Part shown: in pieces, positions 1 through 64,000 of the stretch
How positions within the stretch are numbered: the stretch's first letter is position 1
Layout of the letters: each line of letters starts with the position of its first letter
Assembly: GCF_014930455.1 (NCBI RefSeq)
Contig: NZ_JAAIYO010000003.1
Location: 248,001 to 312,000, forward strand
From: Corallococcus soli
Lineage (GTDB): Bacteria; Myxococcota; Myxococcia; Myxococcales; Myxococcaceae
DNA length: 64,000 nucleotides
Direction of reading: 5' to 3'
Notes under the pieces: generated by a model
What the model saw: the letters and a program-made list of their open reading frames with translations, nothing else
Database searches by the model: none
What the model was told of the DNA's origin: nothing
Program-made: the position numbers and the translations under genes

Positions 1-346
1 GGAGGAAGAAGAGCTCCTGCAGCAGGTAGGCGTTGACGGCCCGGCTGATCCACGGGAGCGGGTGGCCATTCACCACGCGGCGCAGCAGCGCTTCCGCGCT
101 GGGGCGAAACTTCTTCGGGTTGACGCCGAAGCGCTGGTAGGCGTCCTGCCAGGCGAGGATTCGTGTGTCCGCCGCCAGTGCGGCGAGGTCGGGGATCCGG
201 GCGCGGAAATCCGACTCAGCAGCACGGATTTCAGCCTCCAGCCCTTCTGGTGGGTTGCCCGTGTTGTCCATTCCGCGCACCGCCACGAAGCTGATGCGGA
301 GCTCGGGAAAACGCTGGGCCATGTCCTCGGAAACACTCAGTTGCAT
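1..346 (-). CDS. B3/B4 (tRNA-synthetase-like) domain protein, C-terminus cut by window edge
   Basis: The visible part is the N-terminal 115 residues of a stand-alone B3/B4 domain protein, a family related to the editing region of phenylalanyl-tRNA synthetase beta. It begins MQLSVSEDMAQRFPELRI and contains the family-typical stretch AWQDAYQRFGVNPKKFRPSA followed by EALLRRV. The ATG at 346 is preceded by AGGAG at a good distance, which fixes the start. The gene runs off the left edge, so its total length is unknown. It is divergent from the desaturase gene. Family members are thought to bind or edit aminoacyl-tRNA, but the function of stand-alone copies is not settled. A link to the peptide locus is not evident. 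Confidence 0.8.
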   Translation of the reverse strand, partial: MQLSVSEDMAQRFPELRISFVAVRGMDNTGNPPEGLEAEIRAAESDFRARIPDLAALAADTRILAWQDAYQRFGVNPKKFRPSAEALLRRVVNGHPLPWISRAVNAYLLQELFFL

Positions 347-523
347 GGGCTTCTCCTGAAAAAGGGCTGCTGCGTATCACCTCCGCACGCCCGACGGCCA
401 GGGTTGGCCTGCGGCGCATCAATGCCAGACGTCATCGGTTGCATGGCTCCGGTGATGTCAGAGGTCATTGTTACGGTGGCTCAATGACCAGATAGTGCCC
501 GCGCCCTTTCCAATCCGTGGGTT

Positions 524-536
524 TTGTTTTTTTCAA
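524..536 (+). repeat. T7-tract direct repeat, copy 1
   Basis: This copy reads TTGTTTTTTTCAA. The identical 13-mer recurs at 600-612, with 76 bp from start to start. Each copy is also a mini-palindrome (TTG/CAA arms around seven T). In DNA this GC-rich a seven-T run is rare, and two identical copies in one leader suggest a protein-binding or bend element. Confidence 0.55.
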
Positions 537-599
537 AGCCCCTGTTGGACGGGGGCGAGGGCCATGGGGGCCGGCCTCGCCTTGTCGTTCCGGCAGGAA

Positions 600-612
600 T
601 TGTTTTTTTCAA
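600..612 (+). repeat. T7-tract direct repeat, copy 2, abutting the desaturase start
   Basis: This is the second exact copy of TTGTTTTTTTCAA. It ends two bases before the ATG at 615, where the spacer of the ribosome binding site would be. The nearest purine-rich stretch (AGGAA, about 595-599) is about 15 bases from the ATG, so this element could influence translation as well as transcription of the whole operon. Confidence 0.55.
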
Positions 613-614
613 TC

Positions 615-1631
615 ATGACGACCGAACCGCGCCAGTCAGAAGGGATAGCGCCGAGCCCGGGGCTTGTCATGCCCAGGGGCAAGGAGGTCCGTGAGCTGCG
701 GGAGTACCTCGTGGCGCAGGGGCAGGAGGAGCAGCTCACCGGGTTGGGTGTGCCGCGGCCTGCCCGCGCAATCCTGGAGGTCCTTGAAACGTGGGCGCTC
801 ATCCTGGGCGCCTGGGTTTTGTGTGTACATGTTTCATGGTTCCTGCTCCCCGTGGCCCTGGTGCTGGTGGGGTCGCGCCAGCGTGCGTTGGGGAACCGGT
901 TGCACGATGCGGCCCATGGAAACATGTTGAAGGGAAGGGTGCTGAATCAGCGGGTCGCGGCGCTGATGTGTGGCCTTCCGCTGTTCGAGGACTTCGAGAC
1001 GTATCGCAATGCGCACCTGAGACATCACGCGTATCTGGGGCACGCGGAGAAGGACCCCGACTACCTGTCGGTGCCCGAGGCCCCGGCGGGACGCGCGCAC
1101 AGCGCCTGGAGCCTCTACGTCTTCTTCGTGACGGACGTGAAGCTCTGGCGGGACTCCGTCCTGGCGACGCTGCTCCGGGCGCCGGTGGCGCACCGGTGGC
1201 GGGTGCTGGCGTGGTGGACGGGGGTGCTGGGCGCGCTCGGGTTGCTGGCCGGCGCGGGCGCGGCCCTGTCCTTCGCGGGGCTGTGGCTGCTGTCCAAGAT
1301 GACCGCGTACCACCTCATCAAGATCTTCGCGGAGATCTCCGACCACATCGGGCTCAGGCCCGGGACGGTGCTCGGCTACACGCGCAACCACCCCAGCAAC
1401 TGGGTGTCGTTCTTCCTGCATCCGCACCACGACAACTACCACGTCACGCATCACCTCTTTCCCCGCATCCCGCTGGCGAACCTGCCGCGGATGCACCAGC
1501 TCCTGCTGCCCGTGTCGCAGTACGCACAGGCGCACCACTGTGAGCGCTACTTCCGCGGGCCGCGCTCGCTGGTGAAGAGCTGGCTCCACTTCCAGACCGA
1601 GCGCGCGCCGCTCGATGCCGAGCCTTCGTGA
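615..1631 (+). CDS. Fatty-acid-desaturase-family membrane diiron enzyme (NRPS-associated)
   Basis: A 338-residue integral-membrane desaturase or hydroxylase of the fatty-acid desaturase superfamily. The three histidine boxes are complete: HDAAH (97-101), HLRHH (134-138) and HVTHH (276-280). Hydrophobic segments lie between them. The family inserts double bonds or hydroxyls into acyl chains; some members act on amino-acid-derived substrates, such as the dihydrorhizobitoxine desaturase. The start at 615 (MTTEPRQSEG) was chosen because the longer frame from 468 adds residues unlike the family. Its stop overlaps the next start (TGATG), so it is translationally coupled to the diiron oxygenase. It may act on a starter acyl chain or on an amino acid of the NRPS product; this is inference. 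Confidence 0.88.
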   Translation: MTTEPRQSEGIAPSPGLVMPRGKEVRELREYLVAQGQEEQLTGLGVPRPARAILEVLETWALILGAWVLCVHVSWFLLPVALVLVGSRQRALGNRLHDAAHGNMLKGRVLNQRVAALMCGLPLFEDFETYRNAHLRHHAYLGHAEKDPDYLSVPEAPAGRAHSAWSLYVFFVTDVKLWRDSVLATLLRAPVAHRWRVLAWWTGVLGALGLLAGAGAALSFAGLWLLSKMTAYHLIKIFAEISDHIGLRPGTVLGYTRNHPSNWVSFFLHPHHDNYHVTHHLFPRIPLANLPRMHQLLLPVSQYAQAHHCERYFRGPRSLVKSWLHFQTERAPLDAEPS

Positions 1632-3019
1632 TGCCCTCCACCTTGTTGGACACGCAGCGGTTGATCGCCACCGGCGCCCTGGCCCCCCTGTGGGAGGGGC
1701 TCCAGGCGGCCCGCCCGTACGGGCCCAGCCAGCAGTGGGTGCTGGACAGCCCGTACCTGCGCCCCACGGCGCTCGGGGGGCTGTCGCTCGGTTCGCTGGA
1801 GGAGCCGGTGCGGACGGGCTCCCTCTTCACGCACCGCTCGCTGTCGCTCAACCGGCTGCTCTTCAACGCCTACGAGCAGAACAACCTCTACCTGCCGGTG
1901 TCGGCCTTCACGGAGGCGGAGCACCGGGCGTTCCACGACTTCTACGAGCCGGGCTTCGTGGCGGCGAACGCGATGCTCCGTCCGGCGCTGGAGCGCACCT
2001 GCTTCGAGTTCCTCTCCGAGGACATCAGCGTGGACGGCCCGTGGACGCTCGCGCACCTGGAGGAGTACTGCCAGCAGCTCTTGACGCGCTACGAGGCCGC
2101 GCCCAGCGAGGTGTGCCGCCGGGTGGAGGCCTCCGCCGCGCCGGACCTGGCGGCGAAGCTCTTCATCCTCCAGGTGGCCCCGGACTTCCTGTCGGAGGCG
2201 TCGCAGATGGCGCGGGCGCTGCCGGGCAACTTCGGCCCGGTGCATTCGGAGCTGATGAAGATCTTCATCGACGAGTTCGGCTACGGGGTGCACCCGCACA
2301 AGCACTCGACGCTGTTCGAGAAGCTGCTGGAGTCGCTGGGGCTGAGCAGCGGGGTCCACGCGTACTACCACTGGTACCTGCCCAGCTCGCTGCTGATGAC
2401 CAGCTACTTCCACTGGGTCACCAGCCACAAGCCGCGCTGGTTCGAGTACGTGGGCGCGCTCTGGTGGATCGAGGCGGTGGTGCCGCACTTCAACCGCCAG
2501 TTCAGCAAGAGCCTCAGGAAGGTGTTCGGCCGGGAGGGCGTGGACACGCTCTACTTCGACGAGCACGTGGGCATCGACCTGCACCACCGGAGGATGGCGC
2601 TCGACAAGCTCATCCGGCCGCTGGTGCAGCGCTATGGCGAGGCCATCATCCCGGAGATGGTCCGCGGCATCGAGGCCAGCCGGCTCCTGGGGGACCTGGC
2701 GGAGCGGGACTACTTCGAGCAGCTCGACTTCTGCGAGGCGCTGCACACGGGCCGGGCGGTGTGTGCCACGACGGTGGAGCCGTCGCGGGCCACGCCCCGG
2801 CCCGCGGGCTTCTTCCTGGCGCCGGACGTGCATGACGAGGCGTCACTGCTCGCGGTGACGGCGGGCACGGTGGAGGTGGACGCCGGCTTCCTGAAGCCCC
2901 GGGTGCTCCGCGCGGGCGAGTCCGTCGTCGTGCCCGCAGGGCGGATGGTGGGGGCGCGGGTGGTGGGGGAGGGCGCCTCGCTGTGGGTGGGACCGAGCCG
3001 GGAGGCAGGCTCGCGATGA
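1631..3019 (+). CDS. Heme-oxygenase-like diiron oxygenase with degenerate C-terminal cupin (SznF-like layout)
   Basis: A 462-residue protein of the iron-containing redox enzyme/HDO superfamily. Counting from the ATG at 1631, the residues matching the seven diiron ligands described for SznF are present: E189, E215, H225 (E-x9-H in IDEFGYGVHPHKH), E281, then H312, D316 and H319 (H-x3-D-x2-H in EHVGIDLHH). The C-terminal 80 residues have cupin-like beta motifs (LLAVTAGTVEVD, VVVPAGRMVG), but the first motif keeps only one His (DVH where HxH is usual) and the second motif has none. SznF N-hydroxylates a guanidine and rearranges it in its cupin. Here N-oxygenation or another diiron oxidation is possible, while the cupin chemistry should be lost. 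A GTG at 1628 is an alternative start. It is coupled on both sides to the desaturase and the Rieske gene. Confidence 0.85.
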   Translation: MPSTLLDTQRLIATGALAPLWEGLQAARPYGPSQQWVLDSPYLRPTALGGLSLGSLEEPVRTGSLFTHRSLSLNRLLFNAYEQNNLYLPVSAFTEAEHRAFHDFYEPGFVAANAMLRPALERTCFEFLSEDISVDGPWTLAHLEEYCQQLLTRYEAAPSEVCRRVEASAAPDLAAKLFILQVAPDFLSEASQMARALPGNFGPVHSELMKIFIDEFGYGVHPHKHSTLFEKLLESLGLSSGVHAYYHWYLPSSLLMTSYFHWVTSHKPRWFEYVGALWWIEAVVPHFNRQFSKSLRKVFGREGVDTLYFDEHVGIDLHHRRMALDKLIRPLVQRYGEAIIPEMVRGIEASRLLGDLAERDYFEQLDFCEALHTGRAVCATTVEPSRATPRPAGFFLAPDVHDEASLLAVTAGTVEVDAGFLKPRVLRAGESVVVPAGRMVGARVVGEGASLWVGPSREAGSR

Positions 3020-3333
3020 TGTTGGAACTGGAGGCGCGGCACTGGAGCCAGGTGCGCGTGGAGGACGAGCGCTACCTCTGCCTTCGCCTGGGAGCGCGCT
3101 GGAGCGTCATCCTGGACCGCTGCAAGCACAAGGGCGGGCCGCTCAGCAAGGGGACGTGGGACGAGGCGGCCCAGGGCATCCGCTGCCCGTGGCACGACCT
3201 GCTCAATTCGCCCCGTGACCTGGCGCGCCGACAGGTGCCGTCGGTCCGCGTGGGGGCGGTGATCCGCTTCCTCGTCCCCGACCCCGCCGCGTCCCCGGAA
3301 GCCCCGGCGCGTCGCGCCCCGGTCGCTTCGTAA
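3016..3333 (+). CDS. Small Rieske [2Fe-2S] protein
   Basis: A 105-residue single-domain Rieske protein. The cluster motif is complete: C36-x-H38, then C57-x2-H60 (CKH ... CPWH) with 18 residues between the halves. There is no catalytic mononuclear-iron domain, so it should be an electron carrier. The start ATG at 3016 overlaps the stop of the diiron oxygenase (ATGA); an ATG at 3019 is the alternative. Position and coupling suggest that it passes electrons to the HDO or to the desaturase. No ferredoxin reductase is encoded nearby, so a housekeeping one would have to supply it. Confidence 0.88.
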   Translation: MMLELEARHWSQVRVEDERYLCLRLGARWSVILDRCKHKGGPLSKGTWDEAAQGIRCPWHDLLNSPRDLARRQVPSVRVGAVIRFLVPDPAASPEAPARRAPVAS

Positions 3334-3363
3334 ACCCTTCTCGCTCTTCACGGCGGACACGTC

Positions 3364-6300
3364 ATGGCCCAGGTCATTCCCATTGCGCACGCTCGGGTGG
3401 ACCCCTCGGCGGGGGCGGACGCCGAGGGCTTCCAGCCGCTCAGCCACGCGCAGCAGCGCATCTGGCTGATGGAGCAGCTCCACCCGGGCACGGCCTTCGC
3501 GAACCTGGGCGGCCTGCTGGTGGTGCGCGGGCCGGTGCGCCTGGAGCTGCTGGCGCAGGCGCTGGAGCGCTTCGCCCGGAGCACGGAGGCCCTGCGGCTG
3601 GAGCTGCGCGTCGAGGCAGGGCAGGCCCGGCAGCGCCTGGGCCATGTGCCCTCGCCCCGTGTGGAGCAGGTGGACTTCTCCCAGGACGCGGACCCCAGCG
3701 CCGCCGCCGAGGCCTGGTGCACGGAGCGCGTGCGGACGCCGTTCGCGCTGCCGGGCGGGCCGCTGTACAGGCTGGCGGTGGTGAAGCTGGGGGACGGGCG
3801 CGGGGGCTACTTCGCGTGCGTGCACCACCTGGTGGGGGATGGGTTCTCCCTGGGGCTGCTGGTCCGGGCCGTGGGCCGCCACTACGCGGCGCTCGTGGCG
3901 GGGGGGGACGCGGCGTCGGTGGTGGAGTCGGAGTCGGAGCCGTCCTACCTGCGATACGTGGCGCGGGAGCGGGGCTACCTCGCCTCGGCCGAGAGCGAAC
4001 AGCACCGCCGTCAGTGGCAGGAGCTGCTGGAGGGCCGGGAGGCGGGGGGGCTCTTGCGCGCGGTGGGCACGCCCTTCGACGACACGCGCGCGGTGCGCCA
4101 CACCCTCTGCCTGGACGCGGAGCAGACGCGGGCGGTGGCCCGGGTGGCGCAGCACGCGGAGAGCACGGTGCCCCGGCTGTTCGCCGCGCTCACGGGGCTC
4201 TTCGTGTCCCGGCTGACGGGGCAGCGCGACACGTGCCTGGGGACGTTCGTCCACGGCCGCGCCGCGCGGGAGGACCTGCTCACCTTCGGGATGATGGTGG
4301 GCACCGTGCCGGTGCGCTTCGACGTGGACGGCGCCGCGCCCTTCGCGTCGCTCCTGCGCGCGGTGGGCGCGGCCCAGCAGCGCTCGCTGCGGGGCCAGCG
4401 CTATCCGTTCGACCTGCTCGCGCAGCAGCTGCGCGCCGGGGGGCTGGAGGGGCCGCCCCTCTTCGACGTGCTCGTCTCCTTCCAGAACGGACGCTTCGAC
4501 GCGCAGCTGGGTGGCCACCCGGTGGACGTCACCTGGCTCTTCAACGGGCATGAGGCGCATTCGCTCGCGGTGCATGTGAGCGACAGGCTGGGGCAGGGCC
4601 TGCTCACGGTGGACCTGGACTTCCGGCGGAGCGCCTTCCCCCCGGAGGGACCGGCCGCGCTGGCGGAGTCCTTCCGGCAATTGCTGGGCGAGGTGCTGGG
4701 CGAGGACGGCGCGCGGCCCGTGGGGCGGCTGTCCCTGGTGGGCCCGGCGCAGGCGGAGCAGCTCGCCGCGTGGAACCCAGCGCCCCGGCCGTTCCCGCGT
4801 GAGCGTTCCGTGGCCGTGCTGCTGGCGGAGCGGGCCGCGCGCGTGCCCGAAGCGGTGGCCGTGCGGGATGGGGGCGTGGGCGTCACCTACGCGGAGCTGG
4901 AGGCGCGTTCGGCGCGGGTGGCGGCGGCGCTGCGCCTCCGGGGCGTGGGGCCGGGGGCGGTGGTGGGGCTCCTGACGGACCGGACGGTGGCGTTGCTCGT
5001 GGGCCTCAAGGGCATCCTGCTCGCGGGCGCCGCCTACCTGCCGCTGGATGGGCAGCAGCCCCGGGAGCGGCTGGCGATGCTGCTGGAGGACGCGGGCGTG
5101 CGCCACGTCGTGGTGGATGCGAATGGCGCGCGGACGCTGGAGGGCGTGGCGGTGGAGGCAGTGTCCGTGGAGGGCACCGCTTCGGGCGCGGAGGCGCTCA
5201 GCGTGGGCACGGCGGAGGCCCGCCCCGAGGACGTGGCCTACGTGCTCTACACGTCGGGTTCGACGGGCCGCCCCAAGGGCGTGCAGGTGCCCCACCGGGC
5301 GGTGAGCAACTTCCTCGCGGCGATGGTGGACGCGCTGCCGCTGGAGGGCGAGCGGCTGCGCTTCCTGTGCACCACGACGGCGACGTTCGACATCTTCGCG
5401 CTGGAGACCCTGCTGCCGCTGTGGCTGGGGCACGAGGTGGTGCTGGCCGACGAAGCGTCCCAGCGCGCACCGGAGCGCCTGGGGGCCCGCATCCAGGAGA
5501 CGGGCTGCCACGTGGTGCAGCTCACGCCGTCGCGCCTCCAGTTGGTGCTGGAGGACCCCGTGGGGCGGGCCGCCCTGGCCGGGGTGCGGCTGCTGCTCGT
5601 GGGGGGGGAACCGCTGCCGGCGCACCTGCTGGCGCGCGTGCGGACGCTCACGTCCGCGCGCATCTTCAACCTGTACGGGCCCACGGAGACCACGGTCTGG
5701 TCGACGGTGAGCGAGCTGACGCACAAGGTCGCCGTGGACGTGGGGCGGCCGGTCCTCAACACCCAGGTGCTGGTGCTGGACGCGGCGGGGGAGCTGCTGC
5801 CCCCGGGCGTCGTGGGCGAGCTGTGCATCGCGGGCGAGGGGCTGGCCCGGGGCTACCTGGGGCGGCCGGAGCTGACGGCGGAGCGCTTCGTGGCGTCCGC
5901 GCTCGCGCGGGGCGGGCGGATGTACCGCACCGGCGACCGCGCCCGGTGGCTGCCCTCCGGCGAGCTGGAGCACCACGGGCGCGGCGATCTCCAGGTGAAG
6001 CTGCGCGGTCATCGCATCGAGCCCGGCGAAATCGAAGCGTGCCTGGTGACGTCGGGCGTGGCGTCTGCCGCGGCGGTGGTGGTGCGCACGGACGCGGTCG
6101 CGGGGCCGGTGCTCGCGGCGTTCTACGTGCCGCGCGAGCCTTCACGTCCGCCTCGCGAGGTCCTGTCGCGGCTCCTTCCCGCCGCCCTGGTGCCGGCGCA
6201 CTTCGTCCCGCTGACGGCGCTGCCCACGCTGCCCAGCGGCAAGGTGGACCGCAACGCGCTGGTGCTGAAGCCCGGGCAGGGGCTGGAGGACGCGCCGCGC

Positions 6301-9300
6301 GTCGCGCCCGCCACGCCGACCGAGGCCCGGCTGCTGCCGCTCTTCCAGCAGGTGCTGGGCGCGGAGGGCCTGGGCGTGACGGACTCCTTCCTTGAGCGCG
6401 GAGGGCACTCCCTGCTCGCGGTGCGGCTGGCGCACCGGGTGACGGAGGCGACGGGGCGCCGGGTGTCGCTGGTGGACGTGTTCCAGGCGCCCACGGTGCG
6501 CGCGCTCGCGGAGCGCGTGGACGCCGCGGAAAAGGCCTGGGCTCCGTTGCCCCAGGTCGCGGACGCCGCGCATTCCCCCGTCCTGGCGGCGCAGGCGCAG
6601 CTCTACGTGCTCCAGGCCCAGGCCGGCGCGGACGACCCGCGCTACCACATGACGGGCGCGCTGGCGCTGACGGGCGCGGTGGACGCGGGCCGCTTGGAGG
6701 AGGCGCTGGTGGCGCTGGTGCGGCGGCACGAGGCGTTCCGCACGTCCTTCGTCCTGGTGGACGGGGAGGTGCGGCAGCGCGTGGCCGCGTCGGTGCCCTT
6801 CCGGTTGGAGCGTCGGGCGTCCGAAGAGGACGTGCCCTCGCTGGCGCGCGCCTTCGCGCGACCGTTCGACCTGACGACGGCGCCGCTGTTCCGGGCGGCG
6901 CTGGTGGAGCGAGAGGCCGCGCCCGCGCTGCTGCTCGTGGACCTGCACCACCTCATCTCCGACGCCGCGTCGGTGGAGGTCGTGCTCCGGGAGCTGGTGG
7001 CGCTGTACGCCGGAGCGCCCCTGCCGCCCCCGGGGCCCGGGCCCCGGGTCGCCGCCGCGTGGCAGCGGGAGCGCCTGGCGTCTCCAGAGGCGAGCGCCCA
7101 GGCCGCGCACTGGCGGCGGGTGCTCACGCCGCCGCCCCCGCCGCTGGACCTCCCCTCCGATGGGCCGCGCACCCAGGCCGCCTCGCTGGAGGCCGACGCC
7201 CGAACCGTGGCGCTGTCCCCGGAGCTCACGGCGCGGCTGGGGGCGCTGTGCCAGCGCCAGGGGACCACGCTGTTCAACGGACTGCTGGCGGCCTTCGCGG
7301 TGCTGCTCTCACGCCATGGCGCCACCCGCGACGTGGCGGTGGGCGTGCCGGTGCTCGGACGCGGACACCCGGAGCTGCGGGACGCGGTGGGCCTGTTCAT
7401 GGACACGGTGGTGCTGCGCAACACCGTCCGCGAGGAGGAGTCCGCCCTGGCTTTCCTGTCGCGCGTGTCCCGCGCCACGCAGGAGGCGCTCGCGAACCAG
7501 GAGCTGCCGTTCGCCCACGTCGCGGCGCAGGCCCAGGAGGGCGCCGGCACCGCGCGGGGGGCGCTGTTCGACGTGTTGTTCAGCCTGGAGGAGGGCGGCC
7601 CGGCGGTGCTGGATGCAGGGGCGGGCCTGGGGCTGGAGCGGCTGGATGCGCCCCTGCCCACCTCCAAGGTGGAGCTGACGCTCACGGCGCGGGTGAGCGG
7701 TGACGGCCCCGTGCTGCTGGAGTGGAGCTTCCGCCGCGCCCTCTTCTCCGCCGCCCGCATCGAGCGGATGGCGCGGCGCTACGTGTGCCTGCTGGAGGCG
7801 CTGGTGGCGCATCCCCAGGCGGCCCTGCGCGAGCTGTCCCTGTTTCCCCCCGACGAGGACGCGCGGCTGCGCGCGGGCTTCAACGTCGCGCACCACGAGC
7901 ACGCTTCGCACCGGACGGTGGGGGAGCTCTTCGCGGACCAGGCGGCGCTCCAGCCGGAGGCGCTGGCCGTGTGGCACGAAGGCCAGGGGCTGACGTACCG
8001 GGAGCTGGATGCGCGCAGCAACGCGCTGGCGCGGCGGCTGCGGGGGCTGGGCGTCGGGCGCGAGGCGGTGGTGGCGGTGCTCTCGCGGCCGTGCGTGGAG
8101 ATGGTGGTGGGCATCCTCGCGGTGGTGAAGGCGGGCGGAGCGTGGCTGCCCCTGGACCCCGCGCATCCACCGGAGCGCACGGCGCTGCTGCTGAAGGACG
8201 CGGGCGCGCGCTGGCTGCTGGAGGACGTGGAGCACCCGGCCGTGCGCTTCGAAGGGACGCGGTGTGGCCTGGGCGGGGTGGACGCGGAGGGTGGGGACAC
8301 CGCGCCGCTGCCCGGCGTGAGCGGGCCCGGGGACCTGCTGTACGTCATCTACACGTCGGGGACGACGGGCGCGCCCAAGGGCGTGATGATGGAGCACCGG
8401 GCGCTGAGCAACCAGGTGCACTGGCTGCGGCGGATGTTCTCCCCGGCCGGGCGCCTGCGGCACCTGCTGCTGGTGTCCCCCGCGGTGGACGTGTCCGTGC
8501 ACCAGCTCTTCCTGCCGCTGATGCGGGGCGACGCGCTCTTCCTGCCCACGTACGACACGCTGGTGTCGCCCGAGGCGCTCCACGCCTACGTCGTGGAGCA
8601 CGGCATCGACGTGGTGGACTCCGTGCCCGCGCTGCTCAAGGGGCTGCTGGAGCTGGGCAGCGCGCAGCGCAAGCTGAAAGTCCCCTACCTCTGCTTCGGC
8701 GGGGACGTGCTGGGCGCCAGCGTGGTGGAGCTGGTGGAGCGCCACGCGGACATCTCCACGCTGGTCAACTACTACGGGCCCACCGAGGCGTGCCTCAACA
8801 CCACGGCGCTCTTCACCCGCGACTGGCGGCGGTACACGCAGGTGCCCATCGGGGTGCCGGTGGACAACTACCGCATCTACCTGGTGGACGCGCACCTCAA
8901 CCTCGTGCCGCCGGGAACGCCCGGCGAGCTGTGCGTGGGCGGCGTGGGACTGGCGCGCGGCTACCTGGGGCGCCCGGACCTGACCGCGGAGCGCTTCGTG
9001 CCCAACCCCTTCGCGCCGGGCGAGCGCATGTACCGCACGGGCGACCTTGCCCGCTGGCTGCCGGACGGACAGGTGGACTTCCTGGGCCGGGTGGATCAGC
9101 AGGTGAAGATCCGCGGCTTCCGCGTGGAGACGGGGGAGGTGGAGGTCGTCATCAGCCGTCTGCCCGACGTGGCGGACAGCGTGGTGGCGGCGCTGGACTA
9201 CGGTCGTGACGGCAAGCGGCTGGCGGCGTTCGTGGTGCCGCGCGCGGGCACCCGGCTGGAGCTGGGGACCCTGCGCGAGGCCCTCAAGGCGAAGCTGCCC

Positions 9301-12300
9301 GCGTACATGGTGCCGTCGCTGCTGGTGCCCCTGGACGCGCTGCCGGTGACGGTGAGCGGCAAGGTGGACCGCAAGGCGCTCGCGGCGCTCGCGGCCTCGC
9401 AGGACGCGTCGCCGGTGGAGGCCGTGCGTCTCCTCACGGAGTCCGAGCAGCGGGTGGCCCGCATCTGGTCCCAGGTGCTGGGGGCCTCCGTCACGCGGCC
9501 CTCGGAGGACTTCTTCGACCTGGGGGGACACTCCCTGCTCGCGACCCAGGTGTCGTCGCGGCTGCGCGCGGAGCTGGGCGTGGAGGCGCCGCTGCGGCTG
9601 CTGTTCGCGCACCCGGTGCTGGAGGACTTCGCGCGGGCGCTGGCGTCGCAAGGCATGCTCCCCGTGGCGGAGGAGCGCATCCCCGCGGTGCCGCGCACCG
9701 GACCCCTGCCCGCGTCGTCCGCGCAGCAGCGCCTGTGGTTCCTGGATCAACTGGAGCCGGGCAGCCCCCTCTACACCATCGCGGGCGCGGTCCGGCTGGA
9801 GGGGCGCCTGGACGAGGGCGCGCTGGACGGCGCGTTCCGACAGCTCGTGGCCCGTCACGAAGCGCTGCGCACCACGTTCGCGGTGCGGGATGGCCAGTGC
9901 GTCCAGGTCATCCACCCGACGATGGACTTCACCCTGGAGCGGGAGGACGTGTCCGGGACGCTGGACGAGGAGGCCCTGGCGCAGGCCGCGCGGCGGCCCT
10001 TCGACCTGGCCACGGGGCCGCTGTTGCGCGTGCGGCTGTATCGCCTGTCCGAGGAGCGGCACGTCGTGCTGGTGGCGATGCACCACATCGTCGCGGACGG
10101 GTGGTCCATCCACCTGCTCCTCCAGGAGCTGGCGCGCACCTACGCGGCCCGGGTGACGGGCACGGTGGAGGCCCTGGCCTCGCTGCCCATCCAGTACGCG
10201 GACTATGCCGTCTGGCAGCGCGAGGGCGCCGGTGCGCGGACGCTGGCGGCGGACCTGGCCTTCTGGAAGGAGCACCTGGGGGAGCGTCCGCCACCGCTGC
10301 GCCTGCCCACGGATCGCCCACGTCCGGCGGTCCAGACGACCCGGGGCGCGCTGCTCTCCGGGGTGCTCCCGCTGGAGCTGGCGCGGGCCCTGGAGGCGCA
10401 GGGACGCGGCGGGGGGCGCACGCTCTTCATGACGTTGCTGGCGGCCTTCCAGGCGCTGCTGCACCGCTACACCGGACAGCGCACCGTCATCGTGGGGACG
10501 CCCATCGCGAACCGCACCCGCCAGGAGGTGGAGGGGGTGCTGGGGTGCTTCGTCAACACGCTGGCGCTGCGCGCGGACGTGGATCCGGAGGAGCCCTTCG
10601 CGGTGTTCGCGGAGCGCGTGGGGCGCACCGTGCTCGCGGGCTACGCGCACCAGGCGCTGCCCTTCGACGTGCTGGTGGAGCGGCTGGGCGTGGAGCGGGA
10701 CCTGAGCCAGTCGCCGCTGGTGCAGGTTCTGTTCGTGCTCCAGAACGCGCCCGGCGGCGCGGTGGAGCTGCCGGGGTTGCGGATGGAGTCCCGGGAGGTC
10801 TCCACGGGGACCGCGAAGTTCGACCTCTCGCTGGCGATGACCGAGGCGCCGGAGGGGCTGGAGTACACCTTCGAATACAACACCGACCTCTTCGAGTCCG
10901 GGACGGTGGAGCGGCTGGCGCGCGGCTTCCAGGTGCTCCTGGAGGGCCTGGTGCAACGGCCGGACGCGCGGCTGCGCGAGCTGCCGGTGCTGCCGCCGGA
11001 GGAGCGGCGCTTCCTGGACGCGCTGAACGCGACGGCGGCGCCGGTGGAGTGCGGGCTCGCGCACGAGCTGCTGGAGCGGCAGGCCCATCTGCGGCCGGAC
11101 GCGACCGCGCTGGAGCACCGGGGCGTGGGGCTGACGTACGGCGACTGGGATGCGCGGGCCAATCAGGTCGCCTGGGCCCTGCGCGAGCGGGGCGTGGGGC
11201 CGGACGACGTGGTGGCGCTCTGCCTGGAGCCATCCCTGGACCTGCTGGTGGCGCTCTTCGGCATCCTGAAGGCCGGGGCGGCGTACCTGCCGCTGGACCC
11301 TGACTACCCGCCCGAGCGGCTGGCCTTCATGCTGCGCGATTCCGGGGCGCGGGTGCTCGTCACGCGGGAGTCCCTGCTGGGCACGACGTCCCCGCCGGAC
11401 GGGGTGGCGTGCTTCCTCTGGGAGCGCGAGGCCACGGCCCTGGGGCGTCAGCCGGTGGAGGCCCCGCCCCTGGAGGGCACGCCGGATTCGCTCGCGTACC
11501 TCATCTACACGTCGGGCTCCACGGGCGTGCCCAAGGCGGTGATGGTCCCCCACGGCGCGCTGGTGAACTTCAGCGGCGCGGCGTCGCGGGCGTATGGGCT
11601 GACGCGGCAGGAGCGCATGCTGCTGCTCGCGTCGATCAGCTTCGACATCAGCGTGGAGCAGATCTTCTGCTGCCTCTTCGTGGGCGGGACGCTGGTCCTG
11701 CGCGAGCACGACACCCTGGATTCGATCGCGACCTTCCTCGCGCACGTTCGCGCCTGGGACGTCGGGCTGCTCACCCTCCCGTCCGCGCTCTGGACGGAGC
11801 TGGCCAATGAGCTGGAGAAGGGGACGCTCGTCCTTCCGCCGTCGGTGCGCGCGGTGGTCCCGGGCGGGGAGAAGATCCTCCCATCCCGGGTGCTGGCATG
11901 GCGCAGGCGGGTGGGCCCCTCCGTCCGGTTGATCAACTCCTACGGCCCCACCGAGTGCACGGTCATCGCCACCGCCTGCGACCTGGTCTCGCTGGAGGAG
12001 TCCGTGCTGGAGACGCGCGAGGTGCCCCTGGGACTGGCCATCCAGAACCTGAGCGTGCACGTGCTGGACGCGCACCTCCAGCCGGTGGCGCGGGGCGTGG
12101 CGGGGGAGATCTTCATCGGCGGGATGGGCGTGGCCCGGGGCTACCACCGGCGGCCGGAGCTGACCGCGGAGCGCTTCATCCCGGATCCGTTCTCCTCCGT
12201 GCCCGGGGGCCGGCTGTACCGCACGGGCGACGTGGCCCGGCGCATGGATGACGGCAATGTGGAGTACCTGGGCCGCAGCGACCACCAGGTGAAGCTGCGC

Positions 12301-12906
12301 GGCTTCCGCGTCGAGCTGGGGGAGATTGAAACCGCGCTCAGCGCGCACCCGGACGTGCGGGACGTGGTGGTGGCGGTGCGTGAGGAGCCCCCGGCGGGCA
12401 AGCGGCTGGTGGCCTACGTCACGCCGCGCGGAGAGGTCCGTCCCACGGGCGCCACGCTGCGGTCGTTCCTCAAGGATCGGCTGCCGGACTACATGGTCCC
12501 CGGCGCGTACGTGTGCCTGGACGCGCTGCCCATCGCACCGGGCGGCAAGGTGGACCGCGCCCGGCTGCCGGCCCCGGAGCGCGCGGCAGCGGAGGAGTTC
12601 GTCGCGCCCGAGGGCGAGCTGGAGCTGACGCTCGCGCGCGTGTTCTCGGACGTGCTCGCGGTGGCGAGGGTGGGGGCCACGGAGGACTTCTTCGCGCTGG
12701 GAGGGCACTCGCTCCTGGCCACCCAGCTCGTGGCGAGGCTGCGCGACGCGCTGGGCGTGGACGTGCCGCTGCGCCAGGTGTTCGAGCACCCGACGGTGGC
12801 GTCGCTGGCGAAGGTGGTGGCGGCGCTGCGCGACGCGGGCACCCCCGGCGTGGACGCGGAGCGCATTGGCCGCGCCTCGCGGCAGGGACGGAAGGTCAAG
12901 CGGTGA
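3364..12906 (+). CDS. Nonribosomal peptide synthetase 1, modules 1-3 (C-A-T x3)
   Basis: A 3180-residue NRPS with order C1-A1-T1-C2-A2-T2-C3-A3-T3 and no epimerase or terminal release domain. C active-site motifs are HHLVGDG (154), HHLISDA (1195; the usual final Gly is Ala) and HHIVADG (2240). Core A3 motifs lie at 629, 1663 and 2715, and carrier serines at S1016, S2057 and S3116. Pocket codes read by alignment to PheA positions: A1 DILQLGLVWK, a glycine code; A2 DVHDCGYLNK, not recognised, with a divergent A4 motif ([10 protein letters not shown]); A3 DIELVGSVIK, not recognised. The protein begins with a C domain, so the chain is probably started by an acyl group or an upstream donor. It sits 30 bp after the Rieske gene and overlaps NRPS 2 (GTGA). 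Confidence 0.97.
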
Positions 12907-15900
12907 GTGCCCTGGAACAGCCCGCGGTGGACCTGGAGGCCGACGAGGTCTTCGTCTTCCCGGCGTCGTCCGCGCAGCGGCGCCTGTGGTTCCTGGACCG
13001 GCTGGAGCCGGGCCTCGCGACCTACAACATGCCCTTCGCCCTGCGGCTGACGGGCACGCTGCGCGAGGACGCGCTGGCCGCGAGCCTGGACGCGCTCGTG
13101 GATCGTCACGAATCACTGCGGACCGCGTTCGCCGAAGAGGACGAGCAGGTGGTGCAGCTCATCCACCCGCCCCGGTCCGTGACCTTGCGGCGCGAGTCCC
13201 TGGCCGGGCTGCCCTCCGGTGAGCGGGAGGCAGCGCTGCGGGCCCTCTGCACCCGGGAGGCGGATGCACCGTTCAACCTCACTGAGCCGGGGCTGCTGCG
13301 CGCGGTGCTCGTGGCGTTGGACGGCACCGAGCACGTCCTCCTGCTGGTGCTGCACCACATCATCTGCGACGGCTGGTCGGTGGGGGTGATGACCCACGAG
13401 CTGGCGGCGCTGTACGCCGCGCGGTGCGAAGGCAGGCCGCCCGCGTTGCCGGAGCCGGAGCTCCAGTACGTGGACTTCAGCGAGTGGCAGGAGGCGTGGC
13501 TTCGCTCCGAGGCCCCGGGCCGCCACCTGGAGTCCTGGCGCGAGCGGCTGGGCGGCGAGCTGCGCCCGCTGGAGCTGCCCGCGGATCATCCGCGTCCGGC
13601 CCGCTCCCTCCATCACGGCGCCACGCGCGCGTTCGCGCTGCCCCGCGCCCTGTCCGACGGGGTCCGGCGCTTCGGTCAGGAGGAGGGCGTCACGCCCTTC
13701 ATGACGTTGCTCGCGGCGTTCAGCGCGCTGCTCCACCGCTTCACGGGGGAGACGGACGTCATCGTGGGGACGGCCATCGCCGGACGGCCCCGCCGGGAGC
13801 TGGAAGGGGTGGTGGGCTTCTTCGCCAACACCCTGGCCCTGCGGGTGTCGCTCGCCGGGGCGCCGTCCTTCCGCGAGCTGGCGCGGCGGGTAAAGGCCGT
13901 GACGCTGGAGGCGTACGCGCATCAGGAGCTGCCCTTCGAGCACCTGGTGGAGGCGCTGAGCCTGCCGCGCGACCTGGGCCGCAATCCGCTGTTCCAGGTG
14001 ATGCTGGTGCTGGAGAACCTGCCCCCGGGTGAGTTCCAACTGCCCGGGCTGGTGCTGCGCCCGCTGGAGATTGAAAGCCACTCCGCGAAGTTCGACCTGA
14101 CGCTCTCCTTGCAGGAGACGCCCGGGGGGCTCGTCGGCCATCTGGAGTACAGCCGCGAGCTGTTCGAGCCGTCCACGATGGACCGCTGGCTCGTCCACTT
14201 CGAGCGGCTCCTGGACACCGTGCTGGCGCGGCCCGCGGAGCGGTTGGACTTCCTGCCGCTGCTGCCGCCCTCGGAAGCGGCGCTGCTCCTGGACACCTGG
14301 AGTCCTCCCGGGGCCCTGCCGCGCGACGGCTCGCTGCTGCACACCCGCTTCGAGGCGCAGGCCCTGCGCACCCCGGACGCGGTGGCGGTGGCGGACGCCA
14401 CGCGCGCGTGGACGTACGCGGAGGTGGAGCGCCGGGCCAACCGGCTCGCGCGGCACCTGGTGGAGCGGGGCGTGGGGCCGGAGGTGCGGGTGGGCGTGTG
14501 CCTGCGGCGCACGGTGGACCTGCCGGTGGTGCTGCTCGCCGTGCTCAAGGCCGGCGGGGCCTACGCGCCCCTGGATCCGAACTATCCCGCGCAGCGGCTG
14601 GCGTACCTGTTGGAGGACTCCGTGGCGGCGCTGGTCATCAGCGAGCGCGCGGTGCTGGCGGCCCTGCCGGAGGCGCGCCCGACGACGCTGGTGTTGGAGG
14701 ACCTGGAGGCGCTGCTGCTGGACGAGTCCGAGTCCGAGGCCGCGCTCCCGCCCCGCGCCTGGCCGGAGGGGCTCGCGTACCTCATCTACACGTCGGGCTC
14801 CACGGGCCGGCCCAAGGGCGTGGCCATCGAGCACCGGAGCGCGGCGCTGCTGCTGACCTGGGCGCTGGACGTCTTTCCCCCCGCGATGCTGGACGGGGTG
14901 CTCGCCGCCACGTCCGTCTGCTTCGACCTGTCCGTGTTCGAGATGTTCGTCCCCTGGGCACACGGAGGGCGGGTGCTGGTGGTGGGCAGCGTGCTGGAGC
15001 TGCCCGGCTTCTCTCGGCGTGACGAGGTGACGCTCGTCAACACGGTGCCCTCGGCCATGGCGGAGCTGCTGCGCGTGGGGGGACTGCCGCGCTCGGTGCG
15101 GGGCGTGAACCTCGCGGGCGAAGCGCTGCCCCGGCGCACCGTGGACGGGCTCTACGCGCTCGACCATGTGGAGCGCGTCTACAACCTCTACGGACCGTCG
15201 GAGGACACCACCTATTCGACGTGGGAGTTGATTCCCCGGGACGAGGCGCGGGGCCCCACCATTGGCCGGCCGCTGGAGAACACGCGCGCCTATGTGCTGG
15301 ATGCCTCCTGGCGGCCGGTGCCGCTGGGCGTGCCGGGCGAGCTGTTCCTCGCGGGTGACGGCCTGGCGCGCGGCTACCTGCTGCGGCCGGACCTCTCCGC
15401 GGAGCGCTTCGTGCCGGATCCGTTCGGTCGCGAGCCCGGGGGCCGGATGTACCGGACCGGGGACAAGGTGCGCTGGCTGAGCGACGGTCGCCTGGAGTAC
15501 CTGGGCCGGTTGGACCATCAGGTGAAGGTCCGCGGCTACCGCATCGAACTGGGGGAGGTGGAGGCCCGGCTGCTGGCCCTGCCCGACGTGGCGGACGCGC
15601 TCGTGATGGCCCGCGAGGACACCACCGGGGGACAGCAGCTCGCGGGCTTCGTCGTGCCCCGGGAGGGACGGACGCTGGGCCCTGGGGTCCTGCGCGCGGC
15701 GCTGCTGGAGCACCTGCCCGAATACATGGTGCCGTCCGTCTGGTCGGTGCTCCCGAAGCTGCCGCTGACGCCCAACGGCAAGGTGGATCGCGCGGCCCTG
15801 CGGACGGCCGCGCTGGTGCAGGGCGCGGACGGAGCCGGGGCGCGGGCCCCCCGGACACAGACGGAGGCGCGGCTGTGCACGCTGTGGGAGGAGCTGCTGG

Positions 15901-18900
15901 GTGTCCCGGTGCGGGACGTGCAGCGGGGGTTCTTCGAACTGGGCGGGCACTCGCTGCTGGCGATGCGGCTGCGCTCCCGGATGGAGGCGCTCTTCGAGGT
16001 GTCCCTGCCGCTGCGCGTCCTCTTCGAGGCGCCGACGGTGGAGGAGCTGGCGGCCCGGCTGGACGCGGCGCGCGGCGGACTCCGCCTGCCTCCGGTGGAG
16101 CCCCAGCCGCGTCACGCGCCGCTGCCCCTGTCCTCCGCGCAGCAGCGCCTGTACTTCCTGGAGCAGCTGGAGCCGGGCAGCGCGTTCTACACCATCGCCA
16201 CGGCGCTCCGGCTCACGGGGGCGCTGGCGCCGGAGGCGCTGGAGCGGACCCTGCGCGCGCTGACCGTCCGCCACGAGGGCCTGAGGGCGCGCTTCACGCT
16301 GATGGACGGCGAGCCCGTCCAGTCCTTCGCGCCGGTGGACTTCGCGCTGGAGCGGGTGGATGCCTCCGGTCTGGCGCCGGACGCCCGCGAGTCGTGGGTG
16401 GTTGCGCGCGCCACGCGCTTCATCCGGCAGCCCTTCGCGCTGGGGCATGAGGCGCCGTTCCGCGCCCAGCTCTACACGGTGGGCGCGCAGGAGCACTGGC
16501 TGGTGCTCGCCGTGCATCACCTCGTCGCCGACGGCGCGTCCATCCAGGTGCTGCTGCGCGACGCGGCCGCGCTCTATGCCGGGGAGCGCAGGGGCACGCC
16601 GGCCCTGCTGCCCGCGCTGCCGTACCAGCCCGCGGACCATGCCGTGTGGGAGCGGCGGCTGTGGGCGGAGGAGCGGCTCGCGCCGCAGCTGGCGTACTGG
16701 GAGGCGAAGCTGGCCGGACCGCTGCCGGTGCTGGAGCTGCCCGGGGACTTCCCGCGTCCCGCGCAGCGCACGGACCGGGGTCGCACGCTCCACTTCGAGC
16801 TGTCGCCGGCGCTCGCGGACGCGCTGCCCGCCCGGGCCCGCGCCTGGGACGTCACGCCCTTCATGCTGCTGCTCGCGGCGTTCCAGGCGGTGCTTGCCCG
16901 CCACACGCGACAGGACGACATCCTCGTGGGCACGCCCATCGCGGGGCGGGACGTGGCCGGCAGCGAGTCGCTGGTGGGCTGCTTCATCAACACGCTCGTC
17001 CTGCGCACGGCGGTGGATCCGGCGACGTCCTTCGAGTCGCTGGTGGCGCGCGTGAAGACCACCTGCGTGGAGGCGTTCAGCCACGCGGACCTGCCGTTCG
17101 ATCGGCTGGTGCAGCACCTGCAACCGCCGCGCAGCACCGCGCACACGCCGCTGTTCCAGGCGATGTTCGTGCTCAACGCGCAGCCAGCGGGGCAGGGCGC
17201 CTTCGCGGACGTGGCGGTCGCGGAGGTGCCCCTGGAGTCGGGCACGTCCACCTTCGATCTCACCTTCACCGTGCTCCAGCGGGAGCAGGGGATGGGGGTG
17301 GCCATCGAGTACTCCACGGACCTGTTCGAGCCTGGGACCTTGGCCCGCCTGTTCGACGCGTACGAGGCGCTGCTCGCCGACGCGCTGGCGCGGCCCGAGA
17401 CCCGGCTGGACGCCCTTCGCCTGATGTCCTCCGGGGCCCGCGCGCGGTGGCTGTCAGAGCGGTCGCCTACGGTGCACGCCCTGCCAGGGGAGGCGACGGT
17501 GGTGTCCCGTTTCGAGGCGCAGGCGGCGCTCACGCCCGGGCGCACCGCGGTCGTGGCGGTGGACCGGACGCTGTCCTACGCGGAGCTGCGCGATGAGGCC
17601 TGGGCGCTCGCGGCGCGGCTGCGTGCGCGCGGCGTGGGGCGGGGGCACAGGGTGGGCGTGTGCCTGGAGCGGACGCACCGGATGCCGGTGGTCCTGCTGG
17701 GCGTGCTGAAGGCGGGCGCGGCGTACGTGCCGCTGGATCCCCACTTCCCGCGCGAGCGGCTGGCGCTGATGGCGGAGGACGCGGGGTTGCGCCTCACGCT
17801 CACCGAGCAGGGCTGTGAAGCGCGCCTGGGCGCGGAGGCGGGCGCCTTGTGGTGCCTGGACGCGCCAGAGCTTGAGGGCCCGGACGCGGGCGACGGCGCC
17901 GGGCCGGGCCCGCTGGGGCTGGACGAGGCATACGTCCTCTACACGTCCGGCTCCACCGGCCGGCCCAAGGGCGTGAGCGTGCACCACGCGGCCCTGGAGA
18001 ACTTCCTCACCTCCATGGAGGCGGCCCCGGGGCTGTCCGGCGACGACGTGCTGGCGGCCGTCACCACGCTGTCCTTCGACATCGCCGGGCTGGAGCTGTA
18101 CCTGCCGCTCCGGGTGGGCGCGCGCATCGAGCTGTGCACGCGGGACGAGGCCCAGGACGCGTCGAGGCTCGCGGAGCGGCTGGAGCGCGCGGGCGCGACG
18201 GTGATGCAGGCCACCCCGACGGCGTGGCGGATGCTGCTGGAGGCGGGCTGGACGAACGCGCGGCGGATGACGGCGCTGTGCGGCGGCGAACCCCTGCCGA
18301 CCGATCTCGCCGCGCGGCTCCTCGCCACGGGCGGGGCGCTGTGGAACCTCTACGGCCCCACGGAGACCACGGTCTGGTCCACGGTGGAGCGCGTGCGGCC
18401 AGGGGAGGCGCGGCTGATGGTGGGCCGCCCCGTCCTCAACACCCCGGTGTACGTGCTGGATGCGCGCATGGAACCGGTGCCTCCCGGCGTGTGCGGCGAG
18501 GTCTTCATCGGGGGCGAGGGCGTGGCCCGGGGCTACGTGGGGCGCGCCGCGCTCACGGCCGAGCGCTTCGTGCCGGATCCCTTCAGCGCCACGCCGGGCG
18601 CGCGGCTGTACGCGACGGGCGACGTGGGCTGCCTGCGCGCTGACGGGAGGCTGGAGGTGCGCGGGCGCGAGGACGCGCAGGTGAAGGTGCGGGGACACCG
18701 CATCGAGTTGGGCGAGGTGGAGGCCGCGCTTCGGAGTGTCCCCGAGGTGAGGGACGCGGCGGTCGCGGTGCGCGAGGCGGGTGCCGGTGCGGCGCGGCTC
18801 GTGGGGTACGTGGTGGCCCGGTCCGGTGCGCGGTTGTCGCCGGAGGGACTGCGGCAGGCGTTGGAGTCGCGGCTGCCGGCGTACATGGTTCCGTCCGCGT

Positions 18901-21900
18901 TCGTGGTGCTGGAGGCGCTGCCGACGACGCTGAACGGCAAGGTGGACCGCAAGGCGCTCCCGGAGCCGCCGGTGGAGCGCTCGACGGGGAGGGCACCGTC
19001 GGGTCCCCGGGAGCAGTGGGTGGCGCGGGTGTTCGCGGAGGTGCTCGTCCGCGAATCGGTGAGCGCGGACGACAGCTTCTTCGCGCTGGGGGGAGACTCC
19101 GTCTCGGCCATGCGGCTCGTGTCCCGGCTGCGGCGCGAGGGCTTCGCGTCCTCGCCGAAGCAACTCTTCGAGCACCCCACGGTTGCGGGGTTCGCCGAGC
19201 AATTGGTGCCGTTGGAGTCGGAGCCCGTCGCGGCGCTCGCGCCCGGGGATGCCGTGCCCCTCACCTCCATGCAGCGGGGCATGCTCTTCCGGGCGTTGTT
19301 CTCGCCTGCGTCGCGCGACTACTTCGAGCAGGTGGGCGGCATGCTCTCCGCGGATCTGGACGTCGTCGCGTTCCAGGAGGCGTGGAAGGCCGCGCTGGAG
19401 CGACACGCGGCGCTGCGCACGGTGTTCGTGCTGGACGGCGCAGGCCCCCCGGCGCAGCGGATCATCGAGCGCTTCGAAGCTGGTGTCTCGCCGCCGTGGA
19501 CGGTGGTCGAAGGCGTGGGCGTGGCCGCGGTATCCGACGCCGACTGGCTGCGCTTCCTGGAGGAGGATCTCCAGCAGGGCTTCCCGTTGACGCAGGGACC
19601 GCTGCTCCGGCTGGCGCTGTCCCGGGCGCCCTCGGGCCTGTGGCGGTTCGCGCTGTCCTTCCACCACGCCATCCTGGATGGCTGGAGCCTGGGTCTGCTG
19701 CTGGCGGAGGTCGCGGAGCACCATGACGCCGTGCGCGCCGGGAGGACGCCCGTGTTCGCGGCGCCTCCGGACTTCCGCCACTTCGTGCGCCACGAAGGGG
19801 GGCAGGACCTGGGCCCGGCGCGGGCGCTGTGGACGGAGGCGCTCCGGGGCTTCGACTCGCCCACGCCGCTGCCCCACGACGAACGGGACCTCCCCGTGCG
19901 GTCCGGGGAGCCTCACTACGCCCGCCACGCGGTGGAGCTGGACGGCCGCGAGACGCAGCGGCTCCAGGACTTCTGCGCGCGCCACGGGCTGACGTTGAGC
20001 ACGCTCGTCCAGGCTGCCTGGGGGCTGGTGCTCGCGCGGCATGCGGGGACGGCGGAGGCCGTGTTCGGCTCGCTGGTGTCGGGCCGCTCCGCGCCGGTCG
20101 AGCGCGTCACGGAGCTGGTGGGACTGCTCGTCAACACGCTGCCGGTCCGCGTCCGCGTGACGTCCGGGCAGCCCGTGCTGACGTGGCTGCGCGAGCTGCA
20201 ACGCCAGCAGGCCGAGCTGCGCGAGCACGAACTCGTGCCGCTGGAGCAGGTCCAGCGTTGGAGCGAGGTGGGCGCCGGGCGGCTCCTCTTCGAGAGCGTG
20301 CTCGTGGTGGACCCCTGGCCCCTTCGCGGCGGCGAGCGGGGCGTCTTCGCGGGCGGCGTCGAGGAGCTGGGCCCGCCGCGCACGGGGTTCCCGCTGCACC
20401 TGGCCGCATATCCCGGCGCGTCGCTGGGGCTCGCGCTCACCTACGACACGAACCGCCATGGCGAGCAGGCCGTGGCCCGGCTCGCGAGCAGTCTGCGCAC
20501 GGTCCTCTCGGCGATGGTCGCGGGCCCGGAGCTGTCCGTGGGCCGGCTGTCCCTGCTGGGGGCGGAGGAGCGGCAGGAACTGCTGCTCGCGTGGAATCCG
20601 ACGACGCACGTCTTCGAGCACCCGTGCCCGCTGCACGTTCCGTTCGAACAGCAGGCCGCGCGCACGCCGTCGGCCATCGCCCTGGAGATGGAGGGGCGGT
20701 CGCTGACGTACGCGCAGCTCGACGCGCGGGCGAACCTGCTGGCGCACCGGCTGCGCGCGCAGGGCGTGGGACCGGAGGCGCTGGTGGGCGTCTTCCTGGA
20801 GCGCTCGCTCGACATGGTCGTGGGGCTGTACGGCATCCTCAAGGCGGGCGGGGCCTGGCTGCCCCTGGAGCCGGCGCTGCCGCCGGAGCGCCTGCGCCAG
20901 ATGGTGGAGGACGCGCGTCCCCTGGTGACGCTCACGAGCCGGGCCCTTTCAGGGAAGATGCCCGAAGGCGCGGGCCTCGCGTGCGTGCTCGACGACGGCG
21001 CGTGGGCGGCCGGGTTGGAGCCCTCCGCCTCCGCGCGGCCTCCGCCGGACGGCGCGGGGCTGGATCATCCCGCGTACTGCATCTTCACCTCGGGTTCGAC
21101 GGGGCGGCCCAAGGGCGCGCTCGTCACCCATCGCGGCATCCACAACCGCATCGCCTGGATGCAGGACGCCTACGGGCTGGGGCCCGGGGACCGGGTGCTC
21201 CAGAAGACGCCCTTCAGCTTCGACGTGTCCGTCTGGGAGTTCTTCTGGCCGCTCGCGGTGGGGGCCCGCCTGGTGGTGGCGCGCCCTGGCGGTCACCAGG
21301 ATCCCGCCTACCTCGTGCGGACCCTGGCCGCCGAGCGCATCACCACGGTGCACTTCGTGCCGTCCATGCTCCAGTTCTTCCTGGAGGCCCCGGGGCTGGA
21401 GTCGCTGGAGTCCCTCACGCGCGTCTTCTGCAGCGGCGAGGCGCTCCCGGGCGCCCTCCAGCGCCGCGTGTTCGAGCGACTGCCCCACGCCGCGCTCCAC
21501 AACCTCTACGGCCCCACCGAGGCGTCCGTGGACGTGTCCCATTGGACGTGCCGGCCCGGGGACGCGCGGCCCACCGTGCCCATCGGATTCCCCGTCTTCA
21601 ACACGCGGATGCACGTGCTGGACGCGGACCTCAACCTGCTGCCTACCGGCGCGCTGGGAGAGCTGTACCTCGGCGGCGTGCAGCTGGGGCGCGGCTACCT
21701 GAACCGGCCCGCCTTGACGGCAGAGCGCTTCATCCCCGACCCCTGCGCGGTGGAGCCGGGCGCGCGGCTGTACCGCACCGGAGACCTGGCGCGGCGGCTG
21801 GAGGACGGCTCGCTGGAATACGTGGGCCGGGTGGACAGCCAGGTGAAGGTGCGCGGCTTCCGCATCGAGTTGGGGGAGATCGAAGCGGTGCTCCTGGGCC

Positions 21901-23240
21901 TGCCCGAAGTGGCTGAGGCCGCGGTGGTGGTGCGTCAGGCGCCGGGAGGAGAGGCGTTGCTCGTCGCCTACGTCGCGCCCCGGGCAGGGAGCGCCCGCCC
22001 GGATTGGGCCGACACCCTGCGCGTGGCGCTGGCGCGAGTGCTCCCCGAATACATGGTGCCGGGCCGCTTCGCGGTGCTGGAGCGGCTGCCCCTCACGTCC
22101 AGCGGCAAGGTGGACCGCCGCGCGCTGCCGGCCCTGTCCGACGTGACGGGCGACGCGGGCCGAGCAGTCGTCGCGCCCCGGAACGCGCGCGAGGCGGTGC
22201 TGGTGGAGCTGTTCGAGCGCGTGCTCGGCGTGACGGGCGTGGGGGCGACGAGCGACTTCTTCCAGCTCGGAGGCCACTCCATGCTCGTGCTGCGGTTGCT
22301 GGCGCGGATGGAGGCGGCCTTCGGGGTGCGGCTGCCGCTCGCCGCGCTGTTCCAGACGAGCACGGTGGAGGGGCTCGCCCGCGCCGTGGAGACGGCCGGA
22401 GGGGAGCAGGGCGTGCTGGTGCCCCTGGGCGGTGAGGGGGACGCGCCACCGCTGTTCCTCGTCCACCCGGTGGGCGGCAACGTCCTGTGCTACCGCGCGC
22501 TGGGCGAAAGGCTCACGGGCCGGCGGCTCTACGCCTTCCAGTCCCAGGGCGTCACCGGCGCCGCGCCGGACACGACGGTGGAGGCGATGGCCGCGCGGTA
22601 CGTGCGCGAGCTGCGCCGGGTGCGACCGTCCGGCCCGTACCACCTCTTCGGCTGGTCCATGGGCGGCGTCATCGCCTTCGAAATGGCCCGCCAGCTCGAT
22701 GCGGCGGGGCAGGTGGTGGCCGAGCTGTGCCTGCTGGACGCGACGCTGGAGGGCTTCGAGCAGCCGCTCGGGCCCGGGGACGACGCGGCGCTCCTGGGCG
22801 CCTTCGCGGTGGACCTGGGCTTGTCCGAAGGGGCCGTGGAGTCGCTCGCGCCGGGCGCCAGCCTGCCGGAGCTGCTGCGGGCCGCGCGGGACGGCGGCGT
22901 GCTGCCCGAGGACGCGCCGCTGGAGACGCTGGAGCGCCTGTACGCGGTGTTCCGCGCGAACCTGGAGGCCCTGCACGCCTACCGCCCGGGGCCGTACGCG
23001 GGAGCGCTGACCCTGCTGGCGGGGGCTGGGGGCGGCATCCAGGAGGCCACCTCCCCCGACTGGGGCTGGGCCCGCGTCACGCGGGGCGGCGTGCGGACGC
23101 TGCTCGTTCCCGGCGACCACTACCAACTCTTGAACCCGTCCCATGTGCGCGCCGTGGGCAACGCCCTCCAGTCGCTGCTCGAAGGCGACCTGACGGCCAC
23201 CGCGCACGCACCCACCCACGAAAGGAACCCAGGGCCATGA
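12903..23240 (+). CDS. Nonribosomal peptide synthetase 2, modules 4-6 plus thioesterase
   Basis: A 3445-residue NRPS with order C4-A4-T4-C5-A5-T5-C6-A6-T6-TE. C motifs are HHIICDG (151), HHLVADG (1205) and HHAILDG (2254). Core A3 motifs are at 629, 1680 and 2728; carrier serines are S1017, S2066 (in LGGDS) and S3126. Pocket codes: A4 DLFNNALTYK (alanine), A5 DILQLGLVWK (glycine, same as A1) and A6 DVWHFSLVDK (serine). The TE has S3252 in GWSMGG, D3279 and H3406, so a hydrolysed or cyclised product is released. C6 is of the QRGMLF type, unlike the other five C domains. The GTG at 12903 was chosen: it overlaps the NRPS 1 stop and follows GGAAGG; a longer in-frame extension back to 12513 is only a shadow of NRPS 1. 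It is coupled to the oxygenase by ATGA. Confidence 0.97.
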
Positions 23241-24649
23241 ACTTCTACCCGAAGCACCTCTTCCCCTTCACGCAGGAGCTGGAAGCGAACTACCCGGCCA
23301 TTCGCGCGGAGGCGGAGCGGCAGATCGAAGCCCGGTTCAAGCCGTACGCCTATTCGGACGTGTACACGGCCGGGTGGACCACGTTGGACCTGCTGTACCA
23401 CGACAACCGGTTGGACGTGCGCAACCGCCCGCGCTTCACCGTGTCCGACTGCACGGATCCGCTCCAGCTCTTCACCGTGCTGCTGGGCGATCCGACCTCG
23501 TTCGAATCGGGCCTGCTCCAGGCGCGCCTGGGCGAGGAGACGATGCGCGAGCTGTCCTCGTACACCTCGCCGCACGACTGCACGCCCTCGATGATCGACC
23601 GGCTGGTGGCCGGCATGAACGCGGTGGTGGCGGACGCCGGCTTCTTCGTGGAGCACCAGCGGCGGCTCACCCTGGATGACCGCGCCCCGCGCTCGCGCGA
23701 GCGGCTGGCGAAGCTGCTGGCGGCCGGCCGGCTGGTGCAGCGCGACGGCCAGTACGCGCTGGGACGGGTGGAGGACGACGAAGCCCGGGAGCAGCTGCGC
23801 TGGCTCCACGTCGCGGTGCTGGAGGAGGTCGTCTACCCCAGCTTCCTGAAGAAGGGCGGCCTCACCGAATTCAAGGACGTGACGGACGCGTGCCCGGTGA
23901 CGACGTCCATCGTGAAGAAGATCCCCGGCCTGCGCAGCGTCTGGTTCTCCTGCCTCGCGCCCGGCTCCCACATCCTGGCGCACACGGGCAACGACGCCAC
24001 GATGCTCCGTTGCCACCTGGGCCTCATCGTCCCGGGCGACGCGGTGATGGCCGTCGGTTCGCACCGCGTGTCGCCCAACGACTTCAAGGACGTGGATCGC
24101 TTCCTGCCGCTCCTGGCCGAGGGCAACGACAGCCTGCCCGCGCGGCTGCTGCGGGACGCGCTGCCGGAGGCGGAGCGGCGCGCGCTCGAAGGACGCTCCT
24201 CGCTCTCGGTGGAGCGGACGGAGGATCCGGAGGGGACCTGGAAGCTGCTGTGGGCCGTGGCGGAGGCCCTCAACACGCGCATCGAGCAGCCGGGCTTCTG
24301 CCTGCCGTACCGGGACGCGACGCCGCACCCCGCCTCGCCGGTGTTCGACGAGACCTTCGCCCGGCTCCAGGCGCAGGGCGTGCTCACGGCGAAGGGTGAG
24401 GCCGCGCCCGCCGCGCTGGCGTCGGAGTCCGGCCGCGAGGAGCTGCACTACCTCAACACGCTCTTCTTCATTGAGCGCGCGTTCCCGGAGGTCCTCGCCA
24501 AGTCGCCGCGCGTGCGGCGGGAGTTCATCTCCTGGGAGGAGGGGCGCTGCTTCGTCTTCGACGACACCCAGTACCACGAGGTGTGGCAGCGCTCGGATCG
24601 CAACCGGGTCATCTTGAACGTCGACGTGGACCGCGAAACCTACGCCTGA
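23237..24649 (+). CDS. Aspartyl/asparaginyl beta-hydroxylase-type 2OG-Fe(II) oxygenase
   Basis: A 470-residue 2-oxoglutarate/iron oxygenase. The C-terminal half carries the AspH signature: [10 protein letters not shown] with iron ligand H260 and [11 protein letters not shown] with H447, followed by [10 protein letters not shown] (2OG-binding Arg region). In typical AspH proteins these histidines are about 46 residues apart. Here they are 187 apart, so about 140 residues are inserted within the fold. The first 240 residues match nothing I recognise. The ATG overlaps the NRPS 2 stop, so this is a tailoring enzyme made with the synthetases, probably a beta-hydroxylase of an amino-acid residue. 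No Asp or Asn module is predicted with confidence; X2 or X3 are possible targets. Confidence 0.87.
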
Positions 24650-24717
24650 GGACGCGTGCCGCGCGGTCCCGGGCCCCTTGGGGACGGAAGACCGCGCGCA
24701 CGCTGGAAGGAAACAAC

Positions 24718-27270
24718 GTGACGCGGGTGGTGAGGTTCGGACGGGGGTGGCTGGCGGGGCTCTGGCTCGCGCTGGCGTGGCCGGCCCAGGCGGCGGAGGG
24801 CCCGCGTGCGCCCGCCGTCTTCCGGGCGGCGCGCACGGAGGTCGCCGTGGCGGTGGACGGGGTGCTGGACGAGCCCGCGTGGGCCGCGGCGCCGGTGTAC
24901 TCGGACTTCGTGCAGAGCTTCCCCACGCCGGGAGCCGAGCCCGGCGAGCGCACCGAGGTGCGCATCCTCCACGACGAGCGCAACCTCTACGTGGGCATCA
25001 CCGCGTTGGATCGCCAGCCCGCCCTCATCCGCCGGAGCCTGGGCCGGCGCGACGCCATCCCGCCATCGGACATGGTGACGGTGATGGTGGACAGCCTGAA
25101 GGACAGGGCCACCGCCTACCTCTTCTCCATCAACGCTGGCGGCACGCTGGAGGACGCGCGGCTCACCGAGGACACCACCGAGGCGAAGGACTGGGACGCC
25201 GTCTGGGAGGGAGAGGCCACCGTCACGCAGGAAGGATGGACCGCGGAGCTGCGCGTGCCCCTGTCCGTCCTGCGCTTCCCGGAGGCGCCGGTGCAGACGT
25301 GGGGCTTCCACGTCCGCCGGTTGATGTCCCGGACGCACGAGCAGGTGGACTCCACCGTCATCCCGCGCGAGGCCAACGCGCTCGTGTCGCGCTTCGCGGA
25401 CTTCCAGGGGCTGGAGGGCGTGCGCCACCAGCGGAGGCTGATGTTGACGCCCTACGTGGCCAGCCGGGTCACCGCGAGCCGCGCCGCCGTACCGCTGGGC
25501 GGGGCGTCGTCGGTGGAGCCGTCCGCGGACGTGGGGCTGGACTTCCAGGCCGCGCTCGCCAGCGACCTGTCGCTCACGGGCACGTTCAACCCGGACTTCG
25601 GCCAGGTGGAGGCGGACGAGCTGTTGGTGAACCTGAGCACGTCGGAGGTGTTCTTCCCGGAGAAGCGTCCCTTCTTCCTGGAGGGGCTGGAGCTGTTCCA
25701 GCCGGTGGGCGCGCAGGCGGGGCGCTCCGCGCAGACGCTCTTCTATTCGCGGCGCGTGGGCCTGGATCAGCCGCTGTTGGGCGCGGTGAAGCTGGTGGGC
25801 ACCGTGAGCGACGGCGTGCAGGTGGGGCTCTTGAACGCCGTCTCCCTGGGCGCCCCGGCGCTGGGGACCGCCCCGGCGCGGGGCTACCGCTTCCAGTGGG
25901 CGCGCCCGCTGCACTTCGCCTCGCAGGCCACGCTGCCGCGCGTGGTGCCGCCGCCCATGAACTCGCTGGCGGGCGTGCTGCGCGCGGAGGTGGCGGAGGG
26001 CCAGCAGCTGGGCCTGATGGTGACGGCGGCGAGCCCGCTGTCCTCGAAGTGCCAGGGCACGCCGCTGCCGGACGACCCTCCGTGTGTCGCGCGAGGCGGA
26101 CAGGCGGCGGCGGCGGACTTCCGGCTGCGCACGGCGGACGGCGTCTTCGCCGTGTCCGGGCTGGTGGACGCGTCGCGGGTGACGGGCGGGGGCCCGGAGG
26201 GGCTGCTCCTGCGCGACGGGACGCTGCTGCGCCCGGGGGACATGGGCTTCGGGGCCTACCTGCGCGGCGGGAAGCTGGGCGGTGAGCCGTGGCGCACGAC
26301 GCTGACGTACGAGTACGAGTCGCCCACGCTGGACCTGAACGCGTCCGGCTTCCAGCCGCTCCAGAACCAGCAGAAGGTGTCGGCCCACGTGCAGTACGGG
26401 CGCGGTTCGCGGTGGGGCATCTTCCCGGAGCTGTGGCTGGGCGTGCGGGCGCAGGGGGGCTGGTCCACGGATGCGCGGGGGCTGCCGCTGTCGCGCGGGC
26501 TGGACCTGACGTTGGAGGGCGTGCTGCCGGACTTCAGCACGCTGTTCTGTGACGCGGGCGTGGAGGTGGATCGCCGCGACCTGCGGGAGATTCCGGAGCG
26601 GGGGCTGGCGTACGAGCTGCCGGACTTCGGCTACCTCACCTGCGGGCTGGAGACGGATCCGCTGCGGCCGCTGGCCCTGAAGCTGGAGGGCTACGTGGAC
26701 CGCACCACCCAAAACGGCGCCTCGCCGGGCCGGGTGGGCAAGGCCCTGAGCGCGGGCGTGTCGTGGCGTCCCATGCCCCGGCTCCAGACGGACGTGGACG
26801 TGTCGTACGAGGCCACGCAGGACGGCCCCCGGTGGACGGGGGAGACGGAGGATGGACGGCTGCTCTTCGCGGAGCTGGTGCCGCGCTTCCTCACGCTGAC
26901 GTTCAAGCAGCTCGTGGTCGTCACGCCCCGGCTCACCCTTCAGGCGCGGGTGCAGCTGCTCACGGGCCTGGGCCCGTACGGCCCCTTCTACGCGGCGCGG
27001 ATCCCCGAGGACGGGACGGTGCGGCTGCGCGACCTCCAGCCGGTGACGGACGTGGAGGACCCCAGCTTCCACACGGCGGCGCTCAACGTGAACGTGGTGG
27101 CGCGGTGGGAGTACCACGTGGGCTCCACGCTCTATTTCATCTACTCGCGGGCCCAGGAGGAGCCGCTCCTGGAGGGGACGGACGCGGGCCGGAGGTCGCT
27201 CGGGCCGCAGGGGCTGGGGCTGGGGCCGCGCTCGGACACGGTGTTGCTGAAGGCGAGCTACGCGTGGTGA
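24718..27270 (+). CDS. CBM9-like/DUF5916 outer-membrane protein
   Basis: An 850-residue exported protein. Residues 1-25 form a signal peptide (cleavage near AQA). The next 200 or so residues have the carbohydrate-binding family 9-like fold typical of DUF5916 proteins (VDGVLDEPAWAAAPV, VRILHDERNLYVGI). The rest is the DUF5916 region, rich in alternating beta strands and ending in an aromatic residue (SYAW), as outer-membrane barrels do. The GTG at 24718 follows GGAAGG and starts the signal peptide; a longer frame to 24583 is a shadow. It lies 68 bp after the oxygenase and overlaps the peptidase gene. The biochemical role of the family is unknown. In this operon it could be a receptor or export partner for the peptide, which is inference. 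Confidence 0.83.
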   Translation: MTRVVRFGRGWLAGLWLALAWPAQAAEGPRAPAVFRAARTEVAVAVDGVLDEPAWAAAPVYSDFVQSFPTPGAEPGERTEVRILHDERNLYVGITALDRQPALIRRSLGRRDAIPPSDMVTVMVDSLKDRATAYLFSINAGGTLEDARLTEDTTEAKDWDAVWEGEATVTQEGWTAELRVPLSVLRFPEAPVQTWGFHVRRLMSRTHEQVDSTVIPREANALVSRFADFQGLEGVRHQRRLMLTPYVASRVTASRAAVPLGGASSVEPSADVGLDFQAALASDLSLTGTFNPDFGQVEADELLVNLSTSEVFFPEKRPFFLEGLELFQPVGAQAGRSAQTLFYSRRVGLDQPLLGAVKLVGTVSDGVQVGLLNAVSLGAPALGTAPARGYRFQWARPLHFASQATLPRVVPPPMNSLAGVLRAEVAEGQQLGLMVTAASPLSSKCQGTPLPDDPPCVARGGQAAAADFRLRTADGVFAVSGLVDASRVTGGGPEGLLLRDGTLLRPGDMGFGAYLRGGKLGGEPWRTTLTYEYESPTLDLNASGFQPLQNQQKVSAHVQYGRGSRWGIFPELWLGVRAQGGWSTDARGLPLSRGLDLTLEGVLPDFSTLFCDAGVEVDRRDLREIPERGLAYELPDFGYLTCGLETDPLRPLALKLEGYVDRTTQNGASPGRVGKALSAGVSWRPMPRLQTDVDVSYEATQDGPRWTGETEDGRLLFAELVPRFLTLTFKQLVVVTPRLTLQARVQLLTGLGPYGPFYAARIPEDGTVRLRDLQPVTDVEDPSFHTAALNVNVVARWEYHVGSTLYFIYSRAQEEPLLEGTDAGRRSLGPQGLGLGPRSDTVLLKASYAW

Positions 27271-29753
27271 GCGCAGGCCGCGGGCCCCAGGAGCCGTCCG
27301 TGCGCGCAGGCCGTGGGCCCCAGGAGCCGTCCGTGCGCGCGGGCCAGGGGACCCGTGTCCTCGCGGCGCGTGCGGGCCGTGGGGCCTGCGTCTTCGCGGT
27401 GCTGGTGACGGTGCTGGGGGCGGCGTGGGTGGCGCGCTGCCCGGTGGAGCCGCGCCCGGAGGGAGCCGCGCCCGAAGTGTTCTCTGAGGCGCGAGCGCTG
27501 CCGCTGGTGCGAGCGCTGGCGGAGGAGCCGCGTCCGTTGGGCTCCCCCGCGGCGCAGCGGGCGGTGGCGCTGCTGGTGGAGCGGCTGCGTGCGCTGCCGG
27601 GCGTGGAGGTGGTGGTGCAGGACGCGGAGGCCAGCATGGTGGACGAGGGGAGCCTCATCCTCTTCCGCGCGGTGAACGTCCTGGCGCGGCTGCCGGGCGA
27701 GAGCGCGGACGCGGTGCTGGTGTCCGCGCACTACGACAGTCCGGAGGAGAGCCCGGGCGCGGGCGACAACGCCCTCGCGGTGGCCGCGGCGGTGGAGGTG
27801 CTGCGGGCGTTGAGCGCGGGGCCGCGTCCGCGCCACACGGTGTTGCTCAACCTCAACGGCGGCGAGGAGGACGGCCGCCTGGGCGCGGCGGGCTTCCTGC
27901 ACCATCCGTGGGCGCGGGACGTGAAGGCCTTCATCAACCTGGAGGGCGTGGGCGTCGGAGGCCGGCTGGTCCTCTTCCGCGCGAGCCCCGGCGCCCAGGG
28001 GTTGCTGGAGGCGTACGCGGACGCGGTGCCCTCCCCGAGCGCGTCCGTGCTGGGCCAGGACGTGATGGCCAGCGGCGCGGCGCCCTTCTACACGGACTTC
28101 GAGCAGTACGTGGGGAGCGGCATCCCGGGGCTCGACCTGGCGCTGGTGGAGGGCGGCTACGCGTACCACACGGCGTTGGATCGGCCGGAGGCCGTGCCTC
28201 CAGGGACGCTCCAGCATGTCGGCGACACGGTGCTGGCGTTGGTGCGCCGGCTCTCCGCGAGCCCCCTGCCGCCCCACGCGTCCGAAGCGGGCACCGTGAC
28301 CTTCTTCGATGTGCTCGGCGTGGGGACGGTCGTGTATCCGCCCCGGGTGGCGTTGGTGCTGGCGGTGGTCGCGGTGCTCCTGTTCGCGGGGGCGTGCGAG
28401 GCCTCCCGGCGTCGCGGCCTGCTGTCCTTGAGGGGGCTGGGGCGCGGCTTCGTCTGGATGGGGGTGGGCGGGGTGCTGGGGGCGCTGCTGCCGCTGCTGG
28501 GCGCGGTGCTGGTGGGGTTCGTGCTGGGGCGCCCGCAGGGCTGGTACGGCACGCCCTCCCTGGGGCTCGTGACGTACGGGGCGCTCGCGCTCGCGGGGGT
28601 GCTCGCGGGCGAGGCGGCGTGGGTGGCGTTCACGGCCCGGCGCGGGACGGGAGCGGACTCGCGCCACTTCGAGCGTTGGGGGGGAGCGCTCGCCTGGGGC
28701 GTCTGCTTCACGGTGCTGGGAACGGCGGCCGGCGTGGGCGTGACGTACCCGCTGCTGGTCTGGGTGCTGGGCGGAGCGGGTGCGCTCCTGGTGGTGGCCC
28801 GGAGGCCCCGGTGGAGCGGGGTCGCGCTCGCGCTGGGCTTCCTGCCGGGGCTGTGCCTGATGGCGCAGGCGGCATCGCGGTTGCTCTTCCTGGCCCTCCC
28901 GTTGACGGGCCACCTGCTGGTGCCGTTCCCGCTGGATGGGGCCATCGCGCTCCTGGTGGCGTTGCCCCTGCTGGCGGGGGCGTGGCTGGTGCCCGCGGCG
29001 CTGCCGTGGGCGGAGGGAGGTCGCCTCGCCGGGCTGTGGGTGGGGGCGCTCGCGCTGGGTGGGTGGGTGGCGCTGGCGCTCGTGACGCCTCACGACGCGG
29101 AGCATCCGCGAAGGCTGCACGCGGTGGAGCGGACCGACGCGTCCGGGAGCGTCCTCGTCCTCCAGAGCATGGATGGGCTGGCGCTCGGCACGCTCGTCCC
29201 GGGGCTCACGCAAGCCCAGTCCGAGCAGGCCCAGACGGAGCGCGCCCTGCCATGGAGCGGCGCCATGCCCCCGGTGTCCGGACAGGAGCCGGGTGCCACC
29301 GCGACCACCGCGTCGGCGCACCCCGTCCTGGCCTCCGCGTCCCCAGTCCCCACCGAACAGCCCGCGCTGACGGAGCTCACGGCGCCACGCCTCACCGTGG
29401 AGCGCGTGGAACAGCACGGGGCGGAGCGACAGGTGTCCCTGCTCCTGTCCGCCCAGGAGGGCGCATCCCTGCGCCTGGAGGTCCCGCGTGAAGCGCTGGT
29501 CTCCTGGTCCCTGGGCCCGGAGTTGCCCGCCCTCCCGCCAGACGCCGTCGCCTTCACGGCCCTGGCGGTGAATCCCCCGGGAGGCGAATGGCGCGTGGAG
29601 CTGCGCCTGCGCGCCACCCCGGACGTGCCCGTGCGGCTTCGCGCGTCTCGTGAGGGCGCGGTGACGCCGACGCTGGACGCCCTGCGCCGCTCGCTCGGGC
29701 CCGACAGCACGGGCTCCTTCGCCGCGTCCCACACCGTGGAGGTGCGGCCATGA
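27267..29753 (+). CDS. Membrane-anchored M28-family metallopeptidase
   Basis: An 828-residue zinc peptidase fused to a membrane domain. The M28 site is visible: H155-x-D157 (SAHYDSPEES), D167 (GAGDN), E200-E201 (NGGEEDG), an acidic residue in INLEGVG, and a His in YAYHTALD. One membrane segment precedes the catalytic domain, about eight to nine follow it (roughly residues 350-610), and a soluble beta-rich tail closes the protein. The layout resembles Fxna/ERMP1-type M28 proteins. The GTG at 27267 overlaps the upstream stop (GTGA). The first codons hold a 33-bp tandem repeat, so the true start could lie downstream. Co-translation with an NRPS operon suggests maturation or inactivation of the product outside the cytoplasm, but this is not shown. 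Confidence 0.85.
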   Translation: MSAGRGPQEPSVRAGRGPQEPSVRAGQGTRVLAARAGRGACVFAVLVTVLGAAWVARCPVEPRPEGAAPEVFSEARALPLVRALAEEPRPLGSPAAQRAVALLVERLRALPGVEVVVQDAEASMVDEGSLILFRAVNVLARLPGESADAVLVSAHYDSPEESPGAGDNALAVAAAVEVLRALSAGPRPRHTVLLNLNGGEEDGRLGAAGFLHHPWARDVKAFINLEGVGVGGRLVLFRASPGAQGLLEAYADAVPSPSASVLGQDVMASGAAPFYTDFEQYVGSGIPGLDLALVEGGYAYHTALDRPEAVPPGTLQHVGDTVLALVRRLSASPLPPHASEAGTVTFFDVLGVGTVVYPPRVALVLAVVAVLLFAGACEASRRRGLLSLRGLGRGFVWMGVGGVLGALLPLLGAVLVGFVLGRPQGWYGTPSLGLVTYGALALAGVLAGEAAWVAFTARRGTGADSRHFERWGGALAWGVCFTVLGTAAGVGVTYPLLVWVLGGAGALLVVARRPRWSGVALALGFLPGLCLMAQAASRLLFLALPLTGHLLVPFPLDGAIALLVALPLLAGAWLVPAALPWAEGGRLAGLWVGALALGGWVALALVTPHDAEHPRRLHAVERTDASGSVLVLQSMDGLALGTLVPGLTQAQSEQAQTERALPWSGAMPPVSGQEPGATATTASAHPVLASASPVPTEQPALTELTAPRLTVERVEQHGAERQVSLLLSAQEGASLRLEVPREALVSWSLGPELPALPPDAVAFTALAVNPPGGEWRVELRLRATPDVPVRLRASREGAVTPTLDALRRSLGPDSTGSFAASHTVEVRP
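27271..27336 (+). repeat. 33-bp tandem repeat in the start of the M28 peptidase gene
   Basis: Two copies of a 33-bp unit (beginning GCGCAGGCCG, starts at 27271 and 27304) differ at one visible position, and a decayed third copy begins near 27337. They encode AGRGPQEPSVR twice. The period is a multiple of three, so copy-number change keeps the frame. Confidence 0.75.
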
Positions 29754-29764
29754 CGTCCCCGCGC

Positions 29765-30652
29765 TCAGCCTGGCGACGGAAGGGCCGCGAACTCCTTCAC
29801 CAACCGCGCGGTGACGAGCGCGGTGAGCCGCGCCGGATCCAGCTCCGGGATGAACTCGCTGACGTCCAGTCCCACCAGCTCGTAGCGTCGGGCCAGCCCG
29901 CGCAGGAGCACCAGCAGCTCGCGGAACGTGGGGCCGCCAGGGTAGGGCGCCTCCACGGCGGGGACCTCGTGGGGCGCGAGCCCGTCCAGGTCCACGGACA
30001 CGAACACGCGCCGCACGCCGCCGAGCTGCGCGACCATGGAGTCGAGCACCGCCGGCAGGCCCCGCTCCACCACCTCCACGGCGTGGATGACGCCCGGCTT
30101 CCACTCGCGCAGCCCCTCGCGCTCGCGCGCGTTCACCTGCCGGATGCCGAACAGGCTGGTCCGCTCCGGCCGGACGTGGGGCAGCTTCCAGGCGTGGTGG
30201 AGGATGGAGTCGAAGGCCAGCGCGTCGCTCTGGACGCAGTCCGGGTGGGCGTCCACGTAGACGACGCCGCAGTCCTCGAACACGTCGCTCACCGCGGCCA
30301 GGGCGGCGTACTTGATGTGGTGGTCCCCGCCCACGCCAATGGCGCGCTGTCCCCGGAGGAACAACGACGCGAAGCGGTCGCGCACGACGGACAGCTGCGC
30401 GGGCACCGCGAGCCCCTCCACGGGCAGGTTCCCCGCGTCGAACAGGCCAGCCCCGTCCTCCAGCGACTCCGTGAGGGACGGGGACTCGTTGTCCGCGTCG
30501 CGCATGAAGTCGGCGGTGAAGAGGGTCCGGGGCGCGTCGGAGCGGCCCCGTGCGCTCTCGGAGAAGCCGGCCCCCTGCGTGTTGGCGCCGAACAGCACGG
30601 AGCGCGCCCGGTGCTCGTCGGGACACAGGGCATGGCGCAGGCGCGGGCTCAC
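29765..30652 (-). CDS. Ureohydrolase (arginase/agmatinase/formimidoylglutamase family)
   Basis: A 295-residue binuclear manganese ureohydrolase. All six metal ligands can be placed: the His of GGDHH, the D-H-D of DAHPD, and the two Asp of SVDLDGLAP. The GGPTFRELL and LDVSEFIPE motifs also fit the family, which hydrolyses guanidino or formimino groups (arginine, agmatine, N-formimino-glutamate and similar). The substrate cannot be read from sequence. A GTG start at 30652 has GAGGTG upstream. The gene converges on the M28 gene with 11 bp between stops and lies upstream of the MFS gene on the other side of a strong hairpin. Closeness to an SznF-like enzyme, whose characterised relative acts on a guanidine, is noteworthy. 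Confidence 0.85.
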   Translation of the reverse strand: MSPRLRHALCPDEHRARSVLFGANTQGAGFSESARGRSDAPRTLFTADFMRDADNESPSLTESLEDGAGLFDAGNLPVEGLAVPAQLSVVRDRFASLFLRGQRAIGVGGDHHIKYAALAAVSDVFEDCGVVYVDAHPDCVQSDALAFDSILHHAWKLPHVRPERTSLFGIRQVNAREREGLREWKPGVIHAVEVVERGLPAVLDSMVAQLGGVRRVFVSVDLDGLAPHEVPAVEAPYPGGPTFRELLVLLRGLARRYELVGLDVSEFIPELDPARLTALVTARLVKEFAALPSPG

Positions 30653-30744
30653 GGGCGCACCTCGGACACGGACATGGCGAAGGGTGAGGGGAAGGGGTTC
30701 ATGGCGGCTCCAGTGCGGACAGGCCCACCCGGGGTGGGGCAGGG

Positions 30745-30769
30745 CACCGGGCCCGTGGAGGGCCCGGTG
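30745..30769 (-). terminator. Perfect 10-bp GC stem-loop after the MFS gene
   Basis: CACCGGGCCC (30745-30754) and GGGCCCGGTG (30760-30769) form a perfect stem with a five-base loop, 12 bp beyond the MFS stop. There is no T-run on either strand, so it may be a pause or RNA-stability hairpin rather than a classic intrinsic terminator. Confidence 0.6.
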
Positions 30770-30781
30770 GGCGCGGACGGC

Positions 30782-32116
30782 TCAGACGGGGCTGACCGCG
30801 CGGGGGGAAGCTTCGGGGATGTTGGACTCCAGCGCTCGCGCGGGCCGGAACAGGGACAGCGCGATGGCGGCGAGCACGGCCAGCAGGCCCATCATCACCA
30901 GCATCAGCGCGATGCCACGGCCCGGGCCCGAACCCAGCAGCCCGCCGAACACGGGCTCCAGCGCGCCGCCCGCCAGCATGGCGGGCTCGAAGACGTGGTC
31001 CGCCAGCGGCCCTCCCACGAGGTACGCCACCGGGGTGGAGAACCACGCCAGCGCCATCCGCGCGGAGAACACGCGGCCCTGGAGGTCGGCGGGCACCAGC
31101 GACTGCCACAGCGCCTGGCTGCAGCTCGCGATGGGGGCGTTGAAGAACATGAGCAGGAAGGCCGCCGCCGCGATGAGCGGAAGCGACGGCTGGAGCCCCG
31201 AAAGCGCCAGGCTCACGCCGTAGAGCAGCCCGGCGCCCACGATGCCCGTCAGCCGCCGCTTCGGACCTCCCCAGACGGTCATCAGCGCGCTGCCCACCAG
31301 CATGCCCACGCCGCTGCAGGCGAGCACCTGACCCAGCAGCGTCGGGGTGAACGCCTTGAGCACCAGCGGCGTCACCAGGATCTCCGCCAGTCCCAGCGTG
31401 AGGTTGACGATGGAGAAGAAGGCCAGCAGGCCCAGCAGTCCAGGCTGCTGGAAGATGTAGCGCATCCCGAACGTGAGGTTGGAGCCCAGGCTCTCCCGCG
31501 CCTGCTGCTCGCCCTGGGCGCTGCGCGTCGGCCGGGGCACGCGCACGAGCAGGGTCGTCACCACCGCGATCGCGAACGCCATCAGGTCCAGGGTCATCAC
31601 CGTGGCCAGGCCGTGGTGCATCAGCAGCAGTCCCGCCAGGGGCGGGGCGAGCGTGCGGCCCGCCGCCTGCGCCAGCTGCACCATGCCGCTGGCCCGTCCC
31701 AGGTGGCGCTCGGGGACGAGCACCGTGGAGGCCGCCATGAACGCCGGCTCCTGGAAGGACTCCGCCACGGCCGTCAGGCACACGCCCAGGTACACCTGCC
31801 ACAGCCGCAGGTTCCCGCCCGTGTACAGCACCAGCAGGCTCAGCGTGCTCAGCGCCGCCAGCGTGTCGCTCGCCAGCATCACCCACTTGCGATCCCACCG
31901 GTCCACCACCACGCCCGCCACCGGCGCCAGCAGCACGATGGGCGCCACCGCGCACAGGGTCATCGTCGCGAACTGCGTGACGGAGCCGGTCTGCTCATAC
32001 ACCCAGATGCCCAGCGCGAAGGATGTCAGACCCGAGCCCAGGATGGATACGAGCTGGCCCAACCACAGCACCCCGAACGTCATCAGGCCAGGGCGCGATG
32101 TCTGCGTACTTGTCAT
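30782..32116 (-). CDS. MFS efflux transporter (likely exporter of the NRPS product)
   Basis: A 444-residue major facilitator with about twelve membrane segments and no signal peptide. The loop after TM2 contains VVVDRWDRKWVM, the usual D-R-x-x-R/K motif of the superfamily. The pattern resembles EntS-type/MFS_3 exporters that secrete peptide siderophores and antibiotics. It begins with ATG at 32116 and is divergent from the spermidine-synthase-like gene. Location next to the peptide locus suggests product export or self-protection. The substrate is unknown. Confidence 0.85.
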   Translation of the reverse strand: MTSTQTSRPGLMTFGVLWLGQLVSILGSGLTSFALGIWVYEQTGSVTQFATMTLCAVAPIVLLAPVAGVVVDRWDRKWVMLASDTLAALSTLSLLVLYTGGNLRLWQVYLGVCLTAVAESFQEPAFMAASTVLVPERHLGRASGMVQLAQAAGRTLAPPLAGLLLMHHGLATVMTLDLMAFAIAVVTTLLVRVPRPTRSAQGEQQARESLGSNLTFGMRYIFQQPGLLGLLAFFSIVNLTLGLAEILVTPLVLKAFTPTLLGQVLACSGVGMLVGSALMTVWGGPKRRLTGIVGAGLLYGVSLALSGLQPSLPLIAAAAFLLMFFNAPIASCSQALWQSLVPADLQGRVFSARMALAWFSTPVAYLVGGPLADHVFEPAMLAGGALEPVFGGLLGSGPGRGIALMLVMMGLLAVLAAIALSLFRPARALESNIPEASPRAVSPV

Positions 32117-32311
32117 GGAGATGGATTGCTCACGTTGTTTCGCGACTTCAATGGGGCTGGGAGTCTGCCATGGATGTTCTGCCTTTTGTGGGTGCGCCGC
32201 ATGATGGACTGAATGTCTGACACGTTTGTTTGAGTCGCCGCGAGTCCGTGGTCGCGGACAGCGAATGCATTGGTTCGTGGCTGTTTTTCCTCTCTGCCCT
32301 GGATGTTGGAC
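32117..32311. promoter_or_regulatory. Divergent promoter region between MFS and spermidine-synthase-like genes
   Basis: A 195-bp region from which both flanking genes must be transcribed. It is less GC-rich than its neighbours. A short inverted repeat, CCGCGA (32238-32243) and TCGCGG (32252-32257), lies in it. No clear promoter boxes could be picked. Confidence 0.4.
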
Positions 32312-34366
32312 ATGTCTACTTCCCCTGAATCACCGCCGGTCTCACGTTCGTTCTCGCTCTATCTGCATGGGCTCGCTTTCCTGGGGGGCTTCAACGTCAT
32401 GCTGCTGGAGATGTGTGCCTTCCGGGTGCTCCAGACCACGTTCGGCTCATCCATCTATGTGACGGGCGTCCTGCTCGCGCTGGTCATGATTGCCCTGTCG
32501 GGGGGCTATTACCTGGGGGGACGGTTCTCCCAGCGCAATGCCTCGCTGGAGTTCCTGCTCGGGGTCATCTCCCTGGCCGTGGTGTATGTCTGGGTGACGG
32601 GCGGGCTGCTGTCCGAACCGCTGCTGGATTTCAGCTTCGGCCTGCGCAAGGTCTTCTCCAGCGGGCTCGCGGGGCACCTGGTGCCACCGGCGGTCGCCAC
32701 GCTGATCTTCTACATGGGGCCCATGCTGGCGCTGAGCCACGTCTCGCCGTTCCTCATCCGGCTCCTGGCCACGCACCCGCGCGGGGTGGGGGCCACGGCG
32801 GGCAACCTGATGGCGGTGTCCAACGTGGGGAGCATCGTGGGCACGACCCTGCCTTCCTTCGTGCTCATCCCGCTGCTGGGCGTGCCCACGACGCTGGGCA
32901 TCTTCATCGGGTCGCTGGGGCTGGTGGTGGTGACGGGCCTGGTGCTGGTGCGCAAGCGCGCGCCCGTGGCCGTGATCGCGGGGGTGGTGGTGCTGGCGGC
33001 GGCGGTGGCCACGCCCGTGGCGCATGACGCCTGGGCCGCGCGGGCCTCCGCCACGGCGGAGCGGCCCATCTTCGAATCGGAGTCGCTCTACGGGAACGTG
33101 AAGATCTTCCGCTCCCAGGACGACGACGGGGACGAGAAGCTGGAGTTCATGCCGTCGCGGGACTACGTGCACTCCACCGTCTACCCGGGCCGGCCGCTGA
33201 AGGATCAGTTCACCACGGCGTACGCGAACGTGGGCCTGTCCCGGGGCGCCGGGCGCTACCTCATCCTGGGGACCGCGCTGGGCGGGGTGGTGTCCGCCAT
33301 CCTGGAGGCAAACCCCCAGGCGCGGATTACCGCGGTGGAGATCGACCCGTTGGTGATGGACCTGGCGCAGCGCTACCTGCCGGCGATGCGAAGCCCCAAC
33401 GTGCGCCGGGTGGTGGAGGACGCGCGGCTGTTCCTGCGGGAGGACACCCAGGAATACGACTACATCGTCGTGGACATCTTCTCCGGGGAGCAGATCCCCG
33501 CCCACTGTGTCAGCCAGGAGTTCTTCTCCCTGGCGCTGGCGCGGCTGGCGCCGGACGGGGTGCTCCAGATGAACACCAACCTGTGGGACTTCCACATCAC
33601 CACGGGGTTGGAAGAGCCGGCGCCCTTCGTGCCGGTGCGGCACATCCACTCGGCGTTGCTGCGCGCGGGCTTCGCGTCGCTCTTCCAGAGTGACTTCTTC
33701 GAGCACGGCCACCTGTACGCGTTCCGAAAGGCGACCCCGGAGGCGGAGGTGCGTCGGGCGCTGGTCCAGGGCGCGTTGGATCCCGCGGTGGAGCCGAACC
33801 TGCGGGCCTCGTACGGAATGACGGCGCTGGCGCTGGTGCCCATCCCGGACGCGGAGCGGGAGCTGCGGCCCTTCACGGACAACTGGCTGCCGGAGCACCT
33901 GCTCCACCTCAAGGACAACTTCGATCAATACCTCCGGGCGCTGGCCCGGGCGCGCCAGCTGCCGGAGTGGAAGTCCCAGGTGGAGGCGGCGGGGGACGGG
34001 CAGCTGCGGTTCATCAGCGCGCGCCACTACGCGGACGTGGGCGCGTCCGGTGCGCCGTCCTATGACGGCTACCGCGCGTACATGAAGGGCGATGGCGGCA
34101 CGGCCTATTGCCGGGAGGTCCTGGCCTGGGCCCGGCAGGCGCCGTCGAGCACGCTGTTCCTGGACCTGTCGCGCTACCTGCACACGCGGGTCATCCACGC
34201 CTGTGAGCGCTCGCTCGAATCGCAGGGGACGGAGCTGCCCGGGGCGGGGACCTCCGAGGGTGCGTTCCGCCGCTACGTCAGCGCCGCGCTGCTGGTGGAC
34301 GACAACAAGGGCGCGAAGGCGGTGCCGCTGCTGGAGGAGATCCTCAAGGCCCGGGCCGTGCTCTGA
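32312..34366 (+). CDS. Membrane-bound spermidine-synthase-like protein
   Basis: About 684 residues. The first 230 hold roughly seven membrane segments. A Rossmann-like class I domain of the spermidine synthase superfamily follows, with LILGTALGGVVSAIL as the nucleotide-binding loop, TAVEIDPLVMDLA as the acidic strand and YDYIVVDIFSG as the catalytic-loop region. A final helical segment of about 170 residues resembles nothing I know. Fused membrane/SpeE proteins of this kind are common in bacteria and mostly uncharacterised; they may be aminopropyl- or methyltransferases. The ATG at 32312 (MSTSPESPP) was preferred because GGA lies just upstream; in-frame starts at 32303 and 32270 are possible. 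Its connection to the peptide locus is unclear. Confidence 0.75.
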   Translation: MSTSPESPPVSRSFSLYLHGLAFLGGFNVMLLEMCAFRVLQTTFGSSIYVTGVLLALVMIALSGGYYLGGRFSQRNASLEFLLGVISLAVVYVWVTGGLLSEPLLDFSFGLRKVFSSGLAGHLVPPAVATLIFYMGPMLALSHVSPFLIRLLATHPRGVGATAGNLMAVSNVGSIVGTTLPSFVLIPLLGVPTTLGIFIGSLGLVVVTGLVLVRKRAPVAVIAGVVVLAAAVATPVAHDAWAARASATAERPIFESESLYGNVKIFRSQDDDGDEKLEFMPSRDYVHSTVYPGRPLKDQFTTAYANVGLSRGAGRYLILGTALGGVVSAILEANPQARITAVEIDPLVMDLAQRYLPAMRSPNVRRVVEDARLFLREDTQEYDYIVVDIFSGEQIPAHCVSQEFFSLALARLAPDGVLQMNTNLWDFHITTGLEEPAPFVPVRHIHSALLRAGFASLFQSDFFEHGHLYAFRKATPEAEVRRALVQGALDPAVEPNLRASYGMTALALVPIPDAERELRPFTDNWLPEHLLHLKDNFDQYLRALARARQLPEWKSQVEAAGDGQLRFISARHYADVGASGAPSYDGYRAYMKGDGGTAYCREVLAWARQAPSSTLFLDLSRYLHTRVIHACERSLESQGTELPGAGTSEGAFRRYVSAALLVDDNKGAKAVPLLEEILKARAVL

Positions 34367-34397
34367 GCGCCGGCGCCTCCCCGCGCGGGCCTCGCAG

Positions 34398-34434
34398 GCC
34401 CTCCTTCCGCGGCGCGAGCGTGCCGCGGAGGGCC
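34398..34434 (+). terminator. GC-rich hairpin after the spermidine-synthase-like gene
   Basis: Arms CCGCGG/CCGCGG flank a ten-base loop and are extended by GGCCCT/AGGGCC outside a small bulge, about 30 bp past the stop. No T-run follows. It probably ends or stabilises the transcript. Confidence 0.5.
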
Positions 34435-34450
34435 GGGGCTTGGGGGCCGC

Positions 34451-34555
34451 TCAGGGAATGACGTTGCGGCGGCGCAGGTCGGTGAAGAGCTCGCGGAACA
34501 TCACCTCCGATTCGAGGTGCTCCTGGAACGCGAACCGACGCGCCTTGAGCGTTCC
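34451..34555 (-). pseudogene. Possible C-terminal gene remnant
   Basis: The minus strand here reads SSPGTLKARRFAFQEHLESE and continues VMFRELFTDLRRRNVIP to a TGA at 34451. The stretch looks protein-coding (charged amphipathic helix, no rare residues), but it is closed upstream by an in-frame TGA, has no plausible start, and runs into the end of the lipoprotein gene. It could be the leftover 3' end of a deleted gene. I do not recognise the family. Confidence 0.3.
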
Positions 34556-34559
34556 TGGA

Positions 34560-35489
34560 CTACTTCAGCGAAGTGGGCATGGGCTGACGCGGGAGCGCCC
34601 GTGCCATGGGGCCCGCGGTTGGAGCGGGACCGTGGACGAACGTGTATTGCTCCACGTGCACGGACTCGTGGAAGTCGGGTTCGCCGCCCTGGCCATTCCA
34701 GTCCACGCGATCCATGCGGATGACGCGCGACGAGTACGGCAGCAGCGTCGTGGGGTCCATCACCAGCTCCAGCTCCACCCGCGCGTAGGTCCCGGGCGTC
34801 TTGTCCGACTGTCCTACAGGTTCCCGCACGGCCCGCAGGCGCGCGCATCTCGGCTCCGGTTCGGCATCGGAGCAGGGCACGCCGACGTCCAGCCGCTGCC
34901 GCTCCTCCGAGGGGACTTCCTTGCGCTCCTTGCGGCCGGTGCCCACCTGCATCGTCGCGGGAAGGACCTCCTGCTTCCCGGGCTTGTAGCGCGACCCGTG
35001 CCAGCTCCCCACCCACTGGTTCCACGTGTCCCGGATGGCCCTCTCCAACCCGACGGCCAGACCCTTGGCCATCTGGGCCCGCTTCCGGGGGCTGAGCGGC
35101 ATCGCGTCCAGGAAGGCCAGCGCGGGGTTGTCCTCCAGCGGATCAATGCCCTGGAAGTCGCCCTGCGCATCGATGATTCCGGTGGCCAGGGGCTCGACAA
35201 AGATGGGGACCCTGGCCTCGAGGATCTCCACATCATGGAACGACAACCGCCGCTGGCCCGCTTCATCCACGGGGCCCAGGGTCATCGTGAACCGGCGCTC
35301 CGCGGTCGTCCGGTCGCTCCAGTCCGTCCGCACGTCCACCGTGTGCTCGACCTGCATCGTGGCCGGCTCCGGCCAGGCATAGGTGAGCGTCACGAGATCC
35401 CCGCCCCGGGCACCCCCCAGGGCAGCGCACCCGGAGGCTCCGGCGGACAGGACGGTGACGACGAGCCACGGACGGAGGAAGGGGGCCAT
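34560..35489 (-). CDS. Hypothetical lipoprotein
   Basis: A 309-residue exported protein of unknown function. The N-terminus is a signal peptide ending in a lipobox-like ASGC, so the mature protein should be lipid-anchored. The rest is soluble and beta-rich, with no motif I recognise. The ATG at 35489 (MAPFLRPWLV) is preferred over an in-frame start six codons upstream because it gives a compact signal peptide. It appears monocistronic, with the membrane-protein gene about 75 bp upstream on the same strand. Confidence 0.7.
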   Translation of the reverse strand: MAPFLRPWLVVTVLSAGASGCAALGGARGGDLVTLTYAWPEPATMQVEHTVDVRTDWSDRTTAERRFTMTLGPVDEAGQRRLSFHDVEILEARVPIFVEPLATGIIDAQGDFQGIDPLEDNPALAFLDAMPLSPRKRAQMAKGLAVGLERAIRDTWNQWVGSWHGSRYKPGKQEVLPATMQVGTGRKERKEVPSEERQRLDVGVPCSDAEPEPRCARLRAVREPVGQSDKTPGTYARVELELVMDPTTLLPYSSRVIRMDRVDWNGQGGEPDFHESVHVEQYTFVHGPAPTAGPMARALPRQPMPTSLK

Positions 35490-35564
35490 GTCCCGGCACG
35501 ATAGCAATGCCCCGGCGTCCGCGCGGCCCGACGTGAAGCGCCACCGCGCGGACCCGACACCGGC

Positions 35565-35969
35565 TCAGGCCAGGGCCGGGGTGCCACGGCGCAGGCCCGC
35601 GTACTCCAGCACCGCGAAGAGCGCGACCGCCGCCGCCTGCGCCGCGACGAACAGCACGCCCAGCCCCGTGGGCGTCGTCGGGCCGTGCGTCAGCAGCAGC
35701 ACGCTGTCCACCACCCAGAGCGCGTTCACGGCGACCACGAACCACACCGGCCATGAGGGCAGGGTTTCCCGCGACGCCAGGTATCCGAGCAGCAGGGCGA
35801 ACGGAATCAAGCCCAGGCCCGCCGTGCGCAGCAGCCCCGGGTCCAGGCCGAGCAGGGGACCCAGGGGGCCTGCGGCGGCGGCCATCAACAGGCCCATGGC
35901 CCCACTGGCGACGCCGTCCAGCAGCAGCGCGCGACGCAACAGGCATCCCGACACGTTCTTGAGGCTCAT
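35565..35969 (-). CDS. Small four-helix membrane protein
   Basis: A 134-residue hydrophobic protein with about four membrane segments (MGLLMAAAAGPLGPLLGL, GLGLIPFALLLGYL, WFVVAVNALWVVDSVLLL and LGVLFVAAQAAAVALFAV). It begins with ATG at 35969 and is divergent from the XRE-type regulator, which suggests that the regulator controls it. The function is not recognisable. Confidence 0.7.
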   Translation of the reverse strand: MSLKNVSGCLLRRALLLDGVASGAMGLLMAAAAGPLGPLLGLDPGLLRTAGLGLIPFALLLGYLASRETLPSWPVWFVVAVNALWVVDSVLLLTHGPTTPTGLGVLFVAAQAAAVALFAVLEYAGLRRGTPALA

Positions 35970-36091
35970 GGCACACCCGTTCCCTTGAATGAGGTTGGAG
36001 ACGACGGGGCTCAAGATGCGAGCCGGCCCGCGCGCTGTCGATTACCTCCGAGGGAATGGAAGCGATGACGTGCGCCCCCTATCTTCGCGCC

Positions 36092-36910
36092 ATGACGAGC
36101 CTTCAGCAGGGTCGCCCCGTCGGAGAGCTGCTGCGCGGCTGGCGGCAGCGGCGCGGCTTGAGCCAGATGGATCTCGCGTTGCGCGCGGAGGTCTCCACGC
36201 GTCACGTCAGCTTCCTGGAGACCGGCCGCTCCCAGCCCAGCCGCGACATGCTGTTGCACCTGGCGGAGGAGCTGGACGTGCCCCTGCGAGACCGCAATGG
36301 ATTGCTGGTGGCCGCGGGCTTCGCGCCCGTGTACGCCGAGCGACCCCTGGATGATCCCGCGCTGCGGGCCACGCGCGAGGCCGTGGAGTTGGTGCTCGCG
36401 GGGCATGAGCCCTATCCGGCGCTCGCGGTGGACCGGCACTGGACGCTCGTCACCGCGAACCGCGCGGTGGGCGTGCTGCTGTCGGACCTGCCCCCGGAAG
36501 TGCTCCAGCCGCCCGTCAACGTCCTGCGGCTGAGCCTGCACCCGTCCGGGCTCGCGCCGCGCATCGAGAACCTGCGCCAGTGGCGCGACCATGTCCTCAC
36601 GCGGCTGCACCGGCAGGTGGACGTCACCGCGGACGCCACGCTCGCGGCGCTGCTGGAGGAGCTGCGCGGCTACCCGGTGCCGGCGGAGGCCGTGGATCCG
36701 AAGGAGCGCGACTTCGCGGGCGTGGTGGTGCCCCTGCGCGTGCGCACGTCGCTGGGGCGGCTGTCCCTCTTCAGCACCACCACCGTGTTCGGCACGCCCG
36801 TGGACATCACGCTCGCGGAGCTGGCCATCGAGTCGTTCTTCCCGGCCGACCCGGAGACGGCGGAGGTGCTGCGGCGGGCCGCCACGGAGCGGTCCCGCCA
36901 GGATGCGTAG
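36092..36910 (+). CDS. XRE-family regulator with MmyB-like ligand-binding domain
   Basis: A 272-residue transcription factor. Residues 8-65 form a helix-turn-helix (RRGLSQMDLALRAEVSTRHV followed by SFLETGRSQPS), and the rest matches the MmyB-like domain, which in other members is thought to bind a hydrophobic ligand. The ATG at 36092 gives the usual family start; an in-frame ATG at 36056 is possible. It probably regulates the divergently oriented small membrane protein and perhaps itself. The ligand is unknown. Confidence 0.85.
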   Translation: MTSLQQGRPVGELLRGWRQRRGLSQMDLALRAEVSTRHVSFLETGRSQPSRDMLLHLAEELDVPLRDRNGLLVAAGFAPVYAERPLDDPALRATREAVELVLAGHEPYPALAVDRHWTLVTANRAVGVLLSDLPPEVLQPPVNVLRLSLHPSGLAPRIENLRQWRDHVLTRLHRQVDVTADATLAALLEELRGYPVPAEAVDPKERDFAGVVVPLRVRTSLGRLSLFSTTTVFGTPVDITLAELAIESFFPADPETAEVLRRAATERSRQDA

Positions 36911-36921
36911 GGCAGGGCGGG

Positions 36922-37485
36922 CTACTTCTTCGCGCGCACGGTCTGGAGCGCCGTGCCCCAGGAGACGAGCTGATCCAACATCGCGTTCACGCCCTTCTCC
37001 TTGCTGGGGTCGGGCTTGAACACGGTGTAGTTCTCGAAGTCGGTGGACAGGGACAACTGCACCTGGGCGCGCACGGTGGCCATCTGGAGCTCCGCCGCGA
37101 TGAGGCGCAGCTGCTCCACCGCGCGCACGCCGCCCGCGCTGCCGTAGCCCACGAAGCCGGCGGCCTTGTTGTTCCACTCGCCATAGATGAAATCGAGCGC
37201 GTTCTTCAGCGCGCCGGACGTGCTGTGGTTGTACTCGGGCGTGACGAAGACGTACGCGTCGTACGAGGCCACCTTCGCGGCCCAGGCCAGGGTGTGCGGC
37301 TTCGTGTACTTGCCCATCGACGGCGGGGTCGGCTCGTCCAGCAGGGGCAGGTTGAAGTCCTGGAGGTCGACGACTTCGTACTCGGCGTCGCCGCGCTTCT
37401 TCGCGATGCCATGGACCCAGCCGGCGACGGCGTCCGCCTTGCGACCCGGACGCGTGCTCCCGACGACGATGGCCACCTTGATCAT
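36922..37485 (-). CDS. NADPH-dependent FMN reductase-family oxidoreductase
   Basis: A 187-residue flavodoxin-like reductase. The FMN phosphate loop reads VVGSTRPGRKADAVAGW and the second motif TPEYNHSTSGALKNALD; both are diagnostic for the NADPH:FMN/chromate/quinone reductase family. It starts at ATG 37485 (MIKVAIVVGS); further upstream residues in this frame are a shadow. It converges with the XRE gene (11 bp between stops) and is divergent from the glycosylase gene. The physiological substrate (flavin, quinone or azo compound) cannot be told from sequence. Confidence 0.9.
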   Translation of the reverse strand: MIKVAIVVGSTRPGRKADAVAGWVHGIAKKRGDAEYEVVDLQDFNLPLLDEPTPPSMGKYTKPHTLAWAAKVASYDAYVFVTPEYNHSTSGALKNALDFIYGEWNNKAAGFVGYGSAGGVRAVEQLRLIAAELQMATVRAQVQLSLSTDFENYTVFKPDPSKEKGVNAMLDQLVSWGTALQTVRAKK

Positions 37486-37711
37486 GTGCGCGCTGCTCCT
37501 GGAAAGGGGCGGGGACTGCCGCCACGCCCGACCTTTCCCCGGTGTCACCACGAGGGAAAGCCGGATCTCCCAAGGTGTGTCTGGCACCCGACCCGTGCCC
37601 GGCCTTCTGCCCGGAAGGTGGCGGAGGGGCCGACCCTGGGCTAAGCGTACGGGTAACTTCTCCGGCTGCTTCCTTGCGCGGGAGCGGGCCCTCCGCTACC
37701 GATCCGAAATC

Positions 37712-38731
37712 GTGAACGACGACACGCCCGAACCCTCGCAGGAGCTGGCCGACGTGCTCCAGGACGTGCGCCGCCACCTGCTCTGGCAGGAGGAGAACGG
37801 TGCTCGCGCGCTCCTCGTCGACGCGAAGCTCGCCGCTGAACTCCAGCAGCAGCGCGCCGCCTCCGGGTCGGTGCGCTCGATGATCGCCCGCAACAAGGCC
37901 CCCGAGCCGGCCGCCGCTCCCTCGGCCCCCAGGCCCCCGGTGGAGTCCCCTTCACGGGATGTGCTGCACGCCGCGATGAAGCAGCCCCTGGGGCCACCCC
38001 GTGCGCCCGTCGCCGCGCCCGCGCCCGCGATGGCAGCGCGTCCCCTGGCCTCCGACGCGCCGGCCCCTCGCGCCGCGGCTGCGCCGTCCACGGGGCAGCT
38101 CGTGGACGTGCCACGGTCAGCGCCCCGCTACGACGGCGCGCTGCCGGGCGTGGTGGAGGGGGAGCGCCCCACGCTGGATCAGATCCGCCGCGAGCTGGGC
38201 GACTGCCGGCGCTGCAAGCTGTGCACGGGCCGCAAGAACATCGTGTTCGGCTCCGGCAACCCGCGCGCGGACCTGGTGTTCGTGGGTGAAGGTCCCGGTG
38301 AGAGCGAGGACCTCCAGGGCGTGCCCTTCGTGGGCGCGGCGGGGGACCTGCTCACGAAGATGATCGCCGCGATGGGCTTCACCCGGAACGACGTCTACAT
38401 CTGCAACGTCGTGAAGTGCCGCCCGCCGGGCAACCGCAACCCGGAGCCGGACGAGATCGCCGCGTGCGAACCGTTCCTGCGCTCGCAGCTGCTGGCGATC
38501 CAGCCCAAGGCCATCGTCGCGCTGGGCAAGTTCGCGGCGCAGACGCTGCTGCGCGACACCACCGCCATCACCCGCATGCGCGGCTCCTGGCGCGAATACG
38601 AGGGCATTCCGCTCATGCCCACCTTCCACCCCGCCTACCTGCTGCGCAACAGCGCGGAGAAGCGCAACGCGTGGGCGGACCTGCAACAGGTGATGAAGCT
38701 GTTCGGCAAGCAACCGGGCTCCAGCGCGTGA
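37712..38731 (+). CDS. Type-4 uracil-DNA glycosylase with Pro/Ala-rich N-terminal extension
   Basis: A 339-residue iron-sulphur uracil-DNA glycosylase, which removes uracil from DNA in base-excision repair. The C-terminal 200 residues are the catalytic domain: CRRCKLC and CNVVKC hold cluster cysteines, GEGPGESEDLQGVPFVG is the active-site loop, and HPAYLLR is the DNA-interacting motif. The first 140 residues are a low-complexity Ala/Pro linker with a short helical head, which makes it longer than the usual 200-240-residue enzymes. The start was set at GTG 37712; its ribosome site is weak and the true start is not certain. Confidence 0.9.
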   Translation: MNDDTPEPSQELADVLQDVRRHLLWQEENGARALLVDAKLAAELQQQRAASGSVRSMIARNKAPEPAAAPSAPRPPVESPSRDVLHAAMKQPLGPPRAPVAAPAPAMAARPLASDAPAPRAAAAPSTGQLVDVPRSAPRYDGALPGVVEGERPTLDQIRRELGDCRRCKLCTGRKNIVFGSGNPRADLVFVGEGPGESEDLQGVPFVGAAGDLLTKMIAAMGFTRNDVYICNVVKCRPPGNRNPEPDEIAACEPFLRSQLLAIQPKAIVALGKFAAQTLLRDTTAITRMRGSWREYEGIPLMPTFHPAYLLRNSAEKRNAWADLQQVMKLFGKQPGSSA

Positions 38732-38765
38732 TGCGCGCGGGGCGCCGCGAAAAAGGGGTGCAGGG

Positions 38766-39773
38766 ATGAAGGGAGTGCTCGAGTCGCGCGAAGTGCAGTC
38801 GCCCGCGCTGGAGAACAATCCGCTGGGGGACCCGGCCCGCCGCCGGCTCACCGTGTACCTGCCGCCGGGCTACGCGGCGGGCACGCAGCGCTACCCGGTC
38901 GTCTACTTCCTGCACGCCTTCAGCTCGACGGGGGCCTCCTGGACGAACGCGTCCGGCTTCGCCCCCTCCGTGCCGGAGCGCCTGGACGCCCTCATCGAGC
39001 AGGGCGTCATCCCGCCCGTCATCGGCGTCTTCCCGGACGCGTGGACGAAGCTGGGCGGCAGCCAATGGGTGAACAGCGACGCCATTGGCCGCTACCGCGA
39101 CTACCTGGCCAAGGACATCGTCGGGTTCGTGGACAAGACCTGGCGCACGCTGCCCAAGGCCGCGTCGCGCGCGGTGGTGGGCCACAGCTCCGGCGGCTAC
39201 GGGGCGCTGGTGATGGGCCGCTACCACCCGGAGCTGTTCTCCCTGGTGGGCGCGCACGCGCCGGATTCGTACTTCGAATATTGCTACCTGCCGGACCTGC
39301 CCAAGGCGGCCACCGCGCTGCTCAAGTCGGGCGGCGTCGAGGCGTGGGCGACGGAGATGCGGCTGCGCGCCCGGGAGACGAAGATGCGCGGGGACGACTT
39401 CCCCGTCATCAACATCCTGGCCATGGCGGCGGCGTACTCGCCGAAGAAGGGCGAGCCGCTCAACCTGGAGCTGCCCTTCGATCAGCAGAACGCGAAGATG
39501 CGGCTGGACGTGTGGAACCGCTGGCTGGTGCATGACCCGGTGCGCTTCGTGCCCAAGTTCCTGGACTCCTTCCGCAAGCTGAAGGCGGTGTTCCTGGACT
39601 GCGGCACGCGCGACGAGTTCAACCTGCGCTGGGGCACGCGCATGGTGGCCGACGACCTGAAGGCCGCGGGCGTGGACGTGGTGCACGAGGAGTTCGAGGA
39701 CGGGCACTCGGGCGTGTCGTACCGCTTCGAGCGCTCGCTGGCGGTGCTGGTGCCGCGCCTGACGCAGGACTGA
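38766..39773 (+). CDS. Esterase-D-like alpha/beta hydrolase
   Basis: A 335-residue serine hydrolase of the esterase D/antigen-85-like fold. The nucleophile elbow is GHSSGG, a likely Asp lies in CGTRDEF and the His in FEDGHSGVSYR. There is no signal peptide, so it is probably cytoplasmic. It follows the glycosylase by 34 bp and precedes kdd by 11 bp, so it probably shares a transcript with the lysine-pathway dehydrogenase. The substrate is unknown. Confidence 0.87.
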   Translation: MKGVLESREVQSPALENNPLGDPARRRLTVYLPPGYAAGTQRYPVVYFLHAFSSTGASWTNASGFAPSVPERLDALIEQGVIPPVIGVFPDAWTKLGGSQWVNSDAIGRYRDYLAKDIVGFVDKTWRTLPKAASRAVVGHSSGGYGALVMGRYHPELFSLVGAHAPDSYFEYCYLPDLPKAATALLKSGGVEAWATEMRLRARETKMRGDDFPVINILAMAAAYSPKKGEPLNLELPFDQQNAKMRLDVWNRWLVHDPVRFVPKFLDSFRKLKAVFLDCGTRDEFNLRWGTRMVADDLKAAGVDVVHEEFEDGHSGVSYRFERSLAVLVPRLTQD

Positions 39774-39784
39774 CGAGGAACACC

Positions 39785-40816
39785 ATGGGCACTGATTCGT
39801 ACGGGTTGTCGCGCGTCGTGGGTGAGAAGGGCGTGCTGCCGCAGCGCGCCCGCAAGCTGGACCCCTCGCTGCCGTGTCGCGAGGCGGAGATGCTCATCGA
39901 CGTGGAGAGCCTCAACATCGACGCCGCGTCCTTCAAGCAGATCAAGGACGACGTGGGCGGCGACCCGGGCCGCATCGCCCAGCGCATCCAGGACATCGTG
40001 CTGGAGCGCGGCAAGATGCAGAACCCCGTCACCGGCTCCGGCGGCATGCTCATTGGCCGGGTGAAGGAGCTGGGCGCGAAGCACCCCGCCCACGGCGTGC
40101 TCAAGCAGGGGGACCGCATCGCCACGCTGGTGAGCCTGACGCTCACGCCGCTCGTCATCGAAGAGGTGAAGGCGGTGCACGCGGACATCGACCGGGTGGA
40201 CATCCGGGGCCACGCGCTCATCTTCGCGAGCGGCATCTACGCGAAGCTGCCGGAGGACATGCCGGACACGCTGGCGCTCGCGGCGCTGGACGTGTGCGGC
40301 GCGCCCGCGCTGGTGGCGCGCTACGTGCGCCCGGGCATGACGGTGGCGGTGCTGGGCGCGGGCAAGAGCGGCGCGCTGTGCCTGGCGCAGGCCCGCCGCA
40401 GCCTGGAGAGCCGGGGCAAGCTGCTGGCGCTGGACATCTCCCAGAAGGCGCTGGACGCGCTGTCCGCCATCGGCCTGTGTGACGAGGCGCTGAAGGTGGA
40501 CGCCACGCAGGGCGTGGACGTGATGGAGGCGGTGCAGAAGGCGACGGGCGGCCCGCTCTGCGACCTGGTGGTGAACTGCGCCAGCGTGGGCAACACGGAG
40601 ATGGCGTCCCTGCTGTCCGTGAAGGACGGCGGCACGGTCATCTTCTTCTCCATGGCCACCAGCTTCACCACGGCGGCCCTGGGCGCGGAGGGCGTGGGCA
40701 AGGACGTCACCATGCTGGTGGGCAATGGGTACGTCCCTGGCCACGCGGCCCTCACGCTGGACCTCTTGCGCACCGAACCGTCGCTGCGCCAGCTGTTCGA
40801 AGCGCGCTACGTCTAG
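39785..40816 (+). CDS. kdd: L-erythro-3,5-diaminohexanoate dehydrogenase
   Basis: A 343-residue NAD(P)-dependent dehydrogenase that oxidatively deaminates 3,5-diaminohexanoate to 3-keto-5-aminohexanoate in lysine fermentation. The Rossmann loop reads VAVLGAGKSGALCLAQA, and the N-terminal half (YGLSRVVGEKGVLPQRARKL, GSGGMLIGRVKELG) is characteristic of Kdd proteins. GAGGAAC lies before the ATG. It is the only pathway gene outside the kamD-kce run, 4.6 kb away on the same strand. Its 3' end overlaps that of the opposing chitinase gene by 4 bp. Confidence 0.92.
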   Translation: MGTDSYGLSRVVGEKGVLPQRARKLDPSLPCREAEMLIDVESLNIDAASFKQIKDDVGGDPGRIAQRIQDIVLERGKMQNPVTGSGGMLIGRVKELGAKHPAHGVLKQGDRIATLVSLTLTPLVIEEVKAVHADIDRVDIRGHALIFASGIYAKLPEDMPDTLALAALDVCGAPALVARYVRPGMTVAVLGAGKSGALCLAQARRSLESRGKLLALDISQKALDALSAIGLCDEALKVDATQGVDVMEAVQKATGGPLCDLVVNCASVGNTEMASLLSVKDGGTVIFFSMATSFTTAALGAEGVGKDVTMLVGNGYVPGHAALTLDLLRTEPSLRQLFEARYV

Positions 40817-42594
40817 GGTTCAAGGAAGGCCGTGTGCACGGCCTTCAGCAGCGGGTCCTTCTCACCAGCCGGGGCGTCCTTGAAGTGGCCCTGGTTGATG
40901 GTCCAGATGATGGCGCCACCCAGACCCAGCTCTCGCGCCCATCGCCCCTTCTCCGAGATGGAGGCGACGTCCTCATAGGAGACGTAGTTGCACGCCTGGG
41001 GACCGTGCGCGGTGCCGAAGGTGAGGTAGGGCACCTTGGAGACCGCGTCCCAACGGTAGGCCTCCTGCTTGAAGTAGTGCCTCATGATGTTGGAGTAGCT
41101 CATCCAGTTGTCGCTGTTCTCCTCCTTGACGACGCACGCCCGGATCTCGTCAAGCGGCTGGCGCGGCTCCGTGACGCACTTCCAGCAGGTGCCGAAGAAG
41201 CCGATGCCGACGCCCAGGCGCTGCGCGGGCACGCCCGCGTCGAGGAAGGCCTTCACGGAGCTGGACACGGAGCTGGGGTGGTTGCCGCCCTCTCCGAACA
41301 GCGCGCTGGAGTGCCAGCTGTCCCACTGCCCCCAATGGCCGCTCATCTTGTAGGCCATGACGTTGATCTGGTCGACGCGGGCCACCAGCTCCTTGTGGAA
41401 CTCCGCCTCCATCGGGTTCAGCGGGAAGTTGGAGTTCATCCAACCCACGGGCACCGTGATGATGATCTTCTCGTCCGCGGCGCGCAGGTCGTCCAGCAGC
41501 GCCAGCAGCGGCGGACCGTCCTGCGGGAGGAGGATGGGCTCCCAGTCCACGTCGATGCCGTCGAACTCCAGCTCATGCATCGTGTCGATGAGCTTCTTCA
41601 CGAAGTTGCGGCGCTTCTCCAGCGTCTGCGTCGCACCCCTGAAGCGCTCGTCCTCGCCCATGCCCCCCAGCATCAGCAGGGCCTTCTTGCCCGCCGCGTG
41701 CGCCCGCTGCGCCAGGGCCTTCGCGGCCTTGGGCCCTTCAACGGGGTTGTAGTCGAAGTCCGTGTGGAGCGTGCCGTCGACCTCCGGGCGGATGCGGCCC
41801 ACCACCACGTGCGTGAGCAGCGACATGTCCACCGAGTTCACCGGGTACAGGTCGTTCTGGTAGCCCACCCAGTAGCCCAGCACCCAGTTCGACGGAGCGC
41901 CACCAGGACGCGGCGTCACCGGCGCGCTCGTGCGCACGGAAGGCCCTTCGCCCATCTCATTGGCCACGACGACGGTGAAGGTATACGCGGTGCCGTTGTC
42001 GAGTCCCTCGATGAGGGTGCCCGCCGACGGTGCCGCCACCGTCTTCGTGATGCCCCCGGGCTCCGCCGTCACCCTGACGTAGGACAGCGGCCGGCCGCCG
42101 AAGCTCGCGGGGACCAACCAGCTCACGTAGGCCTGTCCATTGCCGGCCGTGGGCACCACCGAGCGCGGCTGCCCAGGCACCGTGGGATTCGGGATGGACA
42201 TGCCCGCCATCGGCGTCACGAGCTCCGTGCCCACGGAGGCCTCGCCTTCACCCATCGCGTTCACCGCCGCGACCTTGAAGACGTAGGTGAGGCCGTTGTT
42301 CAGACCCCGCACCATGGCCTGCGTGTCGGGCACCTTGACCAGCGCGCCACCGCACTCGGGCTCACAGCTCACCAGGTAGTACATCAGGGGGCTGCCGCCA
42401 TCGCCCGGAGGCACGGTCCACGTCACCAGCGCGGAGGCATCTCCCGCCTGCGCGACGACCTGCTTCGGTGCTTGGGGAGGGGTCGGCGGAGCCTCGGTGT
42501 CTTTCTTGCCGCCGCCGAAATCACAGCCACCCACCAATACCGCGAGGGTCAAACCTACCCACCAACGATATGGCATTGCCCGACTGCTGGTCAT
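40813..42594 (-). CDS. GH18 chitinase-like lipoprotein with two fibronectin III domains
   Basis: A 593-residue exported glycoside hydrolase. A signal peptide ends in the lipobox LVGGC, so the enzyme is probably anchored in a membrane. Two fibronectin type III domains follow (about residues 38-130 and 140-230), then the GH18 barrel with the catalytic motif FDGIDVDWE. A C-terminal Trp (AIIWTINQG) matches the end of the family barrel. It should hydrolyse chitin or related N-acetylglucosamine polymers at the surface, in keeping with a predatory or saprophytic life. The ATG at 42594 has CAGGAG upstream; an in-frame ATG at 42576 is possible. Confidence 0.93.
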   Translation of the reverse strand: MTSSRAMPYRWWVGLTLAVLVGGCDFGGGKKDTEAPPTPPQAPKQVVAQAGDASALVTWTVPPGDGGSPLMYYLVSCEPECGGALVKVPDTQAMVRGLNNGLTYVFKVAAVNAMGEGEASVGTELVTPMAGMSIPNPTVPGQPRSVVPTAGNGQAYVSWLVPASFGGRPLSYVRVTAEPGGITKTVAAPSAGTLIEGLDNGTAYTFTVVVANEMGEGPSVRTSAPVTPRPGGAPSNWVLGYWVGYQNDLYPVNSVDMSLLTHVVVGRIRPEVDGTLHTDFDYNPVEGPKAAKALAQRAHAAGKKALLMLGGMGEDERFRGATQTLEKRRNFVKKLIDTMHELEFDGIDVDWEPILLPQDGPPLLALLDDLRAADEKIIITVPVGWMNSNFPLNPMEAEFHKELVARVDQINVMAYKMSGHWGQWDSWHSSALFGEGGNHPSSVSSSVKAFLDAGVPAQRLGVGIGFFGTCWKCVTEPRQPLDEIRACVVKEENSDNWMSYSNIMRHYFKQEAYRWDAVSKVPYLTFGTAHGPQACNYVSYEDVASISEKGRWARELGLGGAIIWTINQGHFKDAPAGEKDPLLKAVHTAFLEP

Positions 42595-42621
42595 CCCAAG
42601 GCTCCTGAAGAGAATTGGGAC

Positions 42622-42652
42622 GTTATGCGGTAGGACCCCCTGTGTGAGTCAA
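42622..42652 (-). promoter_or_regulatory. Candidate sigma-70-like promoter of the chitinase gene
   Basis: On the minus strand TTGACT (42652-42647) and CATAAC (42627-42622) are 19 bp apart, in front of the chitinase start, inside the most AT-rich patch of the window (about 42650-42720). The spacing is longer than ideal. Just upstream lie AATTG/CAATT arms (42663-42677) and two GTATGC copies, possibly a regulator site. Confidence 0.35.
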
Positions 42653-42824
42653 GTGTATGCAGAATTGTTTGGCAATTTTGTATGCCCTGTAAATCATATA
42701 TTAATCCGGCTAATTCCATACCTCCAGAGAATCATGGAACGTGAGGGGATGGAAACCGTGTCCCTGCGCACGGCCGGCACGAGGGGCGGCCGGCAGGCGC
42801 GGGTTGGAGCCAGGGCGTCAGGGG

Positions 42825-43439
42825 TCAGCGGACTTGCGCGGTGGGTGAGTCGTCCGCGACGGCGGGGGCCACGGGGGCGACAGGCGCCTGGGTGCGCGCC
42901 CAATCCTCGGCGGAGCGACCGCTGGCATCGCGCAGGGCAGGAGAGGCGCCCTGGTGGCGGAGCTGGTCGGCGACCTCGTCCCGGCCGAAGAGGACGGCGA
43001 ACATCAGCGCCGTCTGTCCCAGGCCGTTGGCCTGGTCCACCGCGCAGGGCTGGGAGGCCAGCAGCTTCACCACGTCCGCGTGGCCCTTGAAGGCTGCGCC
43101 CATGAGCGCGGTGTTGCCCCGGTTGTCGCCCGCGCAGGCGTCGGCCCCGGCGGCGAGCAGCGCTGTCACCGTCCCTGTATGTCCATGGTAGGCGGCGAGG
43201 ATGAGGGGGGAGAAGCCCCGCGCGTCCCGGGCCTCCACCGGCGTGCCGGCCTTCACGAGCCCGGCGACGATGTCGGTCTCGCCCTCGCGCGCGGCGGCGA
43301 GCAGGTAGCGCTCCGCCTCGCTGGTGGCGAGCAGCCGCCCGGCGGGCGCGGGCGCACGCAGTGACAGCCAGGTGGCGGTCAGCAGCGCACCCACCAGCAC
43401 CAGCAATCCAAACGAACCGAGCAGCAGCTTGCGAACCAT
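42825..43439 (-). CDS. Ankyrin-repeat protein, partner of the catalase
   Basis: A 204-residue protein with an N-terminal membrane anchor or signal segment (LLLGSFGLLVLVGALLTA) and about four ankyrin repeats (GFSPLILAAYHGHTGTVTAL, GNTALMGAAFKGHADVVKLL and GQTALMFAVLFGRDEVADQL). It lies 68 bp downstream of a secreted catalase, the same order as the katB-ankB pair of Pseudomonas aeruginosa, where the ankyrin protein is needed for full catalase activity. A similar supporting role is likely here. Confidence 0.87.
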   Translation of the reverse strand: MVRKLLLGSFGLLVLVGALLTATWLSLRAPAPAGRLLATSEAERYLLAAAREGETDIVAGLVKAGTPVEARDARGFSPLILAAYHGHTGTVTALLAAGADACAGDNRGNTALMGAAFKGHADVVKLLASQPCAVDQANGLGQTALMFAVLFGRDEVADQLRHQGASPALRDASGRSAEDWARTQAPVAPVAPAVADDSPTAQVR

Positions 43440-43507
43440 GAGGGCGTCTCCTGGAAAGGGCCCCCGTCCCGGGTGGAGCGGGACGGGGGAGGGGTGGACC
43501 GCGACTG

Positions 43508-45043
43508 TTAGCGCGCGGCGAGCGGGGCGATGGCGGCCTTCGCGTCGTCCAGCTTCACGTTGACGGCCTTGGCCAGCCGCGTGCCGTAGTCCGCGTTGGC
43601 CGAGTAGAAGAAGCCGACCATGCGCGCCTTGACCTTCGCGTCACGCACGAGGCCCAGGTCGCTGGCCAGGTTCTTCACCAGCCGCTCCTTGCCGCCCGCG
43701 TCCAGCGACGCGTAGAAGGCGCCCGCCTGCGAGAAGTTGTCCGTCTTGTCGATGGCCTTCTGCTGCGTGGTGCCAGCGAGGGGCGCGTTGGACAGGAGCG
43801 CCGCGGGCGTGTCCTGCGTCTCCCGGGTGACGCTGGGCTCGTAGTTCACGTCCGACTTCGTGTTGGACGCGTTCAGCGCGCCGCCCTGGCTGTTGTTGTT
43901 CACCGGCGCCTTCGCGCGGTTCACGGCCAGCTGCAGGTAGTTGGCGCCAATGCGGTAGCGCTGCGTGTCCGCGTAGGAGAAGAGGCGGCCCTGCAGCAGC
44001 CGGTCCTCGGACGGCTCGATGCCCGGCGGCGTCACGCCCGGGGAGAAGGCGGCCTGCTCGGTCTCCTCGAAGAAGTTGTCCGGCATCTTGTTGAGCGTGA
44101 ACTTGCCCAGCTTCACCGGGGGCAGCTTGTCCTTGGGCCACTCCTTCGTCGCGTCCAGCGGATCAAACGCGAAGCCGTCCAGGTCCTTCGGATCCAACAC
44201 CTGCACGCTCAGCTCCCACGAGGGGAACTTGCCCTGCTGGATGTTCGTGTAGAGGTCGAGCGTCGCGTGCTGGAAGTCCATGCCGCCCAGCTTCGTGGCC
44301 TCCTCCGCCGTGAGGCTCTTCACGCCCTGCTGCGACTTCCAGTTGAACTTGACGTACTTCACCTCGCCCTTGGCGTTGACGAACTTGAAGGCGTGCACGC
44401 CGTTGCCGTCCATCTGCCGGTAGCTCGCCGGGATGCCCAGATCCGAATAGACCTGGGTGAGCATGTGCGTGGACTCGGGCTGGTGGCTGAAGAAGTCGAA
44501 GAAGCGGTTCGGGTCCTGCCGGTTGGTGACGGGCGACGGCTTCAGCGAGTGCACCATGTCCGGGAACTTGATGGCGTCACGGATGAAGAAGATGGGCAGG
44601 TTGTTGCCGACCAGGTCCCAGTTGCCCTCGTCCGTGTAGAACTTCAGCGCGAAGCCGCGCGGATCGCGCAGCGTCTCCGGCGAGCCGCCCGGGTGGATGA
44701 CCGTGGAGAAGCGCACGAACATCGGCGTCGTCTTGCCCTTCTTCGAGAACACCGACGCGCGCGTCAGCTGGGAGAAGTCCCCATAGCTCTCGAAGGCGCC
44801 GTAGGCGCCCACGCCGCGCGCGTGCACCACGCGCTCCGGGATGCGCTCACGGTCGAAGCGGGCCAGCTTCTCGATGAGGGCGAAGTCCTCCAGGAGCACG
44901 CCGCCCCGGGGGCCGGCCGTCTTGGAGCTCTGGTTCGTCCCCAGCGGCGCGCCAGAGTCCGTGGTGATGGGGGGCGGATTGCCGGCCGCCAGGGCGGGGG
45001 TGCCAGACAGCAGGACCGCGAGCAGCAGGGAGCGACGGTTCAA
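43508..45043 (-). CDS. Exported heme catalase
   Basis: A 511-residue monofunctional catalase that converts hydrogen peroxide to water and oxygen. The catalytic His lies in RVVHARG, the Asn in VGNNLPIFF and the heme-ligand Tyr in RLFSYADTQRYR. A signal peptide (MNRRSLLLAVLL to ALAA) sends it to the periplasm, as in KatB-type enzymes. The TTG at 45043 was chosen because AGGAG lies five bases before it and it starts the signal peptide directly; a GTG at 45070 is the alternative. The gene pairs with the downstream ankyrin gene. Confidence 0.93.
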   Translation of the reverse strand: MNRRSLLLAVLLSGTPALAAGNPPPITTDSGAPLGTNQSSKTAGPRGGVLLEDFALIEKLARFDRERIPERVVHARGVGAYGAFESYGDFSQLTRASVFSKKGKTTPMFVRFSTVIHPGGSPETLRDPRGFALKFYTDEGNWDLVGNNLPIFFIRDAIKFPDMVHSLKPSPVTNRQDPNRFFDFFSHQPESTHMLTQVYSDLGIPASYRQMDGNGVHAFKFVNAKGEVKYVKFNWKSQQGVKSLTAEEATKLGGMDFQHATLDLYTNIQQGKFPSWELSVQVLDPKDLDGFAFDPLDATKEWPKDKLPPVKLGKFTLNKMPDNFFEETEQAAFSPGVTPPGIEPSEDRLLQGRLFSYADTQRYRIGANYLQLAVNRAKAPVNNNSQGGALNASNTKSDVNYEPSVTRETQDTPAALLSNAPLAGTTQQKAIDKTDNFSQAGAFYASLDAGGKERLVKNLASDLGLVRDAKVKARMVGFFYSANADYGTRLAKAVNVKLDDAKAAIAPLAAR

Positions 45044-45400
45044 GTGAACTCCTGGGTTTGCGGGAAACACGGGCCCGGACAGAGCACGTCCTGTGCCGAC
45101 CCGAAGAGTCGAGTGATTCCAGCGGTTTGGATATCTGGAAGGATCGCGCTCACCGTCAGGACGGTGTTTTCACCGGGATTTCGGTGGGACAAATCACCGC
45201 CCTGACGGTGCTTTGGCCAGCACCGATAGTCCGGTGTGGACGGCGCCGGGCTTCCGGGGCGGTCGTTGACGCCCTTGGTCCAAGGACCGCAAGGCGTGCT
45301 GCTTCTCGCCATTCAAGAGGCGCGCTGCGGCATCACTCCCGAGGTGGCGGGCGCCCGGGTTCTTGAGCCCAAGGGGGCGGGGCTCGGGTAGGGTGCGCGC
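45044..45400. promoter_or_regulatory. 357-bp divergent intergenic region between catalase and kamD
   Basis: No gene is supported here. It must hold promoters for the catalase (minus) and the kam operon (plus). The first 200 bp are less GC-rich and contain the inverted repeat described separately; the last 150 bp near kamD show no clear element. A ribosome site GGTAGGG precedes kamD. Confidence 0.55.
45151..45210. promoter_or_regulatory. Paired inverted repeat between catalase and kamD
   Basis: CACCGTCAGG (45151-45160) and CCTGACGGTG (45201-45210) are exact inverted copies with 40 bp between them. Inside lies a smaller pair, CACCG/CGGTG (45171-45186). The half-site spacing fits two operators for a dimeric regulator bound on one face of the helix. 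Which gene is controlled is not known. Confidence 0.5.
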
Positions 45401-46951
45401 ATGTCAGGCCCGTTTATCGACGACGCGCGGATTGCCGAGGCGCGCAAGCTGGCGGACGAGATCGTCAATCCGATCTTCGACCTCATCCAACACAACACCA
45501 CCGTCTCCAATGAGCGCACCGTGCTGCGCTTCTTCGGTCTGTCCGGGGCAGGGGCGCGCGGCGTGCCGCTCGCCAACCTCATGGTGGACAAGCTGAAGGC
45601 GGCGGGCGTGCTCAACCGGGGCGCCGCGTACTGGTATGGCCGGGCGCTGCAGCTGGGCGCCAAGAGCCCGCTGGAGGCGGTGGAGCGCCTCACGGCGCTG
45701 CCCACGGACAAGATGGGCGTGCTGTCGCCGGAGATGGAGGCCAACCTGCGCGACGAGGTGCGCGCCGAAGCCCGCGAGACGATGGCGGAGCTCAAGTCGC
45801 GCATCGCCCAGCGCAACGCGCTCCGCGAGCAGTTCCCCATGTCGCCCGCGCCGCACAAGTACGTCATCGTCGCCACCGGCAACATCTACGACGACGTGGA
45901 TCAGGCCCGGGCCGCCGCCCAGGCGGGCGCGGACGTCATCGCCGTCATCCGCTCCACGGCGCAGTCGCTGCTGGACTACGTGCCGCACGGCGCGACGACG
46001 GAGGGCTACGGCGGCACCTACGCCACCCAGGAGAACTTCCGCGTGATGCGCGAGGCCCTGGACGACGAGAGCCGCAAGCTCAAGCGCTACATCCAGCTCA
46101 CCAACTACTCGTCCGGCCTGTGCATGTCGGAGATCGCCTTCTGCGCGGCGTACGAGCGGCTGGACATGCTGCTCAACGACGCGATGTACGGAATCCTGTT
46201 CCGCGACATCAACATGCGCCGCACGTTCATCGACCAGTACTTCAGCCGCCGCATCTGCGCCCTGGCCGGCATCATCATCAACACCGGCGAGGACAACTAC
46301 ATCACCACGGCGGACGCGTACGACGCGGCCCACACGGTCATCGCCAGCCAGTTCATCAACGAGTGCTTCGCCAAGCGCGCGGGCCTCAAGGACTGGCAGC
46401 TGGGCATCGGGCACTCGTACGAGATTGATCCGTACCGCGACGACACGCTCCTGCTGGAGCTGTCGCAGGCGATGCTGGTGCGCCGCTGCTTCCCGGACGC
46501 GCCGCTCAAGTACATGCCGCCCACCAAGCACAAGGAGACGGACATCTTCTTCAGCCACGCGTACGACGTGATGGCGGACCTGGTGGCCATCTGGACGCGG
46601 CAGGGCATCCAGCTGCTGGGGATGATGACGGAGGCCATGCACACGCCGCTGCTCGCGGACCGGTACGTGGCGCTCAAGTCCGCGTCGTACATCCACCGCG
46701 CGGCGCGCGGCATCGACGAGGAGTTCACCGTCCGCGAGGACGGGAAGATCGCCAACCGGGCGCGCGAGGTGTTCGCCAACGCGGAGCAGTTGCTGCGCGA
46801 GTGCCATGCCGAGGGCATGGTGGCCGCCATCGGCAAGGGCCGCTTCGGCGACGTCAAGCGCGAGGAGACCGGTGGCAAGGGCCTGGACGGCGTGGTGCCG
46901 AAGGCTCCGGATTACTTCAACCCGTTCCTTGAAATGCTGGAGGCGTCATGA
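45401..46951 (+). CDS. kamD: Lysine 5,6-aminomutase alpha subunit
   Basis: A 516-residue alpha subunit of the PLP- and adenosylcobalamin-dependent aminomutase that moves the epsilon-amino group of beta-lysine (or D-lysine) to carbon 5. Recognised by its full-length match to KamD, for example FFGLSGAGARGVPLANLMVD, GATTEGYGGTYATQENF and YMPPTKHKETDIFFSHAYD, which form the substrate/PLP-facing barrel. It is the first gene of a tightly coupled run; its stop overlaps the next start by ATGA. The enzyme feeds diaminohexanoate to Kdd. Confidence 0.95.
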   Translation: MSGPFIDDARIAEARKLADEIVNPIFDLIQHNTTVSNERTVLRFFGLSGAGARGVPLANLMVDKLKAAGVLNRGAAYWYGRALQLGAKSPLEAVERLTALPTDKMGVLSPEMEANLRDEVRAEARETMAELKSRIAQRNALREQFPMSPAPHKYVIVATGNIYDDVDQARAAAQAGADVIAVIRSTAQSLLDYVPHGATTEGYGGTYATQENFRVMREALDDESRKLKRYIQLTNYSSGLCMSEIAFCAAYERLDMLLNDAMYGILFRDINMRRTFIDQYFSRRICALAGIIINTGEDNYITTADAYDAAHTVIASQFINECFAKRAGLKDWQLGIGHSYEIDPYRDDTLLLELSQAMLVRRCFPDAPLKYMPPTKHKETDIFFSHAYDVMADLVAIWTRQGIQLLGMMTEAMHTPLLADRYVALKSASYIHRAARGIDEEFTVREDGKIANRAREVFANAEQLLRECHAEGMVAAIGKGRFGDVKREETGGKGLDGVVPKAPDYFNPFLEMLEAS

Positions 46952-47427
46952 TCGCCAGTACCCTGCTGACTGTGATGTTGGCCGCGGGCGGTTCCGCGGA
47001 TGCGCTGACGAACGTGTCGGTGAAGAACGTGTCGCTGAAGGCCCCGGCGGCGTGGACGCGCTCGACCACCGAGGGCTCGGAGAAGTTCCTGGCGCCTTCC
47101 GGGGATGCCTACTTCCTGGTGGACGTGGGCGCGGTGCAGACCGCGGGCATGAAGGCGGAGGTCTGCCGCCAGAAGATCCTCGCGAGCATCGGCGGCACCA
47201 GCTGGACGATGGTGAAGGTGGGCGGTCAGCCGGCGGCCTTCAAGTCGGACACGGACGCGGCGCCGGACGGCAGCGGCAACGTGGACACGGTGACGTACGT
47301 GGGGTGCAACGGGAAGACGACGTGGTCGGTGGTCTTCTACATGGAACAGGGCAAGAAGGACCGTTTCGCCGCGGTGGCCGAGAAGGTGGGCACCAGCGTG
47401 ACGTTCACCCCGCCCAAGGGAAAGTAA
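46948..47427 (+). CDS. Small exported protein inserted between kamD and kamE
   Basis: A 159-residue protein with a short signal peptide (MIASTLLTVMLAAGGSADA) and a compact beta-rich mature part with two cysteines (EVCRQK and YVGCNGK) that could form a disulphide. I know no family for it. It is coupled to kamD by ATGA and ends 4 bp before kamE, so it is made in the same operon as a cytoplasmic enzyme although it is exported. Its place in lysine catabolism is unexplained. Confidence 0.8.
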   Translation: MIASTLLTVMLAAGGSADALTNVSVKNVSLKAPAAWTRSTTEGSEKFLAPSGDAYFLVDVGAVQTAGMKAEVCRQKILASIGGTSWTMVKVGGQPAAFKSDTDAAPDGSGNVDTVTYVGCNGKTTWSVVFYMEQGKKDRFAAVAEKVGTSVTFTPPKGK

Positions 47428-47431
47428 GCCG

Positions 47432-48217
47432 ATGGTGAAGCCGAGCAAGCAGATCATCCGCCCCTACGGCGACCGGCGCGACGACGGCATGGTGCAGCTG
47501 TCGTTCACGCTGCCGGTGCCCCTGTCGGAGAAGGCGAAGGAGGCCGCCGCCCAGTTCACGAAGCAGATGGGCTTCACCGACGTGAAGGTGGCGGCCGCCG
47601 AGCGCGCGGCGGACCAGTACACGTTCTTCGTCGTCTACGCGCGCTCCGCCGTGTCGCTGGACTACGCGGAGATCGACGTGCCGGAGGTCGTGGTGCGCAA
47701 GATGGGGTTCAACGACCTCAACGCGCTCATCAAGGAGAAGGTGGGCCGCCGCATCGTCGTCTTCGGCGCGTGCACCGGCACGGACACGCACACGGTGGGC
47801 ATCGACGCCATCCTGAACATGAAGGGCTACGCGGGCGACTACGGCCTGGAGCGCTACCCGGGCTTCGAGGCCTTCAACCTGGGCAGCCAGGTGCCGAACG
47901 AGGACCTCATCAAGCGCTCGATGGCGAAGCAGGCGGACGCCATCCTCGTGTCCCAGGTCGTCACCCAGCGCGACGTGCACAAGGACAACTCGCGCCAGTT
48001 CATCGACGCGGCGAAGGCGGCGGGCATCCACGGCAAGACGCTGCTCCTGCTGGGCGGGCCGCGCGTGGACCACAAGCTGGCGCTGGAGCTGGGCTTCGAC
48101 GCGGGCTTCGGCGCGGGCACGAAGCCGTCCGACGTGGCGAACTACATCGTGCACGCGGTGTTGAAGAAAGAGGGCAAGGAGTCCCAGGACTCCCACTACC
48201 AGGGGGAACCCACGTGA
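47432..48217 (+). CDS. kamE: Lysine 5,6-aminomutase beta (cobalamin-binding) subunit
   Basis: A 261-residue beta subunit of the same aminomutase. It carries the cobalamin motif D118-T-H120-T-V-G, and K131, eleven residues after that His, sits where the PLP-binding lysine (K144 after H133 in the clostridial enzyme) is expected. The C-terminal Rossmann domain has [20 protein letters not shown]. It overlaps kal (GTGA). With KamD it forms the active complex. Confidence 0.95.
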
Positions 48218-48612
48218 GCACTGGCGTGAAGGCGGTACTGCGGCTGCGCATGGGCAGCCATGACGCGCACTACGGCGGCAACCTGGTGGACGGGGCGAGG
48301 ATGCTCGGCCTGTTCGGCGACGTGGCGACCGAGCTGTGCATCCGCTCGGACGGGGATGAGGGCCTGTTCCGCGCCTATGACGCCGTGGAGTTCCTGGCGC
48401 CGGTGTACGCGGGCGACTTCATCGAGGCCGAGGGTGAGATCGTCAGCATGGGCAACTCGTCGCGGAAGATGCGCTTCGAGGCGCGCAAGGTCATCCGTCC
48501 GCGCCCGGACGTGAACGACTCCGCGGCGGACGTGCTGCCGGAGGCCATCGTCGTGTGCCGCGCGACGGGCACGTGCGTGGTGCCGAAGGACAAGCAGCGG
48601 GGGCAGAAGTGA
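48214..48612 (+). CDS. kal: 3-aminobutyryl-CoA ammonia lyase (hotdog fold)
   Basis: A 132-residue hotdog protein whose position and length match Kal, which removes ammonia from 3-aminobutyryl-CoA to give crotonyl-CoA. Motifs include [19 protein letters not shown] and [16 protein letters not shown]. The GTG start overlaps the kamE stop and follows AGGGGGAA. A related thioesterase function cannot be excluded by sequence alone, but the operon context strongly favours Kal. Confidence 0.88.
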
Positions 48613-49436
48613 GCGCGCCCATGCTGATCACCGCGGCCATGGTGGGCGCGGAGACGACGCGCGAGCAGACGCCCTACCTGCCCATCACCGCGGAGGAGAT
48701 CGCGGAGGACGCGGTGAAGTGCCGCGAGGCGGGCGCCGCGATGGTGCACCTGCACGTGCGCACGGCGGACGGCAAGCCGTCCCAGGACGCGGAGCTGTTC
48801 CGCGCGGCCATCCGGGCCATCCGCAAGCGCACCGACGTGCTCATCCAGACGTCCACGGGCGGCGCGGTGGGCATGGACGTGGACGAGCGCTGCGGCGCGC
48901 TCACGCTCACCGGCGCGGACCGGCCGGACATGGCCACGCTCACGACGGGCACGGTGAACTTCGGGGAAGAGGTGTTCTGGAACCCCAGGCCGCTGGTGCG
49001 CGACATCGCGAAGCGCATCCGCGCCATCGGCCTGCGGCCGGAGCTGGAGTGCTTCGACGTGGGGATGATCGACGAGGCGCGCTACCTGGCGAAGGAGGGC
49101 CTGGTGGAGCTGCCGGCGCACTTCGACTTCGTGCTGGGCGTGCCGGGCACGTTGCAGGCGCGGCCGGAGGTGCTGGACTTCATGATCGCCTCGCTGCCGG
49201 AGGGCTGCACCTGGACGGTGGCGGGCGTGGGCCGTCAGCAGCTCCCGTTCGTGGACGAGGCCGCGAAGCGCGGCGGCAACGCGCGCGTGGGCCTGGAGGA
49301 CAACATCTACCTGTCCAAGGGCGTGCTCGCGAAGGGCAACCATGAGCTGGTGGCGGAGGCCGCGAAGCGCGCCCGTGCCCACGGCCGTGAAATCGCGACC
49401 CCCGAGCAGGCCCGGCAGCTCCTGCGCCTGGGCTGA
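48609..49436 (+). CDS. kce: 3-keto-5-aminohexanoate cleavage enzyme
   Basis: A 275-residue zinc enzyme of the BKACE family. Kce condenses 3-keto-5-aminohexanoate with acetyl-CoA and splits it into 3-aminobutyryl-CoA and acetoacetate. The metal motif MVHLHVR (HxH) and the C-terminal [12 protein letters not shown] are visible. The GTG at 48609 overlaps kal, and a hairpin terminator follows the stop. The BKACE family has several substrates; operon context fixes the call. Confidence 0.92.
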
Positions 49437-49457
49437 GCCGGTTCGACGTGAACGCGC

Positions 49458-49490
49458 GGCCCGGGTGCGGTGGACGCCCCGGGCCTTCGT
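49458..49490. terminator. Terminator between kce and the FAD monooxygenase
   Basis: GGCCCGGG (49458-49465) and CCCGGGCC (49478-49485) form an 8-bp stem followed by a T-rich stretch (TTCGTGTTT) on the plus strand. It ends the kam operon and may also serve the convergent monooxygenase gene. Confidence 0.7.
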
Positions 49491-49502
49491 GTTTCTAGAG
49501 CC

Positions 49503-50966
49503 TCAGGCAGCCCACGCCCAGCCCACGTGGCCGTCGGGCCGCACCAACATGCCTCCCACGCCCTGGAGCTCCTCGCGGCCGGCGGGGGCCCGCGCGCGCA
49601 GGTGCATGACGTTCGACGGCCATCCCGGTTCCCAGCGGGGCGGGGTGTCTGGCTGCTCGCGCAGGCCCAGCAACAGCCACCGGCCCGGGTGCAGCGCGGA
49701 GTAGAGCGGCACGTCCGTGCCGTCGTCCTGGCGGAGCTCCAGATCAACCAGCCGGCGTCCGCTCCATCCGGGCAACAGCGGGGTGTCCACCTGGGGCTCC
49801 GGGACGTCCAGCGCCCCGTAGCCCACGTCGAGCGCGCTGATGGCGTCAGCGAACTCCCGGTTGAGCTTCGGTGCCCGCAGCAGCTCGCTCATCATCGCGC
49901 GCAGGGCCAGGGTCTCCTGCGTGGCGCCCATGAGCGCGGTCTGCGCCAGCGTGTTGCGGATGAGCGCATCGCCCACGGGACGACGCTCGCGCGTGTAGCT
50001 GTCCAGCAGCGCGTCCGGCGCGCCGGCCTTCACCACCGCCGCGAGCTTCCACCCCAGGTTCATCGCATCCTGGAGGCCGACGTTGAGCCCCTGGCCGCCG
50101 GCTGGAAAGTGCATGTGCGCGGCATCCCCCGCGAGCAGTACGCGTCCGTCGCGATACCGGTCCGCGAGCCGCGTCTCGTTGCCGAAGCGGGACAGCCACC
50201 GGGGATCCTTCATCCCAAAGTCCGTGCCGGCGATGCGCGCGCAGCTCTCCCGCAGCTCGTCCAGCGTGACGGGCTCCCGGAGCGGCACGCCTTCCCGGAG
50301 CGGATCATTGATGACGATGCGATGGACGCCCGGGGCCATGGGCACCACCATCACGCCACCGTGAGGGTTCACGATGCCGAGGGCTGGCTGCGTGGGCGGC
50401 GCGCCGAGCACCACGTCCCCCAGCACCGCCGTGCGCGTCACCTCCGTCCCTGGGAATGGGATGCCCGCCAGCTGCCGCACCGCGCTCCGGGCGCCGTCCG
50501 CCCCCACCACGAAGCGCGCGCGCCGCCGGAACGCCCCCGCGTCCGACGTGCCCTCCAGCGCCACGCCCTCCTCGTCCTGGCGCAGCGCCTCCACGGTATG
50601 GCCCCGGAGCACGGCCACGCCCAGCTCCCGGGCCCGCGCCTCCAGCAGCGCCTCCGTCACGGCCTGCGGGATGAACAGCGTGTAGGGGAAGCGCGTGTCC
50701 AGCACGCTGAAGTCCAGGCGCGTGTCCAGCATCGCGAAGTGCCCGGTGGGCAGCGGCCGTCCCCGCTCCAGGAACCGCGCCTCCATTCCGCGCAGCGCCA
50801 GCACCTCCAGCGAACGCGGATGCAGCGTCAGCGCCCGCGACTCGCGCACGGGCTCCGCGCGCCGCTCCAGCACCTGGACGCGCACCCCCGCCAGCGCCAG
50901 CTCGCACGCCAACAGCAGCCCGGTGGGACCGCCTCCCACCACGGCGACATCGAGGACTTCCGCCAT
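49503..50966 (-). CDS. FAD-dependent aromatic-ring-type monooxygenase
   Basis: A 487-residue group A flavoprotein monooxygenase. The FAD loop VGGGPTGLLLACELA lies at the N-terminus, the DG motif is VVGADGARSAVR and the GD motif is LAGDAAHMHFPAGGQGLNVG. A C-terminal thioredoxin-like tail is present. The family hydroxylates phenols, polyketides or, in TetX-like members, antibiotics. AGGAGG precedes the ATG. It is divergent from a TetR regulator, with two operators between them, so it is likely induced by its substrate or a related compound. Confidence 0.92.
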   Translation of the reverse strand: MAEVLDVAVVGGGPTGLLLACELALAGVRVQVLERRAEPVRESRALTLHPRSLEVLALRGMEARFLERGRPLPTGHFAMLDTRLDFSVLDTRFPYTLFIPQAVTEALLEARARELGVAVLRGHTVEALRQDEEGVALEGTSDAGAFRRRARFVVGADGARSAVRQLAGIPFPGTEVTRTAVLGDVVLGAPPTQPALGIVNPHGGVMVVPMAPGVHRIVINDPLREGVPLREPVTLDELRESCARIAGTDFGMKDPRWLSRFGNETRLADRYRDGRVLLAGDAAHMHFPAGGQGLNVGLQDAMNLGWKLAAVVKAGAPDALLDSYTRERRPVGDALIRNTLAQTALMGATQETLALRAMMSELLRAPKLNREFADAISALDVGYGALDVPEPQVDTPLLPGWSGRRLVDLELRQDDGTDVPLYSALHPGRWLLLGLREQPDTPPRWEPGWPSNVMHLRARAPAGREELQGVGGMLVRPDGHVGWAWAA

Positions 50967-50993
50967 GACCGACCTCCTGCCCGAAGGCTCAAA

Positions 50994-51006
50994 CTAACGT
51001 TGTTAG
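50994..51006. promoter_or_regulatory. TetR-type operator 1
   Basis: CTAACGTTGTTAG, a palindrome with CTAAC/GTTAG arms and a 3-bp centre. It lies between the monooxygenase and TetR genes, 28 bp from the monooxygenase start. Confidence 0.8.
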
Positions 51007-51013
51007 GGATCGT

Positions 51014-51026
51014 CTAACGGTGTTAG
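51014..51026. promoter_or_regulatory. TetR-type operator 2
   Basis: CTAACGGTGTTAG has the same arms as operator 1 and lies 20 bp (two helical turns) from it centre to centre. It sits 30 bp before the TetR start, so the regulator probably represses itself as well as the monooxygenase. Confidence 0.8.
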
Positions 51027-51056
51027 TTTGTCAAGTCAGCGAGGGACGACCGGGGC

Positions 51057-51683
51057 ATGCGAATCCAGCGGGAGCAGGTGGTGCGGGCGGCGTGGACGCT
51101 GCTGGATGAGGCGGGCCTGGAGGGTCTGACGATGCGCCTGCTGGCGAAGGCGCTCTCCATCCAGGCGCCGTCGCTCTACTGGCACTTCCCGGGCAAGCAG
51201 GCCCTGCTGGACGCGATGGCGGACACGTTGATCCAGGACGTGGCGCGGACGCTGACGGCGGACTCGCCCTGGGAGACGGTGGTGCGCACCCTGGCGGGGG
51301 ACCTGCGGCGCGCGTTCCTCCAGCACCGGGATGGCGCCCGCGTCTACGCCGGCACCTTCGTCGTGTCCGAGCACACGCTGCGCGTCAGCGACACCGTCAT
51401 CGGTTCGCTGGGCCGGGCGGGGCTGGGGCCGCGCGAGGCGGGCTGGGCGGCGTTCACCGTGCTCGACTACGTGCTGGGCTTCACCATCGAGGAGCAGGGC
51501 TTCACCGCGCAGGGCGCGGAGACGGCGGAGCGGGCAGGGGCCCTGCGGGAGCTGGCCTCGGCGCGCTACCCCCACGCGGCCGGCGCGGTGGACGCCATCC
51601 TCGACCACGACTTCGACCGCCGCTTCGACTTCGGCCTGGAGCTGCTCGTCGTCGGGATTCGCGCACGGCTGCCGGCTCCGTAG
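51057..51683 (+). CDS. TetR-family repressor
   Basis: A 208-residue regulator. The N-terminal helix-turn-helix reads LTMRLLAKALSIQAPSLYWH followed by FPGKQALLDAM, typical of TetR, and the C-terminal part fits the tetracycline-repressor-like ligand domain. It should bind the two CTAAC-N3-GTTAG sites upstream. It lies back to back with the FAD monooxygenase in the layout of tetR/tet-type pairs. The ligand is unknown. Confidence 0.93.
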   Translation: MRIQREQVVRAAWTLLDEAGLEGLTMRLLAKALSIQAPSLYWHFPGKQALLDAMADTLIQDVARTLTADSPWETVVRTLAGDLRRAFLQHRDGARVYAGTFVVSEHTLRVSDTVIGSLGRAGLGPREAGWAAFTVLDYVLGFTIEEQGFTAQGAETAERAGALRELASARYPHAAGAVDAILDHDFDRRFDFGLELLVVGIRARLPAP

Positions 51684-51693
51684 CGAAGAGCGA

Positions 51694-51744
51694 GGCCTGA
51701 CGGCCCGCGCCATGAGCGCGCGTCCCGGGGCTTCGCGTCAGGCC
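51694..51744. terminator. Inverted repeat after the TetR gene
   Basis: GGCCTGACG (51694-51702) and CGTCAGGCC (51736-51744) are exact inverted copies around a 33-base loop, 11 bp past the TetR stop. It could end transcription on both strands. There is no T-run. Confidence 0.45.
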
Positions 51745-51920
51745 GCCGGCTCCGGAGTGGGGCGCCCCGTCAGGAACAATGCTCCCGGTTCGTCACGCTG
51801 CCCGGCACGCAGCCGTTCCCCGCCACCTGCCCGTCATCGCCGCTGTCCGCTCCGGACGGCTCGGGCATCATGCCGCGCATCGCTCCCGGCCTGACGGGAG
51901 CCCACGAGGAGTCCTCGGCG

Positions 51921-52697
51921 ATGGACACGGAGCTGCAAGGCAAGGGTGTGCTGGTGACGGGCGGCGCGGGCGGCATCGGCTCGGCGGTGGTGCGGGCGTT
52001 CGCGGGTGAGGGCGCGAAGGTGGCGGTGCACTACCACCGGAGCCAGGAGAAGGCGGCGGCGCTCGCGCGCGAGGTGGGGGGCACGTCGGTGCGCGCGGAC
52101 CTCACGGTGGAGGCGGAGGTGGATGCGCTGGTGCCCGCCGCGGTGAAGGACCTGGGCCGGCTGGACGTGCTCGTCTGCAACACGGGCGTGTGGCCCGCGC
52201 CGGATGAGCCCGTGTGGAAGATGTCCCTGGAGCGCTGGCGCCGCACGCTGGCGGAGAACCTGGACAGCGTGTTCCTGAGCTGCCGCGCGTTCCTGCGCCA
52301 CGTGGAGACCACCGGCACGGGCACCATCGTCATCATCAGCTCCACGGCGGGCCTCTTCGGTGAGGCGGGCCATACGGACTACGCGGCGGCGAAGGGCGCG
52401 CTCGCGAGCGGCTTCGTCAAGAGCCTGAAGAACGAGCTGCACCGCATCGCGCCCATGGGCCGCGTCAACGTGGTGTGCCCCGGCTGGACGGCGGTGGACC
52501 GCAACCGCGACAAGCTGGGGGATCCGAACTTCGTCGGCCGCGTCACGCGGACGATGCCGCTGCGCAAGGTGGGGCAGCCAGAGGACGTGGCGCGGGTGGT
52601 GGTGACGCTCGCGTCGGACCGCATCTCCGGACACGTGACGGGAGAGGTCGTCACGGTGGCGGGGGGCATGGAAGGCAGGGTGTTGCATGAAGGCTGA
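51921..52697 (+). CDS. Short-chain dehydrogenase/reductase (FabG-like)
   Basis: A 258-residue SDR. The cofactor loop VTGGAGGIG, the catalytic Ser strand VIISSTAG and the Y-x3-K pair in [10 protein letters not shown] are all present, so it should be an active NAD(P)-dependent oxidoreductase of the 3-oxoacyl-ACP-reductase-like group. The ATG at 51921 follows GAGGAG and gives the usual SDR N-terminus; in-frame residues back to 51870 are a shadow. It overlaps the methyltransferase gene by 11 bp. The substrate is unknown. Confidence 0.9.
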
Positions 52698-53481
52698 CGT
52701 GGACGTGCGGACGTACAACCGCGAGGCGTGGAACGGCGAGGTGGGCCGAGGCAACAGGTGGACCCTGCCCGTGTCGCCGGAGGTCGTCGCCGCCGCGCGC
52801 AAGGGCGACTGGAGCGTGGTGCTCACGCCCACGAAGCCCGTGCCGCGCGAGTGGTTCGGGGACCTGGCGGGCAAGGACGTGCTGGGGCTCGCGAGCGCGG
52901 GCGGTCAGCAGTGTCCGGTGCTCGCGGCGGCGGGGGCGCGCGTCACCGTGTTCGACAACTCGCCCGCGCAGCTCGGGCAGGACCGGCAGGTGGCCGAGCG
53001 CGAGGGCCTGACGCTGAAGCTCGTGGAGGGCGACATGAAGGACCTGTCCGCCTTCGCCGACGGAAGCTTCGACCTCATCTTCCACCCGTGCTCCAACTGC
53101 TTCGTGGACGCCATCCTGCCCGTGTGGCGTGAGGCCTACCGCGTGCTGCGGCCCGGCGGCGCGCTCCTGGCGGGCATCTGCAACCCGGTCCGCTACCTCT
53201 TCGATCCGGCGCAGGAGGAGCAGGGCGTGCTGCGGCTCAAGTACAAGATGCCGTACTCGGACTTCACCAGCCTCACCGACGAGGAGCGCCGCCGCTACAC
53301 CGACAAGGACGAGCCCATGTGCGTGGGGCACTCGCTGGAGGATCAGCTGGGCGGACAACTGGCCGCGGGCTTCGTGCTCACCCACCTCTTCGAGGACAAG
53401 TTCGAGGAGCAGGACCTGCTCTCCACGCACCTGCCCACGTTCATGGCCACGCGCGCGGTGAAGCCACCCCTGCGTCCGTGA
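52687..53481 (+). CDS. Class I SAM-dependent methyltransferase
   Basis: A 264-residue methyltransferase. The SAM loop [20 protein letters not shown], the acidic strand VTVFDNS and the motif [12 protein letters not shown] fit the Methyltransf_11 group. It overlaps the SDR gene, so the two probably act together. The acceptor is unknown. A long hairpin follows 35 bp later. Confidence 0.87.
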
Positions 53482-53516
53482 CGCGGATGTGCGTTGCGCT
53501 CCAGCGCTGAAAACGC

Positions 53517-53561
53517 CTACAGGGGGGAGTCCGGGTCCGCCCGGACATCCCCCCTTTGTAG
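53517..53561 (+). terminator. Long near-perfect hairpin abutting the next ribosome site
   Basis: CTACA, GGGGGG and GTCCGGG pair in turn with CCCGGAC, CCCCCC and TGTAG around a TCCG loop, with small bulges. The 3' arm contains CCCCCCTTTGTAG, and the ribosome site of the following gene (AGGAG) overlaps its foot. It may end the SDR-methyltransferase transcript, or be a structured leader of the lipoprotein gene, whose ATG is only 10 bp away. Confidence 0.65.
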
Positions 53562-53570
53562 GAGTCACCC

Positions 53571-54122
53571 ATGAAGTGGTCCCTGAATCTCTCCGCCCTG
53601 CTGCTCGCGGGCGTTTCCGTTCTCGGTCTGGGCTGTGAAGGCGCGGGTGCGCGCGATCCGCTGAACGCCATCGAGGCGGGCGCGCAGGTGTCCGTGGAGC
53701 CTCGGCTCGCGCAGGTGGAGCAGGGCGCGGTGGGCGACACGTTCCTGCGCTGTACGCAGCCGCAGGACGGTTCGTACCTGGAGGTCGTGCAGACGGCGAC
53801 GGGCTACGAGGCGGCCACGGTGACGGAGGCGTACGATCCGTGGGATTGCCGCTGCACGTACCTGAAGCGCGTGGTGCTGGGGCAGTACACCCGCTGCAAC
53901 CGCTCCACGGTGGACCCGCGCATCCTGAACTGCTTCCGCATCGAGCCTGGCGGCACGACGGGCAAGGTGGTGCTGTCCACCACGCGCGTGCAGAAGACGC
54001 AGATGGTCATCGGTGGCACGCAGACGGTGTCGTACTCGGAGCTGAGCATCGCGGCCATCAACCAGGACCCGGGCCAGACGCCGCGCAAGGACTTCACCTA
54101 CAACCTGTCGGACTGCCAGTAG
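53571..54122 (+). CDS. Hypothetical lipoprotein with six or more cysteines
   Basis: A 183-residue exported protein. A signal peptide ends in the lipobox LGLGC. The mature chain has further cysteines (LRCTQ, WDCRCTY, RCNRS, NCFRI and a C-terminal DCQ), which suggests disulphides. No family is recognised. It is well expressed in appearance: a clean AGGAG and strong hairpins on both sides, so it is probably a single-gene transcript. Confidence 0.75.
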   Translation: MKWSLNLSALLLAGVSVLGLGCEGAGARDPLNAIEAGAQVSVEPRLAQVEQGAVGDTFLRCTQPQDGSYLEVVQTATGYEAATVTEAYDPWDCRCTYLKRVVLGQYTRCNRSTVDPRILNCFRIEPGGTTGKVVLSTTRVQKTQMVIGGTQTVSYSELSIAAINQDPGQTPRKDFTYNLSDCQ

Positions 54123-54180
54123 TCCCGGCCGTCCGGAGCGGGATTTAACCTTCCGCCGGCTCCGGGGTTCTTGAGGACAG

Positions 54181-54226
54181 GCGCGACGGAAGCAGGCCTG
54201 CCCGGCTGCCTTCCGTCGCGCTTTCT
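54181..54226 (+). terminator. Intrinsic terminator after the cysteine-rich lipoprotein
   Basis: GCGCGACGGAAG (54181-54192) and CTTCCGTCGCGC (54210-54221) form a perfect 12-bp stem, extended inwards by GCAG/CTGC pairing and followed by TTTCT. This is the clearest intrinsic terminator in the window. Confidence 0.85.
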
Positions 54227-54250
54227 GACCCGAACCTGGAGTCCACCACC

Positions 54251-54643
54251 ATGTCGCTGAAGTCCATTCTTCGCGGTACCGCCGTCGCCACGCTGCTGCT
54301 CGCCGTGCCCGTGTTCGCGCAGACGGCCCCCACGCCCGAGTCCGCGCCCCAGAAGTCCGGCCCGTGCGAGAAGGGCCACCGTGGCAAGCACGGCGGTGGT
54401 GGCCACAAGTTCGGCCGCATGGAGAAGCGGCTGGACAAGCAGGTCGCCGAGGGCCGCCTCTCCCAGGCCCAGGCTGACGGCTTCAAGGCTGAAGCCAAGG
54501 CCCTGCACGAGGAGATGAAGGCCGCCCGCGCCGCCGCCAACGGCCAGGTGGATGAAGCCCAGCGCTCGCAGTTCAAGGAGCGCCGCCGCGCGCTGAAGGA
54601 GAAGATCAAGGCGGCGCTGGCGCCCACGCAGCAGGGCGCCTGA
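54251..54643 (+). CDS. Small periplasmic His/Gly-rich helical protein
   Basis: A 130-residue exported protein. The signal peptide ends near VFAQ. The mature part starts with a His/Gly/Lys patch (EKGHRGKHGGGGHKFGRM) that could bind metal, followed by a long charged helix (residues about 57-125), like small Spy/CpxP-like or coiled-coil periplasmic proteins, though no LTxxQ repeat is clear. Function unknown. Confidence 0.72.
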   Translation: MSLKSILRGTAVATLLLAVPVFAQTAPTPESAPQKSGPCEKGHRGKHGGGGHKFGRMEKRLDKQVAEGRLSQAQADGFKAEAKALHEEMKAARAAANGQVDEAQRSQFKERRRALKEKIKAALAPTQQGA

Positions 54644-54722
54644 GGTTCGCGGTGGCTGGGGCGCGTGACGAAGGGGACCGGTTGGCGCAGACTGACCGGG
54701 CCCCCTGTCGCCGGGAGTCCCC

Positions 54723-55664
54723 ATGGTTCGCTGTCTCCTCGTCGCGGTGGTGGTCCTGGCCGCTGGCTGCCGCGCGCACTCGGGCGTGACGCCCGCCACG
54801 GAGGCGAAGGTCGCTGCCCCGGCCGAGGCCGAGAAGCCGATCACGCTGGTGTCGGACGAAGAGCTGCTGCGCGTGCAGAAGCGCGCCCGCTACATCGTCG
54901 CCTCTGAAAAGGGCGCCATCCGCGCCACGGATCTGCTGCTGAAGCGGCCGGACCTGGACCGCGCGCGGATGAACTGGTTCTTCACGGTGCCGCGCGGGAA
55001 CGCCTGGTACACCGTCTTCGGGCGCTTCGACCCCGAGGACACGTTCGTCCCGGCCTACGCGTACCGCGCGCCCATCGAGTTCTCCGCCGAGATGGAGGAC
55101 TTCCCCGTGGCCTCGCTCCCCGAGGGGATGGATGCCGTGGCGCGGGCCGTGAGCGCCGCCAGCGAGCGCGTCTACCAGGTGCATGGGCGCAAGCAGTTGA
55201 ACCCCGTCGTGGTGGAGGAGGACGACGCCATCACCGTCTACGTGCTCCAGGGCTTCGACGACACGAGCCTGTACCTGCTGGGCGGCGACTTCCGCTTCCG
55301 CTTCAGCAAGGACGGCCGCCAGAAGCTCCAGGAGCTGCCCCTGCACCAGGGCCTCATCCCCGTGTCCATCGCGCCGGATGGCGACGGCGAACGGCCGGCC
55401 TTCTCCGCGCACGCGCACGTGCTCTTCCCGGGCCCCATGGAGACGGAGCTCGCGCTGGTGATGCTCTACCCCGTGCTGGGCGGCCTGTTCGTGGGCGCGT
55501 CGGATCAGGACTGCATCTACGCGCTGTCACCCGACGGCACCATCCGCGCGGTGCGCCTGAGTCGCGAGGAGATCCTGCGGGAGCTGCGCTCGGATGGCAC
55601 CTTCGCGCCGCCGTCGTCCCTGGTGCCCTCGAAGGAGGACGGGGACGCGGGCGTGGTGCTCTGA
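54723..55664 (+). CDS. Hypothetical lipoprotein
   Basis: A 313-residue protein with a signal peptide and lipobox LAAGC. The rest is soluble, mixed alpha/beta, with no motif I recognise (RYIVASEKGAIRATDLLLK, NWFFTVPRGNAWYTVFGRF). It is followed by a hairpin, so it is probably monocistronic. Confidence 0.7.
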   Translation: MVRCLLVAVVVLAAGCRAHSGVTPATEAKVAAPAEAEKPITLVSDEELLRVQKRARYIVASEKGAIRATDLLLKRPDLDRARMNWFFTVPRGNAWYTVFGRFDPEDTFVPAYAYRAPIEFSAEMEDFPVASLPEGMDAVARAVSAASERVYQVHGRKQLNPVVVEEDDAITVYVLQGFDDTSLYLLGGDFRFRFSKDGRQKLQELPLHQGLIPVSIAPDGDGERPAFSAHAHVLFPGPMETELALVMLYPVLGGLFVGASDQDCIYALSPDGTIRAVRLSREEILRELRSDGTFAPPSSLVPSKEDGDAGVVL

Positions 55665-55700
55665 ACAACTCCTGCCGTCGCACTGTTGAGCTTCGACCAT

Positions 55701-55735
55701 CCCCTCCACCTGGGCCCCATGGGGCGTGGGTGGGG
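55701..55735 (+). terminator. Hairpin after the 313-residue lipoprotein gene
   Basis: CCCCTCCACC pairs (one bulge) with GTGGGTGGGG around an inner perfect palindrome GCCCCATGGGGC (55714-55725). No T-run. It lies 36 bp past the stop. Confidence 0.5.
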
Positions 55736-55810
55736 AGTGCCTAGAGTGCCGCGCCTCATCTGGCCGCAGGCGCGTGGCTTGCGGTCACGGACACCCGACA
55801 GGAGGACGTG

Positions 55811-56206
55811 ATGGCCTTGCAGAACGACTACCAGGACGTGCTGGACGTGGCGAAGAACGTGGGCGCCAAGGTCGAGACCCGTGAGGAAGGCGGCAAGCTC
55901 ATTATCCAGGGCACGGTGGACCACGCCTTCGACCGCGATCGCATGTGGGATCAGATCAAGGCGAAGCACCCGAAGTGGAGCGAGGAGATCATGGTCAACC
56001 TGACCGTGACCCACGCGGAGCCCTACGGCATCCACACCGTGAAGTCGGGAGACACGCTGGGCAAGCTGGCCCGCGACATCTACGGCGACGCGAAGCTGTA
56101 CCCGAAGATCTTCGAACTCAACAAGGACCAGCTCAAGGACCCGGACAAGATCCAGGTGGGCCAGAAGCTCAAGCTGCCGCCCAAGACGATCGTCAACGTG
56201 GCGTAG
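55811..56206 (+). CDS. LysM-domain protein
   Basis: A 131-residue protein with no signal peptide. The C-terminal 50 residues are a LysM domain (HTVKSGDTLGKLARDIYGDA, then YPKIFELNKDQL and DPDKIQVGQKLKLP), which binds peptidoglycan or chitin-like glycans in most proteins. The first 75 residues resemble the small fold seen before LysM in BON/LysM proteins such as YgaU, which are cytoplasmic or periplasmic stress proteins. GGAGG lies five bases before the ATG at 55811. Confidence 0.82.
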   Translation: MALQNDYQDVLDVAKNVGAKVETREEGGKLIIQGTVDHAFDRDRMWDQIKAKHPKWSEEIMVNLTVTHAEPYGIHTVKSGDTLGKLARDIYGDAKLYPKIFELNKDQLKDPDKIQVGQKLKLPPKTIVNVA

Positions 56207-56227
56207 TCACGCCCCAGGTCGGCGGTG

Positions 56228-56253
56228 GCCTTCCGCGCGGCTTCACGGAAGGC
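56228..56253. terminator. Bidirectional hairpin between LysM and carboxylase genes
   Basis: GCCTTCCG (56228-56235) and CGGAAGGC (56246-56253) form an 8-bp stem with a 10-base loop between two convergent genes. Confidence 0.55.
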
Positions 56254-56277
56254 GACCGTCGGCACCGGGGGGGTGCT

Positions 56278-57858
56278 TCACACCGGGGAGATCTCCCGGC
56301 GGCGGAAGGGGCGCTCCACGCGCTTGTTCGCGGTGCGCTTGAGCGCGCGGGCGAGCAGCCGGCGCGTGTCGCGCGGATCCACCACGTCGTCCACCATGGC
56401 CATCGCGGCGGTGCGCTCGATGCGGATGTGAGGGCGCAGGCCCTCGGCCAGCTCCTTCTTCATCGCGGCGGCGGCCTCCGGGCTCTCCGCGCTCTGGAGC
56501 ACCTTGCGCGCGGCGATGGACACCATGCCCTCCGGGCCCATCACGGCGATCTCCGCGCCCGGCCAGGCGACGAGCAGGTCCGGTTCGAAGGCCCGGCCGT
56601 TCATCACGTAATAGCCCGCGCCGTAGCCCTTGCGCACGACGACGGTGAACTTGGGCACGGTGGCGCTGGCGGTCGCGTACATCATCTTCGCGCCGTGGCG
56701 GATGATGCCCTGCTGCTCCACCTTGGTGCCCACCATGAAGCCGGGCACGTCCTGGAGGAAGAGCAGGGGGATGTTGAAGGCGTCGCACAGGTTGATGAAG
56801 CGCGCCGCCTTGTCCGCCGCGTTCACGTCCAGGATGCCGCCCAACTGCATGGAGTTGTTCGCGACGATGCCCAGCGGGTAGCCGTCGATGCGCGCCAGGC
56901 CCGTGATGAGGTTGCGCGCCCAGCGCGGCTTCATGGGGAAGAACTTCCGGTCATCCACCAGCGACAGGATGACCTTGTGCATGTCGAACGCCTGGCGCGG
57001 GCTCTCCGGCACCACCTTGAGCAGGTCCTCGTCGCGGCGATCAAACGGGTCGCTGGTGGGACGGCGCGGCGGCTTGTCCTCGCAGTGGGACGGGAAGAAG
57101 CCCAGGTACTCGCGCACGGCGGCCAGGCAGGTGGCGTCGTCCGGGTACTCCGCGTCCGCGACGCCGGACAGCTCGTTGTGCACCTTCGCGCCGCCCAGCT
57201 CCTCCTCCGTGACCTTCTCGCCCACGGTGGACTCGACGAGGTACGGCCCGCCAATGGCCAGCGAGCTGGTGCCCTTCACCATGGGGAGGAAGTCCGCGAG
57301 GCCGGGGATGTAGGCCGTGCCGGCGGCGCCGGGGCCCACCATGGCGGCGACCTGCGGAATCACGCCGCTCATCACCACCTGCTCGCGGAAGAGGTAGCCG
57401 GTGTCCGCGAAGCTCGCGATGCGCCGGGGGTCGATGCCCGCGCTCGCATCCAGCCTCGCGCCGGCCGAGTCCACCAGCCACACCATGGGGATGCGGCTCT
57501 TCAGCGCGATGTCGCGGAGCCGCGCCACCTTGCGCTCGCCAATCTCACCAATGGAGCCGCCATACACGGTGAAGTCGTAGACCGCGGCGGCCACCGGGCG
57601 GCCGTCGATTTCACCCGTGCCGGTGATGACGCCGTCGGCGGGGGAGGGCTGGCCCTGCTCTTCATCCGGCAGGTTGCCATGGTGCGCGGCGAGCAGACCC
57701 AGCTCCTCGAAGGTGCCGGGATCGAAGAGGAGCTTCAGGCGCTCGCGGGCGGTGAGCTTCCCCTTCGCGTGCTGACGCTCGATGCGTTCAGGACCTCCCA
57801 TGCCCTCGTTGCGCTGGCGCTGCTCGGCGAGCTTCTCCACGCGTTCGGTCATCTTCAT
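56278..57858 (-). CDS. Acyl-CoA carboxylase carboxyltransferase (beta) subunit
   Basis: A 526-residue carboxyltransferase of the propionyl-/methylcrotonyl-CoA carboxylase beta family. It moves carboxybiotin carbon to an acyl-CoA. Two crotonase-like halves are visible, with GPGAAGTAYIPGLADFLPMV in the first and FLQDVPGFMVGTKVEQQGII in the second, along with RKGYGAGYYVMNGRAFEPDL. No biotin carboxylase (alpha) gene lies next to it. Acyl-CoA specificity cannot be told. A 20-bp palindrome lies 17 bp before its start codon, so a repressor probably controls it. Confidence 0.92.
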   Translation of the reverse strand: MKMTERVEKLAEQRQRNEGMGGPERIERQHAKGKLTARERLKLLFDPGTFEELGLLAAHHGNLPDEEQGQPSPADGVITGTGEIDGRPVAAAVYDFTVYGGSIGEIGERKVARLRDIALKSRIPMVWLVDSAGARLDASAGIDPRRIASFADTGYLFREQVVMSGVIPQVAAMVGPGAAGTAYIPGLADFLPMVKGTSSLAIGGPYLVESTVGEKVTEEELGGAKVHNELSGVADAEYPDDATCLAAVREYLGFFPSHCEDKPPRRPTSDPFDRRDEDLLKVVPESPRQAFDMHKVILSLVDDRKFFPMKPRWARNLITGLARIDGYPLGIVANNSMQLGGILDVNAADKAARFINLCDAFNIPLLFLQDVPGFMVGTKVEQQGIIRHGAKMMYATASATVPKFTVVVRKGYGAGYYVMNGRAFEPDLLVAWPGAEIAVMGPEGMVSIAARKVLQSAESPEAAAAMKKELAEGLRPHIRIERTAAMAMVDDVVDPRDTRRLLARALKRTANKRVERPFRRREISPV

Positions 57859-57874
57859 GGCGGCGCACTCCCTG

Positions 57875-57894
57875 GATTGATTCTAGAATCAATC
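57875..57894. promoter_or_regulatory. 20-bp perfect palindrome upstream of the carboxylase gene
   Basis: GATTGATTCTAGAATCAATC is perfectly self-complementary. It is AT-rich in a GC-rich setting and lies 17 bp before the carboxylase ATG, in the ribosome-site/promoter region. It is the expected form of an operator for a dimeric (for example TetR-type) acyl-CoA-sensing regulator; that assignment is inference. Confidence 0.75.
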
Positions 57895-57938
57895 AAAGCA
57901 GGGGTGAGGGCCGGCAGGAAGGGGAGAAGTGGGGAGGG

Positions 57939-59498
57939 TCAGGCCGTGCGCAGGCGTTCGGCCCAGGCGAAGTAGGCGCCCCGGGGGTCCTCGAGCGGGT
58001 CGCGGAAGAGGGCGCGGATGTCGGCGATGTCCACCTGGCCGGAGTCGAAGGCGCGGTAGAGGCTGTCGCCCAGCAGGTAGCCGAGCGCGTGGCTGACGCC
58101 ATGGAAGAGGCGGTCGCGGCGCAGGGGCAGCAGCTTCACGGCCTCCTCCGGCGCTTCGCCCTCCGTGGCCTTGTGGGCCAGGACGAAGGCGGCGATCTGC
58201 CGCTCCAGGCCTCGGGCCTCGCCGAAGCGCTTGGCCCACTCCGCCACGTTGGGGCAGGTGCGGCGCGGGTTGACGAGCTTGGAGCCGAAGAAGCCCAGGG
58301 CCTCCTCCAGGCAGCGGGCGTAGAAGGCCTCGGACGCGCCGCGCGGGGCGTCCATGGCGTCGCCCACGGCGCAGTGGCGCACGAAGTGGGCGGCCTCCTC
58401 GGCGGCGTGGTTGAGCGACAGCGACGCGAGGTATGCCGTGCGCGCCCGAGGGATGTAGCTGCTCTCCCGCGACAGGAGGTGCTTGCGCAGCTGGGACACC
58501 TCCGCCTGGGTGAAGCGGCCGCGCCGCCGGATGCGGGCGAGCACGTCCCCGTCCGCCGCCGTCGTCACCTCCACCGAGTCCAGCCCGCGGCCCACCGGCA
58601 CGCCCGCGAGCCGACCGATGAGCTCCGCCATCTCCCGGAAGCGCTCCGCGGCGCTGCGGTCCATCAGCGGTGCGTCGTCGCCTTCGGCCTCCAGGTAGTC
58701 CAGGAAGCTCTGCTGGCAGAGGACGGGCGAGGCGTTCATCAGGCACAGGGCGCCGTCGGCCAGCTCCACCGCCTCCGCGGCGCCCAGGCGGCCCTCGCGG
58801 GCGAGGCGCCACCAGAGGCCTTCGGCGTTCTGGTAGACGACGAGCCCCCGGCGCGGGTGGGTGTCTCCCAGGGCGCGCTCCACCTGGGCGGGCAGGTGGC
58901 AGGGGGCGGCGTGGAACTGGCCCACCAGCACCATCACCAGCGGGACGTCCTCCGCGCGGGCCACCCGGGCGATGCGCTCCGCGGCGAAGGCGTCACGCAG
59001 CGCGAGCGAACGTTCTCCCTGGGCGCGCCGGTCGATGGCGGCCACCGACAGCTTGTGGCGCTTCGCGAAGCCGAGCACGGCGCGGATGCCGGCCCCCGGG
59101 CCGAAGCCCGTGGTGGGGCCATGGCCCAGCCGGGACAGCAGGGTGCGCTCCGGCAGGCGTCCCGCGAGGTACGCGTCCAGCGCGGCCTGGTGACGGCCTT
59201 CCACGCATTCGAGCGCCAGCACGACGCGCCGCCCGGACGCGAGCGCGCGCTCGGCGAGGTCCAGGTACGTCTGCTGGGCCAGGGGCAGCGTGTGGTAGTC
59301 GCCGACGTAGACGAGGTCCGACGCCGCGATGCGCTGGTGCACGTGCGAGACGGGCACGACGCGCTGGTAGGTGTTCGTGCGACGCCGGTAGCGCGCCTCG
59401 TAGGCACGGAAGGCGTCGGTGCGGCCTTCCACCACCCGGGCAATCTGGGCGCGTTGGCGGCGGAAGAGGGCGAGGTGAAGGGCAAGCGACGCGCGCAT
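57939..59498 (-). CDS. ChaN-like (heme-binding/uptake-related) protein
   Basis: A 519-residue protein. The N-terminal half resembles ChaN-family proteins: SDLVYVGDYHTLPLAQQTYL, VVLALECVEGRHQAALDAYL and VMVLVGQFHA. In Escherichia coli and Campylobacter ChaN-type lipoproteins bind heme. Here there is no signal peptide and the C-terminal 250 residues are an extra helical domain of unknown role, so a cytoplasmic protein is likely. The ATG at 59498 was chosen as the first start giving a family-like N-terminus; its ribosome site is poor. It is divergent from a TonB-dependent receptor, which fits an iron or heme theme. Confidence 0.68.
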   Translation of the reverse strand: MRASLALHLALFRRQRAQIARVVEGRTDAFRAYEARYRRRTNTYQRVVPVSHVHQRIAASDLVYVGDYHTLPLAQQTYLDLAERALASGRRVVLALECVEGRHQAALDAYLAGRLPERTLLSRLGHGPTTGFGPGAGIRAVLGFAKRHKLSVAAIDRRAQGERSLALRDAFAAERIARVARAEDVPLVMVLVGQFHAAPCHLPAQVERALGDTHPRRGLVVYQNAEGLWWRLAREGRLGAAEAVELADGALCLMNASPVLCQQSFLDYLEAEGDDAPLMDRSAAERFREMAELIGRLAGVPVGRGLDSVEVTTAADGDVLARIRRRGRFTQAEVSQLRKHLLSRESSYIPRARTAYLASLSLNHAAEEAAHFVRHCAVGDAMDAPRGASEAFYARCLEEALGFFGSKLVNPRRTCPNVAEWAKRFGEARGLERQIAAFVLAHKATEGEAPEEAVKLLPLRRDRLFHGVSHALGYLLGDSLYRAFDSGQVDIADIRALFRDPLEDPRGAYFAWAERLRTA

Positions 59499-59610
59499 GG
59501 AGCGGAGGCAACGTCGCACGCGCTTCCGGGGGCGGCAAAAAATCAGCGGGAGGGAACGGGGGTGGCTTGCTTGACTCGAATGGCCCTGCAACGGACCATC
59601 GTCGGCAATC

Positions 59611-62600
59611 TTGCTGACCGTTCTTCCTCGCACGCTCATCCTCTGTGCCGTGGTGTTCGTCGCGGCCCCCGTCCACGCGCAGGAGCCCGCGCTGCTGCAC
59701 GCCTCGCCGCCGCGCGCGGAGGCCCGTCAGGCCCTCCAGTTGGACGCGACGCTGGTGGACGGCGGCAAGGTGCTGGAGGTCTTCGTCCGCTATCGCGGCC
59801 CGGGTGAGCCGTACATCCAGGTCCCGATGGAGCGGCAGTACGGAGACCTGTACCGCGCGGAGCTCCCCGCCGAACACATGGTGGCGCCCGGCGTGGAGTA
59901 CTACGTCGAGGCGTCGATGGTGGACGGGGCGCGCACGCCCCTGTTCATGTCCGCGCTTCGCCCCGCGCGCGTCAAGGTCGGAGAGCAGCCCCCGGCGCCG
60001 GTGGCGTCTGGCTCGTCCAGGGCGGGCTCCCGGGCGGAGACGTCCAGGAGCACGCCGGACATCGATGCCTTCACGCCGCCGTCGGGCGCGAATGACGATG
60101 ACGCCGCGCCCACGGCCAGGGCAGGGCCGCCGCCGCCGCCTCCGTCGCGGGGCGGTGCCGTGGATTCGAGGACGGGGACAGGCACGCCCTCGGATGCGCG
60201 AGCCCCGACGCGCGCGGATGCCTCCGACCCGCGTGCCGCGAACGGTCGCGATGGCGGCGATTCGCGAGCCCCCGGTCGCACGGACAGTCCCGATGCTCGC
60301 GCTTCGGGTCGTGGGGATGGCACGGACGCTCGCGCTTCGGGTCGGACTGACAGCTCCGACCCTCGCGCCCCGGCGCGCGCGAACAGTCCGGACTCCCGTG
60401 GCCCGTCGCGTCCGGAGGCCTCCACCCGCACGGACTCCCGGTCCTCCTCCTCGACCTCGCGCCCTTCGGAGTCGGACGACGCGATGGCCGCGCTCAACGC
60501 GGACCTCCCCGCCGACGCCCGCGACAGCGCCTCCCGCCCGGGCACCACCACCGCGTCGCGCGATGCCGGAGCCAGGGGCGCCACGGCGATGGACGACGAC
60601 CTGGCGCTCTACAGCGCGGAGGACGTGCTCGCGGTGACGACGCTCCAGGAGGAGGCGGTGCGCACCGTCCCGGCCATTGGCGCGTCGTTCAGCCGCGCGC
60701 AGATGATCGCGCTGGGCGCGCGCACGGTGGCGGACGTGCTGGACGTGGTGCCGGGCGTGTCCGTCAGCCGCGACGTGCAGGGCTTCCACCGCACCGCCAT
60801 CCGGGGCCAGCGCAACGACGCGGAGGTGCTCTTCCTCCTGGACGGCCACCGCCTCAACAACTTCTTCGACGGCAAGGCGCTGATGAACCTGCCGGTGGAG
60901 AACCTGGAGCGCATCGAGGTCATCCGCGGTCCCGGCTCCGCCATCTACGGCGCGGGCGCCTTCCTGGGCGTGGTCAACCTGGTCACGAACCACGCCGACG
61001 GCGTGCGCGGCGCGGTCACCACGGGCGGGGTTCCCCGCGACGACGGTCGGCTCGCGCTCGCGACGGACGGGCACCTGTCCGCCGCGCACACCACGGGCGA
61101 CCTGCGCCTGTTCATGGACGTGGACCTGTGGAGCCAGGAGGGCGACTCGCTCGTCATTGACCACGACGCGCTGGACGCGGAGTCCGTGGACCAGGGCCTG
61201 CGCAACATCGAGGACCCCGCGGGCCGCACGCGCGACGGGCGCTTCTTCGTCAACGTGGGCGGAGGCATCTCCTACGGCCTGGACAGCGCCGGCCGCATGG
61301 GGGTCTCCGCGCGCTACCTCGCGGAGAAGCGCGACGCCCTGGTGGGCCTGTTCGACACCGTGGGCGAGGACTCGCAGCTGTCGTGGGACGTGCTGCTCGC
61401 GGACCTCACCTGGGACCGCCCCCTGGGCGACGGAGGGCAGGTGCGCGCGCGGTTCGGGTTTGATCAGCAGACCACCGACCGCCTCTTCCAGCTCACGCCC
61501 CCTGACTTCCGCACCGGGGACGGCACCGACCAGCGCTTCCCGGACGGCCTCCAGGAAGAGACGCGCGTCACCGTGCGCACCGTGACGGCGTCGGTGGACG
61601 CGGACCTCGCGCTCGCGAAGGACAACCGCCTCACCCTGGGCCTCGTCGCCGAACAGCAGTCCCTGGCCAACTACGGTTACACGACGAACTACACGCTCGA
61701 CGGCCGCCTGCGCCCCAGCCCCACCGCCCCGGAGGGGCTGGTGGACCTGACCGAGCTGGCGGATGGCGCGGCCTCCCGCCGCCTCAACCTGGGCGTGTCC
61801 GCGCAGGACCAGTGGACCGTCCTCTCCGCGCTGACGCTCACCTTCGGCCTGCGCGTGGACGCCACCCAGCTGCCCAACGTGGACGCTGCGGGGGCGCTGG
61901 ACGGCCGCAAGACGGTGGTGCGCGTCAACCCGCGCGTGGGCCTGGTCATCGCCGCGTCGGACGCGCTCGTGCTCAAGGCCCTCTATGGCCGCGCCTTCCG
62001 TCCGCCCACGCCGCAGGAGCTGGTCGAGCGCATCCCGGACACCGACTACAACCAGGGCCGCTTCGAGGGAAACCCCCTGCTGCAGCCCACCACGGTGGAC
62101 ACCTTCGAGCTGGGCGCGGACCTCATCCAGGCCGCCGGTGACACCCGCGTGCGCGTGCGCGGCAACGCCTTCCTGCAGAACTTCTCCTCGCCCATCACCC
62201 CGGTGGACACCAGCGGCAACATCGTGCCCCTGCGCAACCGCGAGCTGGGCGTGCGCGTATACGGCGTGGAGGCGGAGGCGCGGCTGGAGGCGTCGAAGCG
62301 CGCCGCCGCGTGGGTGAACGCCAGCCTGTCGCGCGCGCAGGACCTGGAGCTGCCGGGCCAGTCCCGACTGCTCACGGACGTGCCCCAGGCCCGCTTCAAC
62401 GCCGGCGTGTCCATGCCCCTGGGGGACTGGGTGAACCTGGACGTGGTGGTGCGCTCCGGCGCCGAGCGCCGCAACAACAGCCGCTCCACGCTGGAGCTCA
62501 TCCGCCGCTACAAGATCCCCGCCTACAGCCTCATCACGGCGCAGCTGCGCTCCGAGCCCATCCTGGAGCACTTCGAGGTGACGCTCTTCGCGCAGAACCT

Positions 62601-62706
62601 CTTCGACCACGACCTGCGCGACGACGTGCCCCGCCCGGACCGTCTCACCGGACTGCTGCCGCGCGAGGGCGTGTCCGGTTACCTCACCCTGAGGGCCTTC
62701 TACTGA
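59611..62706 (+). CDS. TonB-dependent receptor with long low-complexity N-terminal insert
   Basis: A 1031-residue outer-membrane receptor. After a signal peptide (TTG start; ends near VHAQ) comes a beta-rich domain of about 100 residues, then about 190 residues of low complexity rich in Asp, Arg, Ala and Ser, with degenerate repeats such as DARASGRGDGTDARASGR (about 60280-60440). The plug begins near residue 335 (ARTVADVLDVVPGVSVSRD, then FLLDGHRLNNFFDG) and a 22-strand-type barrel ends in RAFY. No TonB-box is clear. The receptor should import an iron complex, cofactor or nutrient. It is coupled to the following lipoprotein (TGATG). Confidence 0.9.
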   Translation: MLTVLPRTLILCAVVFVAAPVHAQEPALLHASPPRAEARQALQLDATLVDGGKVLEVFVRYRGPGEPYIQVPMERQYGDLYRAELPAEHMVAPGVEYYVEASMVDGARTPLFMSALRPARVKVGEQPPAPVASGSSRAGSRAETSRSTPDIDAFTPPSGANDDDAAPTARAGPPPPPPSRGGAVDSRTGTGTPSDARAPTRADASDPRAANGRDGGDSRAPGRTDSPDARASGRGDGTDARASGRTDSSDPRAPARANSPDSRGPSRPEASTRTDSRSSSSTSRPSESDDAMAALNADLPADARDSASRPGTTTASRDAGARGATAMDDDLALYSAEDVLAVTTLQEEAVRTVPAIGASFSRAQMIALGARTVADVLDVVPGVSVSRDVQGFHRTAIRGQRNDAEVLFLLDGHRLNNFFDGKALMNLPVENLERIEVIRGPGSAIYGAGAFLGVVNLVTNHADGVRGAVTTGGVPRDDGRLALATDGHLSAAHTTGDLRLFMDVDLWSQEGDSLVIDHDALDAESVDQGLRNIEDPAGRTRDGRFFVNVGGGISYGLDSAGRMGVSARYLAEKRDALVGLFDTVGEDSQLSWDVLLADLTWDRPLGDGGQVRARFGFDQQTTDRLFQLTPPDFRTGDGTDQRFPDGLQEETRVTVRTVTASVDADLALAKDNRLTLGLVAEQQSLANYGYTTNYTLDGRLRPSPTAPEGLVDLTELADGAASRRLNLGVSAQDQWTVLSALTLTFGLRVDATQLPNVDAAGALDGRKTVVRVNPRVGLVIAASDALVLKALYGRAFRPPTPQELVERIPDTDYNQGRFEGNPLLQPTTVDTFELGADLIQAAGDTRVRVRGNAFLQNFSSPITPVDTSGNIVPLRNRELGVRVYGVEAEARLEASKRAAAWVNASLSRAQDLELPGQSRLLTDVPQARFNAGVSMPLGDWVNLDVVVRSGAERRNNSRSTLELIRRYKIPAYSLITAQLRSEPILEHFEVTLFAQNLFDHDLRDDVPRPDRLTGLLPREGVSGYLTLRAFY

Positions 62707-63536
62707 TGGACCGCCGCTTCCTCGCCGCCGCGCTCGCCGGGCTCACGCTGCTGCCCGGGTGTCTTGCATACAACGATTCCTGCGCCCCGCTGGTGGACGA
62801 CCCCGACGCCGTCGTCGGCTACGTGGGCGAGGAGGTCTACCTGGACAAGACCTTCACCCGGCACGACAACAACGCGCTGGGGCAGCTGGCCGCGGACGCC
62901 TTCCTCCACGCCGAGGACGGCGCGGCGAAGCCCACCGAGCTGGGCATCATCAACGGCGGCTCGCTGCGCGACGAGGGACTGTGCGTCACCCGCACGTCCC
63001 TGCGCTCGGGGCCGCTCTCCAACGGCGTGCTCCATGAGGTGATGCTCTTCGAGAACCTCGTGGTGACGGTGGACCTCACGGAGAAGCAGCTCGTGGCCCT
63101 CTTCGAGCACTCGGTGGCGACCCTGGCCACGGAAGGGCAGGCCATCGTGTCGCCCTCGGGCGCGTTCCTCCAGGTGTCCGACGGCACCACCCTGCGCGTG
63201 GACTGCGCCCGCCCGTCCGGCCAGCGCGTGAAGGAGCTGCGCGTGCGCGGCCGCGCGGTGTCCCTGCCCGCGCGCGAGGACGCGTCCATCCGCTACCGCG
63301 TGGCGATGTCCGCGTTCGTGCTGGAGGGGGGCGACGGCTACGGCAGCATCCTGGGCAACGCGGGGCAGGACCCGGACCGCAACCCGGTGCAGGCGCGCAG
63401 GCTGGGAGGCACGGACACCAACCTCACGGCGGCCTACATGAAGAACACGTACCCCAGCCCGGTCCAGGCGCTGAAGGAGGCCCCGCGCGTCATCTTCGAG
63501 AACTGCGCCCGGCCCGCCAGACCCGCTCCGCGCTGA
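62706..63536 (+). CDS. Lipoprotein with 5'-nucleotidase C-terminal domain only
   Basis: A 276-residue protein. A signal peptide ends in lipobox LPGC. The mature protein matches the C-terminal substrate-binding domain of 5'-nucleotidases (NNALGQLAADAFL, IINGGSLRDEGL, FENLVVTVDLTEKQLVALFE and FVLEGGDGYG), but the metallophosphatase domain is absent, so it is not expected to be an active nucleotidase. It is translationally coupled to the TonB-dependent receptor and may be its surface partner that binds substrate. Confidence 0.85.
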   Translation: MDRRFLAAALAGLTLLPGCLAYNDSCAPLVDDPDAVVGYVGEEVYLDKTFTRHDNNALGQLAADAFLHAEDGAAKPTELGIINGGSLRDEGLCVTRTSLRSGPLSNGVLHEVMLFENLVVTVDLTEKQLVALFEHSVATLATEGQAIVSPSGAFLQVSDGTTLRVDCARPSGQRVKELRVRGRAVSLPAREDASIRYRVAMSAFVLEGGDGYGSILGNAGQDPDRNPVQARRLGGTDTNLTAAYMKNTYPSPVQALKEAPRVIFENCARPARPAPR

Positions 63537-63594
63537 AAAGCCAGCAGCACGAAGCAGGACCTCGAGGGCCGGGGCGAGGGGACGGACGCCTCCG

Positions 63595-63876
63595 CTACGT
63601 CTTGGAGGGCTCGTCCGGGGAGGCCGGGGCGCTGGCCACCACCGCCGCGGGAGCGGCAGCGGGGGCCTGGGCCACGGCGGCCACCTGCCGCGGGGGCAGG
63701 GGGCCGAGCACGTCGTTCATCGAGGGCATCCGACGGATGTCGGCGCGGGCCACCTTCCACGCCTGCTGGACGATCCACGAGAGGGAACGGTCCTGCCGGT
63801 TCGCCTCACGCTGGATCTCCTCCAGCATCTCCTCGGGGAAGTAGAGCGACTGCTTGCGATGATCCGTGGTGGCCAT
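63595..63876 (-). CDS. Small ribbon-helix-helix protein, TIGR04563-type (Myxococcales)
   Basis: A 93-residue protein whose first 50 residues (HRKQSLYFPEEMLEEIQREA, then NRQDRSLSWIVQQAWKVAR) form a ribbon-helix-helix-like DNA-binding or dimerisation domain of a short family that I know from myxobacteria. The tail is Ala/Pro-rich. The ATG at 63876 opens the motif; in-frame residues back to 63990 belong to the upstream gene region. It lies 8 bp after the stop of a paralogue. Confidence 0.75.
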   Translation of the reverse strand: MATTDHRKQSLYFPEEMLEEIQREANRQDRSLSWIVQQAWKVARADIRRMPSMNDVLGPLPPRQVAAVAQAPAAAPAAVVASAPASPDEPSKT

Positions 63877-63884
63877 TGCCGGGG

Positions 63885-64000
63885 CTACTCCTCGCGAGGG
63901 TCCTGGCGTTCGTCGCCAGTGACGTCGTTGACGGCAGGGAATGACTTGATGCGCTCGCGGGCGATCTTCCAGGCCTGCTGCACCACCCATGAGAGGGAAC
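63885..64000 (-). CDS. Second TIGR04563-type protein, N-terminus cut by window edge
   Basis: The visible 38 codons read SLSWVVQQAWKIARERIKSF and end NDVTGDERQDPREE before a TAG at 63885. This is a close paralogue of the next gene (SLSWIVQQAWKVAR), so the two form a tandem pair in one operon. The start lies beyond the right edge. Confidence 0.75.
   Translation of the reverse strand, partial: SLSWVVQQAWKIARERIKSFPAVNDVTGDERQDPREE

Follow-up and report, generated by a model that had tools for sequence, protein, structure and literature searches.

A myxobacterial nonribosomal peptide synthetase module predicted to load arginine oxidised by a cupin-defective SznF homologue

Enzymes that oxidise arginine are found in a number of described pathways. 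In streptozotocin biosynthesis, which involves SznE and SznF, mutation of the SznF cupin ligands causes dihydroxy-Arg to accumulate unrearranged and abolishes the product (PMC11705231). In the graminine pathways, such as those of gramibactin, tistrellabactin and chalkophomycin, a SznF-family enzyme supplies an arginine-derived residue to a dedicated adenylation (A) domain; one family member, ChmM, has lost the ligands of its heme-oxygenase-like diiron N-oxygenase (HDO) domain and kept its cupin (PMC10849742). The guanitoxin and enduracididine route includes GntB, an arginine gamma-hydroxylase of the FA_desaturase family. Protection against arginine analogues has also been described: a standalone B3/4 protein deacylates canavanyl-tRNA(Arg) (PMC10018355), and CtdA, a deacylase of this kind, is a standalone B3/4 protein encoded in a degradative cluster, beside genes that deal with a toxic arginine analogue. 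Arginine itself is activated by ApnA A1 of anabaenopeptin synthesis, the pocket DVEDIGAIEK being specific for Arg only and DVHDIGAIEK (genotype u) accepting Arg along with Trp (PMC5311044).

The locus described here lies in a window, the whole 64,000-nucleotide stretch of DNA that was analysed (G000:C3:248001-312000), from a 9.44 Mb Corallococcus soli genome with 129 AMP-binding matches; Corallococcus terminator is the nearest named relative carrying the same nonribosomal peptide synthetase (NRPS) cluster. NRPS1 (modules 1-3; 3364..12906, +) and NRPS2 (modules 4-6; 12903..23240, +) each contain three C, three A and three T domains identified with Pfam, NRPS2 having in addition a terminal thioesterase (TE). 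This directly computed order, (C-A-T)x3 followed by (C-A-T)x3-TE, bears out the six modules described in an earlier, sequence-only reading, and a Pfam search found no epimerisation domain in either protein. NRPS2 starts with a GTG at 12903 that overlaps the NRPS1 stop, a longer open reading frame (ORF) from 12513 being an upstream extension. Upstream of NRPS1 and codirectional with it are genes for a GntB-like FA_desaturase-family membrane diiron hydroxylase (615..1631, +; PF00487), a SznF-like HDO (1628..3019, +; PF14518, assigned through its ligands and Foldseek) and a Rieske [2Fe-2S] protein (3016..3333, +; PF00355, with CxH and CxxH motifs), the last called as an ORF from 2983 and having an ATG at 3016 that overlaps the HDO stop (ATGA). 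Downstream, a gene for an Asp/Asn beta-hydroxylase family protein (PF05118; 23237..24649, +) overlaps the NRPS2 stop and is present only with the six-module cluster type (the six-module genomes G023 and G030 are cut short there). The short start-stop overlaps between the desaturase-family and HDO genes, HDO and Rieske, NRPS1 and NRPS2, and NRPS2 and the PF05118 gene form the pattern that would be expected of one operon. Beyond these lie genes for a DUF5916 protein (24583..27270, +), a conserved neighbour with its real start probably farther downstream; an M28 peptidase (26763..29753, +), a frequent neighbour with an over-extended ORF start; an arginase/agmatinase-family protein (29765..30652, -); an MFS transporter (30782..32116, -), which is probably an exporter; and a fused membrane/spermidine-synthase-like protein (32270..34366, +), another conserved neighbour.

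Ten pocket positions per A domain were taken automatically from a multiple alignment rather than by eye, so that the codes, like the domain order, were computed directly. These are DILQLGLVWK for both A1 (4825..5859, +) and A5 (17511..18536, +) and DLFNNALTYK for A4 (14349..15380, +), which we take to be established codes for Gly and Ala respectively; DVHDCGYLNK for A2 (7930..8967, +); DIETVGSVIK for A3 (11071..12147, +); and DVWHFSLVDK for A6 (20643..21701, +), which is close to the published Ser code DVWHVSLI. The same extraction recovered six published tistrellabactin codes (PMC10391617), as well as the canonical Lys code DAEDIGTVVK for MxcG of the same genome. The sequence-only reading had arrived at the same codes for A1, A2, A4, A5 and A6, but was one residue off at position 278 of A3, which it had given as DIELVGSVIK. 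This position is the T of LLT-LPSALW, rather than L, since MxcG and the tistrellabactin domains share an ungapped x-278-[L/I]-P-[S/T] (A3 was aligned with the same-motif relatives MxcG, LLD-LPTAFW, and Mob, IAD-IPTGFW); the six-module A3 orthologues have DMES[V/N]GSVIK, with S at 278. The claim that the A2 and A3 codes match nothing holds in so far as a literal code search found no verbatim occurrence of either in the papers searched, but not for partial matches: the nearest published pocket to A2 is that of the Arg-activating ApnA A1, with 6/10 positions in common, and the nearest to A3 is that of a bacitracin Lys domain.

The HDO matches SznF over its whole length (E 1.2e-86), with a Foldseek TM of 0.83. 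All seven diiron ligands (E189, E215, H225, E281, H311, D315 and H318) are kept, and the ligand pattern EEHEHDH is found in the window protein and the cassette members sampled. By contrast with this retention, the cupin triad H407/H409/H448 is replaced by D/H/V in the window protein, and the complete His triad is absent from every cassette member, equivalents of His407 and His448 never being present; the cupin beta-barrel is still predicted with good confidence. Judged on sequence, this protein is a SznF homologue that is not classed as a nitrosating SznF, and the loss of the triad, together with the behaviour of the SznF cupin mutants, means that N-hydroxylation without nitrosation would be its expected outcome, with the Rieske protein likely to act as electron donor. 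The locus resembles streptozotocin biosynthesis in the full-length homology of the HDO, its diiron ligands and the arginine-oxidising logic; unlike that system, the locus has lost the cupin nitrosation site, has no recognised SznE-type arginine methyltransferase and couples the HDO to NRPS, GntB-like hydroxylase, B3/4 and arginase-family genes. The cassette HDO is also the mirror image of ChmM. As in the graminine pathways, a dedicated A domain would receive its arginine-derived residue from a SznF-family enzyme, but the enzymes of those pathways retain the cupin, whereas that of the present locus retains the HDO and has lost the cupin, and the A2 code is different. It is very improbable that the vestigial cupin is active with other ligands and generates a graminine-like amino acid with an N-nitroso or diazeniumdiolate group: although its fold is retained and DVH and G are common to A2 and the graminine code DVHRTGLVAK, the full triad is missing in all cassette members, ligand mutation abolishes the SznF product (PMC11705231) and A2 lies apart from the one graminine A domain that was compared with it in a tree. 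The loss of the cupin and the position of A2 in this tree also led to rejection of a graminine-class siderophore as the product, and no siderophore uptake genes were noticed near the cluster.

For the desaturase-family protein, which has the three histidine boxes HDAAH, HLRHH and HVTHH, GntB is by far the best NCBIfam model, at 138.8 bits against a cutoff of 380; the protein is, on this homology, classed as a relative rather than a member of the GntB arginine gamma-hydroxylases. This family relationship is the likeness to the guanitoxin route, from which the locus differs in that the score is far under the GntB cutoff and in that no GntC-like cyclase was recognised beside the GntB-like gene. 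The sequence-only reading contained neither this neighbour, nor the identification of the HDO as a dead-cupin SznF homologue, nor the B3/4 gene at the window edge.

Within its own genome, A2 scores 1204 bits to itself and no more than 384 bits to any of approximately 100 other A domains. The A2 clade, defined at E 1e-125 or better, is found in 12 of 195 genomes from the phylum, all within one family; in a plasmid collection there was no close A2 relative, 44% being the best among the matches listed. The eight inner pocket residues are identical across lineages at 57-62% domain identity, the sole substitution being C299G in G034, while A3 pockets between corresponding lineages are 37-50% identical. 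The pattern that A2 has in common with the DVHDIGAIEK pocket of ApnA A1, without being identical to it, is DVHD-x-G...K: D235, V236, H239, D278 and G301 are kept, but I299, A322, I330 and E331 are replaced by C, Y, L and N respectively. The loss of the acid at 331 would fit a guanidine that is oxygenated and less basic. The structure predicted for A2 by AlphaFold was of too low a quality for use (pLDDT 56). The pocket of A2 is best explained as one dedicated to an oxidised arginine, the product of enzymes encoded immediately upstream. Its Arg-like character would also suit the loading of plain L-Arg, with the HDO and GntB-like enzymes acting later, either while the residue is bound to the carrier or once the peptide is complete, and nitrosation on the carrier has been proposed for ChmO/ChmM (PMC10849742). 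Such loading of plain L-Arg is nevertheless distinctly unlikely, as the substrates of SznF and GntB are free amino acids, B3/4 editing is needed only if a free analogue exists in the cell, and the changes of E331 to N and A322 to Y set A2 apart from plain Arg pockets.

An oxidised arginine as the A2 substrate is also suggested by the co-occurrence of this domain with the cassette genes, which was computed directly by profiling neighbours across the 96 genomes of the taxonomic family in which the A2 clade is found. The GntB-like gene is found in 14 of these 96 genomes and in 12/12 A2 genomes; the corresponding figures are 12/96 and 11/12 for the dead-cupin HDO, 13/96 and 11/12 for the B3/4 gene, and 11/96 and 10/12 for the arginase-family gene. 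The lone A2 genome without an HDO match is G023, in which the contig stops inside the GntB-like gene, and the two without the arginase-family gene are fragmented assemblies; within each genus presence patterns agree closely, with mismatches mostly in fragmented assemblies. The distribution of canonical SznF homologues with intact cupins, which occur in G033, G037, G040 and G068, does not follow that of A2 (Fisher p 0.42). The co-occurrence p-values reach 1e-13, but are uncorrected for phylogeny and overstate the independent evidence because cassette and NRPS lie together in most cases, making genomes in which they are unlinked the informative ones. In G007, the B3/4, GntB-like, arginase-family, HDO and Rieske genes are grouped 3.6 Mb from the NRPS, and in both G031 and G005 the B3/4 gene is on a different contig; G049 has the cassette and no A2 match at the cutoff used. 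A1 tracks the cassette as strictly as A2, the latter being chosen as the cassette's partner because the A1 code is an ordinary one for Gly.

The B3/4 gene (1..346, -) crosses the left edge of the window, the full gene being G000:C3:247627-248346, and encodes a standalone protein of 240 aa with PF03483 as its only domain (E 1.3e-20), a candidate mischarged-tRNA(Arg) deacylase. It adjoins the cassette in nine genomes, and so regular a link suggests the presence of a free arginine analogue in the cell. By analogy with the canavanyl-tRNA(Arg) deacylase, the protein likely guards ordinary proteins against a false arginine. The resemblance to CtdA, drawn at the level of the domain, extends to the adjacent genes that deal with a toxic arginine analogue, although the cluster here is biosynthetic and that of CtdA degradative. 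The proposal in the sequence-only reading that the substrate of module 2 is of the guanidine type and modified by the HDO is well supported by the Arg-like pocket, its invariance, the co-occurrence with the cassette and the linked B3/4 gene.

The arginase-family protein (PF00491) falls below all NCBIfam equivalog cutoffs, and its binuclear metal motifs (GGDHH, DAHPD and DLD) are intact. These intact ligands, and the presence of the gene in all A2 genomes other than the two fragmented ones, underlie the main rival explanation, that this enzyme is biosynthetic and strips the amidino group after N-delta hydroxylation, so that urea or hydroxyurea would leave and A2 would load an N5-hydroxyornithine-type residue, possibly C-hydroxylated. 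A parallel for amidino removal of the arginase type is reportedly provided by the DcsA/DcsB step of D-cycloserine synthesis. We regard this explanation as rather unlikely: the gene frequently lies on the other strand or away from the cassette (approximately 32 kb from the HDO gene in G003 and on a different contig in G005), the A2 code resembles those for Arg and not the hydroxyornithine code DAEDTGRISK, and the B3/4 gene points to an analogue charged onto tRNA(Arg), which is less likely for N5-hydroxyornithine.

A3 groups with MxcG in the tree, on a long branch, with 5/10 code positions in common; compared with the bacitracin (BacB) Lys code DAESIGSV, it matches at 5/8 positions and its orthologues at 6/8 (PMC3207962). 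In related three-module clusters, the A3 code is DAEWAGEVVK, DAEFAGEVIK or DSECGGEVVK, with Glu239 in all. An amidinotransferase-like gene, recognised by eye, adjoins the NRPS in three-module clusters, and the three-module NRPS of G040 adjoins a gene for an EctB-type diaminobutyrate transaminase. Judging by these codes and neighbours, the third residue is probably one or another basic amino acid depending on the cluster, with the second residue constant. An amine-bearing substrate for module 3, as proposed in the sequence-only reading, agrees with this grouping among lysine-type A domains, but its modification by the HDO is unlikely, because the A3 code varies among clusters sharing the same cassette. 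That the HDO acts on the module 3 residue, giving for example N6-hydroxy-Lys, with A2 taking an ordinary residue, is scarcely probable: A3 is lysine-like and HrmI, an enzyme of the same fold matched by Foldseek, N-oxidises Lys, yet it is the A2 code that stays constant between these clusters, and the HDO is of the SznF type (TM 0.83) and not of the HrmI type (TM ~0.5). The A3 residue is probably lysine-like and separate from the cassette product.

Taken as a whole, the evidence is best explained if the upstream cassette makes an arginine analogue and module 2 activates it, which we consider reasonably probable. We infer every chemical step of the following scheme, along with their order and the A2 and A3 substrates. 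The GntB-like membrane enzyme would C-hydroxylate L-Arg, and the HDO would N-hydroxylate the guanidine with electrons from the Rieske protein, oxidation halting ahead of N-nitrosation owing to the loss of the cupin iron site. A2 would load the analogue between Gly1 and a lysine-like residue 3, refining the earlier Gly-X2-X3-Ala-Gly-Ser, on the basis of codes and co-occurrence, to a predicted Gly-[oxidised Arg]-[Lys-like]-Ala-Gly-Ser, which the TE would release. The first C domain possibly N-acylates this peptide, and beta-hydroxylation at one position of the six-module product is probably carried out by the PF05118 protein. The B3/4 protein would remove the analogue from wrongly charged tRNA(Arg), and the arginase-family enzyme may either destroy the free analogue or help to shape it. 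More tentatively, with a likelihood slightly short of even, the locus may represent a myxobacterial peptide family that contains an N-hydroxylated, and probably also C-hydroxylated, Arg made by a nitrosation-dead SznF-family enzyme, uses the new A-domain code DVHDCGYLNK and, since the free residue would be chargeable onto tRNA(Arg), is accompanied by self-protection through editing of the canavanyl-tRNA(Arg) deacylase type.

This analysis offers an assignment for the previously unreadable A-domain code DVHDCGYLNK, and the combination of this code with a dead-cupin SznF and a B3/4 gene provides a handle for mining a group of uncharacterised myxobacterial peptides. If the proposed scheme is true, the SznF family would have been split into halves, ChmM-type proteins having kept the N-N-forming cupin and the cassette HDOs the N-oxygenase. 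A further suggestion is that a producer may protect itself by tRNA editing from a non-proteinogenic amino acid that it makes for incorporation into a peptide.

A complete cupin His triad is also missing from many SznF homologues of actinobacteria (L095, L098, L101 and L103-L121), which carry the patterns RHY, RAY and RYH in its place; Rieske-like genes adjoin most of these homologues. A second pair of a dead-cupin HDO and a Rieske protein, with 63% identity, is found at locus L038 (G034:C1:2313154-2314503); neither an NRPS nor a gene of the GntB-like or arginase-family kind lies in the region retrieved around it.

In the window cluster itself, the active-site motif of the second C domain of NRPS1 reads HHLISDA, as opposed to HHxxxDG. 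A fused membrane/spermidine-synthase-like protein (32270-34366), kept next to the cluster in several genera, could be a candidate alkylating enzyme for a basic residue. On contig 134 of genome G040 (L028, L029), a related three-module NRPS has as neighbours an amidinotransferase-like gene and one for a diaminobutyrate transaminase of the EctB type, which suggests that residue 3 of this relative is of diaminobutyrate or guanidino type.

The window also includes a run of genes (39785-49436), recognised only by eye, that resembles lysine fermentation: a diaminohexanoate dehydrogenase-like gene (39785-40816), two lysine 5,6-aminomutase-like genes (45401-46951 and 47432-48217) and a BKACE-like gene (48555-49436). 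An aerobic myxobacterium is an unexpected host for such a run.

Outside myxobacteria, DUF5916 proteins are encoded close to SznF-like HDO genes in Acidobacteriota MAGs (L083, L084), and hence may be regular partners of these enzymes. Distant B3/4 proteins are also found close to SznF homologues with intact cupins in Chitiniphilus and Jeongeupia (L091, L094, L096), a hint that tRNA editing may accompany arginine N-oxidation more widely.
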